NCBI RefSeq assembly: GCF_026151205.1
Contig: NC_087081.1
Location: 11,225,113 to 11,285,112 of the forward strand
Direction: 5' to 3'
Length of the DNA stretch: 60,000 nt
Source: Bolinopsis microptera
Taxonomy: Eukaryota; Ctenophora; Tentaculata; Lobata; Bolinopsidae
Positions 1-60,000 of the stretch are shown in pieces. Position 1 is the first letter of the stretch, and every line of letters begins with the position of its first letter. The notes beneath the pieces are model-generated. The model did no database searches, was not told the origin of the DNA, and saw nothing but the letters and a program-made list of their open reading frames with translations. The position numbers were made by a program, and so were the translations under genes.

Positions 1-1126
1 GGAAGCCTGGACATTATACCAGTAAAAAGATACTGCTATCTCGGAATCCAATTCTCTCTGAATGGATCGTTTAAGCAAGCTATCGACGAACTTAGGAAGA
101 AAGCTCTACGCTCATTCTTCTCAATAAGGCGAATTATCAACACGAAAGCGCTCACTACCAGCACGATGCTTAAACTCATCGATAGTCTAGTAAAGCCTGT
201 AGCGACCTATGCATGTCCCGTCTGGCTCTCATCAACAAACATCGTAAAGGCTATCCTGTCGAAAAAAGAAGAAGTGAGCCTGCCTAAATCTGCAGCTAAA
301 GATCCGCTCGAAACAACTCATCTGAAGATTCTCAAATGGATACTAGGCGTTCACAAGAAAGCTAATAACAACTTCTGCTATGGTGACACTGGTAGAACCC
401 CCTGGACAGTTACCGTCATTCCCCAATGTTTAGCTTACTTCCATCGGGCATCCCTGGCGGTAGAAGGTAACGTGAACACTCTTTTGCACCACACCTTTCA
501 AGAACAAAAGCTACTGAATCTAACCTGGTATGACTCGTGGTCAACTATTGCCAAGATGAGTACAGTCTCCAAGCCGCAGTTATCAAGCCGCAGTTATCAC
601 CCACCCTTGTGAATACATACATGAGACATTTGTTGACCATTGGGAGAGAGATCTCCTCAACCAGCCCAAAATGTCTTTCTACACAGCGGTTAAATTCGAG
701 TTTGGCGAAGAACCCTATTTACAGCTCCCCTGCCGGCTTAAAAGGGTCAATATTGCTAAACTCCGATCTAGCAGTCACGATCTTAGGATAGAAAAAGGTC
801 GCTACACCAAAGATCAACTCAACACAGCTCTTAAAACGTGTCGCTTCTGCTGCTCCTCGGAAACGGATGTCATACGTTTTTTAGAAGAGCTCCCCTTCTT
901 TAAAACTCCTATTCTAGAAACCGAAGACCACGTCTTAACTGAGTGCCCCTACTACCATCAACTCAGGTCCAACCTCTCTGACAACCTCAAAAGCCTGTTG
1001 ATGCTAAAAGAATATGGAGCAATAATGAACTCACCCCATATAAAAGAGTTCGGGAAGTACCTTACAGACTCCTCAAATCTACGTAATCCTCCTAAAACGT
1101 CCCTTAACCCTCGCAAACAGATGTAG
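1..1126 (+). pseudogene. LINE ORF2 C-terminal part, frameshifted
   Basis: This is the 3' part of a non-LTR retrotransposon ORF2, downstream of its reverse transcriptase. From base 1 the frame reads KRYCYLGIQFSLNG, then LVKPVATYACPVW and LKILKWILGVHKKANNNFCY, which is the usual post-RT connection region. It stops at about 612. A second frame, open from about 605 to 1126, resumes with YIHETFVDHWERDLLNQ and ends in a cysteine/histidine segment (CRFC, then EDHVLTECPYYH), the LINE C-terminal zinc-binding motif. A 14-bp direct duplication (aagccgcagttatc at 571-584 and 585-598) lies at the frame change, but by itself it gives the third frame, so another indel is present. The RT lies outside the window. 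The LINE clade is not assigned. Confidence 0.8.
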
Positions 1127-2339
1127 TACTCGAACTTTATTTACTGTATTACCTTAAATTATTATAGACGATCTTCTTTTATTTTCGTGAAATTGTAAAC
1201 GGTTAAATTTTACTATTTTTAAATGATTCAGTTTTGATAATTTTATTTATTCATTTATTCATTCTTGTATAGCCAAGACGAGTCCGTTGGTGTTCTCTCT
1301 GGTAATTTCATGTTTAATCCTGTTTAATCCTGTTTAATCCAATAATTCCTACGATAACCTCTCTGTTCTCCAAAGGATTATTTGATTGAACAATAGATCC
1401 CCAATTAGTTACAAGCTGATTAAGGCTGAGTGAAGACGAATTACGATTTTTTTGCCCCGATAAAATTGTAAATACTACCAAATTAATCATACAGTTCTTG
1501 AGAATATGAGATATCGTTCCATATGCGTATATATAGCATTCGTCTCACAATGACTCATTGTGAGGACGATAGCCCAGTATTTGGAGGAGAATAGTGATCC
1601 CACTGTTTAGTTATAGAGTATTGATAGGATGGACCTCTGTGCACATATTGTCATATCATTTTAATAGCATGCAGCTGCATGGATAATACAGCAAAACAGC
1701 TCCATTTACAATGTTCGAGGATGGATGAATGACATTATGCTGGAGAACAAAGATATAACACCAACAAAGAGAATCTACAGTCCTGGGATCATGAGTGGTC
1801 AAAAAGTGCAAAGATTCTTATCCAAAATTCCACTGTTATGTCTATTTTATGTCGTTATTAATTAATAGAACTCGGAAACATGAGCTAGCTAATCACATCA
1901 AGTGAAATAATGATAATAAATACAGACCCAAGATAAAGGTGTTTACAGAGCAGTAGACTTTGTAGCTTTTAAAAATTATAAAGCTTTAAGAAGTTATAAA
2001 ACTAAAGACACTGTGAAAGTGTATTTCAGATAAATTAGGTTTTAGCTAAATGTTCCGACAAATGGTAACGTTATGCCAATTAAATGCACATCATCATATG
2101 GGACTCGCTGTGGTGAAATTTCTAGGTAAATTTCGTCAGCTATAAAGTCCTGGAATCAATAACTTCAATTTATTTCTAGATTTGAATTAACATTCTCACC
2201 ATTGATTATAGATAGTGATACTGTCCACAGTATAATCTCTATAATTTATACGAACTGATATTGAAAACTCGTTTGTTGGAAACTTTGAAAAATCGCTGCT
2301 GAAATTTTAACTGTGTGAGAATATCGATACGAGAACTCT
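1127..2339. other. Non-coding stretch: LINE 3' UTR and tail, then unique AT-rich DNA
   Basis: No coding region is visible. The sequence after the LINE stop is probably its 3' UTR and seems to end in three exact 10-bp units (tgtttaatcc at 1311-1320, 1321-1330 and 1331-1340), like the short tandem tails of many LINEs. From about 1345 to 2339 I see AT-rich DNA without a recognisable feature. Confidence 0.5.
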
Positions 2340-2535
2340 ATCGGGCCCTGACTTACTTGACTTAAGGCGGGTAGTATTCCCGAGATCCATTGACAACAGT
2401 TCTCCACAGCTTTCTGTCTTCCATCAGTCTAGCTATCTCATCTACTGACTTCAACCCATTATCTGCTTTTAGGTTATCTAGTAGTGTTAGAGTGAGGTCG
2501 CCCCCTGTTAGTATGCCCATGACTCGGCTTCCAGA

Positions 2536-3892
2536 CAGTCAGAGGCACATATTAGGTGCGGTAAAAAAATCGAAATTATGCGGTACCGCACCCGACTATA
2601 AAGGTAAAATGTGCGGTAAGGTGCGGTAAATTTTTACCAACTATGCGGCAAATGTGCGGCGATTTTTTCGAAATTTGTGCGGTTTTCTTTTGCATTTTCT
2701 CAAGGACTTTGGAAATTCTAAACGTATAACCGCCGCTCTTATCAAAAATGGGTCTGTTTATGTGTTACTGAGGGTGTAGTTCTTTACTAAGACCATAATT
2801 GAATGTTGAGATTCAGTTATCTAAGAACAGTGACTTGATCTGGTAGAGATCAGGAATCAGGATACAGTTATTTGAAGACGCCTCTTGATAGAGTCGATCA
2901 GATCCCATGCGTGATCGCAAATATGTGACACGCTTGTTGGCATTGATCGTCACTACTTGTGAACCATTTGATCCAAGATCCATTAAGCCCACTATAAAGC
3001 CAACGCTACAACGAATTCTTCTATTATCACCTACGAATGATAACTGATACACTATAATCGAAGTACGGTAACGACGAGGGTTCCATAATGGCCTCGGTCA
3101 CGGTCCCGAAAGGGCCTGGGTAACGGTCCCGAAAGGGCCTGAGTCACGTGGCCTAAGCATGAGTTCCAAAAGGGCCTGGGTCACGGTCCCGAAAGGGCCT
3201 GGGTAACGGTCCTGAAAGGGCCTGGGTAACGATCCCGAAAGGGCCTCGGTCACGTGGTAACCGGGTCACATGACCTAAGCATGAGTTCCAAAAGGGCCTG
3301 GGTCACGGTCCCGAAAGGGCCTGGGTAACGGTCCCGAAAGGGCCTGGGTCAGGGTCCCGAAAGGGCCTGGGTCAGGGTCCCGAAAGGGCCTGGGTCAGGG
3401 TCCCGAAAGGGCCTGAGTCACGTGGTAACTGGGTCACGTGGCCTAGGTATGAGTTCCAAAAGGGCCTGGGCCACGGTCCCGAAAGGGCCTGGGTCAGGGT
3501 CCCGAAAGGGCCTGGGTCAGGGTCCCGAAAGGGCCTGAGTGATGAGTCACGTGGTAACTGGGTCACGTGGCCTAGGTATGAGTTCCAAAAGGGCCTGGGT
3601 CACGGTCCCGAAAGGGCCTGGGTCACAGTCCCGAAAGGGCCTGGGTCAGGGTCCCGAAAGGGCCTGAGTCACGGTCCTAAAAGGGCCCGACTTTTAACAT
3701 ATTTTGGTTTTTACACTCGAAAATCTTAACGCGAAAATTTCAAAATTATGCGAAATTACGCGGAAAATGCTAGATTATGCGGAAATATGCCGATAATTAC
3801 AAAATGTGCGGAAAACAATAAATTATGCGGAAGTGTGCGGAAAACGGTAAATTGTGCGATCCTGCACCCATCGCACCTAATATGTGCCCATG
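2536..3892. mobile_element. Non-autonomous hAT-like element with internal minisatellite
   Basis: The ends are inverted repeats sharing GGCACATATTAGGTGCG (2544-2560) and its complement (3872-3888). The outermost bases are CA and TG. The 8-bp sequence cttccaga occurs directly on both sides (2528-2535 and 3893-3900), and removing the element rejoins the LINE protein at LILWKP. An 8-bp duplication with CA/TG ends is the hAT pattern. Inside each end lie many variants of atgcgg/gtgcgg (2555-2690 and 3720-3860), which look like subterminal transposase-binding sites. The centre holds a 23-bp tandem array. There is no transposase. Confidence 0.8.
3085..3695. repeat. 23-bp minisatellite (cctgggtcacggtcccgaaaggg) with higher-order units
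   Basis: About two dozen variants of a 23-bp unit, cctgggtcacggtcccgaaaggg, run without interruption. Some units have gtaacggt or gtcagggt instead of gtcacggt. Blocks of units are separated by a longer spacer (near 3130, 3250, 3415 and 3540) that contains gtcacgtggtaactgggtca and a variant gagttccaaaaggg unit, so there is a higher-order period of roughly 115 to 165 bp. CACGTG palindromes recur only in the spacers. Open frames across the array are artefacts of the repeat. Confidence 0.9.
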
Positions 3893-5650
3893 CTTCCAGA
3901 GGATCAGTTTGTTCAGTGTCAGCTCCGGATGTCGGTGAGCATGACCTGCAAGTCTGAGCCTTCGTTGGGTTATCTTGGAGCTGACTTTGGGAATATCACC
4001 GTACAGGCTGTAGTTGCTGACATGGTCTCGATATTGATTGATGTTAAGGGCCATTCTTAACATTCGCGTATAGCAACCATCAACCATCTTCTCTAGCCTT
4101 TTCGTCATAGTCCAAGTCTCGGAACCGTACAGTAGCACCGACTCCACTAGTGTCTAGTGCTGTAAACACTCTGATCTTGATAGACTTTCTAAGCTTAGAA
4201 TTCCAAAGTTTTTTGAGTGTGTGGCATGCCCCCCATGCTCTTCCTTTCCTAACCCTGATATCACTCTCACTGTCTCTGATTCTAGAACCCAGATAGGTGA
4301 AGTCTTCCACATGCTCTATTAAATTGTACTGTTACCCAGGGACTTGATGGTATCAGGGTTCTCGATGTTCTGAGTAATCAATTTGGTTTTCCCTTCATTC
4401 ATTCTAAGTCCAACTGTAGCAGCAACCCTTTCTACCTCTAGCATCAGCGTCTCTGCCTCCTTTACAGTATCTGCTATCAGAGCAATGTCATCTGCAAAAC
4501 CAGTGTCTGATATCTTCTCCGCCTTAACTCTCCTACTTCTATAAGGCTTGATGGTAAATCCTATTTCAGGGTGCTTGCTTAAAGCTTGTCTCATGCAATA
4601 GTGAAGGGCTATAATAAACAAGTATGGTGCTAACGTATCTCCTTGAAGAACTCCTGCCAGGATATCAAATAGCTCGGTATCCCCATCAGGTGTAATAATT
4701 TTGCCCTTCGTGTTTACATAGAGTAGATTAATGATATCCACAATACTGTCCGGTATCCCATAGGCCTTTAGTATTTGCATCAAAATTCCCCGGTGAAGTG
4801 AATCAAAGGCCTTCTTAAAATCAACAAACACCATAGCTGCCGGTAGATTTCTCTGTCTAGCCCCCTCTAGTATCCTTCTGAGTGCCAAGATATGACTAGT
4901 AGTGGACCGTCTTTCCCGAAAACCATTCTGAGTGTCCCTAAGTACCCCTTCTATAGCCGGCTGGATCCTATTAAGCACCATTCTATTAAGAGTCTTAGCT
5001 ACAAGTGAAGTCAAAGATATCCCCTCCAGTTTCCAGGGTTTGTCAAGTCTCCCTTTTTGGGGACTGGAATGATGTTGCTTATCCTCCACTGATCTGGCGC
5101 AATACCATCTGTCAGGGCTTTGTTGCAGAAGGACAACACGATTTCATCCAGGTCGCATCTTTTGAGGACTTCAGGTGGTATACCTTCATCACCTGGTGCT
5201 TTACCTTCTTTAATTTTAATCCTGAGTTTAGCAGCTTTGAGCTCCTGTAGAGTTAAAGGTTCTGTACTGATGTTGAGTCCTTCAAATTGAGTCTCGATGC
5301 TAGGATGCTCGTTTTCCACATCAGGTGTACTCCCTAACAGATTCGTGAAATGCCTAAGCCAATTTTCCTTCCTCTCTTCGGCTCCGTTGCCCCTTATTTG
5401 AGTAGCCCCCTTGGCCTTCCTACCAGTAATCTCATTTATGACATTCCAACTTTCTTTATTTTTGCATCTGTCTGCAGCCATTTCGACCCTTCTAACCTTG
5501 GCAACTAGATCTTCTTCAAAGATGTCCTAGTACACCTGATCCAGTTCAGCCCTACTCACCGATTAAAAGGGCAGATCACATATTTCAGATTTCATAGTCT
5601 TGAAAAAGAGTCGACTCTGTTACAAGTTAAACATCTAATTCAGTACCGCA

Positions 5651-8600
5651 CTACAAAGCAGTGTCCTTGATTCGTTCCTGCGTGGGATTCTGAGAATGTG
5701 TGGCGAGGTTTTCAATTCCTTCTTCTCCAATTTGCTCTGCTGTTCTAATTTCACCTACCTCAACAGCTTCAGTAGTAGTTGATCTTCTCCATATTTTTCT
5801 TAATGATCGTATTACACTCGTGAGTGATCTTCTTAATGTCTCTGTTAGCGCTTGGTAAAATTTTGTTTTGGTAATAAAGATTATAAGTCTCTGGATAGGG
5901 ACAATAATCAGCTTGACTAAAGAATCGTCATAAATCAGAGGGTTTACGACTGAGTTGATCGGGAGGATGATCACGGAGAATATGCTATACCAAGGAGTTG
6001 CATCCAACAGTTCAAGGGAGTGTAGCACACAGATTACTATGAAGGGGATCCAGCAAAGGAAATCAGTAATGATTATAATGGAGATTCTTTGGTTCATTTT
6101 TGTATTCCGTTGGGAAATGGACTCATAGGTGTCAGACTGTGCTACAATATCAGACGATTTCCGAGAAATGTAGCCAATCACCAAATAAGAAACTGTGATC
6201 AATATGAAGCACACAAAGTTCAAGGCAAGGATGAATCACACGAACACCCTTTGTGGGTCATTGTTTTTGACAAAATATTTGAACAAGCAGACTCCATCGT
6301 TTCCATAGAAATCAACCCTCTGGATTTGTGTCGTGTGGTCTGGGTATTCAAAATCGTGAGAATACATTTCATTGACCATTTTATAAATCATTCTCCAACT
6401 CAGTTTAGTGTCCAACATTCTTCCGTAGTACGACTCAAGGACTGCTGAAATTGTCTGCTTGTTTGGCGTGCCTATAAATACTTTTAGGTCTTCTTGAAAG
6501 TTTACACCGTTGACAAAGAAGTCCTGAAATTTGCCAATAATTGGAATGACAGCGATGATCAGTGATGATATGATCATGATTATCAAACACAGTACGAATT
6601 GCAACGAAAATAGCCAGGTCACCTTTCCCGGCATTCTCATAGAATAGAATATTCCATACATTCGGGTAAGGCCCAGGCCACACATGGCAAATAGTGAGAG
6701 TTGAGACCCTACGGTGCTAAGAACACCGATTGTTGAGCAGTCGAAGCTTGTAATCCAATTGATTTGTTTAAGGCAATAATCTTCTCGAAAGATGATCCTG
6801 TCATAGGAAGAGATTATCAATAGGTAACAGCCGACAAACAAGTCTCCGACCGATATTGCAATGACAAACGATTTGTTTATTAGAGCAACTGTTGTCTTGC
6901 ATCTAGTTAAGGTTGGCACGCTTTTAAAAATAATGATAACGTTAGCTAGCACAGCTAAAAATCCTACGAACCACGATAGTACGTTTAAAGCAGAACCACC
7001 TAAAATACGTTTTGAACAATGGACATTGCATTCATCGGATAAGTCCAAACAATCAAACAATCCATCACACTCACTGGTCTTGGGTATGTAATGTCCTGTT
7101 GAGTTGCATTTAAAATGGTTAGTACAGGGTTCCTCGTCTGAACCATCTCCACAGTCATCCACAAGATTACAAACTTTTGAGTAGTCGATACACTTGATTT
7201 TGTTGTCACAAACAAAATATCTGTTTGTGTAGAACCTTCCGAATGATTTTGTGAAAAACGCTAGGTATTTATTATTAGCTACAGTTCCTATCCTATTCGG
7301 GTATTGTTCAGGACACACCTCGTATCTAGGAATGTTTTTTAATGGACAGGGAGAGCTGATACAATTGTGAGTACAACTGGTGTACACGTACAGCTCTCCA
7401 AACATGTGGTCACAACTTTGAAGTTCTCTCGGTACGATCACTGAAGTTCTATCTGCTACTCCAAAAAAATTGTGATTTGGGAATATGAATGATGGAAACG
7501 TTGTGCAGTCCTTAAGATGTCCACTGGTTTTTAATCCTTTTAGGCAAAACGAGAGATGTTTACTCAAACCGTTAGCACTTGTCAGAACAGTCGAAGAAAT
7601 TCGGAGATTACTCCGGGCCTCAGAGCAGACTTTATTTTCATTTCCGCAGGTTTCAAGTCCATCACAAAGATCTTTCAGCTCCACAAGACTAGGTTCATTC
7701 CATGGACAGAGCAGCACATTTTGACAGTTTTCTTCAACTTCGACAAATCTCAAGGAAATACCTTTTCCACAAGTGGGCCAGATGGTCTCCTCATCTCTCC
7801 CATCGATACAGTCCAACACTCCATCTTCTAACCAAGAGAGTGGTATTGGCAGTTCCCCTGCTTCTCCAATACGTCTTTTACATTTTTGTTGGGTCTGCTT
7901 GTCGCAGCTAAAATGTGTTTCATCTTTTTTATCGTCGCAGTCTTGTCGTCCATCACACATGAGATGTTTGTGCACATGGCAATCAAACGATAGTCCCAAA
8001 CAGGTGTTTTCAATGTTATCATCACATATTTGCTCACCAAAACAAATCATGTACTTTGAAACTGTAGACATATATCCGTTTATCTGACAAGAGACACCGA
8101 CCCTGCTAGGGTCAGAGCAATTTGTCTGCTCTGTATAATCTGAGCAATAATCTGTTTCAAAGCAATAATCTATGCAAATATTCGTCCAATCAGATTGGTG
8201 ATCTATAACTGTACATCTAGTATAATTGTGAATTGGGATGATACGATGTGTCAATACTCTGGCACAAGTGTCCACTGACTCATCTGTTACGGTACAGTTT
8301 TCTTCGTCTTCTCCGTTTAATAAACAATTCCACGTTCCATCACATATTGCATGTAGTGTAACATAGTATCCGTCTTCTTTACACCACATGCCATATCGGT
8401 ATCCGTTACAGATAGCCTCATCCTCGCAGGACTGTATGTCGCAGACATCATCACATACCAGGCTGCTTTGCACTGTTATAGTACCACTCAATAAGGTCGT
8501 CATGTTCGTAAGATCAAGGCATCCTTCTTCATCCAAGTCACTATTAATACAATCAGTTTTACCATCACAATACTTACCCGTATACTTAAGTGAGTCGAGT

Positions 8601-8874
8601 GTAACCAGAAAGTTGCTACGACTGATCACACACAAGACGTCGCCACAGAAACCCTCATCATTTGTAATAACCTGTGATTTCTCTATCCCACAAAGCTGAT
8701 AAAAGTTTGGGTCATCCGAACAGAGCTGTCCCCTCATATTGTTACTACCCAAAGCCTCTTTATATTCATAATATTCATCAGTGTTGTGGCACTTGAATCT
8801 TAAATTGTCGCTTATTCCGGTGAGGCAGGAATACTTGAGGAATCCATTCTGTTCTTTTACAAAACACGCTTTAC
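5651..8874 (-). CDS. LDLa-containing class A-type GPCR, large 3' exon, with one in-frame TGA
   Basis: The exon begins after an acceptor at 8875-8876 (cgcacag, then GTAAAGCG) in phase 1. It reads 1,073 codons with one internal TGA at 6236-6238. The first half is a cysteine-rich ectodomain with degenerate LDLa-like modules and two clear ones near 7030-7200 (DDCGDGSDEEPC and SECDGLFDCLDLSDEC). Seven helices follow: TM1 LSWFVGFLAVLANVIIIF, TM2 with SVGDLFVG, TM3 ending LTRMYGI (in place of DRY), TM4, a long loop, TM5 interrupted by TGA, TM6 DFLCWIPF and TM7 ending NPLIY. The cytoplasmic tail is about 90 residues. No leucine-rich repeats are seen. It is likely a surface receptor of the LDLa/GPCR type known from several invertebrates; the ligand is unknown. 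The gene is either a recent pseudogene, polymorphic, or read through. Confidence 0.82.
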
Positions 8875-8876
8875 CT

Positions 8877-9435
8877 GTGCGATAATTACTATAACTTTAC
8901 TTGTGTAATAACTAATATAGCTATACCATGAATTATGTAACGGATCGTATGCCCGCCAATTTGGTTGTTTCAATTGTTTGAAATATAATGCCCGGCTTAT
9001 CTGCAGTTAAATTGAGCACTTTCATTGGGAAATAAAGCAATAACTTATTAATAATTATTAGTATATAATATGTATGTATATATTTGTTCACCAAAATCCA
9101 AATTGGGCGGAGTGGACCGCACAAAAGGAAATATGGTATCAACTTGAATTACTGTTCTAAAATGCAAAATGATACCGAGAATGAAATGAGTCACTAATGA
9201 GCCAACTCAATCGGATCCCGAAACACATATTTTTCACCTAATATAACAACCATATAACAACCATATATAACTACCACAGCATTATTCATGCAATTCGGGG
9301 CAGCTTCTATTCAAGAAGCATGAAATTGAATCATGTTTTAAAATCTTTATTAGGTTTTTTATAGCTTCACAGAAAATCAAATTGTAATGATCATTCGTAT
9401 TGACTCCTGTAATTTAAGCTAAACTGAAGACGTAC
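8877..9435 (-). other. Intron between the receptor exon and the first LDLa exon
   Basis: This is bounded by a donor (gtacg, 9431-9435 on the minus strand) and the acceptor at 8875-8876. It is AT-rich, and I see no repeat or gene in it. Confidence 0.6.
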
Positions 9436-9573
9436 CTTCAGTTTTACATATGAATTCATTCTCATCTGAACCATCTGGACAGTCTTCTTTCCGGTCACAT
9501 ATGTACTCCTCATTGATACATTGTGAACCGTCCAAACATTTTACTAGATTCCCTGTTCCTTCACAGTAGTAGT
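9436..9573 (-). CDS. LDLa exon of the receptor gene (last before the 7TM exon)
   Basis: The exon is 138 bp, phase 1-1, with acceptor acccaaacag and donor GAAG/gtacgt. It encodes one LDLa module with six cysteines and the calcium-binding pattern DCPDGSDE. Its phase joins directly to the exon ending at 8874 (G plus GT gives Gly). It is the most diverged of the ten modules: it has CLDGSQC where the others have CPGGLQC. Confidence 0.8.
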
Positions 9574-9613
9574 CTGTTTGGGTAATAGACTAATAGCTAT
9601 CAATATAATAGTA

Positions 9614-10554
9614 ACGGGTGATGAATAAAAAATGGGACTACATGTTTTTTAGCCCTCAGATTCCACCTGAACAAAATTTTGATATTTTATCACAACCACC
9701 AGTTACTCTGAACGATACTCGAACAGTTTCCGCCCCCATTTGATCAAATTGGTTGATCTTTGTCCCCGATAATGGTCTCGAACTAGGGGAGGGGTCCTAT
9801 AAAAGTTTTACAGTAAAGCACTGTTCACAGAAGTCGCCTCACAGGTAGTTAAAGCTTCCATACCAAAAAATATTTAGCAGAGAGTATGCTGAATTTTATG
9901 CTTAAGACGAGGGTTCAACACCCATCAGCGTAGCTAAAACCAGTAAGAAGATATTTGAGCTCAAAACCACCTGAGGGGTAAAATTTTACCGTGTGAAAGA
10001 TCGAGGCTAGGTCAACTATCGGCTTTAGCAAGATCTATAATGGTTCCACGTAAAAATCAAAGTGCTTGGAGCCTTGCCTGGTGTTGTTCCTACAAGAAAA
10101 TATCCCCAAAGGTTGGAAGGTGGTTCGTTAGGATGGGGCTAGATCGTATTTTTCTATGAAAACCACATCTTTATTTGCCATAGGGTTAATTTCGTCCCAA
10201 AAGTGATCGACCAAAGTAAATTTTGACAATCTCAACCCATAGAGGACTTCTTTAGTATCCTGGCAACACATGTACATGCCCAGAATATGGCTAACAAGCA
10301 TACATGGGCCCTAGGGCACAAAAGAAGAGACTGCGCCAACACGATTTTAGGCCCAACTGTACAGACGAATTTTTGAGCTTGAAGAAAGAAGCCCTCCTGA
10401 ACCAATCAAAATGGGCTCATGGGCGCTTGTCATTGACCATACTTGTTCAAAATTGCCCGCTTTACAACGCTGTTTCATTGGTTTGAACCAAAAATAGTTT
10501 TATCGACACTAAAAAGACCCTTGAAAAAAGTCCCATTTTTTAGTCATCACCCGT
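9614..10554. mobile_element. TA-flanked DNA transposon (non-autonomous) inside an LDLa intron
   Basis: The inverted ends ACGGGTGATG(A/C)(A/C)TAAAAAATGGGAC lie at 9614-9638 and 10530-10554, nearly identical. TA duplicates flank both sides (9612-9613 and 10555-10556). The paralogous introns at about 13510, 14520 and 15205 carry the empty site, atagtggTActaattt, so the insertion point is certain. TA targets suggest the Tc1/mariner-like (IS630) group. No transposase frame was found in the 941 bp. Confidence 0.82.
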
Positions 10555-10637
10555 TACTAATTTAACATTATGACTATGAAGGAATTTGTTCGTGTATTGG
10601 CGCTTAAATTGTTTATTATCAATAGCAACTGACAAAC

Positions 10638-10766
10638 CTTTACAGAAAGGTCCGTTCTCATCTGAACCATCTATACAGTCTTCTTCACCGTTACATATGT
10701 AATTCTCCTGGATACATTGTAGACCACCCGGACATTTTACCATATTATATTCGATACAGGTGAAAC
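10638..10766 (-). CDS. LDLa exon of the receptor gene
   Basis: The exon is 129 bp, phase 1-1 (acceptor acccaaacag, donor AAAG/gtttgtc). It encodes CPGGLQCIQENYICNGEEDC followed by IDGSDENGPFC: six cysteines and intact calcium ligands. Confidence 0.8.
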
Positions 10767-10881
10767 CTGTTTGGGTAATAGTTAATATAGTGATACTAAT
10801 TTAACATTAAATGAAGGAATTAATTCGTGTATTGGCGCTTAAATTGTTAGCAGCTGATACTGTTAATAGCAACTGACAAAC

Positions 10882-11007
10882 CTTTACAAAAAGTTCCGTT
10901 CTCATCTGAACCATCTATACAGTCTTCTTCACCGTCACATATGTAATTCTCCCAGATACACTGTAGACCGCCCGGACATTTTACTTGTTCGCCTTTACAG
11001 GTGTAGT
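10882..11007 (-). CDS. LDLa exon of the receptor gene
   Basis: The exon is 126 bp, phase 1-1, with six cysteines (CPGGLQCIWENYICDGEEDC, then IDGSDENGTFC). The intron upstream on its own strand has been enlarged by the LINE at 11018-13490. Confidence 0.8.
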
Positions 11008-11017
11008 CTGTTTGGAT

Positions 11018-13490
11018 AATATTATTATTATTATCTAACTTATAAAACAATCTCGAAATAGTAAAGAAACATCTTAAGAGACTGATAAGTGCCCAAAAAA
11101 ACATAACAGTTCTCTGAAAAATAAAGGTTAATTATGAGGTAAATAATTTTGTCCACAAAACTCTGTTAGAGGCAGTAGCCCTAAGATCATAAAGATCATT
11201 AATATCACGTAATGGTAGGTTTCTTTTATTCAAATCATTTATAATAAACTTTAAAAGATTACTTTGGTGTCGACCAACACGTCCTTTCATGGTAAATAAC
11301 GCATTAACAGCAAATTGAAGAGCTCTCTGAGCTGGTGATGAGCAGTCACTGCGAAGGACATGTCCAAGCATTTTCCAGCGAGCATATATGTCACTCGCTC
11401 TGACAACGGTGTTACACCACAGCGTTCATAAAGTGCTTTATTACTGATAATAATGGGATAAGTCATCTTCAATATTTGACGCAGGTGTCTTCTATGACAT
11501 GCATCAAGTTTGTCAAATAGGTTCTGAGGGGTAGCCCAGCTATTGCAGTTATAGAGCATAACAGATGTAACGTATGCTTCGTATATCTTAATCTTGGTCT
11601 TCAGATTAATCTTAGATCCTTGCATCCAAACTTTCTTGTATTTTTCGAATGCGACATTTCCAAGGATTATACGATGCTGTATGTCTTCTTTACTACATAG
11701 CTTAGAGCCTAGGGACACACACTTCCTCCAAGGTTCTCTATTTCTTAGAGGTTCTCCTTTGTTCTTCTGTTTCTGGTAGGAATACTGAAATAGGAGGAGT
11801 GTCCTTTGTGCTTGAAACTGCTCTGGTTGCTTCGAACATTCTTCTGGTATCATCAGTGGAGTTGATCGTCTCAGCTAGAAGGTCGGCATGAGCGGTTTCA
11901 AGTGTAATAAGGCGCTTTGCAATGTCATTCTTGAGTCTGTTGATTTCCTTACGCAGGATAGTTCTGTCACGCATTTTGTTGTCGTTTAAATGTTGTAGTA
12001 ATTGGTGTCTCTTTTCTGGCATAGAGACGACTTGTGGGTCTGATGTTCTGTGACGTTTGGCTGTGTTTCTTTTCATACCCACTGTTTCAGATGCAGCAAT
12101 TTTAACCGCCTCGAAAAGGTTGTTAAAACTTTCAGTGACTGACTGGGCAGATGTATCAGTTTCAATCTTCTGAGCAGCATTTTGTTGAAAAGAACTTTGA
12201 ACATCTTTGCTACAAACCAATGAGTTGGTGTTATACTGCTTGACTTTGTGTTTGGCAGTACTGTAAAGTTTGTAACGTTTACTGAGGTCAAAAGTTGCTT
12301 TTACAATTTTGTGATCAGATTGAAGTTTTGCACCAGCGTAAGACCTAGCGTCAACAAGCAGAGGGGTACTTCTAGATCTACATAAAACATAATCAATTTG
12401 AGAAAACCAGGGTACAGACTTTTTGGATCTACGGTCTTTAATCCATCCTGTAAAAGTGTTGGTGTGTCTGCTCGCATGTGAAAATGCAGTGTTGGCTGCA
12501 TAGAGTCCATTAGTGATCATGAAAGCTAGCAACCTTTCGCCATTTTCGTTACGCCGACCAATACCATGTCTTCCCATGTTAGTTTGAAGACCACTTTCAA
12601 AATCTGATTTAGTCCGTTTCCCTAGCCTAGCATTAAAATCACCCATGATGAAAAGTTCATGTCTGGCAGGAATTCTGATAGCTTCCTGGAGCTCACAGTA
12701 AAACTCATCAGCAATGCGTGGGTTCTGTATAGATTTGACATTAGTTGGACTGTAGCAGTTTATAATACGGGCTTTCAGTGATGGTTTCCCATGAAACTTT
12801 GATGGTAGAGAAAGGTCCATGTATGCTACTCTGTCACTGATTTGATGGTACGAGACAACATTTGATACAAATTTACTGTTGATAATAAAACCGAGTCCGC
12901 CATGCCAAGACAACTTCTGGTTAAACAAAAGAAGCCTGTGGTTGCCGGGTATAACAGTGTCTGAGTGTTTAGACACCTTAGTTTCTTGGAGGGCTATAAC
13001 ATCCAAGTTGTATCTGTCGCAATCATTTGCAGCTAGATGCTGCGAGTGTTCCTGACTAATGCCTCTAACATTCCATGTGGCGAAGTGGAGAGATGCCACC
13101 GTGAAAAAACCGAACAAAACAAAGCTGAAGAGAAGAACTGTAGGCTTCTTGGAAGCGTCAGACAAAAAGTAAAGAGACAGTACGTGTGCTGGGTACGTGT
13201 GTTCTTAGCACTATTATGTGGCTGTGTTAGAATCATGAAACTCTGTCCAGAATTGCTTCTGTGAATCAGTTCCAAAGTTGAAAAGGGTGTTTTTGCAAAA
13301 GTGGGGGTCTGGGCTTATACTTTGAGTTTACTTTCCGTTCAACTGAACGACGTTTCTAGGACGGTTTATATATTCGATGGTTTGTGACAATTCCTTGTGT
13401 TCCAAATGGACTACTGGTTTTGTTTCATAATCACGTTCCCTCTATGGAAAGCGCCTTAATGAACGAGATGGTAGTCTCTCTACTTGTTTT
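11018..13490 (-). mobile_element. LINE with intact endonuclease but deleted reverse transcriptase
   Basis: On the minus strand an ORF at 13165-11738 encodes an APE-type endonuclease: FATWNVRGISQ, DVIALQETKVS, GGLGFIIN, FIMGDFNARLGK, QIDYVL and LQSDHKIVKATF, which are all the expected catalytic motifs. The protein then passes through the pre-RT linker, and the frame ends near ETEEQRRTSKK. The next frame (11853-11287) already shows post-RT sequence (KIKIYEAYVTSVMLYNCNSW), and the C-terminus (GRVGRHQSNLL, NRVLWTKLFTS) ends at 11132. The whole RT core is missing. An (ATT)n-type stretch at 11018-11036 is probably the LINE 3' tail, and its 5' edge near 13490 is uncertain. It sits inside an intron of the receptor gene in the same orientation. 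Confidence 0.85.
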
Positions 13491-13605
13491 CCCAACCATA
13501 GCTATCTATTATAGAGTGGTACTAATTTAACACTATGAAGGAATTTGTTCGAGTATTGGCTCTTAAATTGTTAGCAGCTGATACTGTTAATAGCAACTGA
13601 CAAAC

Positions 13606-13734
13606 CTTTACAAAAAGCTCCGTTCTCATCTGAACCATCTGAACAGTCTTCTTTACCATTACAATAAATGTATTCCTCGTTGATACATTGTAGACCACCC
13701 GGACATTTTACTTTTCCTCCTTTACAGGTGTAGT
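13606..13734 (-). CDS. LDLa exon of the receptor gene
   Basis: The exon is 129 bp, phase 1-1, with six cysteines and DCSDGSDENGAFC. The acceptor is the variant gaatag instead of aaacag. Confidence 0.78.
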
Positions 13735-13853
13735 CTATTCGGGTAATAGCTCTCTATAGTATAGTGGTACCAATTTAACACTATAAAGGAATTTGTTCGT
13801 GAATTGGCGCTTAAATTTTTAGCAACTGATTATGTTGATAGAAACTGACAAAC

Positions 13854-13979
13854 CTTTACAGAAAGATTCGTTCTCATCTGAACCATCGAAACAGTCTGCC
13901 TTACTGTTACACATTTTTCTCTCCTTGATACATTGTGAAATGCCCGGACATTTTTCCATTCCCTCTCTACATGTGTAGT
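13854..13979 (-). CDS. LDLa exon of the receptor gene, diverged
   Basis: The exon is 126 bp, phase 1-1. It encodes CPGISQCIKERKMCNSKADC followed by FDGSDENESFC. Six cysteines and the calcium ligands are kept, but the first half differs from its neighbours, so it is an older copy. Confidence 0.78.
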
Positions 13980-14109
13980 CTGTTAAGGTAATAATTATCA
14001 ATAAATTATAGTGGTACTAATTTAACACTATGGCGTCTATGAAGAAATTTGTTCGTGTATTGGCGCTTAAATTGTTATCAGCTGATACCATTAATAGTAA
14101 CTGACAAAC

Positions 14110-14238
14110 CTTTACAGAAAGCTCCGTTCTCATCTGAACCATCTCGGCAGTCTTCTTCACCATTACAGTACATGTATTCCTCCTCGATACATTGTAGACC
14201 ACCCGGACATTTTACTTTTCCTCCTTTACAGGTGTAGT
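14110..14238 (-). CDS. LDLa exon of the receptor gene
   Basis: The exon is 129 bp, phase 1-1 (CIEEEYMYCNGEEDC, then RDGSDENGAFC). It and its intron flanks are almost identical to those of the exon at 15303-15428, which points to a recent unit duplication or gene conversion. Confidence 0.8.
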
Positions 14239-14362
14239 CTGTTTGAGTAATAGTTATCAATATATAGTGGCACTCATTTAACATTATGACTATGAAGGAA
14301 TTTGTTCGTGTATTGGCGCTTAAATTGTTAGCGGCTGATACCATTAATAGCAACTGACAAAC

Positions 14363-14488
14363 CTTTACAGAAAGCTCCGTTCTCATCTGAACCATCTGAA
14401 CAGTCTTCTTCACCGTTACACATGTAACCCTCTGAGCTACATTGTAGACCACCCGGACATTTTACTTTTCCTCCTTTACAGGTGTAGT
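14363..14488 (-). CDS. LDLa exon of the receptor gene
   Basis: The exon is 126 bp, phase 1-1 (CSSEGYMCNGEEDC, then SDGSDENGAFC), with six cysteines. It is nearly identical to the exon at 14613. Confidence 0.8.
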
Positions 14489-14612
14489 CTGTTTGGGTAA
14501 TAGTTATCAATATATAGTGGTATTAGTTTAACGCTATGACGAAATTTTTTCGTGTATTGGCGCTTAAACTGTTAGCACTAGCAGCTGATATCATTAATAG
14601 CAACTGACAAAC

Positions 14613-14738
14613 CTTTACAGAAAGCTCCGTTCTCATCTGAACCATCTGAACAGTCTTCTTCACCGTTACACATGTAACCCTCCTCGATACATTGTAGACC
14701 ACCCGGACATTTTACTTTTCCTCCTTTACAGGTGTAGT
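14613..14738 (-). CDS. LDLa exon of the receptor gene
   Basis: The exon is 126 bp, phase 1-1 (CIEEGYMCNGEEDC, then SDGSDENGAFC), with six cysteines and conserved splice sites. Confidence 0.8.
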
Positions 14739-14842
14739 CTGTTTGGGTAATAGTTATCAATATATAGTGGTACTGGTACTAATTTAACACAAGGAAGGAA
14801 TTAGTTCGTGCATTAGCACTTAAATTGTTAGCAGCTGATACT

Positions 14843-14946
14843 CAGTGGCGTAATGACGTTGCCTGTTGTGTTTCTAGAACAAAACAGGCAGTTTTGCTAG
14901 TACCGTAGTTAAGTTTTTCAAAATTGTCCCACATACAAACGACGAT

Positions 14947-14979
<33 letters not shown>

Positions 14980-15012
14980 AGCAGGGTCAGCGGGCCCTTC
15001 GTTACGCCACTG
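14843..15012. mobile_element. 170-bp hAT MITE with a long poly-C tract
   Basis: The ends are CAGTGGCGTAAT and CGTTACGCCACTG. It is flanked by ctgatact (14835-14842) and ctgttact (15013-15020), an 8-bp duplication with one mismatch, and the neighbouring introns keep the empty site (gcagctgatactgttaatag). A run of about 33 C is inside. The same family occurs at 23191-23581 and 30805-31109. Confidence 0.85.
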
Positions 15013-15040
15013 CTGTTACTGTTAATAGCAACTGAAAAAC

Positions 15041-15178
15041 CTTTACAGAGAGCTCCGTTCTCATCTGAACCATCTGAACAGTCTTCTTTGCCGTCACACA
15101 TTATAGAATATTTGTTGAAATCCCACACACATTGTAGACCACCCGGACATTTTACTTTTCCTCCTTTACAGGTGTAGT
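15041..15178 (-). CDS. LDLa exon of the receptor gene, with a 4-residue longer loop
   Basis: The exon is 138 bp, phase 1-1. Loop 2 reads CVWDFNKYSIMCDGKEDC, longer than in its siblings. Six cysteines and DCSDGSDENGALC are intact. The donor is the variant AAAG/gtttttc. Confidence 0.78.
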
Positions 15179-15302
15179 CTGTTTGAGTAATAGTTATCAA
15201 TATATAGTGGTACTAATTTAACACTATGACTATGAAGGAATTTGTTCGTGTATTGGCGCTTAAATTGTTATCAGCTGATACCATTAATAGTAACTGACAA
15301 AC

Positions 15303-15428
15303 CTTTACAGAAAGCTCCTTTCTCATCTGAACCATCTCGGCAGTCTTCTTCACCATTACAGTACATGTATTCCTCCTCGATACATTGTAGACCACCCGGA
15401 CATTTTACTTTTCCTCCTTTACAGGTGC
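15303..15428 (-). CDS. LDLa exon of the receptor gene, first of the visible array
   Basis: The exon is 126 bp, phase 1-1. It starts GTCKGG because the usual actac after the acceptor is shortened to gc. Six cysteines are present. No signal-peptide exon was recognised upstream (above 15430), so the gene's 5' end is unresolved. Confidence 0.75.
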
Positions 15429-15472
15429 CTGTTTGGTAAAAGCTATTTATATAATCGTACTTATTTAACGAT

Positions 15473-15650
15473 TCTGGGGCAAAATTTGTAGTGTTCCCGT
15501 TTGTTGCGACAAGGAAACGGCTTTTACATACGTTTCAATGTAAAATTATTTATTATATAGAAGAGTTGAAAGTATTAAAATATCTCCTTATGCTGATAAG
15601 AGCCTTTTCCTTGTCGCAACAAACGGGATCACTACCTATTTTGCCCCAAA
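15473..15650. repeat. Fold-back MITE with long imperfect inverted arms
   Basis: The left arm runs tggggcaaaat, tagtg, tcccgtttgttgcgacaagg. The right arm is its complement (ccttgtcgcaacaaacggga, cacta, attttgcccca). The arms are about 48 bp with few mismatches, around a loop of about 80 bp. A related ttccttgtcgca fragment lies near 34100. Confidence 0.75.
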
Positions 15651-15738
15651 GTCATTACAAAAATGCGACTAATAAATAATGTTCCGTTCCGAATATTACA
15701 GTTACACTAATTTAAAATATTAATAAAGTAAGTTTCTG

Positions 15739-15932
15739 CTCTTTTCGTAGAAATCCGAAACTTTTCTAGTCTAAGTTTTATTTGATCCGGAGTTTACAGG
15801 TGGCTCTTTTCGTAGAAATCTGAAACTTTTCTAATCTAAGTTTTATTTGGTCCGCAGTATACAGGTGGCTCTTTTCGTAGAAATCTGAAACTTTTCTAAT
15901 CTAAGTTTTATTTGGTCCGGATTTTACAGGTC
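15739..15932. repeat. Three tandem units of 64-65 bp
   Basis: Units start at 15739, 15803 and 15868, each beginning gctcttttcgtagaaatc and running through cttttcta, tctaagttttattt and ttacagg. They differ by a few bases. No coding sense is seen. Confidence 0.85.
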
Positions 15933-17059
15933 CGAAATTCATAAAAGCTGCACTTTCAAATTAACACAATCTAACATTTTACCTGGTTGCCGTGGTTGCT
16001 GTAAAGATAGCTGGCAGATATTCGATAGCACCAGTAGAAGTTGAATTATCATTATCATGACTGAATATGAATGTGTACAGATCAGCTGAGAGTTTCAAAG
16101 CACAAAGTATTGCAGTATTTTTTTAATTAATTTTTTTGATCTCGGTACTTCATTTCGTAAATCCGTCGATATATAATTATGAAATTAACAATTCAGTGAC
16201 ACTGACATGAAATCCAACTATTTTCGTATTTTTCAAAGTTGCAAAAAAACTATTCTTACTTGATGAATTTGACATTGAAAAAGTCAGACATGAGAGAGAG
16301 GTTTATTGTTTTTCATTATTGGCATATAGAAGGGCTCAAGTTGAATGCTCCCACTCCCAGTCCCACTATTAAAAAACGCTCGCTCAAATCATTACAAATT
16401 CTTGTGAAAAGACCCTGAGGGTATGAAAGTAATCTGATCGGTGTATTTTTGGACGCTGATTCCAAATCACCCCCCATAAAGTAGGGTAAAAATGCTTCCC
16501 TGGAGAGTTATGGGCAAAAAACTTTGGTCACATGATCGACGGGCTAGTAAGTTTTTTTTTGTTGTTCTATTTTTAGGACAACAGTAAAAATGTAGGTGGG
16601 AATCAAAGAAATTAGCGAGAGTGACAGTCATATGAGAGATAGGGGGTTGTTCCCCTTTTCCCGCTTCCTACAATTAAACTCATGAGCAGCCCCATAAATT
16701 GATGGACGATTTGCACCCTTAACGGGTGATACTCGTAAAACATTTGTCCAAGACCGTCGACGAGTCCAACTCGGCGCGCGTCTTGGTAGGTTTTTAAACC
16801 TACAATTTTCACCCCAGAGAGGATATGTGTTATAATGGTAGTGGTACTACTAGTACTTCGAGACGAAGCAAGCACGATAGTATATTTCTGGGAAACTCTG
16901 TGCATATATATACAAACGATAACCCACTATATTGTATATATCTTAATTAGTTTGATACTGATAGAGGTAAAACTAAATATAGCTCCTACCTTACAACTCG
17001 ACGACAATAGTGAATAGCCCAGTATCTGAACGAATTGTCATCAACAACAAGAGTAGTAC
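15933..17059. other. Non-coding DNA with fragments of dispersed repeats
   Basis: No gene is seen. The stretch 16436-16540 (ggacgctgattccaaatcac onward) matches the interior of the small element at 49474-49834. The stretch 16735-16810 (gtcgacgagtccaactcggc) matches, in the opposite orientation, the interior of the hAT element at 23191-23581. The rest is AT-rich. Confidence 0.6.
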
Positions 17060-17148
17060 TTACTGGGCGGCGCTCAGCCTGCAGTCATTCCGCCGAATCT
17101 TTATATCATTTATGTTTATGAACATAATAGCCTGGGGTCCCCACGTAA
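17060..17148. mobile_element. MITE of the TTACTGGG family, copy 1
   Basis: It begins TTACTGGGC and ends CCACGTAA, and is flanked by gagtagtac on both sides (17051-17059 and 17149-17157). Two more copies of the family lie at 22100-22193 and 41378-41537. Confidence 0.8.
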
Positions 17149-17519
17149 GAGTAGTACGAGAGCTTGAATTGTGCAACATATCATTTTTGCAACATGATTG
17201 TGCAACATGTTATGGAGATATTTGCAATAATATAACTTGCCGAACTGGAGTGCGTGTCAAACTAAGGTACGTGTACCGTTTTATTTATCCACTATAACAG
17301 GCGTTTATAAAGAGTTACAGGCCCTAGGGGGGTAATGTTGCAGTTTAGTCAATACAATTAAACATGATGATCATTATATATATATATAAACTTACAACTT
17401 AACAACCTCGATTGTCCAGTCACTCCAGACCAAATATCACAGCTTTGACACACTGTCACTGACACTAGTTGTAGTACACAAAATCTTACTTCACGTGGTG
17501 TTTTTAAGTCTCTCGCCTG

Positions 17520-17617
17520 AATGCTTTTATGCGATAATCTTGTAGTTCTGTTGCCATGGCGACATTTAACAAGCGATAAATGTCGCCATGGCAACAAGAT
17601 TATCGCATAAAAGCATT
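17520..17617. repeat. Near-perfect hairpin of about 40-bp arms
   Basis: The left arm aatgcttttatgcgataatc, ttg, ccatggcgacattta is repeated as its exact complement on the right, apart from an 8-base insertion (near 17543-17550) in the left arm. The loop is about 10 bases. It is probably a tiny MITE. Any open frame across it is chance. Confidence 0.8.
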
Positions 17618-17828
17618 GTCATAAATCTGGGCAAAATTCTGATCGCAAAAAATAATTACAAATTAATATAAGATATATATATAAGATCAAAAGACTATAG
17701 TAATAAATTAACTGTAGTAAAGAAATTAGACGGAGCTGGTGTGGTAAATTAAGCTTATCGCTATAAGTATAACTATAAATATAATTTGTTAGTTCGACAA
17801 CACGTCTAGTGGAGCTGATCTCTGCAAA

Positions 17829-19758
17829 ATGAACTACCACAGTAAACTTAGTAACACCAGCTCCGCTATCAACACCTGGAGTAAGAGAGACTTAACTCTG
17901 ATAGGAAAGTGTACAATTATTAAATCTCTTATTCTTTCCCAGTTCACTTACCTTATCATACCACTAGAAACTCCTGATACTAACACCATCAGTAAAATAG
18001 ACACTATGATATTTCACTTCTTGTGGGGTTGTAAGAGGGATAAGTTGAAACGTGATATTGTTACTTCTCCTCGTGAATGTGGGGGTCTAGGTCTCTTCTA
18101 TACTAACGATTTTATTATATGTTTAAAAGTGTCACTTATAGGAAAAGTTATCGATCCTAATTTCCAACATGCCTGGAAAAATATTATCATCAATCAGCTT
18201 TTACACCCAAATATACCAACTGTGTGTATAGAAAACTGTCTCACATTAAAGAATACTGGTTTTACCTTTAACCTTCTTCGCCATTATAAGCTTTGGAAGT
18301 CTATTTCTTCACAGTCAAGTAAGAGTACAGTCAACCACTGTGTGTGGGGAAGCGACGTAATAACGGACATTGGCTCCAAGCTCTGGAACGATATTCTTAT
18401 TGATAGAAATATCATCTATCTTTCTGATTTCGTTTCAGAGGAAGGTAACCTCTTAAGTTTTCAGCAATTTCTGAGAAAGTGGGGCCAAACAAGTAGTATA
18501 ATCTCTTCGACTCAATATGCGAGTATAAAATTGGGAATACGTCGATTTAATAATACCGATACGTTTACAAGTAACATTACATTTATCGATACCCAACTTT
18601 CACTTCGCTTTTGGGGAGGTAGGAATACCCCCAACTCTAGAGATACTCCTCTCACTATCAAAGGTAGAAACATTAGAGATACCATGTCTAAGCGTTTAGA
18701 TCCCAGCACCCTTCCTCCAATGAGGAACTGGAGTGCTAACCTCTCCTCAACGGATATTGATTGGATTAGTATTTTTACGGATATTTTTACTTCTTTCTCA
18801 AATAACTTCAAACTTATTCAGTACCAATATAAGCTCCTTCACCGGATTAGTACTTGTCGGTACATGAGATATAAAATGAAGATTGAAAAAGATAGTCCAA
18901 ATTGCTCGTTATGTAATCACAACCTCGAAACTATCTCTCACATATTTATTGACTGTCCAGCCACAAGCTCTTTCCTACAGGGAGTAAATCTGTTTATTAG
19001 ATCGAATATTGACGCAAATTATGACGACCCATATCGCCACTATTTGATTTGCTTAAATCACAGAGATAAAAGTGTTAACTTCGTAAATTCGGTTTGCTGT
19101 TGGTTTATTGGAAGGAGTTTCCAGAACAAGGAACCCCTATTCTGGGAGCGATATCTTAAACATCTTAAGCTTTTCTTATTAGGTGAAAAACCGGATATTA
19201 TACGGTGCCTTAAAGACGTTATACCTTGATGACCATTTTATACCCAAAGTACTGGATCCACTATACACTCTTGTTTATTTATTCTCTCGAAATTACAGCC
19301 GTGCCTTACCTTTACCCTTTATTTCACAAGTTGTAGCCAGTGGAGTTATCTCCACTACTAGTATTGATATAGAGTCACATTTAAAACCAGTAGTATCTCT
19401 CCTTTTTCTCTCCATCTTATGTGCTATTTATTACTCTATATCCACTGACTTTATTCGACGTATTATCTAAAAGAATAAAAAAAATTGTGTGCGTGTGTTT
19501 TTATATTTATTTTGCTACGGCGCATGTGAAACCCCAGGGCATCCAGCACCGGAGAAGCTGAAATGACACTCTCTGAACCCTTGGTGCCGCTCAGATTTTC
19601 CCTCTTGGCTGGTAAGCCGAGTCTTGATCGATTAACTTAGCTTCTTCGGTACAACACAGACCGGAGGGTACTATTAGCCGCTTTGCCGGTGGTATCCTCC
19701 TGGTGTCCTGGGGTTTGGCAGGTTCCTCATTAAAAAAAAAAAAAAAAAAAAAAAAAAA
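17829..19758 (+). mobile_element. 5'-truncated L1-like (L1/Tx1-type) LINE with poly(A) tail
   Basis: A 466-residue frame (17829-19229) begins in the post-RT region: WSKRDLTLIGKCTIIKSLIL, FHFLWGCKRDKLKRDI and SPRECGGLGL are typical of L1-group ORF2. It ends with a zf-RVT-like domain (FKLIQYQYKLLHRISTCRYM, then CSLCNHNLETISHIFIDCP). The RT itself is missing. A 3' UTR follows, ending in a run of 27 A (19732-19758), which marks the 3' end of a target-primed insertion. The upstream limit, near 17800, is not sharply defined. Confidence 0.82.
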
Positions 19759-21598
19759 TGCCAGGGCTGACTGCCCTGGCATGACCCCAAACTTTATGGA
19801 ATGGGTAACACCTAGTGAAGAGGAAAATGAACCTGGAGTAAACTACATGAACCTGAAAGCTCACAAACCAGAGAAAAACTACCCTGGGAGACTTATCAGC
19901 ACTGGATGTAACTCTTACATCAAGAACCTCTCAATATTCACAGCAGAAGAACTAAAGAAGGTAACCCTGCCCCATTGCCTCATGGATTCTAATGATCTAC
20001 TTATGAAGATGAAAGAACTCAATGAGTCAGGAAGATTGACTGGGAAGACCATCTACCACGTTACATTTGATATTGTAAACATGTTCCCCAGCATTTCAAA
20101 GGAGATTGGACTACCAGCCTGTAGAACCTTACTAGACCAAAGAAGTACTAAACTTTTCTCCACAGACTGCGTTATGGAAGCTTTGGAGATAACCCTGGAT
20201 AACAACATCACTGTTTTCAATGGCAACATGTATGTACAGACAAGTGGAACTGCGATGGGTCCAAATAATGCTTGCCAGTATGCAGACTCAGCTCTCAGCC
20301 CCTTGGACAGTAAGATCGTGGAGAGCCAAGAAATCACAACCCCTGAGTTCTATGGCAGATACCGTGACGACATATACATCACCTGGACTGAGTCACTGGA
20401 GAAGCTAGACCAGTTCCTACTTTGGCTCAATCAATACCATCCAAACCTCAAGTTTACAATGTCGACACCTTCTACAGAGGGGACTGAATTTCTAGACCTG
20501 TTTATTTACTCGAAAAATTGCAAGCTAGAAACTAGGACGTACTGCAAACCTAGTGATGCCCATAGCTATTTACTCCCACAATCCTGCCACCCTACACACA
20601 TAGCAGAGAATATTCCATATGGAGTAGCACACCGAGTGTTCAAAAACTGTTCAGAGGAAGAAGAGTATTTGAAATGTAAAATTGAATTTAGTGAATATCT
20701 AGAAGATAGGAATTACAATAAAGATCTTATCCATAAATCCTTTGAGAAAGTTGAGTTACTTAAACGGGATGATCTGATTTCAAAAAACCTTACAAGCTCT
20801 AATAGTAAGAAGAGTGAAAGATGTTTTCCTTTAGTTTGTGATTTTGACCCTAACTTACCTCCAATTGGTAAAATAGTTAACAAGAATAAATTTATCCTTG
20901 GCCTAGACCCCTTTTTAAAGTCTGTGATCCAGCCTAGCAAAGTATTTGTTTCATATCGTGGTAATAAAACTATCAAAGAAACTTTAGTTCCGAGTAAACT
21001 TTCAGAAGATCGTAAGTATCATGAAGATAGTAATGTTATAGCTTTAAACTCTAACACTGAAAATGTGGCTCTGCCTACTAGTATAGAAGAGGGGGGATGT
21101 TATCATTGTAACTCCAGATGTAAAGCCTGTAGAATGTATATTTGTGAATCAAAAACAGCTCAGAGCTACCACTCGGGGTACACTGTTAACATCATTGGAC
21201 AACTAGACTGCAACACAGTAGGGGTGTGCTATCTAGTAAGGGATAAAGTCTGCAGACGTGCTTCAGTAGGAAGCACAGTTAACAATTTTAAGACCAGATG
21301 GCAGAACCACAAATCACATATTAGGAAAGCGGTTAGGAGTTGTGAAATTTCTTGTCATTTTAACGATAACCAGTTCCATAATCTTACCAAAGAGCCCTTA
21401 AAAACGTTTGACACTGAGTTATCCGATCAGATAGAGGTTATTATTTTTGAAAAGCTAGATTTTATAAAATGTTTAACCTTAGAAGATAGAAGTAGGGTTG
21501 CTAAAGAAAGAGAATCATTTTGGCAAAACCAGCTTATGACCCTCAGTGATTTTGGAGGACTTAATAAACGTAGTGCTCTTAATGAAATAAAAAATTGA
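19759..21598 (+). mobile_element. Penelope-like element ORF (RT plus GIY-YIG), N-terminally truncated
   Basis: From the ATG at 19781 the frame gives 605 residues. RT motifs in order: PGRLISTGCNSYIKNL, HVTFDIVNMFPSIS (motif A), GTAMGPNNACQYADSAL (motif B), RYRDDIYITW (catalytic DD), LKFTMSTPSTEGTEFLDL, and KPSDAHSYLLP with SCHPTHIAENIPYG, which is characteristic of Penelope-like RTs. The C-terminus has a cysteine cluster (CYHCNSRCKACRMYIC) and a GIY-YIG-type nuclease (GVCYLVRD, RASVGSTVNNFKTRWQNHK, FWQNQL). The second YIG tyrosine is replaced (ASVG). The frame is continuous to the stop at 21598. The N-terminal region expected before the RT is missing. The element abuts the L1 poly(A) exactly, with a 23-base hairpin (tgccagggc/gccctggca) at the joint. 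Confidence 0.88.
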
Positions 21599-21905
21599 CC
21601 TTTATATGATATGCTTTAATATTAATCTTTCCACAGACACTTGCATTTTGATGTTTACTTTCACCTCTGCATCTTTTGTTTATATCTTATGATTGAATGA
21701 GACTTACTCACAAATTTCCCATCTCAGTATTGATCTATTTTTGTCATGTTTTTAATTTACTTCATAGAACAGTTATTTTAATAAACTTGCTTTCAGAATG
21801 AGACATGTAAAGATTACACAATCGATAGCTTAATGTGAATTTCGTGTTTTACTGTTTCACTGAATGTCTCAAATATATATATATAATTTGTTATCATATC
21901 GTGTG

Positions 21906-22004
21906 TTGACCATTGTTAATGATCTGGCCCGGCGCGCGCTAACATTTCGAGAAGAAAGCGAAGCGCGCTACTTCGAAGAAATTTAGACGAGTAACATCCG
22001 TCAA
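21906..22004 (+). mobile_element. Small MITE with TTGAC...GTCAA ends, copy 1
   Basis: It starts ttgaccattgttaatgatct and ends gagtaacatccgtcaa. It is one of three copies within 860 bp. Confidence 0.7.
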
Positions 22005-22099
22005 GGCCGTAATCAACCGTAAGCATTTGAACCCCCCCCCCCCCTTCCCCCCTTCGGCTGATTACGTAATATGTGAACAACCCCTAAGCTTACCAATTT

Positions 22100-22193
22100 T
22101 TACCTGGGGACCTCAGGCTATCATGTTCATTAACATAGAATAAAATTTCGAATAGAGATTCGGCGGAATGACAGGCTGAGCGCGGCCCAGTAA
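22100..22193 (+). mobile_element. MITE of the TTACTGGG family, copy 2
   Basis: It starts TTACCTGGGG and ends GCCCAGTAA. The flank accaattt is duplicated (22092-22099 and 22194-22201). It sits inside a TAGG-family fragment, and the copy at 46200-46230 shows the uninterrupted sequence. Confidence 0.8.
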
Positions 22194-22540
22194 ACCAATT
22201 TTTGTTGCAATCGGAGGTCGGGAAGGATACTCAATATCTATTTGTTTGAAGAAAATTGTGCTGGCCGAAATTAGCGCTAAAAAACCATCCTACAGTCGGC
22301 ACGCGCGGCTCACTGTCCACTGTCGATGGCGCAGCTACATACCTAACAATGGTCAAGCTTGACCTCGCGCGCGACATTAACAATTAAGCATGATTTGCAC
22401 GCGTGGCGCATTCCAATGTTCAAGCAGCTAGCATGGCACGTGACACAATTCAGCCAATCAGAGTACAGGAATCCGCAAAGTTAAAGTTGCACACTTTTGA
22501 TCGGCCCAAAATGGGACTTTTCTTTGTTTCTGGAGATTTT

Positions 22541-22635
22541 TTGACGGATGTTACTCGTCTAAATTTATTCGAAGTAGCGCGATGGCAAGTGCTACGAAGT
22601 AGCGCGCGCCGGGCCAGATCATTATCAATGGTCAA
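22541..22635 (-). mobile_element. Small MITE with TTGAC...GTCAA ends, copy 2 (inverted)
   Basis: It is the reverse complement of the copies at 21906 and 22671: ttgacggatgttactcgtct at the left end and caatggtcaa at the right end. Confidence 0.7.
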
Positions 22636-22670
22636 AAGATTTTGAGATAACTCAACAACTTTGACCATTG

Positions 22671-22762
22671 TTAATGATTTGGCCCGGCGTTCACATAGCC
22701 ATGTGTCTACGCGTACTGCGTGACGCTACTTCGAAGAAATTTAGACGAGTAACATCCGTCAA
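22671..22762 (+). mobile_element. Small MITE with TTGAC...GTCAA ends, copy 3
   Basis: It has the same orientation as copy 1 but a different central part (gttcacatagccatgtgtct). It lies 35 bases from the inverted copy, so the pair can form a hairpin. Confidence 0.7.
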
Positions 22763-23190
22763 TTAATCACAAATCAACAACTACGTTGTCTTAAATTTTC
22801 TTCCTGGGGAGGTAACGTTACTTTTATAAGACGAACATGGAACATGTTACAAAAAACCGGAATGTCTCTACTAACTCTTTTACTTTCAAAGTTAGGCCCC
22901 ATCCAGTAAGGGTTTCTGGGCAGTTTTTTTGCAATATAATGGCACCCCTGTGATTTATATATGCTGGGTCGCAGTACCTTGAAGTTGACGGGTGTTAGTG
23001 TTACGCGCGCCAGGTTAGTAAATTATTATTAACAATGAACATGCAATAGTGAATAGCTTCGAAAGAAGGACATCGTTAATCAGTTTACGTTTATAAGCGC
23101 CTACTGGATCGGAGGACATCGCCGTTTTGACGCGAACTATCGTTTTTGCAACGAGATCTTTAGAAACTTGGAAAGGTTGACATCGTCAAC

Positions 23191-23581
23191 CAGTGCACAG
23201 TGGCGCCCCTTCCCTAATTTTGGCGCGGCGCTCCCCGCCGAAATGCGCCCCTTGTAGGTTTACAACCTACCTGCTACCAGGACGCGCGCCGAGTTGGACT
23301 CGTCGACGGTCCAATATATGGAACAGATATTTTAAGAGTATCACCCGACCCGTTAATGCGCCCCTCCCCTTTTGGCACCCCTCCGTCCCTAAAATTGAAC
23401 AAATTACAAACTAAGGTGAATTTAGAGGATACGCTGGTAAAATCTCTAAAAAAGTGTGTTTCTAGAGCAAGACGCGCAGTTTTGCTAGTACCTCAGTTAA
23501 GTTTTTCAAAATTGTCCCACATTCAAACGACGATCCCCCCCCCCCCCCCCTAAGATTGCGGTACCCTTCGTTACGGCACTG
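23191..23581. mobile_element. hAT non-autonomous element (CAGTGGCG family)
   Basis: The left end is CAGTGCACAGTGGCG (with a small internal duplication) and the right end CGTTACGGCACTG. The flank tcgtcaac is repeated exactly (23183-23190 and 23582-23589). It carries a poly-C tract and the gtcgacgagtc sequence also found near 16750. It is related to 14843-15012 and 30805-31109. Confidence 0.82.
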
Positions 23582-23589
23582 TCGTCAAC

Positions 23590-25253
23590 CCTTCCAAGTC
23601 ATCTAATCCTTATAATCTATTATATTATCTATTATCTCCTCGCACTTCTTATCTCTTCACACAATTTTTTACCCTTCATTCACATCTAGTTTCTCATTTA
23701 AGTTTAACAGCTTGTAACTAGTAACGAGCTTAACCAAATCTTTACCTTTTTCGTTTTATCTTCTCACACCGTAACATCTCAGATGACATTGATCGCTCCT
23801 TTTACAGGTGAAAACTGTCCATGACCAGTTTTATCTATTTCACACCTGATTGCTGATATCTCACATACCTTTCAGTCGCACAGTTCAAACTTTATTTTAT
23901 CAGTTATCAGTATCACACGATCACTCCTTAATATGTAGTCTCCTCCCCGAACCAGCGTATTGAAGAGGTCAGCTCGAACCCGTGGTATTTAACTGCAGCA
24001 GGGTGCCCACCAATCGTGCTTCCCGGCGAATTTGTATTATTTACACTCAAGAGGCAGTGCTCAGGCTATGCTGACCAATTTAAGTTCGAGAAGGTATACA
24101 CAATAAGAGGCAATTTGGATGAGTCACATCAAAGAATTTCACACAAATTTATAATGTAGTTCACATGATAAACGATGGCACGTGACATGGGTGAGATGAT
24201 GACTATAACAAGACGTCGCAGTCACCATGGCAACCAATGTCACGTGCACACGAAATAATACATATTCGTAATAACAATGCGACTATAAAATAATTTAAAA
24301 GACCGATTGTGTACCAAAACCAATTGCGAACTTCAGAAAATTTACCATATAGACACAAAATAAGAAATGTTACTTTTCAAATGAGATCCGTCTCTTGGGA
24401 TGGAAACAAGATAGTGTGTCATGATGTGCAATTTCGGTCGAAAGGATTAATCTTTTTGAACAAATACATTGCAATTGGTCTAGTGTGAAGCCAAGTGTTA
24501 AATTCTAAAAAAATTACCTAACAGAATGAAAATAACACGTGACTAGATCTTACAATTCACAGTTTCCTCCGCTATTCTCAATAAGATAAGCAGATACTGT
24601 GTGCAAGGTCTCCCCACTACATGCAACGTCTCCCAAAGTGACGAATCTCAATAACGAGGCGAATCAGAAACCCTTTAACACCAGACTAAATTACTAATAG
24701 AAATTAACTGTAAAACGGTTCAAGATCTTGAGAAAGCAGATCATGCTATCTATCACTGGATCGTCACACTTGAAGCGAGAAATCCAGCAGATGAATGTTC
24801 CAGAATGATCCAGAATGTTCTATACACTACACATTTTGATCTAGATTACATTAAGACGGTAAATGAAAAAGCCTTTCTTTCGAAACCTTTTAAACATATA
24901 TAGTATTTATACTCGACTGCAAGTATGAGAATGTTGTCTAATTGTTTTCCAATCAACTAATATTTCTTATCACACTACAATATATTTTGATCCTGACCGG
25001 CAGGAGTGTTCGTTGAAATGGCGTTAAGAAGTATTTATGACGTTGCTTTGGTGGTAATCTGAAAATAATAGTCATGTTAAATTTGGGATGATACTCGGAA
25101 TAACAAGACAGAATAAATTTCGTGATCTTCGATTAATCTTTTGAATAGAAAATAGAATTCTCAGTATTTGCCTATTTCCTGGAAAGCTGATTGGCTAATA
25201 TTGCTATGACGCGAACTTGTAAAAAAAACCACAATATAATCTCTAGTACTCAC
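23590..25253. other. Intergenic or 3' flank of the V-ATPase gene
   Basis: No gene or repeat was recognised. A very short last exon of the V-ATPase gene may lie here, because exon 5 ends in a strong donor, but I could not locate it. Confidence 0.4.
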
Positions 25254-28200
25254 CCTGATGTGAAGGATGATTCCGACGATAAGACCGTAGAGTCCGAGCA
25301 CTTCAGCGAAAATAAGGATCAGGATCATACCCACGAACAGTTTAGGCTGCTGTGCTGTGCTTCTCACACCTGTTAAATAAATTGCATTGTGACAACATGA
25401 TAATATCTTTTAAATGACCAATGTAACAGCTAAGTCTGGACGTTTGGGTTGCGTTACTAACGAAGATAAGATTGGTACAATTCCAGCCGGAACTCTACAT
25501 CTTTCCTTGAAGCAGAATATTAGAGAAAAGTAGTTATTAAGAAGACATTAAGGGGAATCATATTCTATAGAGATCAGTAGCTCTAGCTCTAGCATCATGC
25601 TGATTCATCCATATATAAGTTATTGTTTACTTTATGGTTCATTTTACATGCCACTGAACCCTTCAGAACAATTCTCCGCTTTATCTTCATACCCTAGTAA
25701 GAAATATAACAATTTCACACCGGATGTAGCGAGTACACATTACACAACCACGACCTACACCAACATTACAACCCAATTTACAGTGAACATTGCAGTACAT
25801 CAGTATTATACACGGTGGGTAATTTTCACGATTAAACCAAATTGGGCAAACCAGGCTGATCCCCGGCTCAACTATTGAGGTTAGAGCAAAGTATAAACAG
25901 GAAGTCAGATGCTAACCACGCTACTGTTAATCTGGTATCAGCCTACAGATTGTACACACTTACATCCGTAATACGCACATTGTATGGTAATCCTAATGTT
26001 TGCAGAATACAGATGCTATTACTGCACAGTTGCGCAACAATCCAGGTATTATGTGGAACAATGAGATGCAGTCATGCAGTCACCCAATTACAATTACTGA
26101 CTGTTGGGTGGAGCTACCTACTAACAGCTAACTACCTTGGTCATTACCCCTGTTACCCCTGTTACCCCTGTAACCCCTGTCCTAACAATATTAAGCGATC
26201 CTAATTCCTACAGCACAGTTCCTTGTGAGAGGTTACAATAAAAACCATGATGTCTGTGGATGTAACGAACACAGTTCAAACTGCCTTTTTACAGCTTCTA
26301 CACTCTACAGCCTGCAAGTTACAACCATACAAATTACAAACCTGTAGTTGAATCACATTGGCAGCAGTTTTAGCTACACCCACAAACACACAACATTCCA
26401 GTAAAACACATACCTGCATCTCCGACGATTCCAATAGCAAAACCAGAGGCAAGTCCACAAATTCCGACTGAAAGTCCGGCAGCAAAGTCGCAGAATGACA
26501 TGAAGAGGGTGTATTTCGGTGCTGGGTATACTGTTTGTAGGGAGTTAAGGAAAGTTCCAAACATAATTAGATTGATTTTGACAACATTGAATTGTGGCAA
26601 CTTAGTTGAAATCTGGGTGTGATAGTGAACTGTGAATGTGTAGAATTTTTACGTGGCACTGGTAATAGACATTACACTTACCATCGGCGAATTTGAATAT
26701 TCAAGGTTAATCGCTTGTTTGGTCAACTTTTTAGCCTGATCATTGATGTTATGAGGAGTACGAGGTGTTCAGTCTTGAAAACCGAACATCCGGGAATCAA
26801 CTTCCGGGTGTCATGTGATTTTTTATATGATCCGGAAGTACCGCGCGCGATGCGCGCGTTATACTAAATGCTAACTGCTGCAAAAGTGGCATGGTTTGTT
26901 CCGGTTCGGTGGGCAGTTTTCCTTGACATGACGGCGCGCGCTATCGACATTCGATTTCCCTCAAGTGATAAACCAGTTATCAACGTTCTACAGCATACTT
27001 TACTCAACAAATTTAAAACTTATGACATTAAAAACATTAACCATAAGTCTAAAAGAGCCAATAATCCAGGTATCAAAACGCAGCGACCTAGACCTGGATT
27101 ATTGCGCACGTGTACAATAAACCAATTATAGAGACTATTATGCAGCACTATAAAGGAACTATATTAATCTATTAATATACCTTAATCTTACTCGCAACTG
27201 TTTGGTGGATATTGATACAAGGAGCTCTTTTAATCTCAAACATGTATGACGATTAGAAATTTGGAAAGATTCCAATTGTTCCGAAATTTTTGCGATTTAC
27301 GTCTTGTATGAATCCTAGGCCTGTGGTTGAGTGAAACTGATCATGATTTTTGTACAATATTGAATGATTTTTTTAAATGCAAGGAATTTTTGATAGCATT
27401 TCAAAAGGATACGTGACTGGATGATAAGAGCAGCGACGACAAGACCATAGATAGCCAAGATACCTGAAATATTTCAGATTAAATAACCGAAATTCCAAGC
27501 GTTTAATACCAGTATAATAAAAAAATAATATTAAGGTACCAATGCGCTTCAATATAATACACAATTCTTCAATTTTTACTTCAAGACAAGTTCATCATCA
27601 TTCATAAGTCGGGTTACACCACATGTATTATATTAATAAACTAATAAAATTATTAATAACCATTATTATACTAACCAGCCATAACCACAGGAATGATAGA
27701 CTTCATAATCAGATCAGGTTTCATTACTGCCATAGCAGAGATACCGACTCCTGATTTAGCTGTTCCATAAGCAGCCCCCAATGCTGAAAGAAATTTATTG
27801 TGTATTTGTTGTAAATACTGGCACATTCTAAGTATTCTTGTTTCTAGGCAGTGTAGAATAGTCAAGTTACATGGGACAATATTAGAGCTGATTCTGAAGT
27901 TTGAGGAAATGGCTTCTGCTGAATGACGAAATGTGAAATATGATCGCTGTAATAACTAATTCTAAACACCGTTTTATCTGCTTACTGCTACCTCTCATTG
28001 CTAATTTCTGTAATGGTGCAGCAGAATGCGCTCCCTTTATCGGAATGTAAATTAAATTTCATGGTTAGCTATGTCCACTTTTACCCTCACATGTTCAGGG
28101 TAAACCGCCGCGCCGGCGAAAGAAATATAAACTCTAGTATTTCTTAGAATCTCTCAGTATATCTCGGAAGCAACTTTCTAATTCCTACTTACACGGCTAC

Positions 28201-28924
28201 GCTTATCAGGGCGCTGTGTTCTGCAGAACGCAGATTTTAGTTTTAGAGCATGTTAAATATGGGTGTTTGTTAGTATAGTGAGGCTCATTGACGGTGCTTC
28301 ATTTGGTGAATTCAATTCTAATGGGGACCCACTCGATACAGCTTTGTGAGACTCTCTTGTGAAAGGTAATCACATTTGTTCAGTGATCTCATCACACACT
28401 GAACACATGATGTACCAACAGAGTGTAAAACGAGTGTACATGATAATGATGAATTCTGTGCATTAGCAGGGAAAGTGGAGATAGGAGAGATATAATGAGG
28501 GGTGTGGTGATTAAAGCAATTAGGTGTAACTATAATGAAGTGTAATTACCCTGTACTGTGTTAAAATAGGTATGCTAGAAACTAATGACTGGGCGAGGCT
28601 GGGTGTGTGTGTGTGTGTCTTAACTCGTAATGCTTCGCTACTTACACACAAGTCATTTTGGCAAGTAGGGTAGCTCATTGTACATATCAACAATTTATCT
28701 GCCTTATTTCCCTAAGTTGTACGTATGGAAATATTGTAATATTTAGTAAACGTTGGTCAAGATATTTGACTGTTATGAGGTGTATAACAGCAAAAAAAGT
28801 ATCGAAACTGTGATAAGTAAAGTGATAAGTGCTTACAACTGAAGATGATAGCTGATGCTGCTCCCATACATCCGAAGAATGGTGCGTAAGCTGGGGCTAA
28901 GTCGGAGGTGGTTTCGTCAGCCAT
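25254..28924 (-). CDS. ATP6V0C: V-type proton ATPase 16 kDa proteolipid (c) subunit, five exons
   Basis: Exons on the minus strand: 28924-28837, 27783-27676, 27463-27413, 26530-26414 and 25369-25254, all with GT-AG sites and matching phases. The product starts [18 protein letters not shown] and has four membrane helices. Helix 1-2 hallmarks are [14 protein letters not shown] and [20 protein letters not shown]. Helix 3-4 hallmarks are [38 protein letters not shown] and [20 protein letters not shown]. The glutamate in FAEVLG is the proton-carrying residue of the family. It forms the membrane rotor ring of the V-ATPase. Exon 5 ends in AGG/gtgagtact; a short terminal exon is expected but was not found, and without splicing the frame adds about 32 unrelated residues. 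Cassette 30084-30607 may share exons 4 and 5. Confidence 0.93.
26143..26181. repeat. Short tandem (ttacccctg)n in V-ATPase intron 4
   Basis: Four units of about 9 bp, ttacccctg with one taacccctg variant, lie inside the intron between exons 4 and 5. Confidence 0.7.
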
Positions 28925-30083
28925 TTTGGATTTGTGAGAATGCTATCGAATAATATCGGTTAAAACTGCTTTGCTGAATAAACTGGGTTTAAATAAAGCA
29001 TTGGGGTTAAATAAAGCATTTTTTGTTTTAAAGCTGTAATATTGAAACTTGGATAATCTCGATGATATCTGTGTAAAATTATGTGTATTACATATTATCA
29101 TGCTGTAACAAATGCAGTTAGATGATGTTTGTACATCATTTAAAGTTTATGATCGGACGATTGTTTATTAGCCGCACAGAATATGTACATGTTGAATGTT
29201 AATTGTTACTTCTTCGTACAGTCAAGTTAGACGAAATAATAAACATTAAACATACACCCTTCAGCGTGTTCAAGAATCAAGCAAACATTGTGCCAAATAG
29301 GAACGTGGTGGCGGTCCCAAAAAACAAATGTTTTAAATTGGTAATATTATATTTAAAATGAAAACATTCTTATTAATATTGCTTATAAAAGTTATTTAAC
29401 TCATGTTAGATTCAACCTGGGCAAAACATATCACATAACGACACGATACTAAATGAGGAAAAGGACGTAGTAAATCATATTATGGGACTTTCCTGATCTA
29501 TTTTTCAAGGATCGAATTCCCCAACAGGCTCATGAACAACCGAAACATAACAAAAATGAATAATGGATAATGGATATGCATGATTAGATTACAGTTTAGA
29601 TCATGGTGAGGGAAACTTGAAAGTTAAATCTCTTAAAAAAACCTTACATTAGTTTTTGCTACAATAAGAATGCTGACTGCAGAGATGCTTCGGTGATAAG
29701 ATACTCACATGACATGTTGTCCAGAAGGAGCGAGGGTAGATACAGACTACAGAGTTGACCATAAAGAAAACAAAAAATGGCAAATTCAGATCATTGTCAG
29801 TAAAACGGTCATAAACAGATGTCAGTTGAACTGCATTGTCTCCCAAAATCTACTGTCTGTCTTCCATAGGTCGTCAATGGTAATTTCAAAAGGATACATG
29901 GGAAGCACACTGTGCAACATTCCAGCAAGAGCTGGTTCATAGTTCAGAAAGTCATGCCCAAATTTACAATTTCAAACGTCATGTTTGCGGCTGACTAACA
30001 GAAAATGGTAGCCAATATTGTACTTTATCAGACATTTTCCAATGAAAGTAAGGTAACCTAGAAATTTTGTTGTAAAAGGATAC

Positions 30084-30607
30084 ATCCTTGTGATATAAGA
30101 GCTGCTACCACCAAACCATAAATAGCTAAAATACCTGCAAAACATCGAGATTTACTGAGCTTGACAGTTAAATCATAACTCACTATGGTTTTCCTACATT
30201 CAACTTTAATTTTTCATCATAATCCTCCCATTGTGAGTTTGTAAAATTACATTTATGTTATGCTAACCTGCCATAACAACTGGAATTATAGATTTCATAA
30301 TAAGATCAGGCTTCATAACTGCCATTGCAGCAATTCCTGTTCCTGATTTAGCTGTCCCATAAGCAGCACCAAAAGCTGAAAACGAAAAGAAAGTTAAATT
30401 AGTTGGCTTAAAGAAGTTTAACCTTTCGAAAGTTTAACTTTTCATAAGCTATAGTATTCATCAGGCAAAAAGTTTGCTATTATGACAAACATTGTACTTT
30501 GGTTGAAACAAATAAATGGACTGTTAATTACATGAGAATACTATCGCAGAAGCTGCACCCATGCATCCAAAGAATGGGGAATAAGCAGGAGCAAGGTCGG
30601 TAGACAT
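30084..30607 (-). CDS. Second copy of V-ATPase c subunit exons 1-3 (alternative 5' cassette or partial duplicate)
   Basis: Three exons on the minus strand: 30607-30532 (76 bp), 30375-30268 (108 bp) and 30134-30084 (51 bp). Sizes and phases match exons 1-3 of the gene at 25254-28924, except for a shorter start. The product begins [14 protein letters not shown] and continues [20 protein letters not shown] and [20 protein letters not shown]; all splice sites are intact and there is no stop. No copy of exons 4-5 was found between 28925 and 30083. Its last exon ends in phase 1 with T, and exon 4 at 26530 starts TA, so splicing onto the shared exons gives Leu, as it does for the nearer cassette. 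It is either an alternative first half or a decaying partial duplicate; the unbroken coding sequence favours function. Confidence 0.8.
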
Positions 30608-30804
30608 GATTACTTATTCTGTACCTAAAATTGAAAAGTTTTGAAATATGTTTACCTCAACCTTACCAAGGTTTGATTTCTTACCTATATGTTAACATTG
30701 GCAAAAACGATGTATGTTCTAAATGAAAAGTTACAAAGTTACAAAAGATATGAACCTTTTTAGAACAAAACTTTGCAATAATAAGATATGACTGTATGTT
30801 AGGA

Positions 30805-31109
30805 CAGAGGCGTAACGAAGGGCCCTGCTGACCCCGCTGTGCGGGGGGGCCGGGGGGAGGGGGGGCTCCGTCTTAGGAGGGCGCCAAATTGTCGTTTGAA
30901 TGTGGGACCAATTCGAAAACTTCACTAGAGTACTAGCAAAACTGCGCGTTTTACTCTAGATACACAATTTTTTAGAGATTTTACCGGCGTATCCTCTAAC
31001 ATCACCTAATCTGTTCAATTTTAGGGAGGGGCACCAAAATGGGAGGGGGCGCCAACAGGGGGGCGCTTTTTCGGCGGGGGGGCACCAACAGGCTACGTTA
31101 CGCCACTGT
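30805..31109. mobile_element. hAT non-autonomous element (CAGTGGCG family), GC-rich copy
   Basis: Its ends are CAGAGGCGTAACG and CGTTACGCCACTG, with flanks tgttagga (30797-30804) and tgttcgga (31110-31117), 8 bp with one mismatch. The interior holds G-rich runs and shares sequence with 23191-23581. Confidence 0.82.
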
Positions 31110-31972
31110 GTTCGGAACTTGTTCAGATAAAACAGTTGTAGTGTTATCTGATCCATTTAAAATAAAATTTGCGATTCCTAACAGCTTACAGCTGAACACT
31201 CAGATTCAATGAAGACCAAACATTGCAATTTCACGCCTGCCCATTTCAAGTTCAGCATTGCCTGGTTATTCAGAAGTTGTTATATTGGCGATCGCTCCAA
31301 AAAACAAGGTTAAAAGCAATTGCAGGTTGTCCCATTACATGTACCACGAGAAGGTCTTACAGAATAAATCTAACCATTTGAGAAACAAATTTTATACAAT
31401 ATACAATTGAGGAGCATTATTATCTATCTTAACAGTCAAGAAAACAACAAATTTTTTTCAAGAAAACAACAAATTTTTATTTAAATCAATTATAGCAACA
31501 ATTTGAAAAACTTTAAAGCTCTTCTATTACCATGGAATATACTACGGGTATGGTGACTTGGGCTATTGAGTTGTTAAGTAGATTAAGATTAGTAAACCTG
31601 CACTTGCATTGTATATTTTATAAAAACTAGAAATTAGGCTTCACGGTAAAATGGAGAAGCAGGCTGATCTTGGAGAGAGCAGACCGTAAAGTTTACGCAC
31701 CCACCAGGGCTACCTACCTACCCCAGTTGTTCTTTTTGGTTTATCAGCTTGTATTGTTATATTTATGGACCCCAAGTCACCACACTAAGAAGGAGTATGT
31801 AAAAAAAATAATAATAATAATGAATTAAGTTAATATCATCATATCTGTTTAAAACAGTAAAAGTCAAGTTGAGGATTGACTTTCCTAGTTAATTTAAAGG
31901 TTCAAACGTTTGGGAATATAATAATGTTGGTATTTGTATCTGCTGCAGCAATAATATCGAAATATCATTTGT
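31110..31972. other. Non-coding DNA
   Basis: AT-rich. I see only a short duplication (caagaaaacaacaaattttt twice near 31435-31480) and an (ata)n stretch near 31810. Confidence 0.5.
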
Positions 31973-32340
31973 CTAGAAAATTTTCGCCACTTCAATAGAT
32001 ATTGGGTCGGCAATTTGGTGAGTGAGTGATGAGATGGTTTGGTCTGTGATTGAGTGAGGGGCGATGTGAAAGTTGTGGTAAGTCCAGGTGTTATTATTGT
32101 TGATGGATTGAGATCCCAGGATGATACTTTTACAGCGTAATTTAACCAAAGATACAGAAGTAGTGAGGATTTCCCCATTCTCATTTAGAATCCGTTTATG
32201 TATGCTATTCCACAATTTGGAGGCTATATAAAGAAAAGTGTTGGTTTTTCTTGGGAGGATTATGACATTGCTTGTATCACGTTTTGATGAGTCTATAGTA
32301 CAATACAACGAGTATGGAGTGCGAAATTTTTCACAGTGGA
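31973..32340 (-). pseudogene. LINE ORF2 C-terminal remnant
   Basis: On the minus strand the frame reads KFRTPYSLYCTIDSSKRDT, then VIILPRKTNTFLYIASKLWN. This is the usual pattern near the end of CR1/L2-type ORF2 (aromatic-TR segment, P-R-T, then LWN). The upstream parts are missing. Confidence 0.55.
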
Positions 32341-32596
32341 AGGGTTCACTGCAGTAATAACCCTCCTAACATCAAAGTACCTTAGCTAACTTAAGTATTA
32401 ACCTGTGTGTGATGCATAAGCATTTCTTGATTTGATTAAGTGTACCTAATATTGAACTTTGAAATTGTAGTACTAACAAGATAAAGGGTCTGGGTGGTAA
32501 AATGATGGTTTAAGAAATTACAATCCGAATAATCCGGAAAATCCGTAAGTAGGAGTTGGCTGAAGAGCAACCCGGCCCTGTCAATCGTTCAGCAAG

Positions 32597-33506
32597 CAGG
32601 AGGTGACCGGGACATGATTTTAGGCCTGACCGGGACCGGGACCGGGATACGAAATGTGACTTGACCGGGACCGGGACCGGGACCGGGACCGGGACTGAGA
32701 TTATCAATTTACCATGACCGGGACCGGGACCAATAATTTCTGGGATTTCTATCTTACCGGGACCGGGACCAACAATCCAATTTTACCGGGATGACCGGGA
32801 TGACCGGGAATTGACCGGGATGACCAGGATTTGACCGGGATGACCGGGATTTGACCGTGATGACCGGGACCAAAACTGGTATTCTCATATTGAAAGCTGC
32901 AACTTTCATTTACATTATAATTGAAAAAAAAAAACCGTCAATATGGTGCATGGGCCCAATGTACTACACCAATAATGTTCATGTACTGATTACTCAAGTT
33001 CACCCTCATTCCTCATTCCTCGATCAATGATCCCTCAAATTATTCAACAGTTTCATTCTCCAATTCCAATTGACAATTGGGCGTAGCCCGAGTTGAAAAC
33101 TTGATGTTAGTTTGCACTTAAATGAGTTATGTAACGATATTAGTTACCTAAACTAGTAAACTTGTTTAGCAATTTTAAACATTGTTTTATTTGGCTCAGA
33201 GGTTGTTGAAAGATGAAATTCACAATGAATGAAAGTAAAAACTTAAAATCACAGTGAATGAAATAATGTAAAAGATCCCGGTCAAAATCCCGGCAAATTT
33301 GAGTGATTGACCGGGACCGGGACCGGGACTGGGACCAAGAATCCTGAATTAACCGGGACCGGGATCATAGATCAGCATTTGACCGGGACCGCGACCGGGA
33401 TGAAAAATTTGACTTGACCCGGTTGACCGGGATCGGACCGGAATAGCTGAAAATTGCCAATCCCAGTACCGGGATTCCCGGTACCGGGAATCCCGGTCAC
33501 CTCTTG
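32597..33506. mobile_element. hAT-like element made largely of gaccggga repeats
   Basis: Its ends are CAGGAGGTGACCGGGA and TCCCGGTCACCTCTTG (inverted, starting CA and ending TG). The flank tcagcaag is repeated exactly (32589-32596 and 33507-33514), the 8-bp hAT signature. Most of the interior is imperfect gaccggga/gggacc repetition at both ends, with about 400 bp of unique AT-rich DNA (32880-33270) in the middle. No transposase. Confidence 0.82.
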
Positions 33507-33514
33507 TCAGCAAG

Positions 33515-34225
33515 GGAACCCATTCTTTGCAATTAGCACTAACAATTGGGATGAAAAGGATATAAGCTGTGAAGGAAGCAGGGAATCGGTCATCCTTTCA
33601 GCAATGTGGATTTACGACTTTCAACAAATTATGGTATTTGCAAGCTGGGTGGCGTAATAGTAACACGATCTACCATGAGCTGTGTAGAATGTAATGGTCT
33701 ATTATAAGTCAGCAAGTTACCAAGCTGCAGATTGGTACAACTTCAGACTGTGATGCACACTCCCTACACCCTGGCTCGTATGAACAACCCCGTACAGCTA
33801 GTATACTACTGGTCCATTTCCACAGAGTGGGTTGCGGTTGCTCAAATGAGATAAGCACGACCTCAAGTAGTAAAGGGCAGGTTACCTCCCAACATCAGAA
33901 GAGATCTGCCCTTGAATTTTTGGTGTTGGCGGCATTCAAAGGCTAAAGCACTTAATGTAGAACACTACCCAAAACTAAGATGATTAAAAATAGAAAGTTC
34001 GTATAAAGATTGAGGAAATTCGGTATTAGCGCTCGATTTACAAAACGTGATTTACAATAAACGGATATGCGCGGCGTATTTGGTATTTTAACATTCTTTT
34101 TCCTTGTCGCAATAATATAAATATAATAGTATGAATGGATTGCTAAACAATTTTCAGCATGTTCATCTGCATCATCAAAATGCGACTAAAAATAATTTTC
34201 CTCGCCCCGGCCCTGATCTTTATAT
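33515..34225. other. Non-coding DNA
   Basis: No gene or clear repeat, apart from a fragment near 34095-34200 (ttccttgtcgcaa ... aaaatgcgactaa) that resembles the edges of the fold-back MITE at 15473. Confidence 0.5.
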
Positions 34226-34730
34226 TAGGTAGTGCGCCATCGAGAGTGAGCCGCGCGCGCCTACTGTAGGATGGTTTTTAGCGCTAATTTCGGCCAGCAC
34301 AATTTTCTTCAATATTCAAACAAATAGATATTAAATATACTTCCCGACCTCCGATTGCAACAAAAATTTGTAAGCTTACTAATAGATTTACAGTAACTCC
34401 GATATCCACCAAATTTTTCGGACAGTTCTGAAAGCCCTACTGGAAGGTTGTCGCCAATTTTAAGAATGATCTCATTCAACTTTCAAGGAACCGAAGATAT
34501 ATCCGAATAATACGACAAAAATCAACGAATTAGGTCAAATTACGCGACTTTTACAGCTAATTTTGCTCCAAAAGCCGCGCACTATCAAATATGGCACATA
34601 AGCGAAACTCACTGATTTTTTCAAAAAGGTATGACAAATTTGGTATTGTGCAGTGAAAATTCTCACAGTCTCTAGAAAACAATGGTACAAAAATTTTTAA
34701 AATCCGAGCAAGTTTATTTTTATTTTTTTT
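34226..34730. mobile_element. TAGG-family element, truncated at its right end
   Basis: It begins TAGGTAGTGCGCCATCG and follows the full copy at 46075-46670 through the tcacagtctctagaaaac segment to gagcaagtttatttttat. It lacks the last 17 or so bases, where the LINE begins. This fragment supplies the apparent ATG at 34682 of the following ORF. Confidence 0.75.
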
Positions 34731-35884
34731 TCAAACAAGAGAACGGTCACTCCGTCACTTCATTTGGCACCCCCTACCACTACATGGGATCTAAATCTTC
34801 AGAAAATGTGCCACCAATTCCTGAGGAACTCAAACCATTATTTGATGAAATGAATAAAGTACAAACTGAACTTTTTAACAAGAGCTACCCGGATCAGCCC
34901 CACCTGACGGCCCCGGTTATCAATTCATGTCTCATCAACAGATATGATGGCTCTGATAGTCACCTGCCTAACCATTCAGACCGTGAAGTGACCATCCATC
35001 CAGAATCATCAATACTTACCTTGTCTCTCGGCCAGATCTGCAACATCAAGTTCACTGAATGTGACTCTAGAACTGAATCCTCTCTTGAATGTCATGATCG
35101 CTCCCTGTACATAATGAGCCGTAGATCTCAAGAAGTTTACAGCCATATGATTGAGCGTGGCTCAATATCAGATGGTATTAGGTATTCGCTGACCTTTCGT
35201 GCTGTTAGCTGGACAAATAAAAATTGCACAAGTTTACATGGTGATTCAAACACAGGCTTCTTGCGTTTTGGGTCTGACAAGAGGGGTACCTTTGGCGAAC
35301 TCATGCCAGGTCAAAAGTTCTGGGCTCCCAGAATTGAAGATATCAACCCTGTGTCCTGCATGGGTTACGCCAATGTGGTGCTCCACTGTGGGATCAATGA
35401 CGTGAGACAGCCTGATATTAGTTGTGAGAATGATGTTGCTGATTGTTATAATAAACTCAAGCTGAAAATTAAACAAATTAAGAATCTTAGCCCCAGCACT
35501 AGAGCTGTTTTTGTTTGTAAACTGCTGCCTACTAAGGACTTAGAGCTGAATGTAAAAGTTAATGCATTTAATAGACTGATTCATTTCGACCTGCTCCCTA
35601 CATGTAAGGATGTCGTATGTGTTAAGGGTTTCGAAAAGTTTGCCTGCAACTATGGTCTTGCGGACGAACTGTCGAAACAATTCGACAGACATGGTCGACT
35701 TGATACACTTCATCTCAACAAGTTAGGGGCAAGAGTCCTTGCTGGACTCATTAAACAATCTGTATTTATTAGGTTAAATGGCGGAGAAGACAGAAGAAAA
35801 CACATCGGCAAAGTCAATGGACGGCTATACAGCAACGTGGCTAGTGACCCGCCTGCACCGCAGCGGAGGGGACGGAACGGTTAA
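34682..35884 (+). CDS. LINE ORF1: AlkB-like 2OG-Fe(II) dioxygenase fused to SGNH hydrolase
   Basis: The frame codes 400 residues, but the first 17 or so come from the upstream transposon, so the true N-terminus is lost. Residues 25-175 match the AlkB fold: FGTPYHYMG, PPIPEEL, SCLINRYDGSDSHLPNHSD with the HxD pair (H98, D100), SSILTLSLGQ, the second histidine in QEVYSHM (H155), and RYSLTFR (R167, R173) for 2-oxoglutarate. Residues 183-355 are an SGNH/GDSL hydrolase: HGDSNTG (S189), LHCGINDVR (N239) and DTLHLNKLG (D341, H344). The stop at 35882-35884 precedes the ORF2 start by five bases. SGNH domains are known in ORF1 of CR1/L2-type LINEs; the AlkB part is unusual. All catalytic residues are present, so either activity is possible. 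Confidence 0.85.
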   Translation: MVQKFLKSEQVYFYFFFKQENGHSVTSFGTPYHYMGSKSSENVPPIPEELKPLFDEMNKVQTELFNKSYPDQPHLTAPVINSCLINRYDGSDSHLPNHSDREVTIHPESSILTLSLGQICNIKFTECDSRTESSLECHDRSLYIMSRRSQEVYSHMIERGSISDGIRYSLTFRAVSWTNKNCTSLHGDSNTGFLRFGSDKRGTFGELMPGQKFWAPRIEDINPVSCMGYANVVLHCGINDVRQPDISCENDVADCYNKLKLKIKQIKNLSPSTRAVFVCKLLPTKDLELNVKVNAFNRLIHFDLLPTCKDVVCVKGFEKFACNYGLADELSKQFDRHGRLDTLHLNKLGARVLAGLIKQSVFIRLNGGEDRRKHIGKVNGRLYSNVASDPPAPQRRGRNG

Positions 35885-35889
35885 CAGGT

Positions 35890-38800
35890 ATGGTTAATCG
35901 TGTTCAAAAGGAAATTTGTAGTCACTGTCTGAAGAATATTGGATTAGGGCTTCCCCACTTTGAATGTTTTAACTGCAATAGTATTCTCCATGCCAAATGT
36001 TTTAATCCTTCCAAAGCGCAAGTTATCAATGAAAACTTTTACTGCAACGAGTGTAAACATTCCATATCTAAAAAATACAATCCTTTTAAAGTAATGACCG
36101 ATCCTGAAGTTAATGACTGTGACCCATGTATCCAAAAGATGTCCGATGCTTTGGAAAACTGTAGATCCTATACAATTAAGGACTTTAACACACATATCAA
36201 ACCTTGTTTTGCAAGCAACTGCTCCATGATTTTCCAGAACATAGATGGCAATAAAACAAATTTTGATGCCTTTAGCATGGAACTAAACCGATTAGCCGAA
36301 AAATTTAAAATTATTGGACTTGCTGAAACCAATATTGGAATAGAGGAAAGCACTGTTTACCATCTTGAGGGGTACAATTGTTTCTATCAGGATAAACATA
36401 TCAATAAAGCGAAGGGAAGTGGAGTAGCATTGTACTTAAAGGACGAACTTAATGGAGTTGTAAACGAAGAATTATCATGGGTAACCAAAAATCTTGAAAC
36501 CCTATTTATTACTATTCAACATGATGAACCTGTACATGTAGGAGTACTGTACCGTCCTCCTAGTGGGGACTCCTCAGAGGCACTAAATGAACTTAGAAAA
36601 ATTATTGAATCATGCCCAAAAAAGAATGCTTACATACTAGGTGACTTTAACATTAATCTACATGATGAAAACAGTAAACTTGTTCAAGACTTTGAAAACC
36701 TTATTCTAGGTCTAGGTTTATCACCACTTATTTCTACTTCCACGCATCATAAACCAGGATGTAACGAATCGTGTATTGACAACATACTCACCAACAACAT
36801 AGAAAACTCTATCTGCTCTGGAACAATTAGTACCTGCATCAGTCACCATCATGCTGTATTCCATATATTCAACTCACCCCTAGTCAGTACTGAGGTTCAT
36901 GAACAAAACTATTTCCAGTACTATGACTACTGTGCAAAAAATGTGGACAAATTTGTGGAAGTACTAGACAATGAATTAACTAGTGATCCACCAGAAGACT
37001 TCAGTAATTTTTTCACTGTATTTAATCATCAACTAGACAGTGCATGTAAACTAAGCCAGCCTAAGTGTTCTAAACGTACTGCTAAGAATAATCCATGGAT
37101 TACATCTGGCCTGATTGCCTCTATAAATAGAAAACATGAGCTTTATGACCTGTGGAAAAAGGCAGTTAAGAAGAAATGCCTCAACGCCTCTTCAACCAAC
37201 CATGCAGACTGTCTTACCCTTTGTTTTAATTGTACAAATAAAGTAACACGTCATGAAGAATTTAAGGCACACCGGAAGTTATTAAACCACCTTATTAATT
37301 CTGCAAAACGTAAGTATCATGGTGTTAAGATTACAGAATGCGCTGGAGATAGTAAGAAAACTTGGCAGATAATTAATGAACTGCGTGGTAAGAAGAGACG
37401 TGAGATTAAACCTAACTTTGTGATAAATAACGAGCGTGTGATTAATCGGCGTGTAATTGCAAATGAGTTCAATAAATACTTTGCCTCTATTGCAGCTAAC
37501 TTGAACGAAGCATACTCTGGTGACTTCTTAAGAATAAATTCCCTGCCGTCATTTACTGATTACCTGCCCACATCAGTTACGTCCAGTATTTTTCTTTGTG
37601 ATTGTGACTGTATTGAGATTAAAGAGATCATAAACGAACTAAAAAACGGGAAATCTAGTGACATACCTATTCATGTGATCAAGAAGTCGTGTCAAATTAC
37701 TGCACCGTACTTAGCTAGATACTTTAATAAATGCATGCAAGAAGGCCACTTTCCCGATGAATTAAAAACTGGGAGAATCAGCCCCATTTACAAAAAAGAA
37801 GATGAACAGCTTTTAGAAAACTATAGACCAGTATCAACTCTACCTGTATTCGGGAAAATTCTAGAAAAGTTAATATATAAGCGGCTCTATAGTTTCCTTA
37901 CTTCCAAGGGTATAATACATGAAAACCAGTTCGGCTTTAGAAAAGGACACTCCACCAGCCATGCACTGAACTACTCTGTAGAACATATAGAATCGTTAAT
38001 TAGTAAAAAGCAACATGTCCTAGGGGTCTTTATCGATCTCTCAAAAGCCTTTGACACTCTAGACCACTGTAAACTAACTACAAAATTAAACAACTATGGC
38101 ATAAGAGGAAATGCTCTGAATCTTATCTCTAGTTATTTGTCTAATAGGAAACAATTTGTAAACGTTTTGGATACCAAATCTGATGAATTACCGGTTGAAT
38201 TCGGGGTCCCTCAGGGTAGTGTATTAGGACCTCTACTTTTCCTACTGTACATCAATGACATATGCAATATAACTAAAAAGGGTAAATTTGTCTTATTTGC
38301 AGACGATACTAATATATTTGTCGCTGCCGATTCGAGAAATAAAGCATATGAATTGGCTAATGAAGTACTACAGGCCGTAAACAAGTATATGGGAGTTAAC
38401 CTACTGCACATTAATGTAAAGAAGTGTTGTTACATGTATTTTTCTCCCTCTAAACGTAATAATAACGAATTAGATGCCGATATAGATAGCCAAAACTTGT
38501 CCATTAATAACAAAATAATTAAACGTGTAAGTCAGACAAAGTTTCTCGGAGTAATCATGGATGATAAATTGAGCTGGAAACCACATATATCATCCCTCAA
38601 CAAGAAACTAAGAAGTGCTTGTGGACGTATCTACCGTATTAAGAAATGCTTACCAGAATCACTATATAAACAAATATATCATTCTCTCTTTGAATCACAC
38701 CTAGGTTATGCTATTTCTGTCTGGGGAGGTATTCCCAATAATCAGTTAAAACCACTATTTATTACTCAAAAGAAGTGTATCAGGATTCTATTTGGAGACT

Positions 38801-39234
38801 ATGAAGCTTATGTAGACAAATTCAAGACATGTGCTAGAGCAAGACCAATTAATTCTCAACGTCTAGGATCTGAATTCTATGTTAAAGAGTCCACTAAGCC
38901 TCTATTCACAAAACATGAATTACTTGTTACTGAGAACCTGTACCGATACCGTTGTTTAATGGAACTTTTTAAGATCATTAAGTCACGAGTACCAATTTCG
39001 TTATACTACTTATTCAACATATCAAATAGGAAAGATAATCTGTTCATTACACCCTCTCCAACTAATCAATTTATTTATAAATCTGCATGGCTGTGGAACG
39101 AATTCCGTAAAGTTGGCCCGTTAAATTTCACCTCCACATGCGGATCTGTCAAGAATTTACTTAAACAGTCACTTCTAAGAGCTCAAAACCGGTATGGAAC
39201 TGAGTGGTGTGACAGAAATTTCACTGAATTCTGA
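35890..39234 (+). CDS. LINE ORF2: PHD-type finger, APE endonuclease, reverse transcriptase (intact)
   Basis: It codes 1,114 residues without a break. Residues 9-57 form a C4HC3 finger (CSHC, CFNC, HAKC, CNEC). APE-type endonuclease motifs follow: FQNIDGNKTNFDAF, IIGLAETNIG, AYILGDFNINLHD, SCIDNILTNN and CISHHHAVFHIF, the last in place of the usual SDH. RT motifs: NYRPVSTLPVFGKILEKLIY, ENQFGFRKGHSTSHAL, GVFIDLSKAFDTLDH, GVPQGSVLGPLLFLLYIND and FVLFADDTNIFV (catalytic FADD). A CR1/L2-like C-terminus follows, with QTKFLGVIMDDKLSW and SVWGGIPNNQLKPL. The protein would nick and reverse-transcribe its own RNA. The long intact frame suggests recent activity. A second, broken copy lies at 41296-42887. 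Confidence 0.92.
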   Translation: MVNRVQKEICSHCLKNIGLGLPHFECFNCNSILHAKCFNPSKAQVINENFYCNECKHSISKKYNPFKVMTDPEVNDCDPCIQKMSDALENCRSYTIKDFNTHIKPCFASNCSMIFQNIDGNKTNFDAFSMELNRLAEKFKIIGLAETNIGIEESTVYHLEGYNCFYQDKHINKAKGSGVALYLKDELNGVVNEELSWVTKNLETLFITIQHDEPVHVGVLYRPPSGDSSEALNELRKIIESCPKKNAYILGDFNINLHDENSKLVQDFENLILGLGLSPLISTSTHHKPGCNESCIDNILTNNIENSICSGTISTCISHHHAVFHIFNSPLVSTEVHEQNYFQYYDYCAKNVDKFVEVLDNELTSDPPEDFSNFFTVFNHQLDSACKLSQPKCSKRTAKNNPWITSGLIASINRKHELYDLWKKAVKKKCLNASSTNHADCLTLCFNCTNKVTRHEEFKAHRKLLNHLINSAKRKYHGVKITECAGDSKKTWQIINELRGKKRREIKPNFVINNERVINRRVIANEFNKYFASIAANLNEAYSGDFLRINSLPSFTDYLPTSVTSSIFLCDCDCIEIKEIINELKNGKSSDIPIHVIKKSCQITAPYLARYFNKCMQEGHFPDELKTGRISPIYKKEDEQLLENYRPVSTLPVFGKILEKLIYKRLYSFLTSKGIIHENQFGFRKGHSTSHALNYSVEHIESLISKKQHVLGVFIDLSKAFDTLDHCKLTTKLNNYGIRGNALNLISSYLSNRKQFVNVLDTKSDELPVEFGVPQGSVLGPLLFLLYINDICNITKKGKFVLFADDTNIFVAADSRNKAYELANEVLQAVNKYMGVNLLHINVKKCCYMYFSPSKRNNNELDADIDSQNLSINNKIIKRVSQTKFLGVIMDDKLSWKPHISSLNKKLRSACGRIYRIKKCLPESLYKQIYHSLFESHLGYAISVWGGIPNNQLKPLFITQKKCIRILFGDYEAYVDKFKTCARARPINSQRLGSEFYVKESTKPLFTKHELLVTENLYRYRCLMELFKIIKSRVPISLYYLFNISNRKDNLFITPSPTNQFIYKSAWLWNEFRKVGPLNFTSTCGSVKNLLKQSLLRAQNRYGTEWCDRNFTEF

Positions 39235-39389
39235 TTATGAAGTGATATTCATTTGCCTGTTATTCCCACTTAAGCACTTACTGACTGACAAGCTTATCTA
39301 TGAATACCATGCTTGAATTTAGGTAAACAACATACAACTCATTTCCAAGTTACGCTGAGCGCAACCGCCGAATGACTCAGCAATATTGA

Positions 39390-39434
39390 AACGCGCGCGC
39401 ATAGCATTGCGCGCCGATGCTATGCGCGCGCGTT
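39390..39434. repeat. GC-rich hairpin with CG-alternating arms
   Basis: Arms AACGCGCGCGCATAGCAT and its exact complement are separated by tgcgcgccg. The alternating purine-pyrimidine arms could adopt Z-DNA or a cruciform. Confidence 0.8.
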
Positions 39435-41295
39435 GTCGGCCGAAACTTGGGAAGTTCCCGCTCTAATATTCAGACGACAGTGATGACTCATTAAGAGCAC
39501 TAATTTCGACCACTTTCCCGGTCGAACCATACCAAATCAAACTAATTGACCCACGTGTATAGCCAATGTCCTGGCGGTGCTGAGCCGATGTAAAACTCTT
39601 CTGTAAACTCTTTTGTCTCTTGTAACTTGTTTATATTTCATATTTTAGTTATACTGTGTACTGTGTACAATAGTTATAGCGTATAGTGTGTGTAGTGTGT
39701 AGTGGTTATTTTGTTGTGACGTGTCACTTTATACTTTGCTACCAACGTCAGCCTTGACTTACCATTTATTGTAATTGGTACAGCATATATCAAAACTAAA
39801 ACACTGTTTTCGATCTGACGGGTGATGGGCTCTCTCTGATGGGACACAGTTCTAGGGGGTACCCGGGGTACGAGTTAACGAATAGTGTTCGTGTCCTTCC
39901 ACAATCCCCTCTCATTGTGTTTTTGACGGAGGAGAAGCCTAGTTCATCCGTCTGCATCGCTTAATCGAGTTGAAAATTTAGCCAATAACAAACTAAATTA
40001 CATGTTAGACTGATAGCAGGTGTAGAGTTTATAACATACAAATTCTAAATTTTTGACGGCTGACGATGGTAAGTCGCTACGTTTAATTCGGGACTTTTAT
40101 AGTCTTAAGTCTTGGAGCTCAAAATGTCTCGTGCTGTGGGCCGTATAAACGGCGCACACCACCGCCCCGCCTTACTTCACGGTTGCGGGGCGGAGCTGGT
40201 GCCGTTTGTCTCGGCCTCAAGTGGCGAGTGCTTGCCCATCGAATACACGATTGAAACACTAATTATTTATTGGAATTCTACAGTTTCCAAAACGAAGTAC
40301 GAAGATATATTAACTTTGAGCTTTGTTTTGGCGACTGCTTCATCGATGGGCGAGTAGGTATTTGTTGTTTAGCAGTGTTGAATATTGGAGCAATTATATA
40401 ATGTATATCTCCATCATAATATAGGCTAGTGTAAAGATATATAATCAAGAATACAAACAAACGCGATGTTATTTAAACACATATGTTTACGTCAATTATT
40501 ACTAAAATTAATATTCTTTTTGCTTTGATATAATTACATGTCACATGGATTAATGGATTAGTTGAATGAAACGTGTGCTACAAATGTCTACGCCTCACGC
40601 AGAACTGCGTACCGCTCAGTACTAATTCATGCTTGAGCGGTACTGCTGTTCACAGTGGCGCGCACTCAATTTAATCACAATAAATAACGAGCGCGCGGTT
40701 TTTTGGAATCTCTCCATTATTATATTAATTAGATCGCAGTGCTCACGGCCTGTACTGAGTAAACGACAGAAATATCTTTTAAATTATTTTGCTTCTGAAA
40801 TTTTGGCTCTAGTAATTAAGAAATGTGACATGTAATTGTAAGTTAACAATTAAATAGATCCTGTGCGCGGCGCCTACAGCTGACCTACGAATTTCTGAAC
40901 AATTTTAAATTTTGGCTGTGTGCGCGGCGTACTGTATATGGGTTTGAAATTGAAATTTGAATTTATTTATGAATATAACATTATGTATTGATTATTTGTG
41001 GTAAATAAAAATTTTTCTTTCCTAAAAAAATTTTTCTTTCCTATCGTGCACTGCACCCCTATTTATATTATATTGATTGTTACCTAGTTAAATGAAGAAA
41101 CAAAAATGGTCAGACAGTCTTTAATTTTAGTTAATCCTATTTTTATTTAAATGTACAATCAAATATTACAAACAAATTTGGAGGACTTTCAACTTCGCCG
41201 CTTGGACGCGCCGCGCAAACTAAGTAAAACTAAATTTAAGTAAAACAAAATTTAAGTAGATCAAAATTTGAATAGATCAAAAATACCGCTGATAT
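39435..41295. other. Non-coding DNA
   Basis: No gene supported. Seen: a GC-rich patch (40120-40240, cgccccgcc ... gcggggcgg inverted pair), a hairpin acgcagaactgcgt near 40598, a doubled aaaaatttttctttcct (41010-41043) and degenerate aagtaaaac repeats near 41220-41280. I could not recognise a tRNA or SINE in the GC-rich patch. Confidence 0.5.
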
Positions 41296-41377
41296 AAAGA
41301 ATAGTGTTTTTACACCATTTGTTCAGAAAGTAGAGATGATCCAAGCGCTTAACCCCAAAGCAAATATATTGTGTGTC

Positions 41378-41537
41378 CGTTACCTGGGGACCTCAGGCTA
41401 TTATGTTCATTCACATAGCCATGTATATACGCGTACGGCGGTCGCGCGCTACTGCAAGCGAGAGGGCTCTGGTTAGAGCAATTATGTTCATAAACATAGA
41501 GATTTGGCGGAATGACAGGCTGAGCGCGGCCCAGTAA
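41378..41537 (+). mobile_element. MITE of the TTACTGGG family, copy 3, inside the LINE
   Basis: It begins TTACCTGGGG and ends GGCCCAGTAA, with flank tgtgtccg repeated (41370-41377 and 41538-41545). Removing it rejoins the SGNH coding frame (NILCP then LLPTK). It is 160 bp, longer in the middle than copies 1 and 2. Confidence 0.85.
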
Positions 41538-41757
41538 TGTGTCCGCTGCTGCCGACCAAACTCGTTGAGCTAAATCGTAAAGTTGTACATTATAATGAAT
41601 TAACTTTTAAGGAGCTGCTCCATTCCAACTTTGGTGTGAATTTGGTACCTGGTTTTGACATGTTCTGTGATGAGGCTGGGCTCCTAAGTCAGCAATTCTC
41701 TAGGAACATTGGACGAAACCAGAAACCGGACTATTTACACCTCAATTGGAGTGGTAC

Positions 41758-42346
41758 TAGGCGGTGCACGATAAAAATAAACTTGCTCGGATTTTCAAAA
41801 TTTGTGTACCATCGTTTTCTAGAGACTGTGAGAATTTTCACAGTACCAAATTTATCATACCTTTTTGGAATGATCATTGAGTTTCGCCTAGGTGCCATAT
41901 TTGATGGTGCGCGGCTTTTGGAGCAAAATTAGGTGTAAAAGTCGCGTAATTTGACGAAATTCGTTGATTTTTGTCGTATTATTTTGTCATATCTTCAGTT
42001 CCTGAACATGAATCATGCTGAAAATTTGTCAGAACCTTCCAATCATACTTAACTACCGAACCTAATTTAGTTGGGAGAGATTGGCCTTGATTAAGAGGTC
42101 TAAAAATGACAAAATAGGTATAAATTCGTTGATAACTCAAATTCTGAGCATCGAAATTGCTCAAACTAAATTAGGTTCCGTAGAACATAAGTGTTTACGT
42201 AAGCTGACCAAATTTCAACAAAATTGTTATATGGGAAGTATTATAACTTTTCGATTGTTTCCAAAATAATGTGCTGGCCGAAATAAGAGCTAAAAAACCA
42301 TTCAATGGTCAGCGCGCGCGTCTTATTGTCGATGGCGCACTGCCTA
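41758..42346 (-). mobile_element. TAGG-family element, full copy, inside the LINE
   Basis: Its ends are TAGGCGGTGCACGAT and GATGGCGCACTGCCTA. The flank gtggtac is repeated (41751-41757 and 42347-42353). Its body is the reverse complement of 46075-46670. No transposase. Confidence 0.85.
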
Positions 42347-42887
42347 GTGGTACAGCAAAACTGGGGTTTCTACTTTCTTATACGTGATACAATACTTTTA
42401 AGGATGAATGGAGGGACTGATAGAAGGAAGAAGAGATCGGATAAAGTTGACAATCGCTTATACTCCCAGACGATGGGTGGTTCCTCTCCTGCTGCTGCTG
42501 CGACTCAACAAGGGGAAGGTTACGTACCGTACACATGAATAAATTGACCAAAGAGGTATAGTATGCCCTGTCTGTACAAAATTCATTTCCATTGGCCAAT
42601 TCATTGCTGAATGTTGTAGGTGTGACTGTGCTATGCACCATAAATGCTATACTAAATCCAGTACAAACAAAATATATGAAGATTTTTACTGCCCTAACTG
42701 TGTACACTTAGCAAGTACTCGTTACAATCCGTTTATATATGAAGATACTGCCTCTGAAAATAATAGTACTGACATTGATAAAACGCTTGTAAACATCAAC
42801 CGACTACTCAATAACTGTAACCCATATAATGTTAAAGAATTTAATAAAACATTTTGCAACCAAATGAACGAGTACTCATCATTATAG

Positions 42888-43191
42888 AATAGATTTTAAG
42901 ATTGCCCTACTTGCCTACAAGTGTTTAAATAATATAGCTCCTCCTTACTTAAAAGAGTTGATATCTCCTAGGCGGCAAAGTTTTAAAAATGTACGTCTTG
43001 ATAATGATTATTTTTACCTTAGTTTTCCGCCCTCTCCTAACTTAAACTATGTAAACACAGAAAAAGCCTTTAGTCACTGTGCAGTTAAAGTATTTAATTC
43101 CTTGCCATACGACATAAGATCAGCTGAGTCAGTTACATCTTTCAAGACAAAACTTAAAACATACTTCTTTTCTCTAGCATTTGATTGATTT
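42888..43191 (+). pseudogene. C-terminal end of a different LINE, fused to the preceding one
   Basis: The frame reads RIDFKIALLAYKCLNNIAPP, YLKELI, KAFSHCAVKVFNSLPYDIRS and VTSFKTKLKTYFFSLAF, then stops. This is the common C-terminal module of CR1/L2-type LINEs, but it does not match the C-terminus of the ORF2 at 35890-39234. Confidence 0.75.
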
Positions 43192-44809
43192 TGCATTTAC
43201 ATAGGTAAAATGAATTTGTCATGTCTAATTTTCAATTAAACTAAGCTCAGTTAATGTAAGAGCAGCTTTAGAAAGCACTGGAGTTTATCTCCAGGATTAA
43301 ATTATATCGAGTTGTATGATTTAGCTATAAGGCGGTCTATAGATGTGGATACTGGTGGGGAGGTGAAACACATTTGTTTACTTTAATAGTGAGCACATGT
43401 TCGGCGGGTTGAGGAGGTGAAACACATTTGTTTACATTTTTAGGGTAAGCACATGTTCGGCGGGTTGAAGAGGTGATACATATTTTGTATTATAGAAGGC
43501 TTGTAACACTTGTAACGCTTTCTAGTTACCCCCCTTTGAAGGCCCCGAATTATTTTCTGAACGAAACCTCAAAAATAACCGAGAAATCGACCTTCTTATT
43601 AACTCATTTTGATGACTGTTTCTGACCTAAAATTGCACGAAAAATCGATTTAGCTAGGTTTCAGAACCTATAAACACTTCCTTATCCCTCAAAATTGATG
43701 TTTTATGGTTGATACGAGCAACAAGCAACATATGTTTTGATCCTTCGGTTCTACTCATGACCTAGGCAGTTAAGCTGAACCCGACAGATCGAGGCAATCC
43801 TCACCTTAACTGATCAAACTGGTACTAACACAATTTTCAGATATAAATGTTCTTTGCGGTACGTTTATTGCAGCTTTGCAACTTGAGTGAAGACCAGAGT
43901 ACGAAAACACACAGCAGGTAAGCAACTCACTTTTGGTGACTGTTCTTCACGAACATTCTGATCCTGTAACATATGAACAGGGAGATCGTCTCCTTAACAG
44001 ATCGGACAGGTACTATCACAATTTCCAGAGCACAGCATGATAACAAAGTCAAAAGAAACACAATGAAGGTAGGTTACGAACACCACAATATAACAATCAT
44101 ACTAACAACTGAATTAAATTTATTCTGACGACGGGCAGCCCTGATGTGCTCCGTGATCCTCAACGAGCGACCACTTGTAATAGAGGTGTTATGTCACGTG
44201 ACGCTGATCCGTCCAATTACATACAGGACGAGTCAGCAGACGGATATTATATCTTCTGTTTACCTTTCTTATCTGTATTTTACCCTTTGTTCACATTGTT
44301 ATCTCTACCACATCTCGGCTTGGCAAGGTCCGTGTGCAATATCTGCACCGCGGTAAACACGCCATGATTACGTCATGAACTTGAAATAGTGTGATTGTTG
44401 TACTTATATAACCGTGCCCATTGCCCACGTACAATGCAAACTGTTGGGGGGGGGGGGTTTAAGATAAACAACCGATCTTGATCTAGTGTGTTGGTCGCTC
44501 CTCCAACTGACTGTGATGCTAACCGTTCAATCATGAACGGAACATTAACATTGTTTAGTTATAGCATGTTTCGGTTTAATTTTTCAATTGCGGAGATTAG
44601 TATTATTAAAAACATTTACTCTAATAAAATGAGGTCGCGATTATGAACTGAGCTGAGTGAGATTCCAAATGATGAACTGTGCTTTAAGTTTACACCAACT
44701 GGAAGCAAAGGAATAATGCATATATCCATGAGAGCTCCTTTGCTTAACTTAGACAGCGGCATAAAAAGCGAATTAAATTTCAGGAGTTACACTAAACATC
44801 CCAGCGGGG

Positions 44810-45004
44810 ATGTGGGGCAAGACTCAGTCCACGCCGGAAGAAGTAGCAGCCAGCAGAAAAGTCAGCATCGCCTGCATCCACGTGGAACGCTCCATTGGCT
44901 ATCTGAAGCGGTACAAGATTTTGGGAAACAAAGTTGTGGCGAAGATGTTGCCACTTGTCAATTTGAACCCTGTTTTTTTAAGGGAGGTGGACACTGGACA
45001 GTGA
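44810..45004 (+). pseudogene. DDE transposase C-terminal fragment (ISL2EU/Harbinger-like)
   Basis: The 64-residue frame reads STPEEVAASRKVSIACIHVE followed by RSIGYLKRYKILGNKV. This is the conserved end of IS5-related DDE_Tnp_4 transposases (the usual pattern is R-I-A-S-x-R-I-H-V-E-R-A-I-G-R-x-K). The catalytic aspartates should lie upstream and are absent. It sits in the loop of the fold-back element. Confidence 0.72.
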
Positions 45005-46074
45005 TTTTTTTAAATAACCAGGTCTACCTAAATAACTAAAAAATTATGTTAATATTCTGTTCATGACTGGACGATAAGTTCCTACAATCCCCCCCCCCCC
45101 CAACAGTTTGCATTGTACTGTATGGGCTGTGGGCACGGTTACATTATAACGATCACGGATTACACAATTTTTAGTTCTGCATGACGTAATCATGGCGTGT
45201 TTACCGCGGTGCAGATATTGCACGCGGACCTTGCCAAGCCGAGATGTTGTAGAGATAACAATGTGAACAAAGGGTAAAATACAGATAAGAAAGGTAAACA
45301 GAAGATATAATATCCGTTTGCTGACTTGTCCTGTATGTAATTGGACGGATCAGCGTCACGTGACATAACACCTCTATTACAAGTGGTCGCTCGTTGAGGA
45401 TCACAGAGCACATCAGGGCTGCCCGTTGTCAGAATAAATTTAATTCAGTTGTTAGTATGATTGTTATATTGTGGTGTTCGTAACCTACCTTCATTGTGTT
45501 TCTTTTGACTTTGTTATCATGCTGTGCTCTGGAAATTGTGATAGTACCTGTCCGATCTGTTAAGGAGACGATCTCCCTGTTCATATGTTACAGGATCAGA
45601 ATGTTCGTGAAGAACAGTCACCAAAAGTGAGTTGCTTACCTGCTGTGTGTTTTCGTACTCTGGTCTTCACTCAAGTTGCAAAGCTGCAATAAACGTACCG
45701 CAAAGAACATTTATATCTGAAAATTGTGTTAGTACCAGTTTGATCAGTTAAGGTGAGGATTGCCTCGATCTGTCGGGTTCAGCTTAACTGCCTAGGTCAT
45801 GAGTAGAACCGAAGGATCAAAACATATGTTGCTTGTTGCTCGTATCAACCATAAAACATCAATTTTGAGGGATAAGGAAGTGTTTATAGGTTCTGAAACC
45901 TAGCTAAATCGATTTTTCGTGCAATTTTAGGTCAGAAACAGTCATCAAAATGAGTTAATAAGAAGGTCGATTTCTCGGTTATTTTTGAGGTTTCGTTCAG
46001 AAAATAATTCGGGGCCTTCAAAGGGGGGTAACTATATAAAAAGCGTTACAAGTGTTACAAGCCTTCTATAATAC

Positions 46075-46670
46075 TAGGTAGTGCGCCATCGACAGTGAGC
46101 CGCGCGTGCCGACTGTAGGATGGTTTTTTAGCGCTAATTTCGGCCAGCACAATTTTCTTCGAACAAATAGATATTGAGTATCCTTCCCGACCTTCAATTG
46201 CAACAAAAATTGGTAAGCTTACTCATAGACTTACAAGGAAAGTGTCCGAAAAATGTAAAGCATATCCAACCATCAAACATTATGTTACAGCTAAAAGCAG
46301 TGTATTTTGCCCCATTTTAATCACTATATCAACTCCGATATCCACCAAATTTTTCGGACAGTTGTGAAAGCCCTATTGAAAGGTCGTCGCTAATTTTCAG
46401 AATGATCTCATTTAAGGAACTGAAGATAAATCCGAATAATACGACAAAAATGGTCAAATTTGGACGAATTTGGTCAAATTACGCGACTTTTACAGCTAAT
46501 TTTGCTCCAAAAGCCGCGCACCATCAAATATGGCACCTAGGCGAAACTCACTGATCTTTCCAAAAAGGTATGACAAATTTGGTATTGTGAAAATTCTCAC
46601 AGTCTCTAGAAAACAGTGGTACAAAAATTTTAAAAATCCGAGCAAGTTTATTTTTATCGTGCACCTCCTA
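46075..46670 (+). mobile_element. TAGG-family element, full copy, nested in the fold-back arm
   Basis: Its ends are TAGGTAGTGCGCCATCG and CGTGCACCTCCTA. The flank ataatac is repeated (46068-46074 and 46671-46677). The left arm of the fold-back element (near 43485) preserves the empty site with a single ataatac, proving a 7-bp target duplication. It is 596 bp and non-coding. Confidence 0.88.
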
Positions 46671-47244
46671 ATAATACAAAATGTGTATCACCTCTTCAAC
46701 CCGCCGAACATGTGCTTACCCTAAAAATGTAAACAAATGTGTTTCACCTCCTCAACCCGCCGAACATGTGCTCACTATTAAAGTAAACAAATGTGTTTCA
46801 CCTCCCCACCAGTATCCACATCTATAAATGTTGTATTTATTTGTATTTATTTTATTATTATTATTATTTCAAAATATCAATGAAACAAAAAGTTTTCAAT
46901 GAAACAATAAGTTTTATTTTTCATTCCTTTCATATATAAAATAAAACTAACCACGAGTTAGTTAACTAGAAGTAAACTCGAGGAAATATTCTTTAGTGGG
47001 AAGAAGAGACTGTTCCTGAAGATTGGTTAAAGGGTGTGATCATTGTTATTGGGAAGAAAGGAGACACTTCAGTCTGCGGGAACAACAGAGGGATCACCTT
47101 AAGGTCTACAGCATCCAAGCTTTTTCAGATGATTCTTCTTAAGCGCAAGCGGTTACATGCTGGTATGGAGTGTCTCCTCAGGGAGAATCAGTGCGGATTT
47201 AGGCAGAACCGCTCATGTATTGATCAGATTTATTCTCTCCGAAC

Positions 47245-47793
47245 CTCTCTCCGTTCCAACCTCTCGGTACTGGAAACGATACATTTTCTAATCCTGATCA
47301 CCCATCTTACATAAACCACTAAATACAGCTACCGCTGTCAGGATCGGGAACAAGGAGCAAATGGATGCTATTGCGATGCAATTCGGACAAGAGTCCGGGA
47401 TGGCTCCATTGGTTCCAAATTCACGATACTGACAGCAAAACTCAAGCGTAATATCTGTCAGAGCGCGAACGCTGCGGGCAACCTCAGTACGCGCGCGTGT
47501 GCTACGTCAGCTCCGCTACATAGCGGTCTGAGGGCGCATGCGCGCGGCTGTGGTGCGCGCGGCGCCGCGCAACGGCGTTGTGGGGTCGGCCACTCACGCT
47601 GAATTTCAGAGCAGCCAAACCGGGGTCTATTACCCGTACGGCATATTATTACGCGCAGGTGCCACTGGTGGCTCGCCGACCAGAGACGCCCGGTGGCAAG
47701 CTGATTGCATATATGACCTCCATATCTGAAAGCAGGTTGGAGTGCACTACGGAAAGCTTAGAAGCTTCTGTCAACTACTATTACTACTACTAC
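47245..47793 (+). mobile_element. 549-bp inserted element with (tac)n tail, probably a non-autonomous retroelement
   Basis: It interrupts the LINE ORF and is flanked by a 12-bp duplication, ttctctccgaac (47233-47244 and 47794-47805). Its right end is ctactattactactactac, and it has no inverted ends. A long variable duplication plus a simple-repeat tail points to target-primed retrotransposition. The middle is very GC-rich (gcgcgcggcgccgcgc, near 47555). I found no tRNA-like head, so SINE identity is unproven. Confidence 0.65.
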
Positions 47794-48563
47794 TTCTCTC
47801 CGAACTATTATTCATAACTGTCTTGAGTTTAACATTCCTCTTTACATTAATTTTGTGGATTTCAAGGCAGCGTTCGATTCTATCAGAAGGGACTTTATTT
47901 GGTGCAGTATGAGACACTATGGGCTGCCTGAAAAATATGTCAGAATATTTCAGTCATTTTTTGGGGGTACCATGAGTGCCGTGAGGGTTAATGGGGAGCT
48001 GACAGACTGGTTTGATGTTAACTCAGGCACAGGTCAGGGTGACATTCAAGCACCTCCTGTCTTTAATTTCTGCCTAAACTTTTCTGCATTTCTGGCTGAG
48101 ACCAACAAGATCATCAGTCAAGGCGCAGTGCTACAGAAAGAGATGAAGACGGTCGAGGAAAAGGTCATTCTGGACACCGATTATGTTGATGACATGGCTA
48201 TTATGGACAACTCAGGGGAAGGCCTACAGGAATCAACTGATTTATTAGTTCATTACAGCTCCTACGCTGGGCTCAGAATAAATGCAAAGAAGACCCAATG
48301 CATGGCTGTAAGCAAGTGCGCCTCCCAGCGACCTTTCATCAAGGATGATTGTATTGAGCTGTCGGTTGAGGGTGAACCCGTCGAGCAGGTTAGCAACTTT
48401 GTCTACCTGGGTGCAACTATTAGTGGGGATGGGACAATCAACAGAGACCTGGATGTCCGTATCCAGAAGGCTAATGGCGCCTTTCATCAGCTCTGGAACA
48501 TTTGGAATAGCAGAACTATAAAGACTCCAACCAAGATCAGGATCTATAGGGCTGCTGTCCTCA

Positions 48564-49424
48564 TAGTAGAGGCTCTTACGGGCATTGTCTGCTCGATACG
48601 TTAGGGACCCCAGATACACTTTACTAGACGTATTTTTGACCGTAGAATCGATTGAAAGTGGTTTCAAGATGATTGGACTGATTGTTCTGGGGTAAAATCG
48701 CAAAAAACCGATTTTTGGGCCAAAAATAGGCCAAAAAACCATGTTTTTTGATATTTTGAGCAAGTTAATTTTGTTGGCATGTCGGCAAAACTTGCATAAA
48801 GATAGCTAAAAGACAGCCGCACAAGATTGTATAAAAATAAAACAAATCCCTCTATTTGTTCTGAGGTAAAAATCCAAAAAAGTGGTAAAAATTTTGACTT
48901 TTTTGCTTTAAGTTTGAATAATTTTTTGCAGTTGTATTAAATCAACCCAAAAATAGTCACATCGTGTTTGCCTAAATTTTTCCTTTCCGAGAAGTACCCA
49001 CTTCATATACTTAATCGAAGTTTGAATATTGTCACTCCGCAAGCGTTTTTGCCAAATTTTCGACGCGCACTACGCGCAAAAGCATTTAGTTGTTATCAAT
49101 TGGCACCCGCGCGTTCATCATAAATTTCAAACAGCTATAACTCAGCGAGATTATGTCCGTTCTAGCTCATATTTTCACACTAAATAGAAAATAATGTGAT
49201 CTTATTGCTGACAAAATATGGATATAATTACTTTATTTGCCTTAGAGTAATAGACTGTCAAAGTTTAAAACGCGCATTGGTATAGCACGTGACTAATAAG
49301 GCCAAATTTATACTTCTTAACATATTATCGATCCTTAGACATCATACTATTGTGTCCAATTAGCGGTTAGGTCTCTAAACTCGTAGCAGAAAACACGTCT
49401 TTTTGCCCGTAAGAGCCTCTACTA
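48564..49424 (+). mobile_element. 861-bp TIR element (TAGTAGAGG family), copy 1
   Basis: The inverted ends TAGTAGAGGCTCTTACGGGC are identical at both tips. The flank tca is repeated (48561-48563 and 49425-49427); removing the element plus one tca restores RAAVLTILLYG in the LINE frame. The interior is non-coding, including a 66-codon chance frame beginning MLKISKNMVFWPIFG. It appears identical to copy 2 at 51981-52841. Confidence 0.9.
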
Positions 49425-49473
49425 TCACCATCTTGTTGTATGGAGCTGAAGTCTGGAACACCGAGCGTGCTAA

Positions 49474-49834
49474 ATCACTCTACAGTCGATCTTCGAAATT
49501 GTTCTAAAAGGGCTCCCGACAGTTGAAACCAACTTCAATCGATGTATTTTCGGACGCTGATTCCGAATCACCCCCCATGACATAGGGTTAAAATGCTCCC
49601 CTGACGAGATATTGGCGAAAAACTGTCTCGATCACGTGATATGACCATATAAGGAAGTTAGTCTAATTTCTCGTTAGGGTTATAGTGTATTAGGGTTTCA
49701 GCATATGCTTTTGTTATGGATTGGGTTAGGGTTAGGGTTGGAATCAGACTAGAGGGTTAGGGTTTCGAATAGTCTTTCAGGGCCAGCTAGAGAACGGGTT
49801 GAAAAAGTCACGTGACAGTCGAGTGTAGAGTGAT
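49474..49834. mobile_element. 361-bp MITE with TAA target duplication
   Basis: Its ends are ATCACTCTACAGTCGA and (T)CGAGTGTAGAGTGAT, with taa flanking both sides (49471-49473 and 49835-49837), a PIF/Harbinger-like target. Excision restores the LINE frame. It contains several ttagggtt motifs (49675-49770) and the ggacgctgattcc segment found near 16450. Confidence 0.8.
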
Positions 49835-50275
49835 TAATCATCATCCCTGGAACACCACCAAAAAGCAGATGAAACGTTTCGAGGTTTTCCATCAAACCTC
49901 CTTGAGAAGGATCCTTAGGATTAAATGGTTTGCTTTCATGTAACCAACGACGAAGTTCTTAGGAGGGCTGGCATCAAGTCAGTTGAGACTTTCATCAGTG
50001 CTGCCAGGCTACGTTGGTATGGACATGTAGTTAGAATGCCAGACTCTAGACTACCGAGGTTTCTGTTGAACTGGAAGCCAAACTATGGAAAGAGGTCAAG
50101 GGGCAGACCCCGTAAGAACTGGAAGTCCTGCGTACTCGAAGATGCTGCTAAGTTTACAGGTGTTGAAAACATCGACAACAACACAACAGAAGCTTTGGCT
50201 ACCAACCGAGTACAGTGGAGACATATGTTACGCCGCCAACGCGATGTGTGTGATGCAGGCCACTCCAACGACTAG

Positions 50276-50770
50276 GAGGAGACCTTACCATGTAACATGT
50301 ATGTATGTATATAATTATTTAAAAAACTTTGTTTGTTAGTATTTTTATTATGGAAAGTGGTTGAATTTAGTGAGACAAGGTCAGTTTCTCTAAATTTGTC
50401 TCAGAAAAATTTCTACTCTACAGTAGGTAATGCTGAGTGGCAGGAATGACGGACCAAAACGCTTGGGGCTAACAATGGCCCATGCCCCATTTACAAATCA
50501 CTTCAGACATGGCAATGACGTCATTTATGCTTAATTCGTCTGAAACTGACCCTACTGCACTTCTAAAATTCTATAAAAATCTCTTTTAAAATAGGTATAA
50601 AAATAAAGTAAAGTAAAGTAAGTAAAGTAAAAATTATGACATAACATCATCACTAATGTCTACAAAGTATCATCACACTACATGGAAAAATAACTATTTC
50701 TCCATCAAATTTAAAGGTAATAATTTATCAAATATTAATCATGAATAAAAACAACATTACAAAATTTAAT
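50276..50770. other. Non-coding DNA between two LINEs
   Basis: This contains an (atgt)n tail at 50298-50312 and a (gtaaa)n stretch near 50605-50632. No gene was seen. Confidence 0.5.
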
Positions 50771-51980
50771 TTATTCATACTTCCCAGTGGAGTAAAGATT
50801 TATAAAACGTTTCTTTGCTACATAAGGATGGAACCACAGATAATCATTGTGTTTTTCCTTATTACTGATATAACTGGTACCTTCAATTCTTGTTAAAACT
50901 TCTTTCGAAACATTCCAAAAATGAAATTCATTTACAATACATTTAGAAATCATATTCTTTTTAAAACTTTCCAATCCAATTTTAAAACTCAAAACTGTCA
51001 AGCAGTTCTTCACCTCCGAAGGGAGTTTGTTCCAATAAGGAACAACCCGCTCTGGAAGAAAAGAACACTGAAGATTCTTGACCTTTGTCACACTCTTACT
51101 ACATCTATTGGATGAAACCAGATTAAGACCTGATCTGCTTGGTCTGAACAAGTCTGAACCATAATCAGTCAAGCCATTAATAACCTTAAAAGCTTCAATA
51201 AGGTCCCCACGTATTCGCCGCTCTGCCAGCGTTGTCAAATTAAGGATTTCCAGTCTACGGCTGTAAGGAAGAGTACCCACCTCATCAATCAGACGGGTAA
51301 ACCGCCTCTGGACGCTCTCCAGCTCCAAAACAGTCCCCCAACTTCCATGAGCCGCAACTGGATTCCACAATTGGACACAATACTCTAGATGAGGTCTTAT
51401 CAAAGCTTTATAGATGGCTATCATTACACATTTTTCTCTAATTATCAAATTCCTTACAATCCAGCAAATCATTCGATTTGCCTTGGAAATACATGCTTTT
51501 ATCTGTTCATTCCAAAGCAGGGAGCTATGGGTAATAACCCCCAAATCTTTTTCCTGATCAGATACTTCAAGTTCTACGCCATTTACTAAATAATTTAAGT
51601 TAGGGTTGCTATTAAGATTAATATGAACAACTTTACATTTAGCAGGATTAAACTTCAAAAGCCAAATACTCTCCCAGACTTCCAGTTCTACAATATCTTC
51701 AGCAACACTGCTGTGGTTAGCTGCATTACCAATCAACTTGAGGTCATCTGCAAATAATTTAATCTTATTCTTGACTATATCAGGTAAATCATTAATATAA
51801 AGAATAAATAGCAAAGGACCCAATACTGACCCCTGGGGAACACCAGATAACACGTGTTTCACCTCAGACCATTGTCCTTCTACACAAACCCTCATGGTTC
51901 TGTCTGTAAGAAAATCTTTAATAACATCTAAAACTCTTCCTTTGACCCCAAACCCCTCCAATTTAGATAAAAGTCTAAAG

Positions 51981-52841
51981 TAGTAGAGGCTCTTACGGGC
52001 AAAAAGACGTGTTTTCTGCTACGAGTTTAGAGACCTAACCGCTAATTGGACACAATAGTATGATGTCTAAGGATCGATAATATGTTAAGAAGTATAAATT
52101 TGGCCTTATTAGTCACGTGCTATACCAATGCGCGTTTTAAACTTTGACAGTCTATTACTCTAAGGCAAATAAAGTAATTATATCCATATTTTGTCAGCAA
52201 TAAGATCACATTATTTTCTATTTAGTGTGAAAATATGAGCTAGAACGGACATAATCTCGCTGAGTTATAGCTGTTTGAAATTTATGATGAACGCGCGGGT
52301 GCCAATTGATAACAACTAAATGCTTTTGCGCGTAGTGCGCGTCGAAAATTTGGCAAAAACGCTTGCGGAGTGACAATATTCAAACTTCGATTAAGTATAT
52401 GAAGTGGGTACTTCTCGGAAAGGAAAAATTTAGGCAAACACGATGTGACTATTTTTGGGTTGATTTAATACAACTGCAAAAAATTATTCAAACTTAAAGC
52501 AAAAAAGTCAAAATTTTTACCACTTTTTTGGATTTTTACCTCAGAACAAATAGAGGGATTTGTTTTATTTTTATACAATCTTGTGCGGCTGTCTTTTAGC
52601 TATCTTTATGCAAGTTTTGCCGACATGCCAACAAAATTAACTTGCTCAAAATATCAAAAAACATGGTTTTTTGGCCTATTTTTGGCCCAAAAATCGGTTT
52701 TTTGCGATTTTACCCCAGAACAATCAGTCCAATCATCTTGAAACCACTTTCAATCGATTCTACGGTCAAAAATACGTCTAGTAAAGTGTATCTGGGGTCC
52801 CTAACGTATCGAGCAGACAATGCCCGTAAGAGCCTCTACTA
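51981..52841 (-). mobile_element. 861-bp TIR element (TAGTAGAGG family), copy 2
   Basis: It has the same 861-bp length as copy 1, in the opposite orientation. The flank aag is repeated (51978-51980 and 52842-52844). Wherever compared, the bases are the same as those of copy 1. It interrupts the RT just after motif A (KAFDTVPH). Confidence 0.9.
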
Positions 52842-53102
52842 AAGTGGGGGACAGTGTCAAAGGCCTTACTAAAATCAAAATACAGTAGATCAACAGAATC
52901 ACCTTCATCTAAAATATCAAGAATATTATCAAATGTCTCTAAAAGATTAGATAAGCAAGATTTGCCCTTAACAAATCCATGCTGATGCTTTGATATTCGT
53001 TCTTCTAAAAAATCCAATAAATGTGCCCTCACCAACTTTTCGTACACTTTGCACAAAATACAAGTTAAGGAAACTGGTCTATAGTTTAAGGGATCTGATT
53101 TA

Positions 53103-53946
53103 GGCAGTATCGAGATAGCCCGACCACTGGTCCGCGGACCACTGTCTGCGGACCACTGTCCGCGGACCACTGTCTACCAGATCATATTACTGTATAATAA
53201 CAGTATCCCCTGAATCAAGCAGGGTTCACATCATCCCCTGAATCAAGCAGGGTTCACATCATCGCACGCGAATTCCAATCAGCGGTGGTGTCAAGGCTTA
53301 TTAAACGATTAAGCAACCTTACGAGATCAGTTCACATCATGCAATATATAAAGAATAACTATTATCAGACTGCATCAATCATTTCTATCATCAACTCCTT
53401 CTTGAACAACTACAACTATAGTCTCAGAGAAAATATCTTCCAGTCAGACACCGCGTTTTCAGAAAGTCCAGTCATCTGTGATACCGCAATGCCAGCTAGT
53501 CCTTTTATACTCAAACAGAACAGCAGTTGTATGAAGGTCTTGAGAGCGAGCTTCTGTCCAGAGAGGATGCTGTCTGTTCTAATATTCTTGTACTTCTTGC
53601 AGGGGGAGCAGCGCCATATCAGTCCATCTGGAGACTTCGAGGACGAGCAGGGAACCAGGGACATAGATGCATTACACCCAGGACAGGACATGGAGCTCTC
53701 CAGTAATTTACTACGCTACAATTAATTATGCTAGTCGTAACTAATTGCATCCAAGATACCATACATACCATTCATATGATCTGGTAACCAATCAACTATT
53801 CACAAACACCTGTTGCTTGATTCAGGGGATACTGTTATTATACAGTATTATGATCTGGTAGACAGTGGTCCGCAGACAGTGGTCCGCAGACAGTGGTCCG
53901 CGGACAGTGGTCCGCGGACCAGTGGTCGGGCTATCTCGATACTGCC
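53103..53946 (-). mobile_element. Merlin-like DNA transposon, truncated transposase
   Basis: Its ends are GGCAGTATCGAGATAGCCCG and the complement, within arms of about 115 bp that contain tandem ggaccactgtc(t/c)gc units. The flank ctgattta is repeated (53095-53102 and 53947-53954). Merlin elements have 8-9 bp duplications and GG-starting ends. The left arm has a 26-bp direct repeat (catcccctgaatcaagcagg). The internal protein is described separately. Confidence 0.85.
53416..53691 (-). pseudogene. Merlin (IS1016/ISXO2-like) transposase N-terminal part
   Basis: The 91-residue frame has a zinc ribbon (MSCPGCNASM, WRCSPCKKYKNIRT), then DSILSGQKLALKTFIQLLFC and a helix-turn-helix (VSQMTGLSENAVSDWKIF). 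This is the N-terminal half of ISXO2-like/Merlin transposases. The catalytic DDE part is missing, so this copy is non-autonomous. Confidence 0.8.
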
Positions 53947-55530
53947 CTGATTTAACACCCTTTTTAAACAATGCTACAACGGATGCTGACTTCCACACCT
54001 CAGGAAGAGATCCCGTTTCTGAACACATTTTAAATAATTTAGAGACTGCTTCTACAAAGTTGTCATCATAAGCTAACGATTTTAATAACTTTGGATGAAC
54101 ACCATCCGGACCTGAACTCTTAAAAATATTAAGCTTTAAAAGTTGCTTCTTAATATCAGCACTGCTAACTTGCAAATCACTAATAACATCTTTATCATAA
54201 TCCAAAGTGTCATTTTTAGGAAGAGGGCCAGGTGGCTCACACACAAACACTGAGCTGAAGGCACTTGCAAGTACCTCAGCTGACTCAGATGAACTATTTG
54301 TGCGTGTACCATCTCCTCTATCTAAAGAAACAACACTTGATTTCACTTGACGTTTATTACGCAAATACGAGTAAAAAGATTTACAATTCTGTTTTAAATT
54401 AGATGTAATCTTCTTTTCATAATTTACTTTAGCTTTAATCTCTGCCACCTCAAAATTATGCTGCTTGCTATTTGCACAGCTCAAGTTAATATAAGAAGGA
54501 TTAATATCAAATTCAGCCCATGCTCTGTCCTTGTTCTTCCTCATTCTTTTAAGTGCAGTTGTACTCCATGGCAACTTGACAGGTCTGTTGTCGAGATAAA
54601 CCGAAGCAGCTGGGACAGCTGCAGCAACAGACTCCAATTTACTATGTAGTTCAACCCACATATCTTGAACATTATTTTTACAACTATAATCCCAGTCAAT
54701 ATTATTCATACTAAAGTTAAATAACTCTTCTGAGGAAATCTTACCCCAAATAGGCTTTAAAATCTTTTGTTTGGGACTTTTGTTAGTATTGGGCGAAACA
54801 ACCAGTTCGACAAGTATCCCAACATGATCACTTTTGCCAAGCGGAGAAACGATCTTACAACCGTTGACAAGAGCATCATTTGTATACAAAACCTGATCAA
54901 GAAGACTCTCCTGGAGAGTATCTTTCACAAGCCGTCTTCTGGTTGTTTCGTTGGTAAAGTACCATGTTAAACCACTGTCATTAAAAATATCCATATACTT
55001 CTGTTGAGTAGTTAAAAATTGATTTCTACTAAAGATATTATTATTTACACTTCCATTTACCCATGATACAGTAGGTAAATTAAAATCTCCTATAAGGATT
55101 GCTTCAGAATTGTTCTTTTCACTACATATACCCTTGATACAAGATAGTAATGTATTGTTCTGTTTTAAATTTAAAGAAGTTGATCTATAAATACAACAAA
55201 TAGTAATCAATCCACCAGATGTGTTAATACTAACAGCTAAAGAGTCTGGTGCACTTAAAAAAGAGCTTACTAAAGAAGCATTACAACTGTTCTTGATATA
55301 AATGATAGAACCACCACCCCCACTTATAATATTGGTTGAATTGTCAATCTTAAAATCTCTATCCTTTCTAAACATAGTAAAACCTTCAATAAAAATTTCA
55401 GCATCTAATATGTCACTACTAAAATGAGTTTCTGTTATGCAAATCACATCAATAGATTTATATACTGGTAAAATACATTTAAGTTCATCAATTTTATTAA
55501 AAAGTCCATTAGCATTGGTGTAAAATATAT

Positions 55531-56361
55531 TTAAGCCTTTACTGATTCTCCTTTCGTCTTTTCCAACCTGTTCTTCTCTGCTTCCAACTGTCTCTTCTTC
55601 CTCTCCTTTCTGGCTAAAAAATGGATCTCGCGGTCTGATCTACACTGGTCTTGATTGATCCAGTAGGACGATTCCTTCCAGCCTTTACCAAAGTCAGAGT
55701 AAAAATTAACTGACTCTTCGTCGACTGTCTGTATGATGAGAGGTCGACAGTAGTCATGGTTGTTTGGATCAACTTTTCCAGCACGATGGCAGCTAACAAT
55801 GTCGTCTTTCTTCATCTTGAGTGTTTCTACGCAGAAAGAGACATCATCCTTCTGACGCTGCTTAGGGTTCTTCTCCTTACTCTCAGGAACCTTCAGAACA
55901 CATAAGTTATGTTTCCTTCTGTTCCTTTCAAATGCATCAGTGTGCATCTTGGACTGCACTTTAGCAATAACATTTTCTGATGACTGGGAGTTGCTCAGAT
56001 CTTCTATTACTGTCCTCTGAGATTTTGCTGTAATTTCTGAGTAAAGTTGCACAGCTTTGTTGACAGTTTTATCTGTGCTTCCTTTAATAGCTTCCTTAAT
56101 CGAGTTAGTCAGGGCTGGGGTCAAATGTTGGAGTTCCTCTTTAATAATAGCCCTGACAGCCCCGTTTTCCTTAGTGTCAGCTGAGGTATGAGGCGCCACA
56201 AAACAGTGTGGGCACTTCCAGTTTGTTAGATTCAGTAACATCTCGTTTTTAAGGCCAGATAAACCAACACAACTCAGGTGCCAAAATAATTGGCAAGCTT
56301 CACATTCAACTGATAGTTCTTCTGACATGTAAACATCAAATGCATAACACAAAACACACAT
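55531..56361 (-). CDS. LINE ORF1: PHD-type finger plus RNA-binding-like domain
   Basis: It codes 276 residues. Residues 2-56 form a zinc finger (CVLC, CEAC, HLSC, CPHC: C4HC3). The middle is helical and charged (ELQHLTPALTNSIKEAIKG). Residues about 145-250 resemble the RRM-like domain of LINE ORF1 proteins (RKHNLCVLKVPESKEKN, DDIVSCHRAGKV, RPLIIQTVDEESVNFY). A basic tail follows (KERKKRQLEAEKNRLEKTK). The stop overlaps the ORF2 frame, which is open from about 55550 in another phase, so ORF2 would need reinitiation or frameshifting. It belongs to the LINE running down to 50771 and would bind its RNA. Confidence 0.85.
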   Translation of the reverse strand: MCVLCYAFDVYMSEELSVECEACQLFWHLSCVGLSGLKNEMLLNLTNWKCPHCFVAPHTSADTKENGAVRAIIKEELQHLTPALTNSIKEAIKGSTDKTVNKAVQLYSEITAKSQRTVIEDLSNSQSSENVIAKVQSKMHTDAFERNRRKHNLCVLKVPESKEKNPKQRQKDDVSFCVETLKMKKDDIVSCHRAGKVDPNNHDYCRPLIIQTVDEESVNFYSDFGKGWKESSYWINQDQCRSDREIHFLARKERKKRQLEAEKNRLEKTKGESVKA

Positions 56362-57296
56362 ACAAAATGTTTATAATCCTTCTATAATAAATTTCTATAG
56401 AACTTTTAAATTTCTATAAAACTAATAAACCTATATATGGGCATATTTCAAAACTATAGAATGTTACGGTGTGACAATTTTACCCATTTCTTCCGAAAAA
56501 TGTCCAAGAAAACAGGTTCATTATTGGTTAAATTATGTTTCTAAGGCTTTTCAAACCTACGATTTACATATCTGCCAAAGAAAATAGTGAGAAATCAATC
56601 CGTTTTTGAGTAATTAAAAGTCGAAATTTCGTTACGGAGTGACTAGATAAATTTTCAGATTTTGGTACACCCATATTCTGACCTAATTTTTATCTCAGAT
56701 ATTCTTGAAAGTTGCATTTTGACGGCTTCCAGGCACTTTTCAGACATTTTCCTTCAATAATTAATCAAGAAAAAGTGTGTATTGCCTAAGGAATAAAAAA
56801 TTTGAGGCTTCAAAAATTTTGGGGATTGTTACGGAGTGACTGTTACGGAGTGACGCATCAAACAGTCTCTCATTCCACTCGAATTTTTCATCATTTTTCA
56901 TCCTGTTCCTGGCTCTAAATAGTAGAATTCTTTTCAAAATTAGATAGATAACACTTAAACAAGGTAGACACACAAATTTATTGATGTGAAATAAATCAAA
57001 TCTGGTACAATTCATTAGTCTTGATCACAATTATGGATAAAAATACGATCATGTGATAAAAAATCAACCCTGGAGCTTACAACTCTGTAAATTTCCCTTA
57101 AAATACAGCACATTTAAATCACTGTTTGAAAAATATAAACAACTGCATAAAAATCAGTCTCATTGGTTTAACTTTCTACAAATATTACTCAGTTAAGAAT
57201 CTGTTACAGAGTGACATATCATAATGAAATGTTTAAAAATCTGGGCTTATTTGTTTAAAGTTATAAACTGTACAATGTACACAGATTAACGAAAAT
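56362..57296. other. Non-coding DNA with dispersed GTTACGGAGTGAC motifs
   Basis: No gene seen. It contains motif copies at 56464 (one mismatch), 56631, 56828, 56842 and 57203 (one mismatch), all in the same direction. The first 100 bases may be the 5' UTR of the LINE whose ORF1 ends at 56361. Confidence 0.55.
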
Positions 57297-59181
57297 TCAA
57301 ACCTTTACACCCCACTTATAATAAGCAAGTTCAGGTACTTCAAACTCTATTCTTCTCCCTGTTCCCGGCAAAAGCTTCGGCATACCAATAGCTCCTTTCA
57401 CATCACTAAGTTCGTAATCATGGACGTCCTCTTTGTCAGGCCATTTCCAGATTGATCCAGGTTTTCCAGCTGGTACAAGGCACTTAACGGTAAGGTTACT
57501 GCTGTCTGGCTTGCCAATAACTTTTCCTGGGTAAAGTTCACCCTCCCAGTTAACGATCACGAATTGATCAATGTTGTAAGTTTCACAGCTGTTAGAAGAT
57601 GATGGTGTTTCCTCCTCTCCAATAACTGTTGTTGAAGTCTTCTGAGGAGATGATTCATCGGCATACTCTATCTTCTTTATCAAAGATCCATCAACTGACG
57701 TGCCCCTAAAGGTAAGGATGCAGCTGTTATCTTTGAAAGAACGGACAATGTGGTGCACTTTCAAGGTTCCTGGAACTGGTCTTGCTTTCCTTCTGCACTC
57801 CTCTTCCATACCTGAGGCTAGATCTCCAACATACACGACATTGATTGACTTGAGAAGACTGTCAGCATAGGTTGCAAACTCCTTTGGTGTATTTATGACA
57901 ACCTGATTGGACAGTATGTGTCCAATGTCAATAAAAACAAGAATTTCGCCGCGGTAACACCACGCACGATTAAATTTCCCTACTGTCTACAATGTAATTG
58001 TTCTACTTTATTGTATCCCAGAGTGGTGTTAGGCGCACGTGATAATCGTTTTCATTATATTAGGCGTGCAGAACTTGAAAATTCTGCGCGCATCTTAGGT
58101 CATAGGTGTCGCCGTCGATCTATATGTAATGTGGTTTGGTTGTAGATCATTTCATATGTTGCGCGGTTTTGTTTCGTGTTAACAATGCGTATGATCATGT
58201 CACGTCATATTACTGCATCGTATGCCAACTTTATTGACTGTAATAAAATATTCTGTCTCATCTTAGTTATTATTTGTATCTAACATAAACTAATACATTT
58301 TGATGCTTACTCGACACATCTACAGCACCATATTGATCTACACTCTACAGCACCATCTTGATCTTAGTTGCAATCTTGATCTTAGTTGCTTCTTGAATGT
58401 AAATGTTAATTAACATCTGTTCTTAAATAAACACAGCGGTGTTTGAAGTCGATTTGTTGACATTCATAGTCCATTTCATAAATATGTAATCGCTTTTTAC
58501 CATTCAGTTTCGATCAACTGTTAAATAATCGGCCACGAGTTTATCAGCTGATATAATAATTTAATTTGTTTCGACTTGCTGAATTTTATCACTCGGTAAT
58601 TTATTAAGCTTGTTTCAACAAAATAACTAAACACTTATATTGATGATTGATCCGCTCAGATGACTAACATGCTATATTAATGAATTAGAGTAAATTGTCA
58701 CCCGATGGAAACCTGTGTAACAGTCGTCAAGCACCTAAAACTGGTTGCTATGCCTGTAATTAATTAACACATAGCTGGCGTCGCGCGCGCAAAATTGCCT
58801 CCTTTTATACACATAATTATAGGGGAGTGGTCTATATTGCGAAGGAGCAGACTTTTGTCGTCAACGTAGGACCGTCGGGCCACCTCATATATCCAAACCC
58901 GATTACTTATTCCCTACGATCTTTTTGCCTTCGGCAAGAGCAGGGAAAAAAATTCGTTACGGAGTGACAATGTCCCTTGAATTTGTCACTCCGTAACACA
59001 GCGTTACGGAGTGACCAAAGTTTGGCTCATCATATCTCCTCTTAAATTATAATGTTATCAATCGAAAATGTTGGAAAATCTTAGTGTAAGGTCACTGAGA
59101 TACTTCAGAAAATATGGAATGCAATAGGCGTGTAGTTAAGAGAATAGATAACTTTTTGACACTTTTTTGTTACGGAGTGAC
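56464..59181. repeat. Nine dispersed copies of a 13-mer, GTTACGGAGTGAC
   Basis: Exact copies are at 56631, 56828, 56842, 58956, 59003 and 59169 (plus strand) and at 58985-58997 (minus strand). One-mismatch copies are at 56464 and 57203. They flank the ORF at 57297-57990 on both sides but do not occur inside it. They are not in tandem apart from 56828/56842. Confidence 0.85.
57297..57990 (-). CDS. Unidentified protein with a Tudor/SH3-like segment, possibly transposon-borne
   Basis: The frame is open on the minus strand from about 57988 to the stop at 57297; the first ATG at 57836 gives 179 residues. Upstream of that ATG the frame reads HILSNQVVINTPKEFATYAD and SLLKSINVVYVGDLASG, which looks like real coding sequence, so the true start or an exon boundary lies further up. 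The second half has YNIDQFVIVNWEGELYPGKV, typical of small beta-barrel chromatin-reader folds, then IWKWPDKEDVHDYEL and RRIEFEVPELAYY. I do not recognise the family with confidence. It is surrounded by the GTTACGGAGTGAC motifs, which suggests a mobile element cargo or transposon-associated gene. Confidence 0.55.
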
Positions 59182-59592
59182 AAAAATTTTTAAACCACAT
59201 TTTCCCCATGTTAGCTCATTCTCCTTGATTGGGCTTTATATCAGTCTGTAAAAATGAAATCTCATATACTAACACACAAAATTTGGGTTTAGTTCAAGCA
59301 AAGGCCTAATCTAGAGACGTTATGAAGTAGAGCACACTTTTGAGGATTGTTTTAGTGTCGATGATAGAATGAGCTATTTTTTCATGATAGAGTAGATTGA
59401 TGTCTCCAATATTGCAGATTTTCAAAGTATAAAGTTCAAACATTCTAAAATTTCCAAAATTGGATTGATAAAAGCATTTCTGAAATTTCCTCCAAGTGGA
59501 ACCAGTTTTGAAATATTATTAATCAACTATTTACAGCAAACACAAGATAATAGAAATTAAATCATAAAATCGAGTGGCCGAGTAGTCTCGAC
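57991..59592. other. Non-coding DNA
   Basis: No gene. AT-rich except near 58780 (gcgtcgcgcgcgc). It contains four GTTACGGAGTGAC copies between 58956 and 59181. Confidence 0.5.
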
Positions 59593-60000
59593 TCACCCAT
59601 AACTTCTCCAAAGACGTCTATCATGAGCTTTGTACACTAAATCGTTGAAATTACTTAAACTAAATCTTTTATTTACAATCACAATAATTTGTTTTGTCAT
59701 AATGTCTTTTAATAATAAATCAAATAAATTTGAACGAGGTCTGCCCCTCCTTCCTTTGTAGTCATATTTTTGAAATATGCCCATATATATATATATTCTT
59801 TTTGCACCCACAGAAAGATGTGATCACAGAGGTAGATTCGATATTATGTTCATGACAAGCCTCTGGGGTGGTTTTGTGTTCTCAAAGACCCCAGGAGAAA
59901 TATCTGGTGGCTCTGTGGGGAGTTTGTCCAGAAGGGGCATCAGGCTACAGGAGTAAAATGCAGAAGCACAGTTGTCCCCCTGAGTAGTACCTTCTTGGGA
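59593..60000 (-). pseudogene. LINE ORF2 fragments: RT motif B region and C-terminus
   Basis: Reading the minus strand from the window edge, one frame gives SQEGTTQGDNCASAFYSC, SLMPLLDKLP and EPPDISPGVFEN, which is an RT motif B of the EGTTQGD type. From 59811 another frame gives the C-terminal GRRGRPRSNLFDLLLKDI and DLVYKAHDRRLWRSYG, ending at 59593. The pieces between are missing, and they may come from one deleted LINE or from two. Confidence 0.65.

Follow-up and report, generated by a model that had tools for sequence, protein, structure and literature searches.

In the ctenophore Bolinopsis microptera, a family of non-LTR retrotransposons (LINEs) encodes an ORF1 protein that joins what looks like a complete AlkB dioxygenase, a type of enzyme with which cells take methyl groups from DNA and RNA, to a predicted SGNH hydrolase in a single reading frame. 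This fusion is real and is not an oddity of one locus. The copy described here lies in a 60,000-nucleotide stretch of contig NC_087081.1, referred to below as the window, whose positions on the + strand are used throughout. This copy is a recent, 5'-truncated insertion, and the family to which it belongs is a still-young group in the genome of this organism.

The element-derived DNA occupies 34726..41043 and, from 34726 on, is 99.3% identical to a full-length copy, L009 (5 mismatches and 1 gap opening over 5,674 columns). Position 34726 is the first one alike to other copies, while the apparent ATG and the first ~15 codons upstream of it are flanking DNA (34682..34725) that is unmatched in the full-length copies. 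The 3' limit, at ~41043, is the point at which similarity to L054, the continuation of L009, stops. The first-pass annotation placed the element at 34682-39234, an extent that these limits replace. It also took the open frame at 34682..35884 (400 aa by frame reading) for ORF1; this stands for the AlkB-SGNH part, which lies within the C-terminal ~385 residues of ORF1, but alignment to the full-length copies rules the frame out as a complete ORF1, since the N-terminal ~343 residues, with a PHD finger and a helical region, are missing. Its description of one frame with a complete AlkB set, then a complete SGNH set, five bases before an intact ORF2, was borne out in each point: the residues were located, as were the stop TAA, the 5-base spacer CAGGT (35885..35889) and the ORF2 ATG. 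At 9 of the 27 loci listed, an overlapping ATGA takes the place of the spacer. Downstream of ORF2 there is a long 3' UTR (39235..41043) with short tandem repeats at its end, as judged by eye, which is common to L009/L054 and partly to L010/L055. The truncation, the PHD and helical parts, and the occurrence of AlkB with SGNH in further kinds of LINE and in a Helitron were not visible to a reader of the window alone.

The nearly identical full-length copy L009 has an ORF1 of 728 aa, composed of a PHD finger, a helical region, the AlkB domain and the SGNH domain. Helices are predicted at residues 131-280, and a coiled coil there is only putative. PHD matches in the ORF1s of the family all fall below the Pfam cut-off, with PHD also found among the profile matches, and no RRM or CCHC match was obtained at E 0.1 in the family ORF1s scanned. 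The genome contains at least 104 ORF1 matches, spread over all of C1-C13 and many of them in long open frames; no stop occurs within the match in 101 of the 104 listed rows, a count biased toward intact copies because the best candidates were scored first. The first-pass annotation had asked whether both domains share one ORF in other copies; they do in all subfamilies fetched, down to ~45% identity. Full-length sister copies lacking AlkB were also sought, based on a reverse transcriptase match list in which the best 109 of 6,660 candidates were scored. The upstream DNA was inspected at 9 of ~26 loci (counted by eye) that had an ORF2 frame of at least 1,000 aa and no listed ORF1 match. None of these nine loci carried a full ORF1 without AlkB: eight (L045, L046, L047, L048 and L050-L053) are cut within or just before ORF1, and the ninth, L049, is full-length and contains AlkB.

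The AlkB-like domain covers residues 17-175 of the window frame (34730..35206) and is identified by PF13532, by a family profile and by its predicted fold. PF13532 matches the window frame alone far above chance (E 1.3e-16, 61.9 bits against a cut-off of 31.2) and exceeds the curated cut-off in all 10 family ORF1s scanned. Against the PDB, the family profile finds ALKBH3 (1.7e-22) and ALKBH2 (5.8e-22), followed among the matches listed by ALKBH8, E. coli AlkB and ALKBH6; this is a ranking by profile and not a phylogeny, and the position of other ALKBH types outside the profile and fold listings was not counted as evidence against kinship to them. The AlphaFold model of the ORF1 frame (pLDDT 84.3, pTM 0.82) contains a predicted AlkB fold that superimposes on human ALKBH2 (3bty) with Z 19.1 over 160 residues at 2.1 A. 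Judged by profile and predicted fold, the window domain looks like an ALKBH2/3-like Fe(II)/2-oxoglutarate dioxygenase.

The residues expected of such an enzyme are strongly retained. The motif H98-x-D100-x-E102 (34973..34987) supplies iron ligands and an acidic residue, and among 41 element-borne AlkB domains, a set of rows that includes near-copies, D and E are present in 41 and H in 40. The distal iron ligand H155 and the arginines R167 and R173 (35144..35200) are present in 41/41. The whole set of six is complete in the window and in 40 of the 41 domains, L016 being without the first iron ligand, and the Fe/2OG residues are kept even in families only 22% identical to the window. A putative 2OG-contact residue, N86, occurs in 32 of 36 rows and in none of the five later rows. 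The HSDxE of the family aligns with the HSDDE/HRDDE of ALKBH3/ALKBH2, its best profile matches. The acidic position of HxDxE is one that we take to decide the substrate of AlkB enzymes; PDB entry 4nig is, by its title, an AlkB D135I/E136H mutant with m6A. This sequence pattern and the nearest relatives favour m1A/m3C-type groups over m6A as candidate substrates.

Codon comparisons support purifying selection on the AlkB domain, with dN/dS of 0.090-0.168 in the 6 of 12 pairs that have usable dS (0.04-0.96); of the remaining pairs, AlkB is saturated in four and hardly differs in the other two, one of which, window/L009, gives an omega of 0.55 that derives from a handful of changes. The domain assignment in the first-pass annotation, and its suggestion of a nucleic-acid dealkylase belonging to the element itself, are upheld as predictions through sequence, predicted fold, catalytic residues and this selection.

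The SGNH hydrolase domain (residues 180-374; 35219..35803) is weak by sequence alone, and its assignment rests on motifs, a family profile and the predicted fold. PF13472 remains below its cut-off on the window frame (E 0.053, 14.4 bits against 32.9). Seven of the 10 family ORF1s scanned gave a GDSL match with E <=0.1, the lowest value being 6e-6, and the family profile matches 2hsj (1.3e-7) and the ZfL2-1 esterase structure 4c1b (3.4e-5). The predicted fold (model residues 179-363) resembles that of the esterase 7pzh, with Z 18.2 over 164 residues at 2.0 A. All SGNH residues are present in the window, namely D188-S189, G237/N239 and D341/H344 (blocks I, II, III and V). Over 39 rows, Ser is found in all 36 that cover its site, His in 38/38 and Asp in 36/38, with the Asp of DxxH absent in L042 and L043; a clear GDS is absent in four rows (L028, L030, L040 and L044). 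Because some SGNH domains are without motif residues, retention of the domain is no proof of catalysis.

ORF2 is intact (1,114 aa; 35890..39234). Its N-terminus bears a candidate C1/PHD-like zinc finger (35905..36057; PF00130 E 0.001 and PF00628 E 0.013, both below cut-off), followed by an APE-type endonuclease domain (36238..36858; PF14529 E 7.5e-8, above cut-off, and PF03372 E 6.2e-5, just below it) and a reverse transcriptase domain (37792..38556; PF00078 E 2.3e-38). An ORF2 with these two enzymes, together with 5'-truncated copies sharing common 3' ends, marks the element as a LINE. No LTRs were found, the longest direct repeat in 33000-41000 being 30 nt among the 20 largest of 38 repeat families. 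Membership of the CR1/L2 lineage (Jockey superfamily) is suggested only by analogy, through the PHD and esterase ORF1s reported there (PMC4120745).

AlkB together with SGNH was also found in other LINE types and in one Helitron. In the AlkB tree, 26 element rows lie on one side of a weak branch (84/75) from three host-like rows, a branch with support 98/95 puts L033/L035 with the host side, and a single clade of the 22 other LINE rows without the Helitron is not rejected (p-AU 0.29), all these placements being unsure owing to long branches. Ten near-copies or duplicates were omitted from this tree (L010, L016, L019, L021, L022, L024, L028, L029, L032 and L036), and one of the runs also omitted L043 and L025. 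The label "RTE-like" for L033/L035/L036 was given by eye. The AlkB and reverse transcriptase groupings broadly agree, which indicates that the AlkB domain has long been retained. It is a doubtful but conceivable extension that an AlkB + SGNH module spread through at least four, probably five, LINE types and the Helitron, in differing domain orders, as erasers in an arms race over host methylation or damage of mobile-element nucleic acid. Locus L051 also contains the ORF1 of a different AlkB-SGNH element, and one esterase-only ORF1 and one PHD-only LINE were seen outside the family.

We propose, with about an even chance of being right, that the PHD-helical-AlkB-SGNH ORF1 encodes a dealkylase packaged in the RNP, which would free the RNA or cDNA of the element from m1A/m3C-type blocks; its activity, substrate, oligomerisation and steps in the cycle are what we infer. 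The helical region would mediate oligomerisation of an ORF1p that coats element RNA, the SGNH domain might have a lipid or membrane function, as proposed for other esterase ORF1ps, and the PHD finger may anchor the particle to the tails of histones. Being in the same polypeptide as these parts, AlkB would sit in the RNP, where it could oxidatively remove N1-methyladenine or N3-methylcytosine-type groups from template RNA or nascent cDNA, groups that would block reverse transcription. Orchid Gypsy elements and plant RNA viruses provide precedents for an AlkB encoded by the element itself (PMC9289625). Against the proposal, L1 in human cells is promoted by m6A and suppressed by ALKBH5 (PMC7873242), so that a LINE does not always gain from having marks erased.

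It is possible, though rather unlikely, that AlkB instead helps the element to escape silencing by taking off a regulatory mark of the host, either m6A on RNA or 6mA on DNA. A Helitron is a DNA transposon without reverse transcription; template unblocking would not apply to the AlkB-SGNH pair it carries, an element that does not suit a benefit restricted to reverse transcription. Escape from silencing was also proposed for the orchid Ty3/Gypsy AlkB, which demethylates m6A in vitro (PMC9289625). Against it stand the nearest solved relatives by profile, ALKBH3 and ALKBH2, and the acidic residue of HxDxE, present in 41/41 domains and replaced in the mutant that 4nig pairs with m6A.

We consider it improbable that the AlkB fold has no catalytic role and serves only to bind nucleic acid or as a structural module replacing RRM/CCHC, an idea that agrees with the absence of RRM/CCHC matches in the ORF1s scanned and with the RNA binding expected of ORF1ps; in a module that only binds, loss of the iron ligands and arginines would be expected, and these persist in 40/41 domains and in families down to 22% identity to the window. 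Action on a protein or other substrate, such as hydroxylation of a host factor, has a slim chance: 2OG oxygenases are varied in substrate and the PHD finger could bring the domain to histones, but the best matches (ALKBH3 and ALKBH2, then ALKBH8 and E. coli AlkB) are nucleic-acid enzymes. A chance fusion or assembly artefact at a single locus, to which the foreign start codon of the window copy might point, has practically no probability, being ruled out by the PF13532 score and the genome-wide ORF1 matches in long open frames.

Among the closest known arrangements to the AlkB-bearing ORF1 is the one in ZfL2-1 and other CR1/L2 LINEs with a Type IV (esterase) ORF1 (excerpts of PMC3905857 and PMC4120745); the latter source bears out the earlier statement that such LINEs carry SGNH/esterase ORF1s, and places them only in two vertebrate groups. 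Both share a coiled-coil/helical region and SGNH upstream of an APE-RT ORF2, whereas the window family adds AlkB between the two and an N-terminal PHD finger, so that the Type IV definition (coiled coil and SGNH, no other enzyme) does not cover it. The PHD finger is shared with the Type III ORF1 of CR1/L2 LINEs, which, unlike the window family, has no enzyme domain in the portion of PMC4120745 available; that portion names RRM, CCHC, CTD, PHD, esterase and zinc finger/leucine zipper as ORF1 domains, with no dioxygenase, and places a PHD at the probable ORF2 start in one L2 subgroup. Phalaenopsis orchid Ty3/Gypsy elements similarly encode an AlkB-family oxygenase, but there it occupies a separate ORF of an LTR element and has the RNA m6A demethylases of plants and humans as its nearest kin (PMC9289625), while the window family has a LINE ORF1 fusion with SGNH and ALKBH3/2 as nearest solved relatives. 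The AlkB domains of plant flexi- and closterovirus replicases (PMC544882 and PMC9289625) likewise form part of the protein that replicates an RNA replicon and have similar predicted folds; these belong to RNA viruses and are joined to replicase parts rather than to SGNH or RT. Human ALKBH2/ALKBH3 share the predicted fold, iron ligands, arginines and HxDxE-type motif, but are stand-alone enzymes with ~20-23% identity to the window AlkB. Among the matches listed in open-licence PMC (titles and abstract beginnings, with Repbase outside the scope), no description of AlkB in a LINE or Helitron was found, which does not imply absence from print; the element and virus AlkB domains found there were those of orchid Gypsy and plant viruses.

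The known roles of LINE ORF1 proteins are those of RNA chaperones, PHD carriers and esterases. If a conserved ORF1 dealkylase is confirmed, LINEs would face a selective problem in the methylation of bases in their template RNA or cDNA, and a limit on retrotransposition set by m1A/m3C (or m6A) would become directly testable. A self-dealkylating retrotransposon RNP could serve where modified RNA blocks reverse transcription. That AlkB accompanies SGNH both in distant LINEs and in a Helitron may point to a common pressure in this host.

The window frame at 34682-35884 (400 residues) carries an AlkB domain (Pfam 2OG-FeII_Oxy_2, E 1.3e-16, residues 30-173), which confirms one half of the fusion proposed in the first-pass annotation. 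For the SGNH half, the Pfam evidence is sub-threshold (GDSL, E 0.053, residues 210-351), whereas the predicted fold supports it. Structure prediction from a 25-row alignment (pLDDT 84.3, pTM 0.82) gave a two-domain model, in which residues 1-177 are predicted to resemble ALKBH2 (3bty; Z 19.1, 160 residues, 2.1 Å) and ALKBH3 (8jnk; Z 19.0, 159 residues, 2.0 Å), and residues 179-363 the SGNH sialate esterase 7pzh (Z 18.2, 164 residues, 2.0 Å), with the PAF acetylhydrolase 1bwp as the next match to that domain (Z 16.4, 164 residues, 2.3 Å). The frame coordinates bear out that ORF2 starts five bases past the ORF1 stop; its 1,114 residues (35890-39234) comprise a weak zinc finger, then an APE-type endonuclease and a reverse transcriptase (RT) by Pfam.

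The open frame with both domains stands, but it is not a complete ORF1: its ATG belongs to flanking sequence, and DNA comparison with full-length copies places the breakpoint at 34726. Between the window and the full-length copy L009 there are five mismatches and one gap opening across 5,674 columns, and the window insertion is therefore recent. The L009 ORF1 is 728 aa long and consists of a PHD finger, helices, a proline-rich linker, AlkB and SGNH, in that order. Its PHD finger is under the Pfam cut-off (E 5.4e-4), and the family profile matches the BPTF PHD finger at 8.2e-5. The helices are predicted at 131-280, in a whole-protein model with pLDDT 66.5, mostly 45-70 across the helical stretch. 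The 3' UTR of the window element extends to about 41043, with short tandem repeats at its end; at 39390-39434 it holds a GC-rich inverted repeat of 18 bp, perfectly matched around a 9-base loop and nearly unchanged in the related copy L010. Just downstream, an SGNH-domain fragment like that of locus L023 was recognized by eye at 41537-41770 (no Pfam match). The window holds three or more copies of an unrelated interspersed repeat (34456-34723, 41771-42041, 46331-46657), which is also present at the start of locus L009. Elsewhere in the window, one frame (6236-8752, minus strand) combines LDL-receptor class A repeats with an apparent 7TM receptor start recognized by eye, and a Penelope-like frame, also recognized by eye (19703-21598, plus strand), has a GIY-YIG match that is weak and below threshold (E 0.0097).

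Searching the genome (264.65 Mb, 232 contigs) at the protein level yielded at least 104 ORF1 matches, scored from 927 first-look candidates. Internal stops are absent from 101 of the 104 listed, a proportion biased towards intact copies; most listed matches start at query residue 15-18, and many lie in open frames of 640-750 aa. Other copies share both domains: 14 rows (L009, the window and twelve long ORF1s 37-70% identical to L009) align through AlkB and SGNH. In a Pfam scan at E 0.1, AlkB was above the cut-off in all ten family ORF1s, while PHD and GDSL matches were each found in seven, every one under the cut-off. No AlkB-less ORF1 was found in the nine loci examined of roughly 26 that have a long ORF2 but lack an ORF1 match; eight are 5'-truncated, and the ninth, L049, is full-length and carries AlkB. 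Elements outside the family can lack AlkB: examples are a broken LINE of the window (50771-56361, minus strand), a useful control whose PHD-finger ORF1 has no AlkB or SGNH match, and L070, with a helical region and SGNH and no AlkB in that frame.

Purifying selection on the AlkB domain, examined by the Nei-Gojobori method, was evident in six of 12 pairs, with dN/dS of 0.090-0.168: L009/L010 (0.090, dS 0.06), L009/L011 (0.142, dS 0.35), L014/L015 (0.139, dS 0.21), L019/L020 (0.168, dS 0.96), L023/L024 (0.135, dS 0.04) and L023/L049 (0.119, dS 0.30). SGNH values for the same pairs were 0.105-0.273, save L023/L049, where SGNH is saturated. AlkB is saturated in L009/L012, L011/L012, L017/L018 and L013/L015, and two nearly identical pairs say little: window/L009 (omega 0.55 from very few changes) and L020/L021 (undefined). 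Synonymous divergence changes abruptly along ORF1: in L009/L011, pS is 0.76 (PHD) and 0.71 (helical) versus 0.28 (AlkB) and 0.21 (SGNH), and in L023/L049 it runs 0.03, 0.07, 0.25 and 0.80 over the same parts. This suggests that ORF1 parts have been exchanged between subfamilies by recombination or template switching, in agreement with the domain shuffling proposed in PMC4120745.

The AlkB residues H98, D100, E102, H155, R167 and R173 are complete in 35 of 36 element-borne domains (L016 has Q at H98) and in all five found later; these 41 rows include near-copies and are not 41 independent observations. The pair N86/Y88, which we take to be the putative 2OG contact, is looser (N in 32/36, Y or F in 36/36); the later five all keep Y88, and none has N86. 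The acidic residue of the family HxDxE aligns with that of ALKBH2/3, a position presumed to favour m1A/m3C over m6A.

The genome holds at least 151 PF13532 matches (150 scored of 587 candidates), and 20 loci were examined. Three (L025, L026, L027) look like host genes; L027 (655-1542 and 2254-3000) has a probable host AlkB gene and, 0.7 kb downstream of it in the same orientation, an SGNH-like frame; this may be an AlkB/SGNH gene of domesticated or ancestral origin. In the remaining 17, AlkB and SGNH-like sequence occur together, in more than one arrangement: PHD-helical-AlkB-SGNH (L031, L038, L039, L041); helical-AlkB-SGNH with no PHD match (L028 in two frames, L030, L040, L042, L043, L044); AlkB-linker-SGNH-like, with SGNH recognized from motifs and by neither Pfam nor our own profile (L033, L035, L036); and SGNH-proline-rich-AlkB (L029, L032, L034, and L037 in two frames). 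A GDSL match at E <=0.1 was found in six of the eight Pfam-scanned loci among them, the exceptions being L038 and L033. Because alignment A2 was the source of our AlkB and SGNH profiles, its rows are bound to match them; L029, L032-L037 and L065-L070 lie outside it. Sampling from SGNH is less circular (PF13472, 150 scored of 425 candidates). Six such loci were opened, picked for differing frame lengths (L066 and L067 are close relatives), and five have AlkB upstream by our own profile (E 2e-16 to 2e-25), of which PF13532 itself matches only L066 and L067; L070 has none. At L052:90-2435 (minus strand), a truncated ORF1 (AlkB end and SGNH) is in frame with upstream RT-like sequence recognized by eye, and this 782-aa frame is a chimaera formed by 5' truncation.

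In an RT tree of 20 rows, the window's group comprises 14 (97/99); the others are L059 with L061, L058 with L060 and L016, and the distant L056, downstream of the L033 ORF1. The L016 frame bears an L058/L060-type RT, which is probably a nested insertion. Further endonuclease-RT sequence was seen by eye in L071 and L072, downstream of L065 and L069. By coordinates, L034 (5383-9900) continues into L057 (1-5646), forming a single 3,388-aa frame of SGNH, a proline-rich stretch, AlkB and a Helitron Rep-helicase (Helitron_like_N 8.7e-23, PIF1 helicase 5.4e-22; Helitron domains searched in L057 alone). Its SGNH-AlkB order, reversed relative to the LINEs, is shared by L029, L032 and L037, and L029 ends, by eye, in the same Helitron sequence. 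AlkB trees are compatible with a single capture, without demonstrating one. Directly upstream of the Helitron frame, L034:4735-5235 contains a 2A-like motif, DVETNPGP, and L071:2-1681 and L072:10-2733 have NPGP-ending motifs behind hydrophobic stretches near the ORF2 start; these motifs, found by eye, are possible ribosome-skipping sites. At nine of 27 inspected loci (L014, L015, L017, L018, L020, L021, L023, L024, L041) the ORF1 stop overlaps the ORF2 start as ATGA, as against the five-base spacing in the window, and this overlap suggests coupled translation of ORF2 by termination-reinitiation.

ORF1 domains have been catalogued in 448 Jockey-superfamily elements (PMC4120745); the available part of that work names no dioxygenase in ORF1s and, for esterase ORF1s, reports just two vertebrate groups. 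Orchid Gypsy elements carry an AlkB ORF whose product demethylates m6A in vitro (PMC9289625), and AlkB is present in plant RNA viruses (PMC544882, PMC9289625). No description of AlkB in a LINE or Helitron was found in the open-access literature searched, and we rate the AlkB-SGNH fusion as a new ORF1 architecture of LINEs.

ORF1 proteins package element RNA into RNP, PHD fingers read histone tails, and m1A and m3C prevent Watson-Crick pairing and reverse transcription. An AlkB tethered inside the RNP could act on template RNA or cDNA. A targeting role for the PHD fingers is suggested in PMC4120745. Since m1A and m3C stop reverse transcription, their removal would directly benefit the element. 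The main tension in this dealkylase reading is that the Helitron does not fit a benefit limited to reverse transcription; it favours a broader removal of methyl groups from element nucleic acid.
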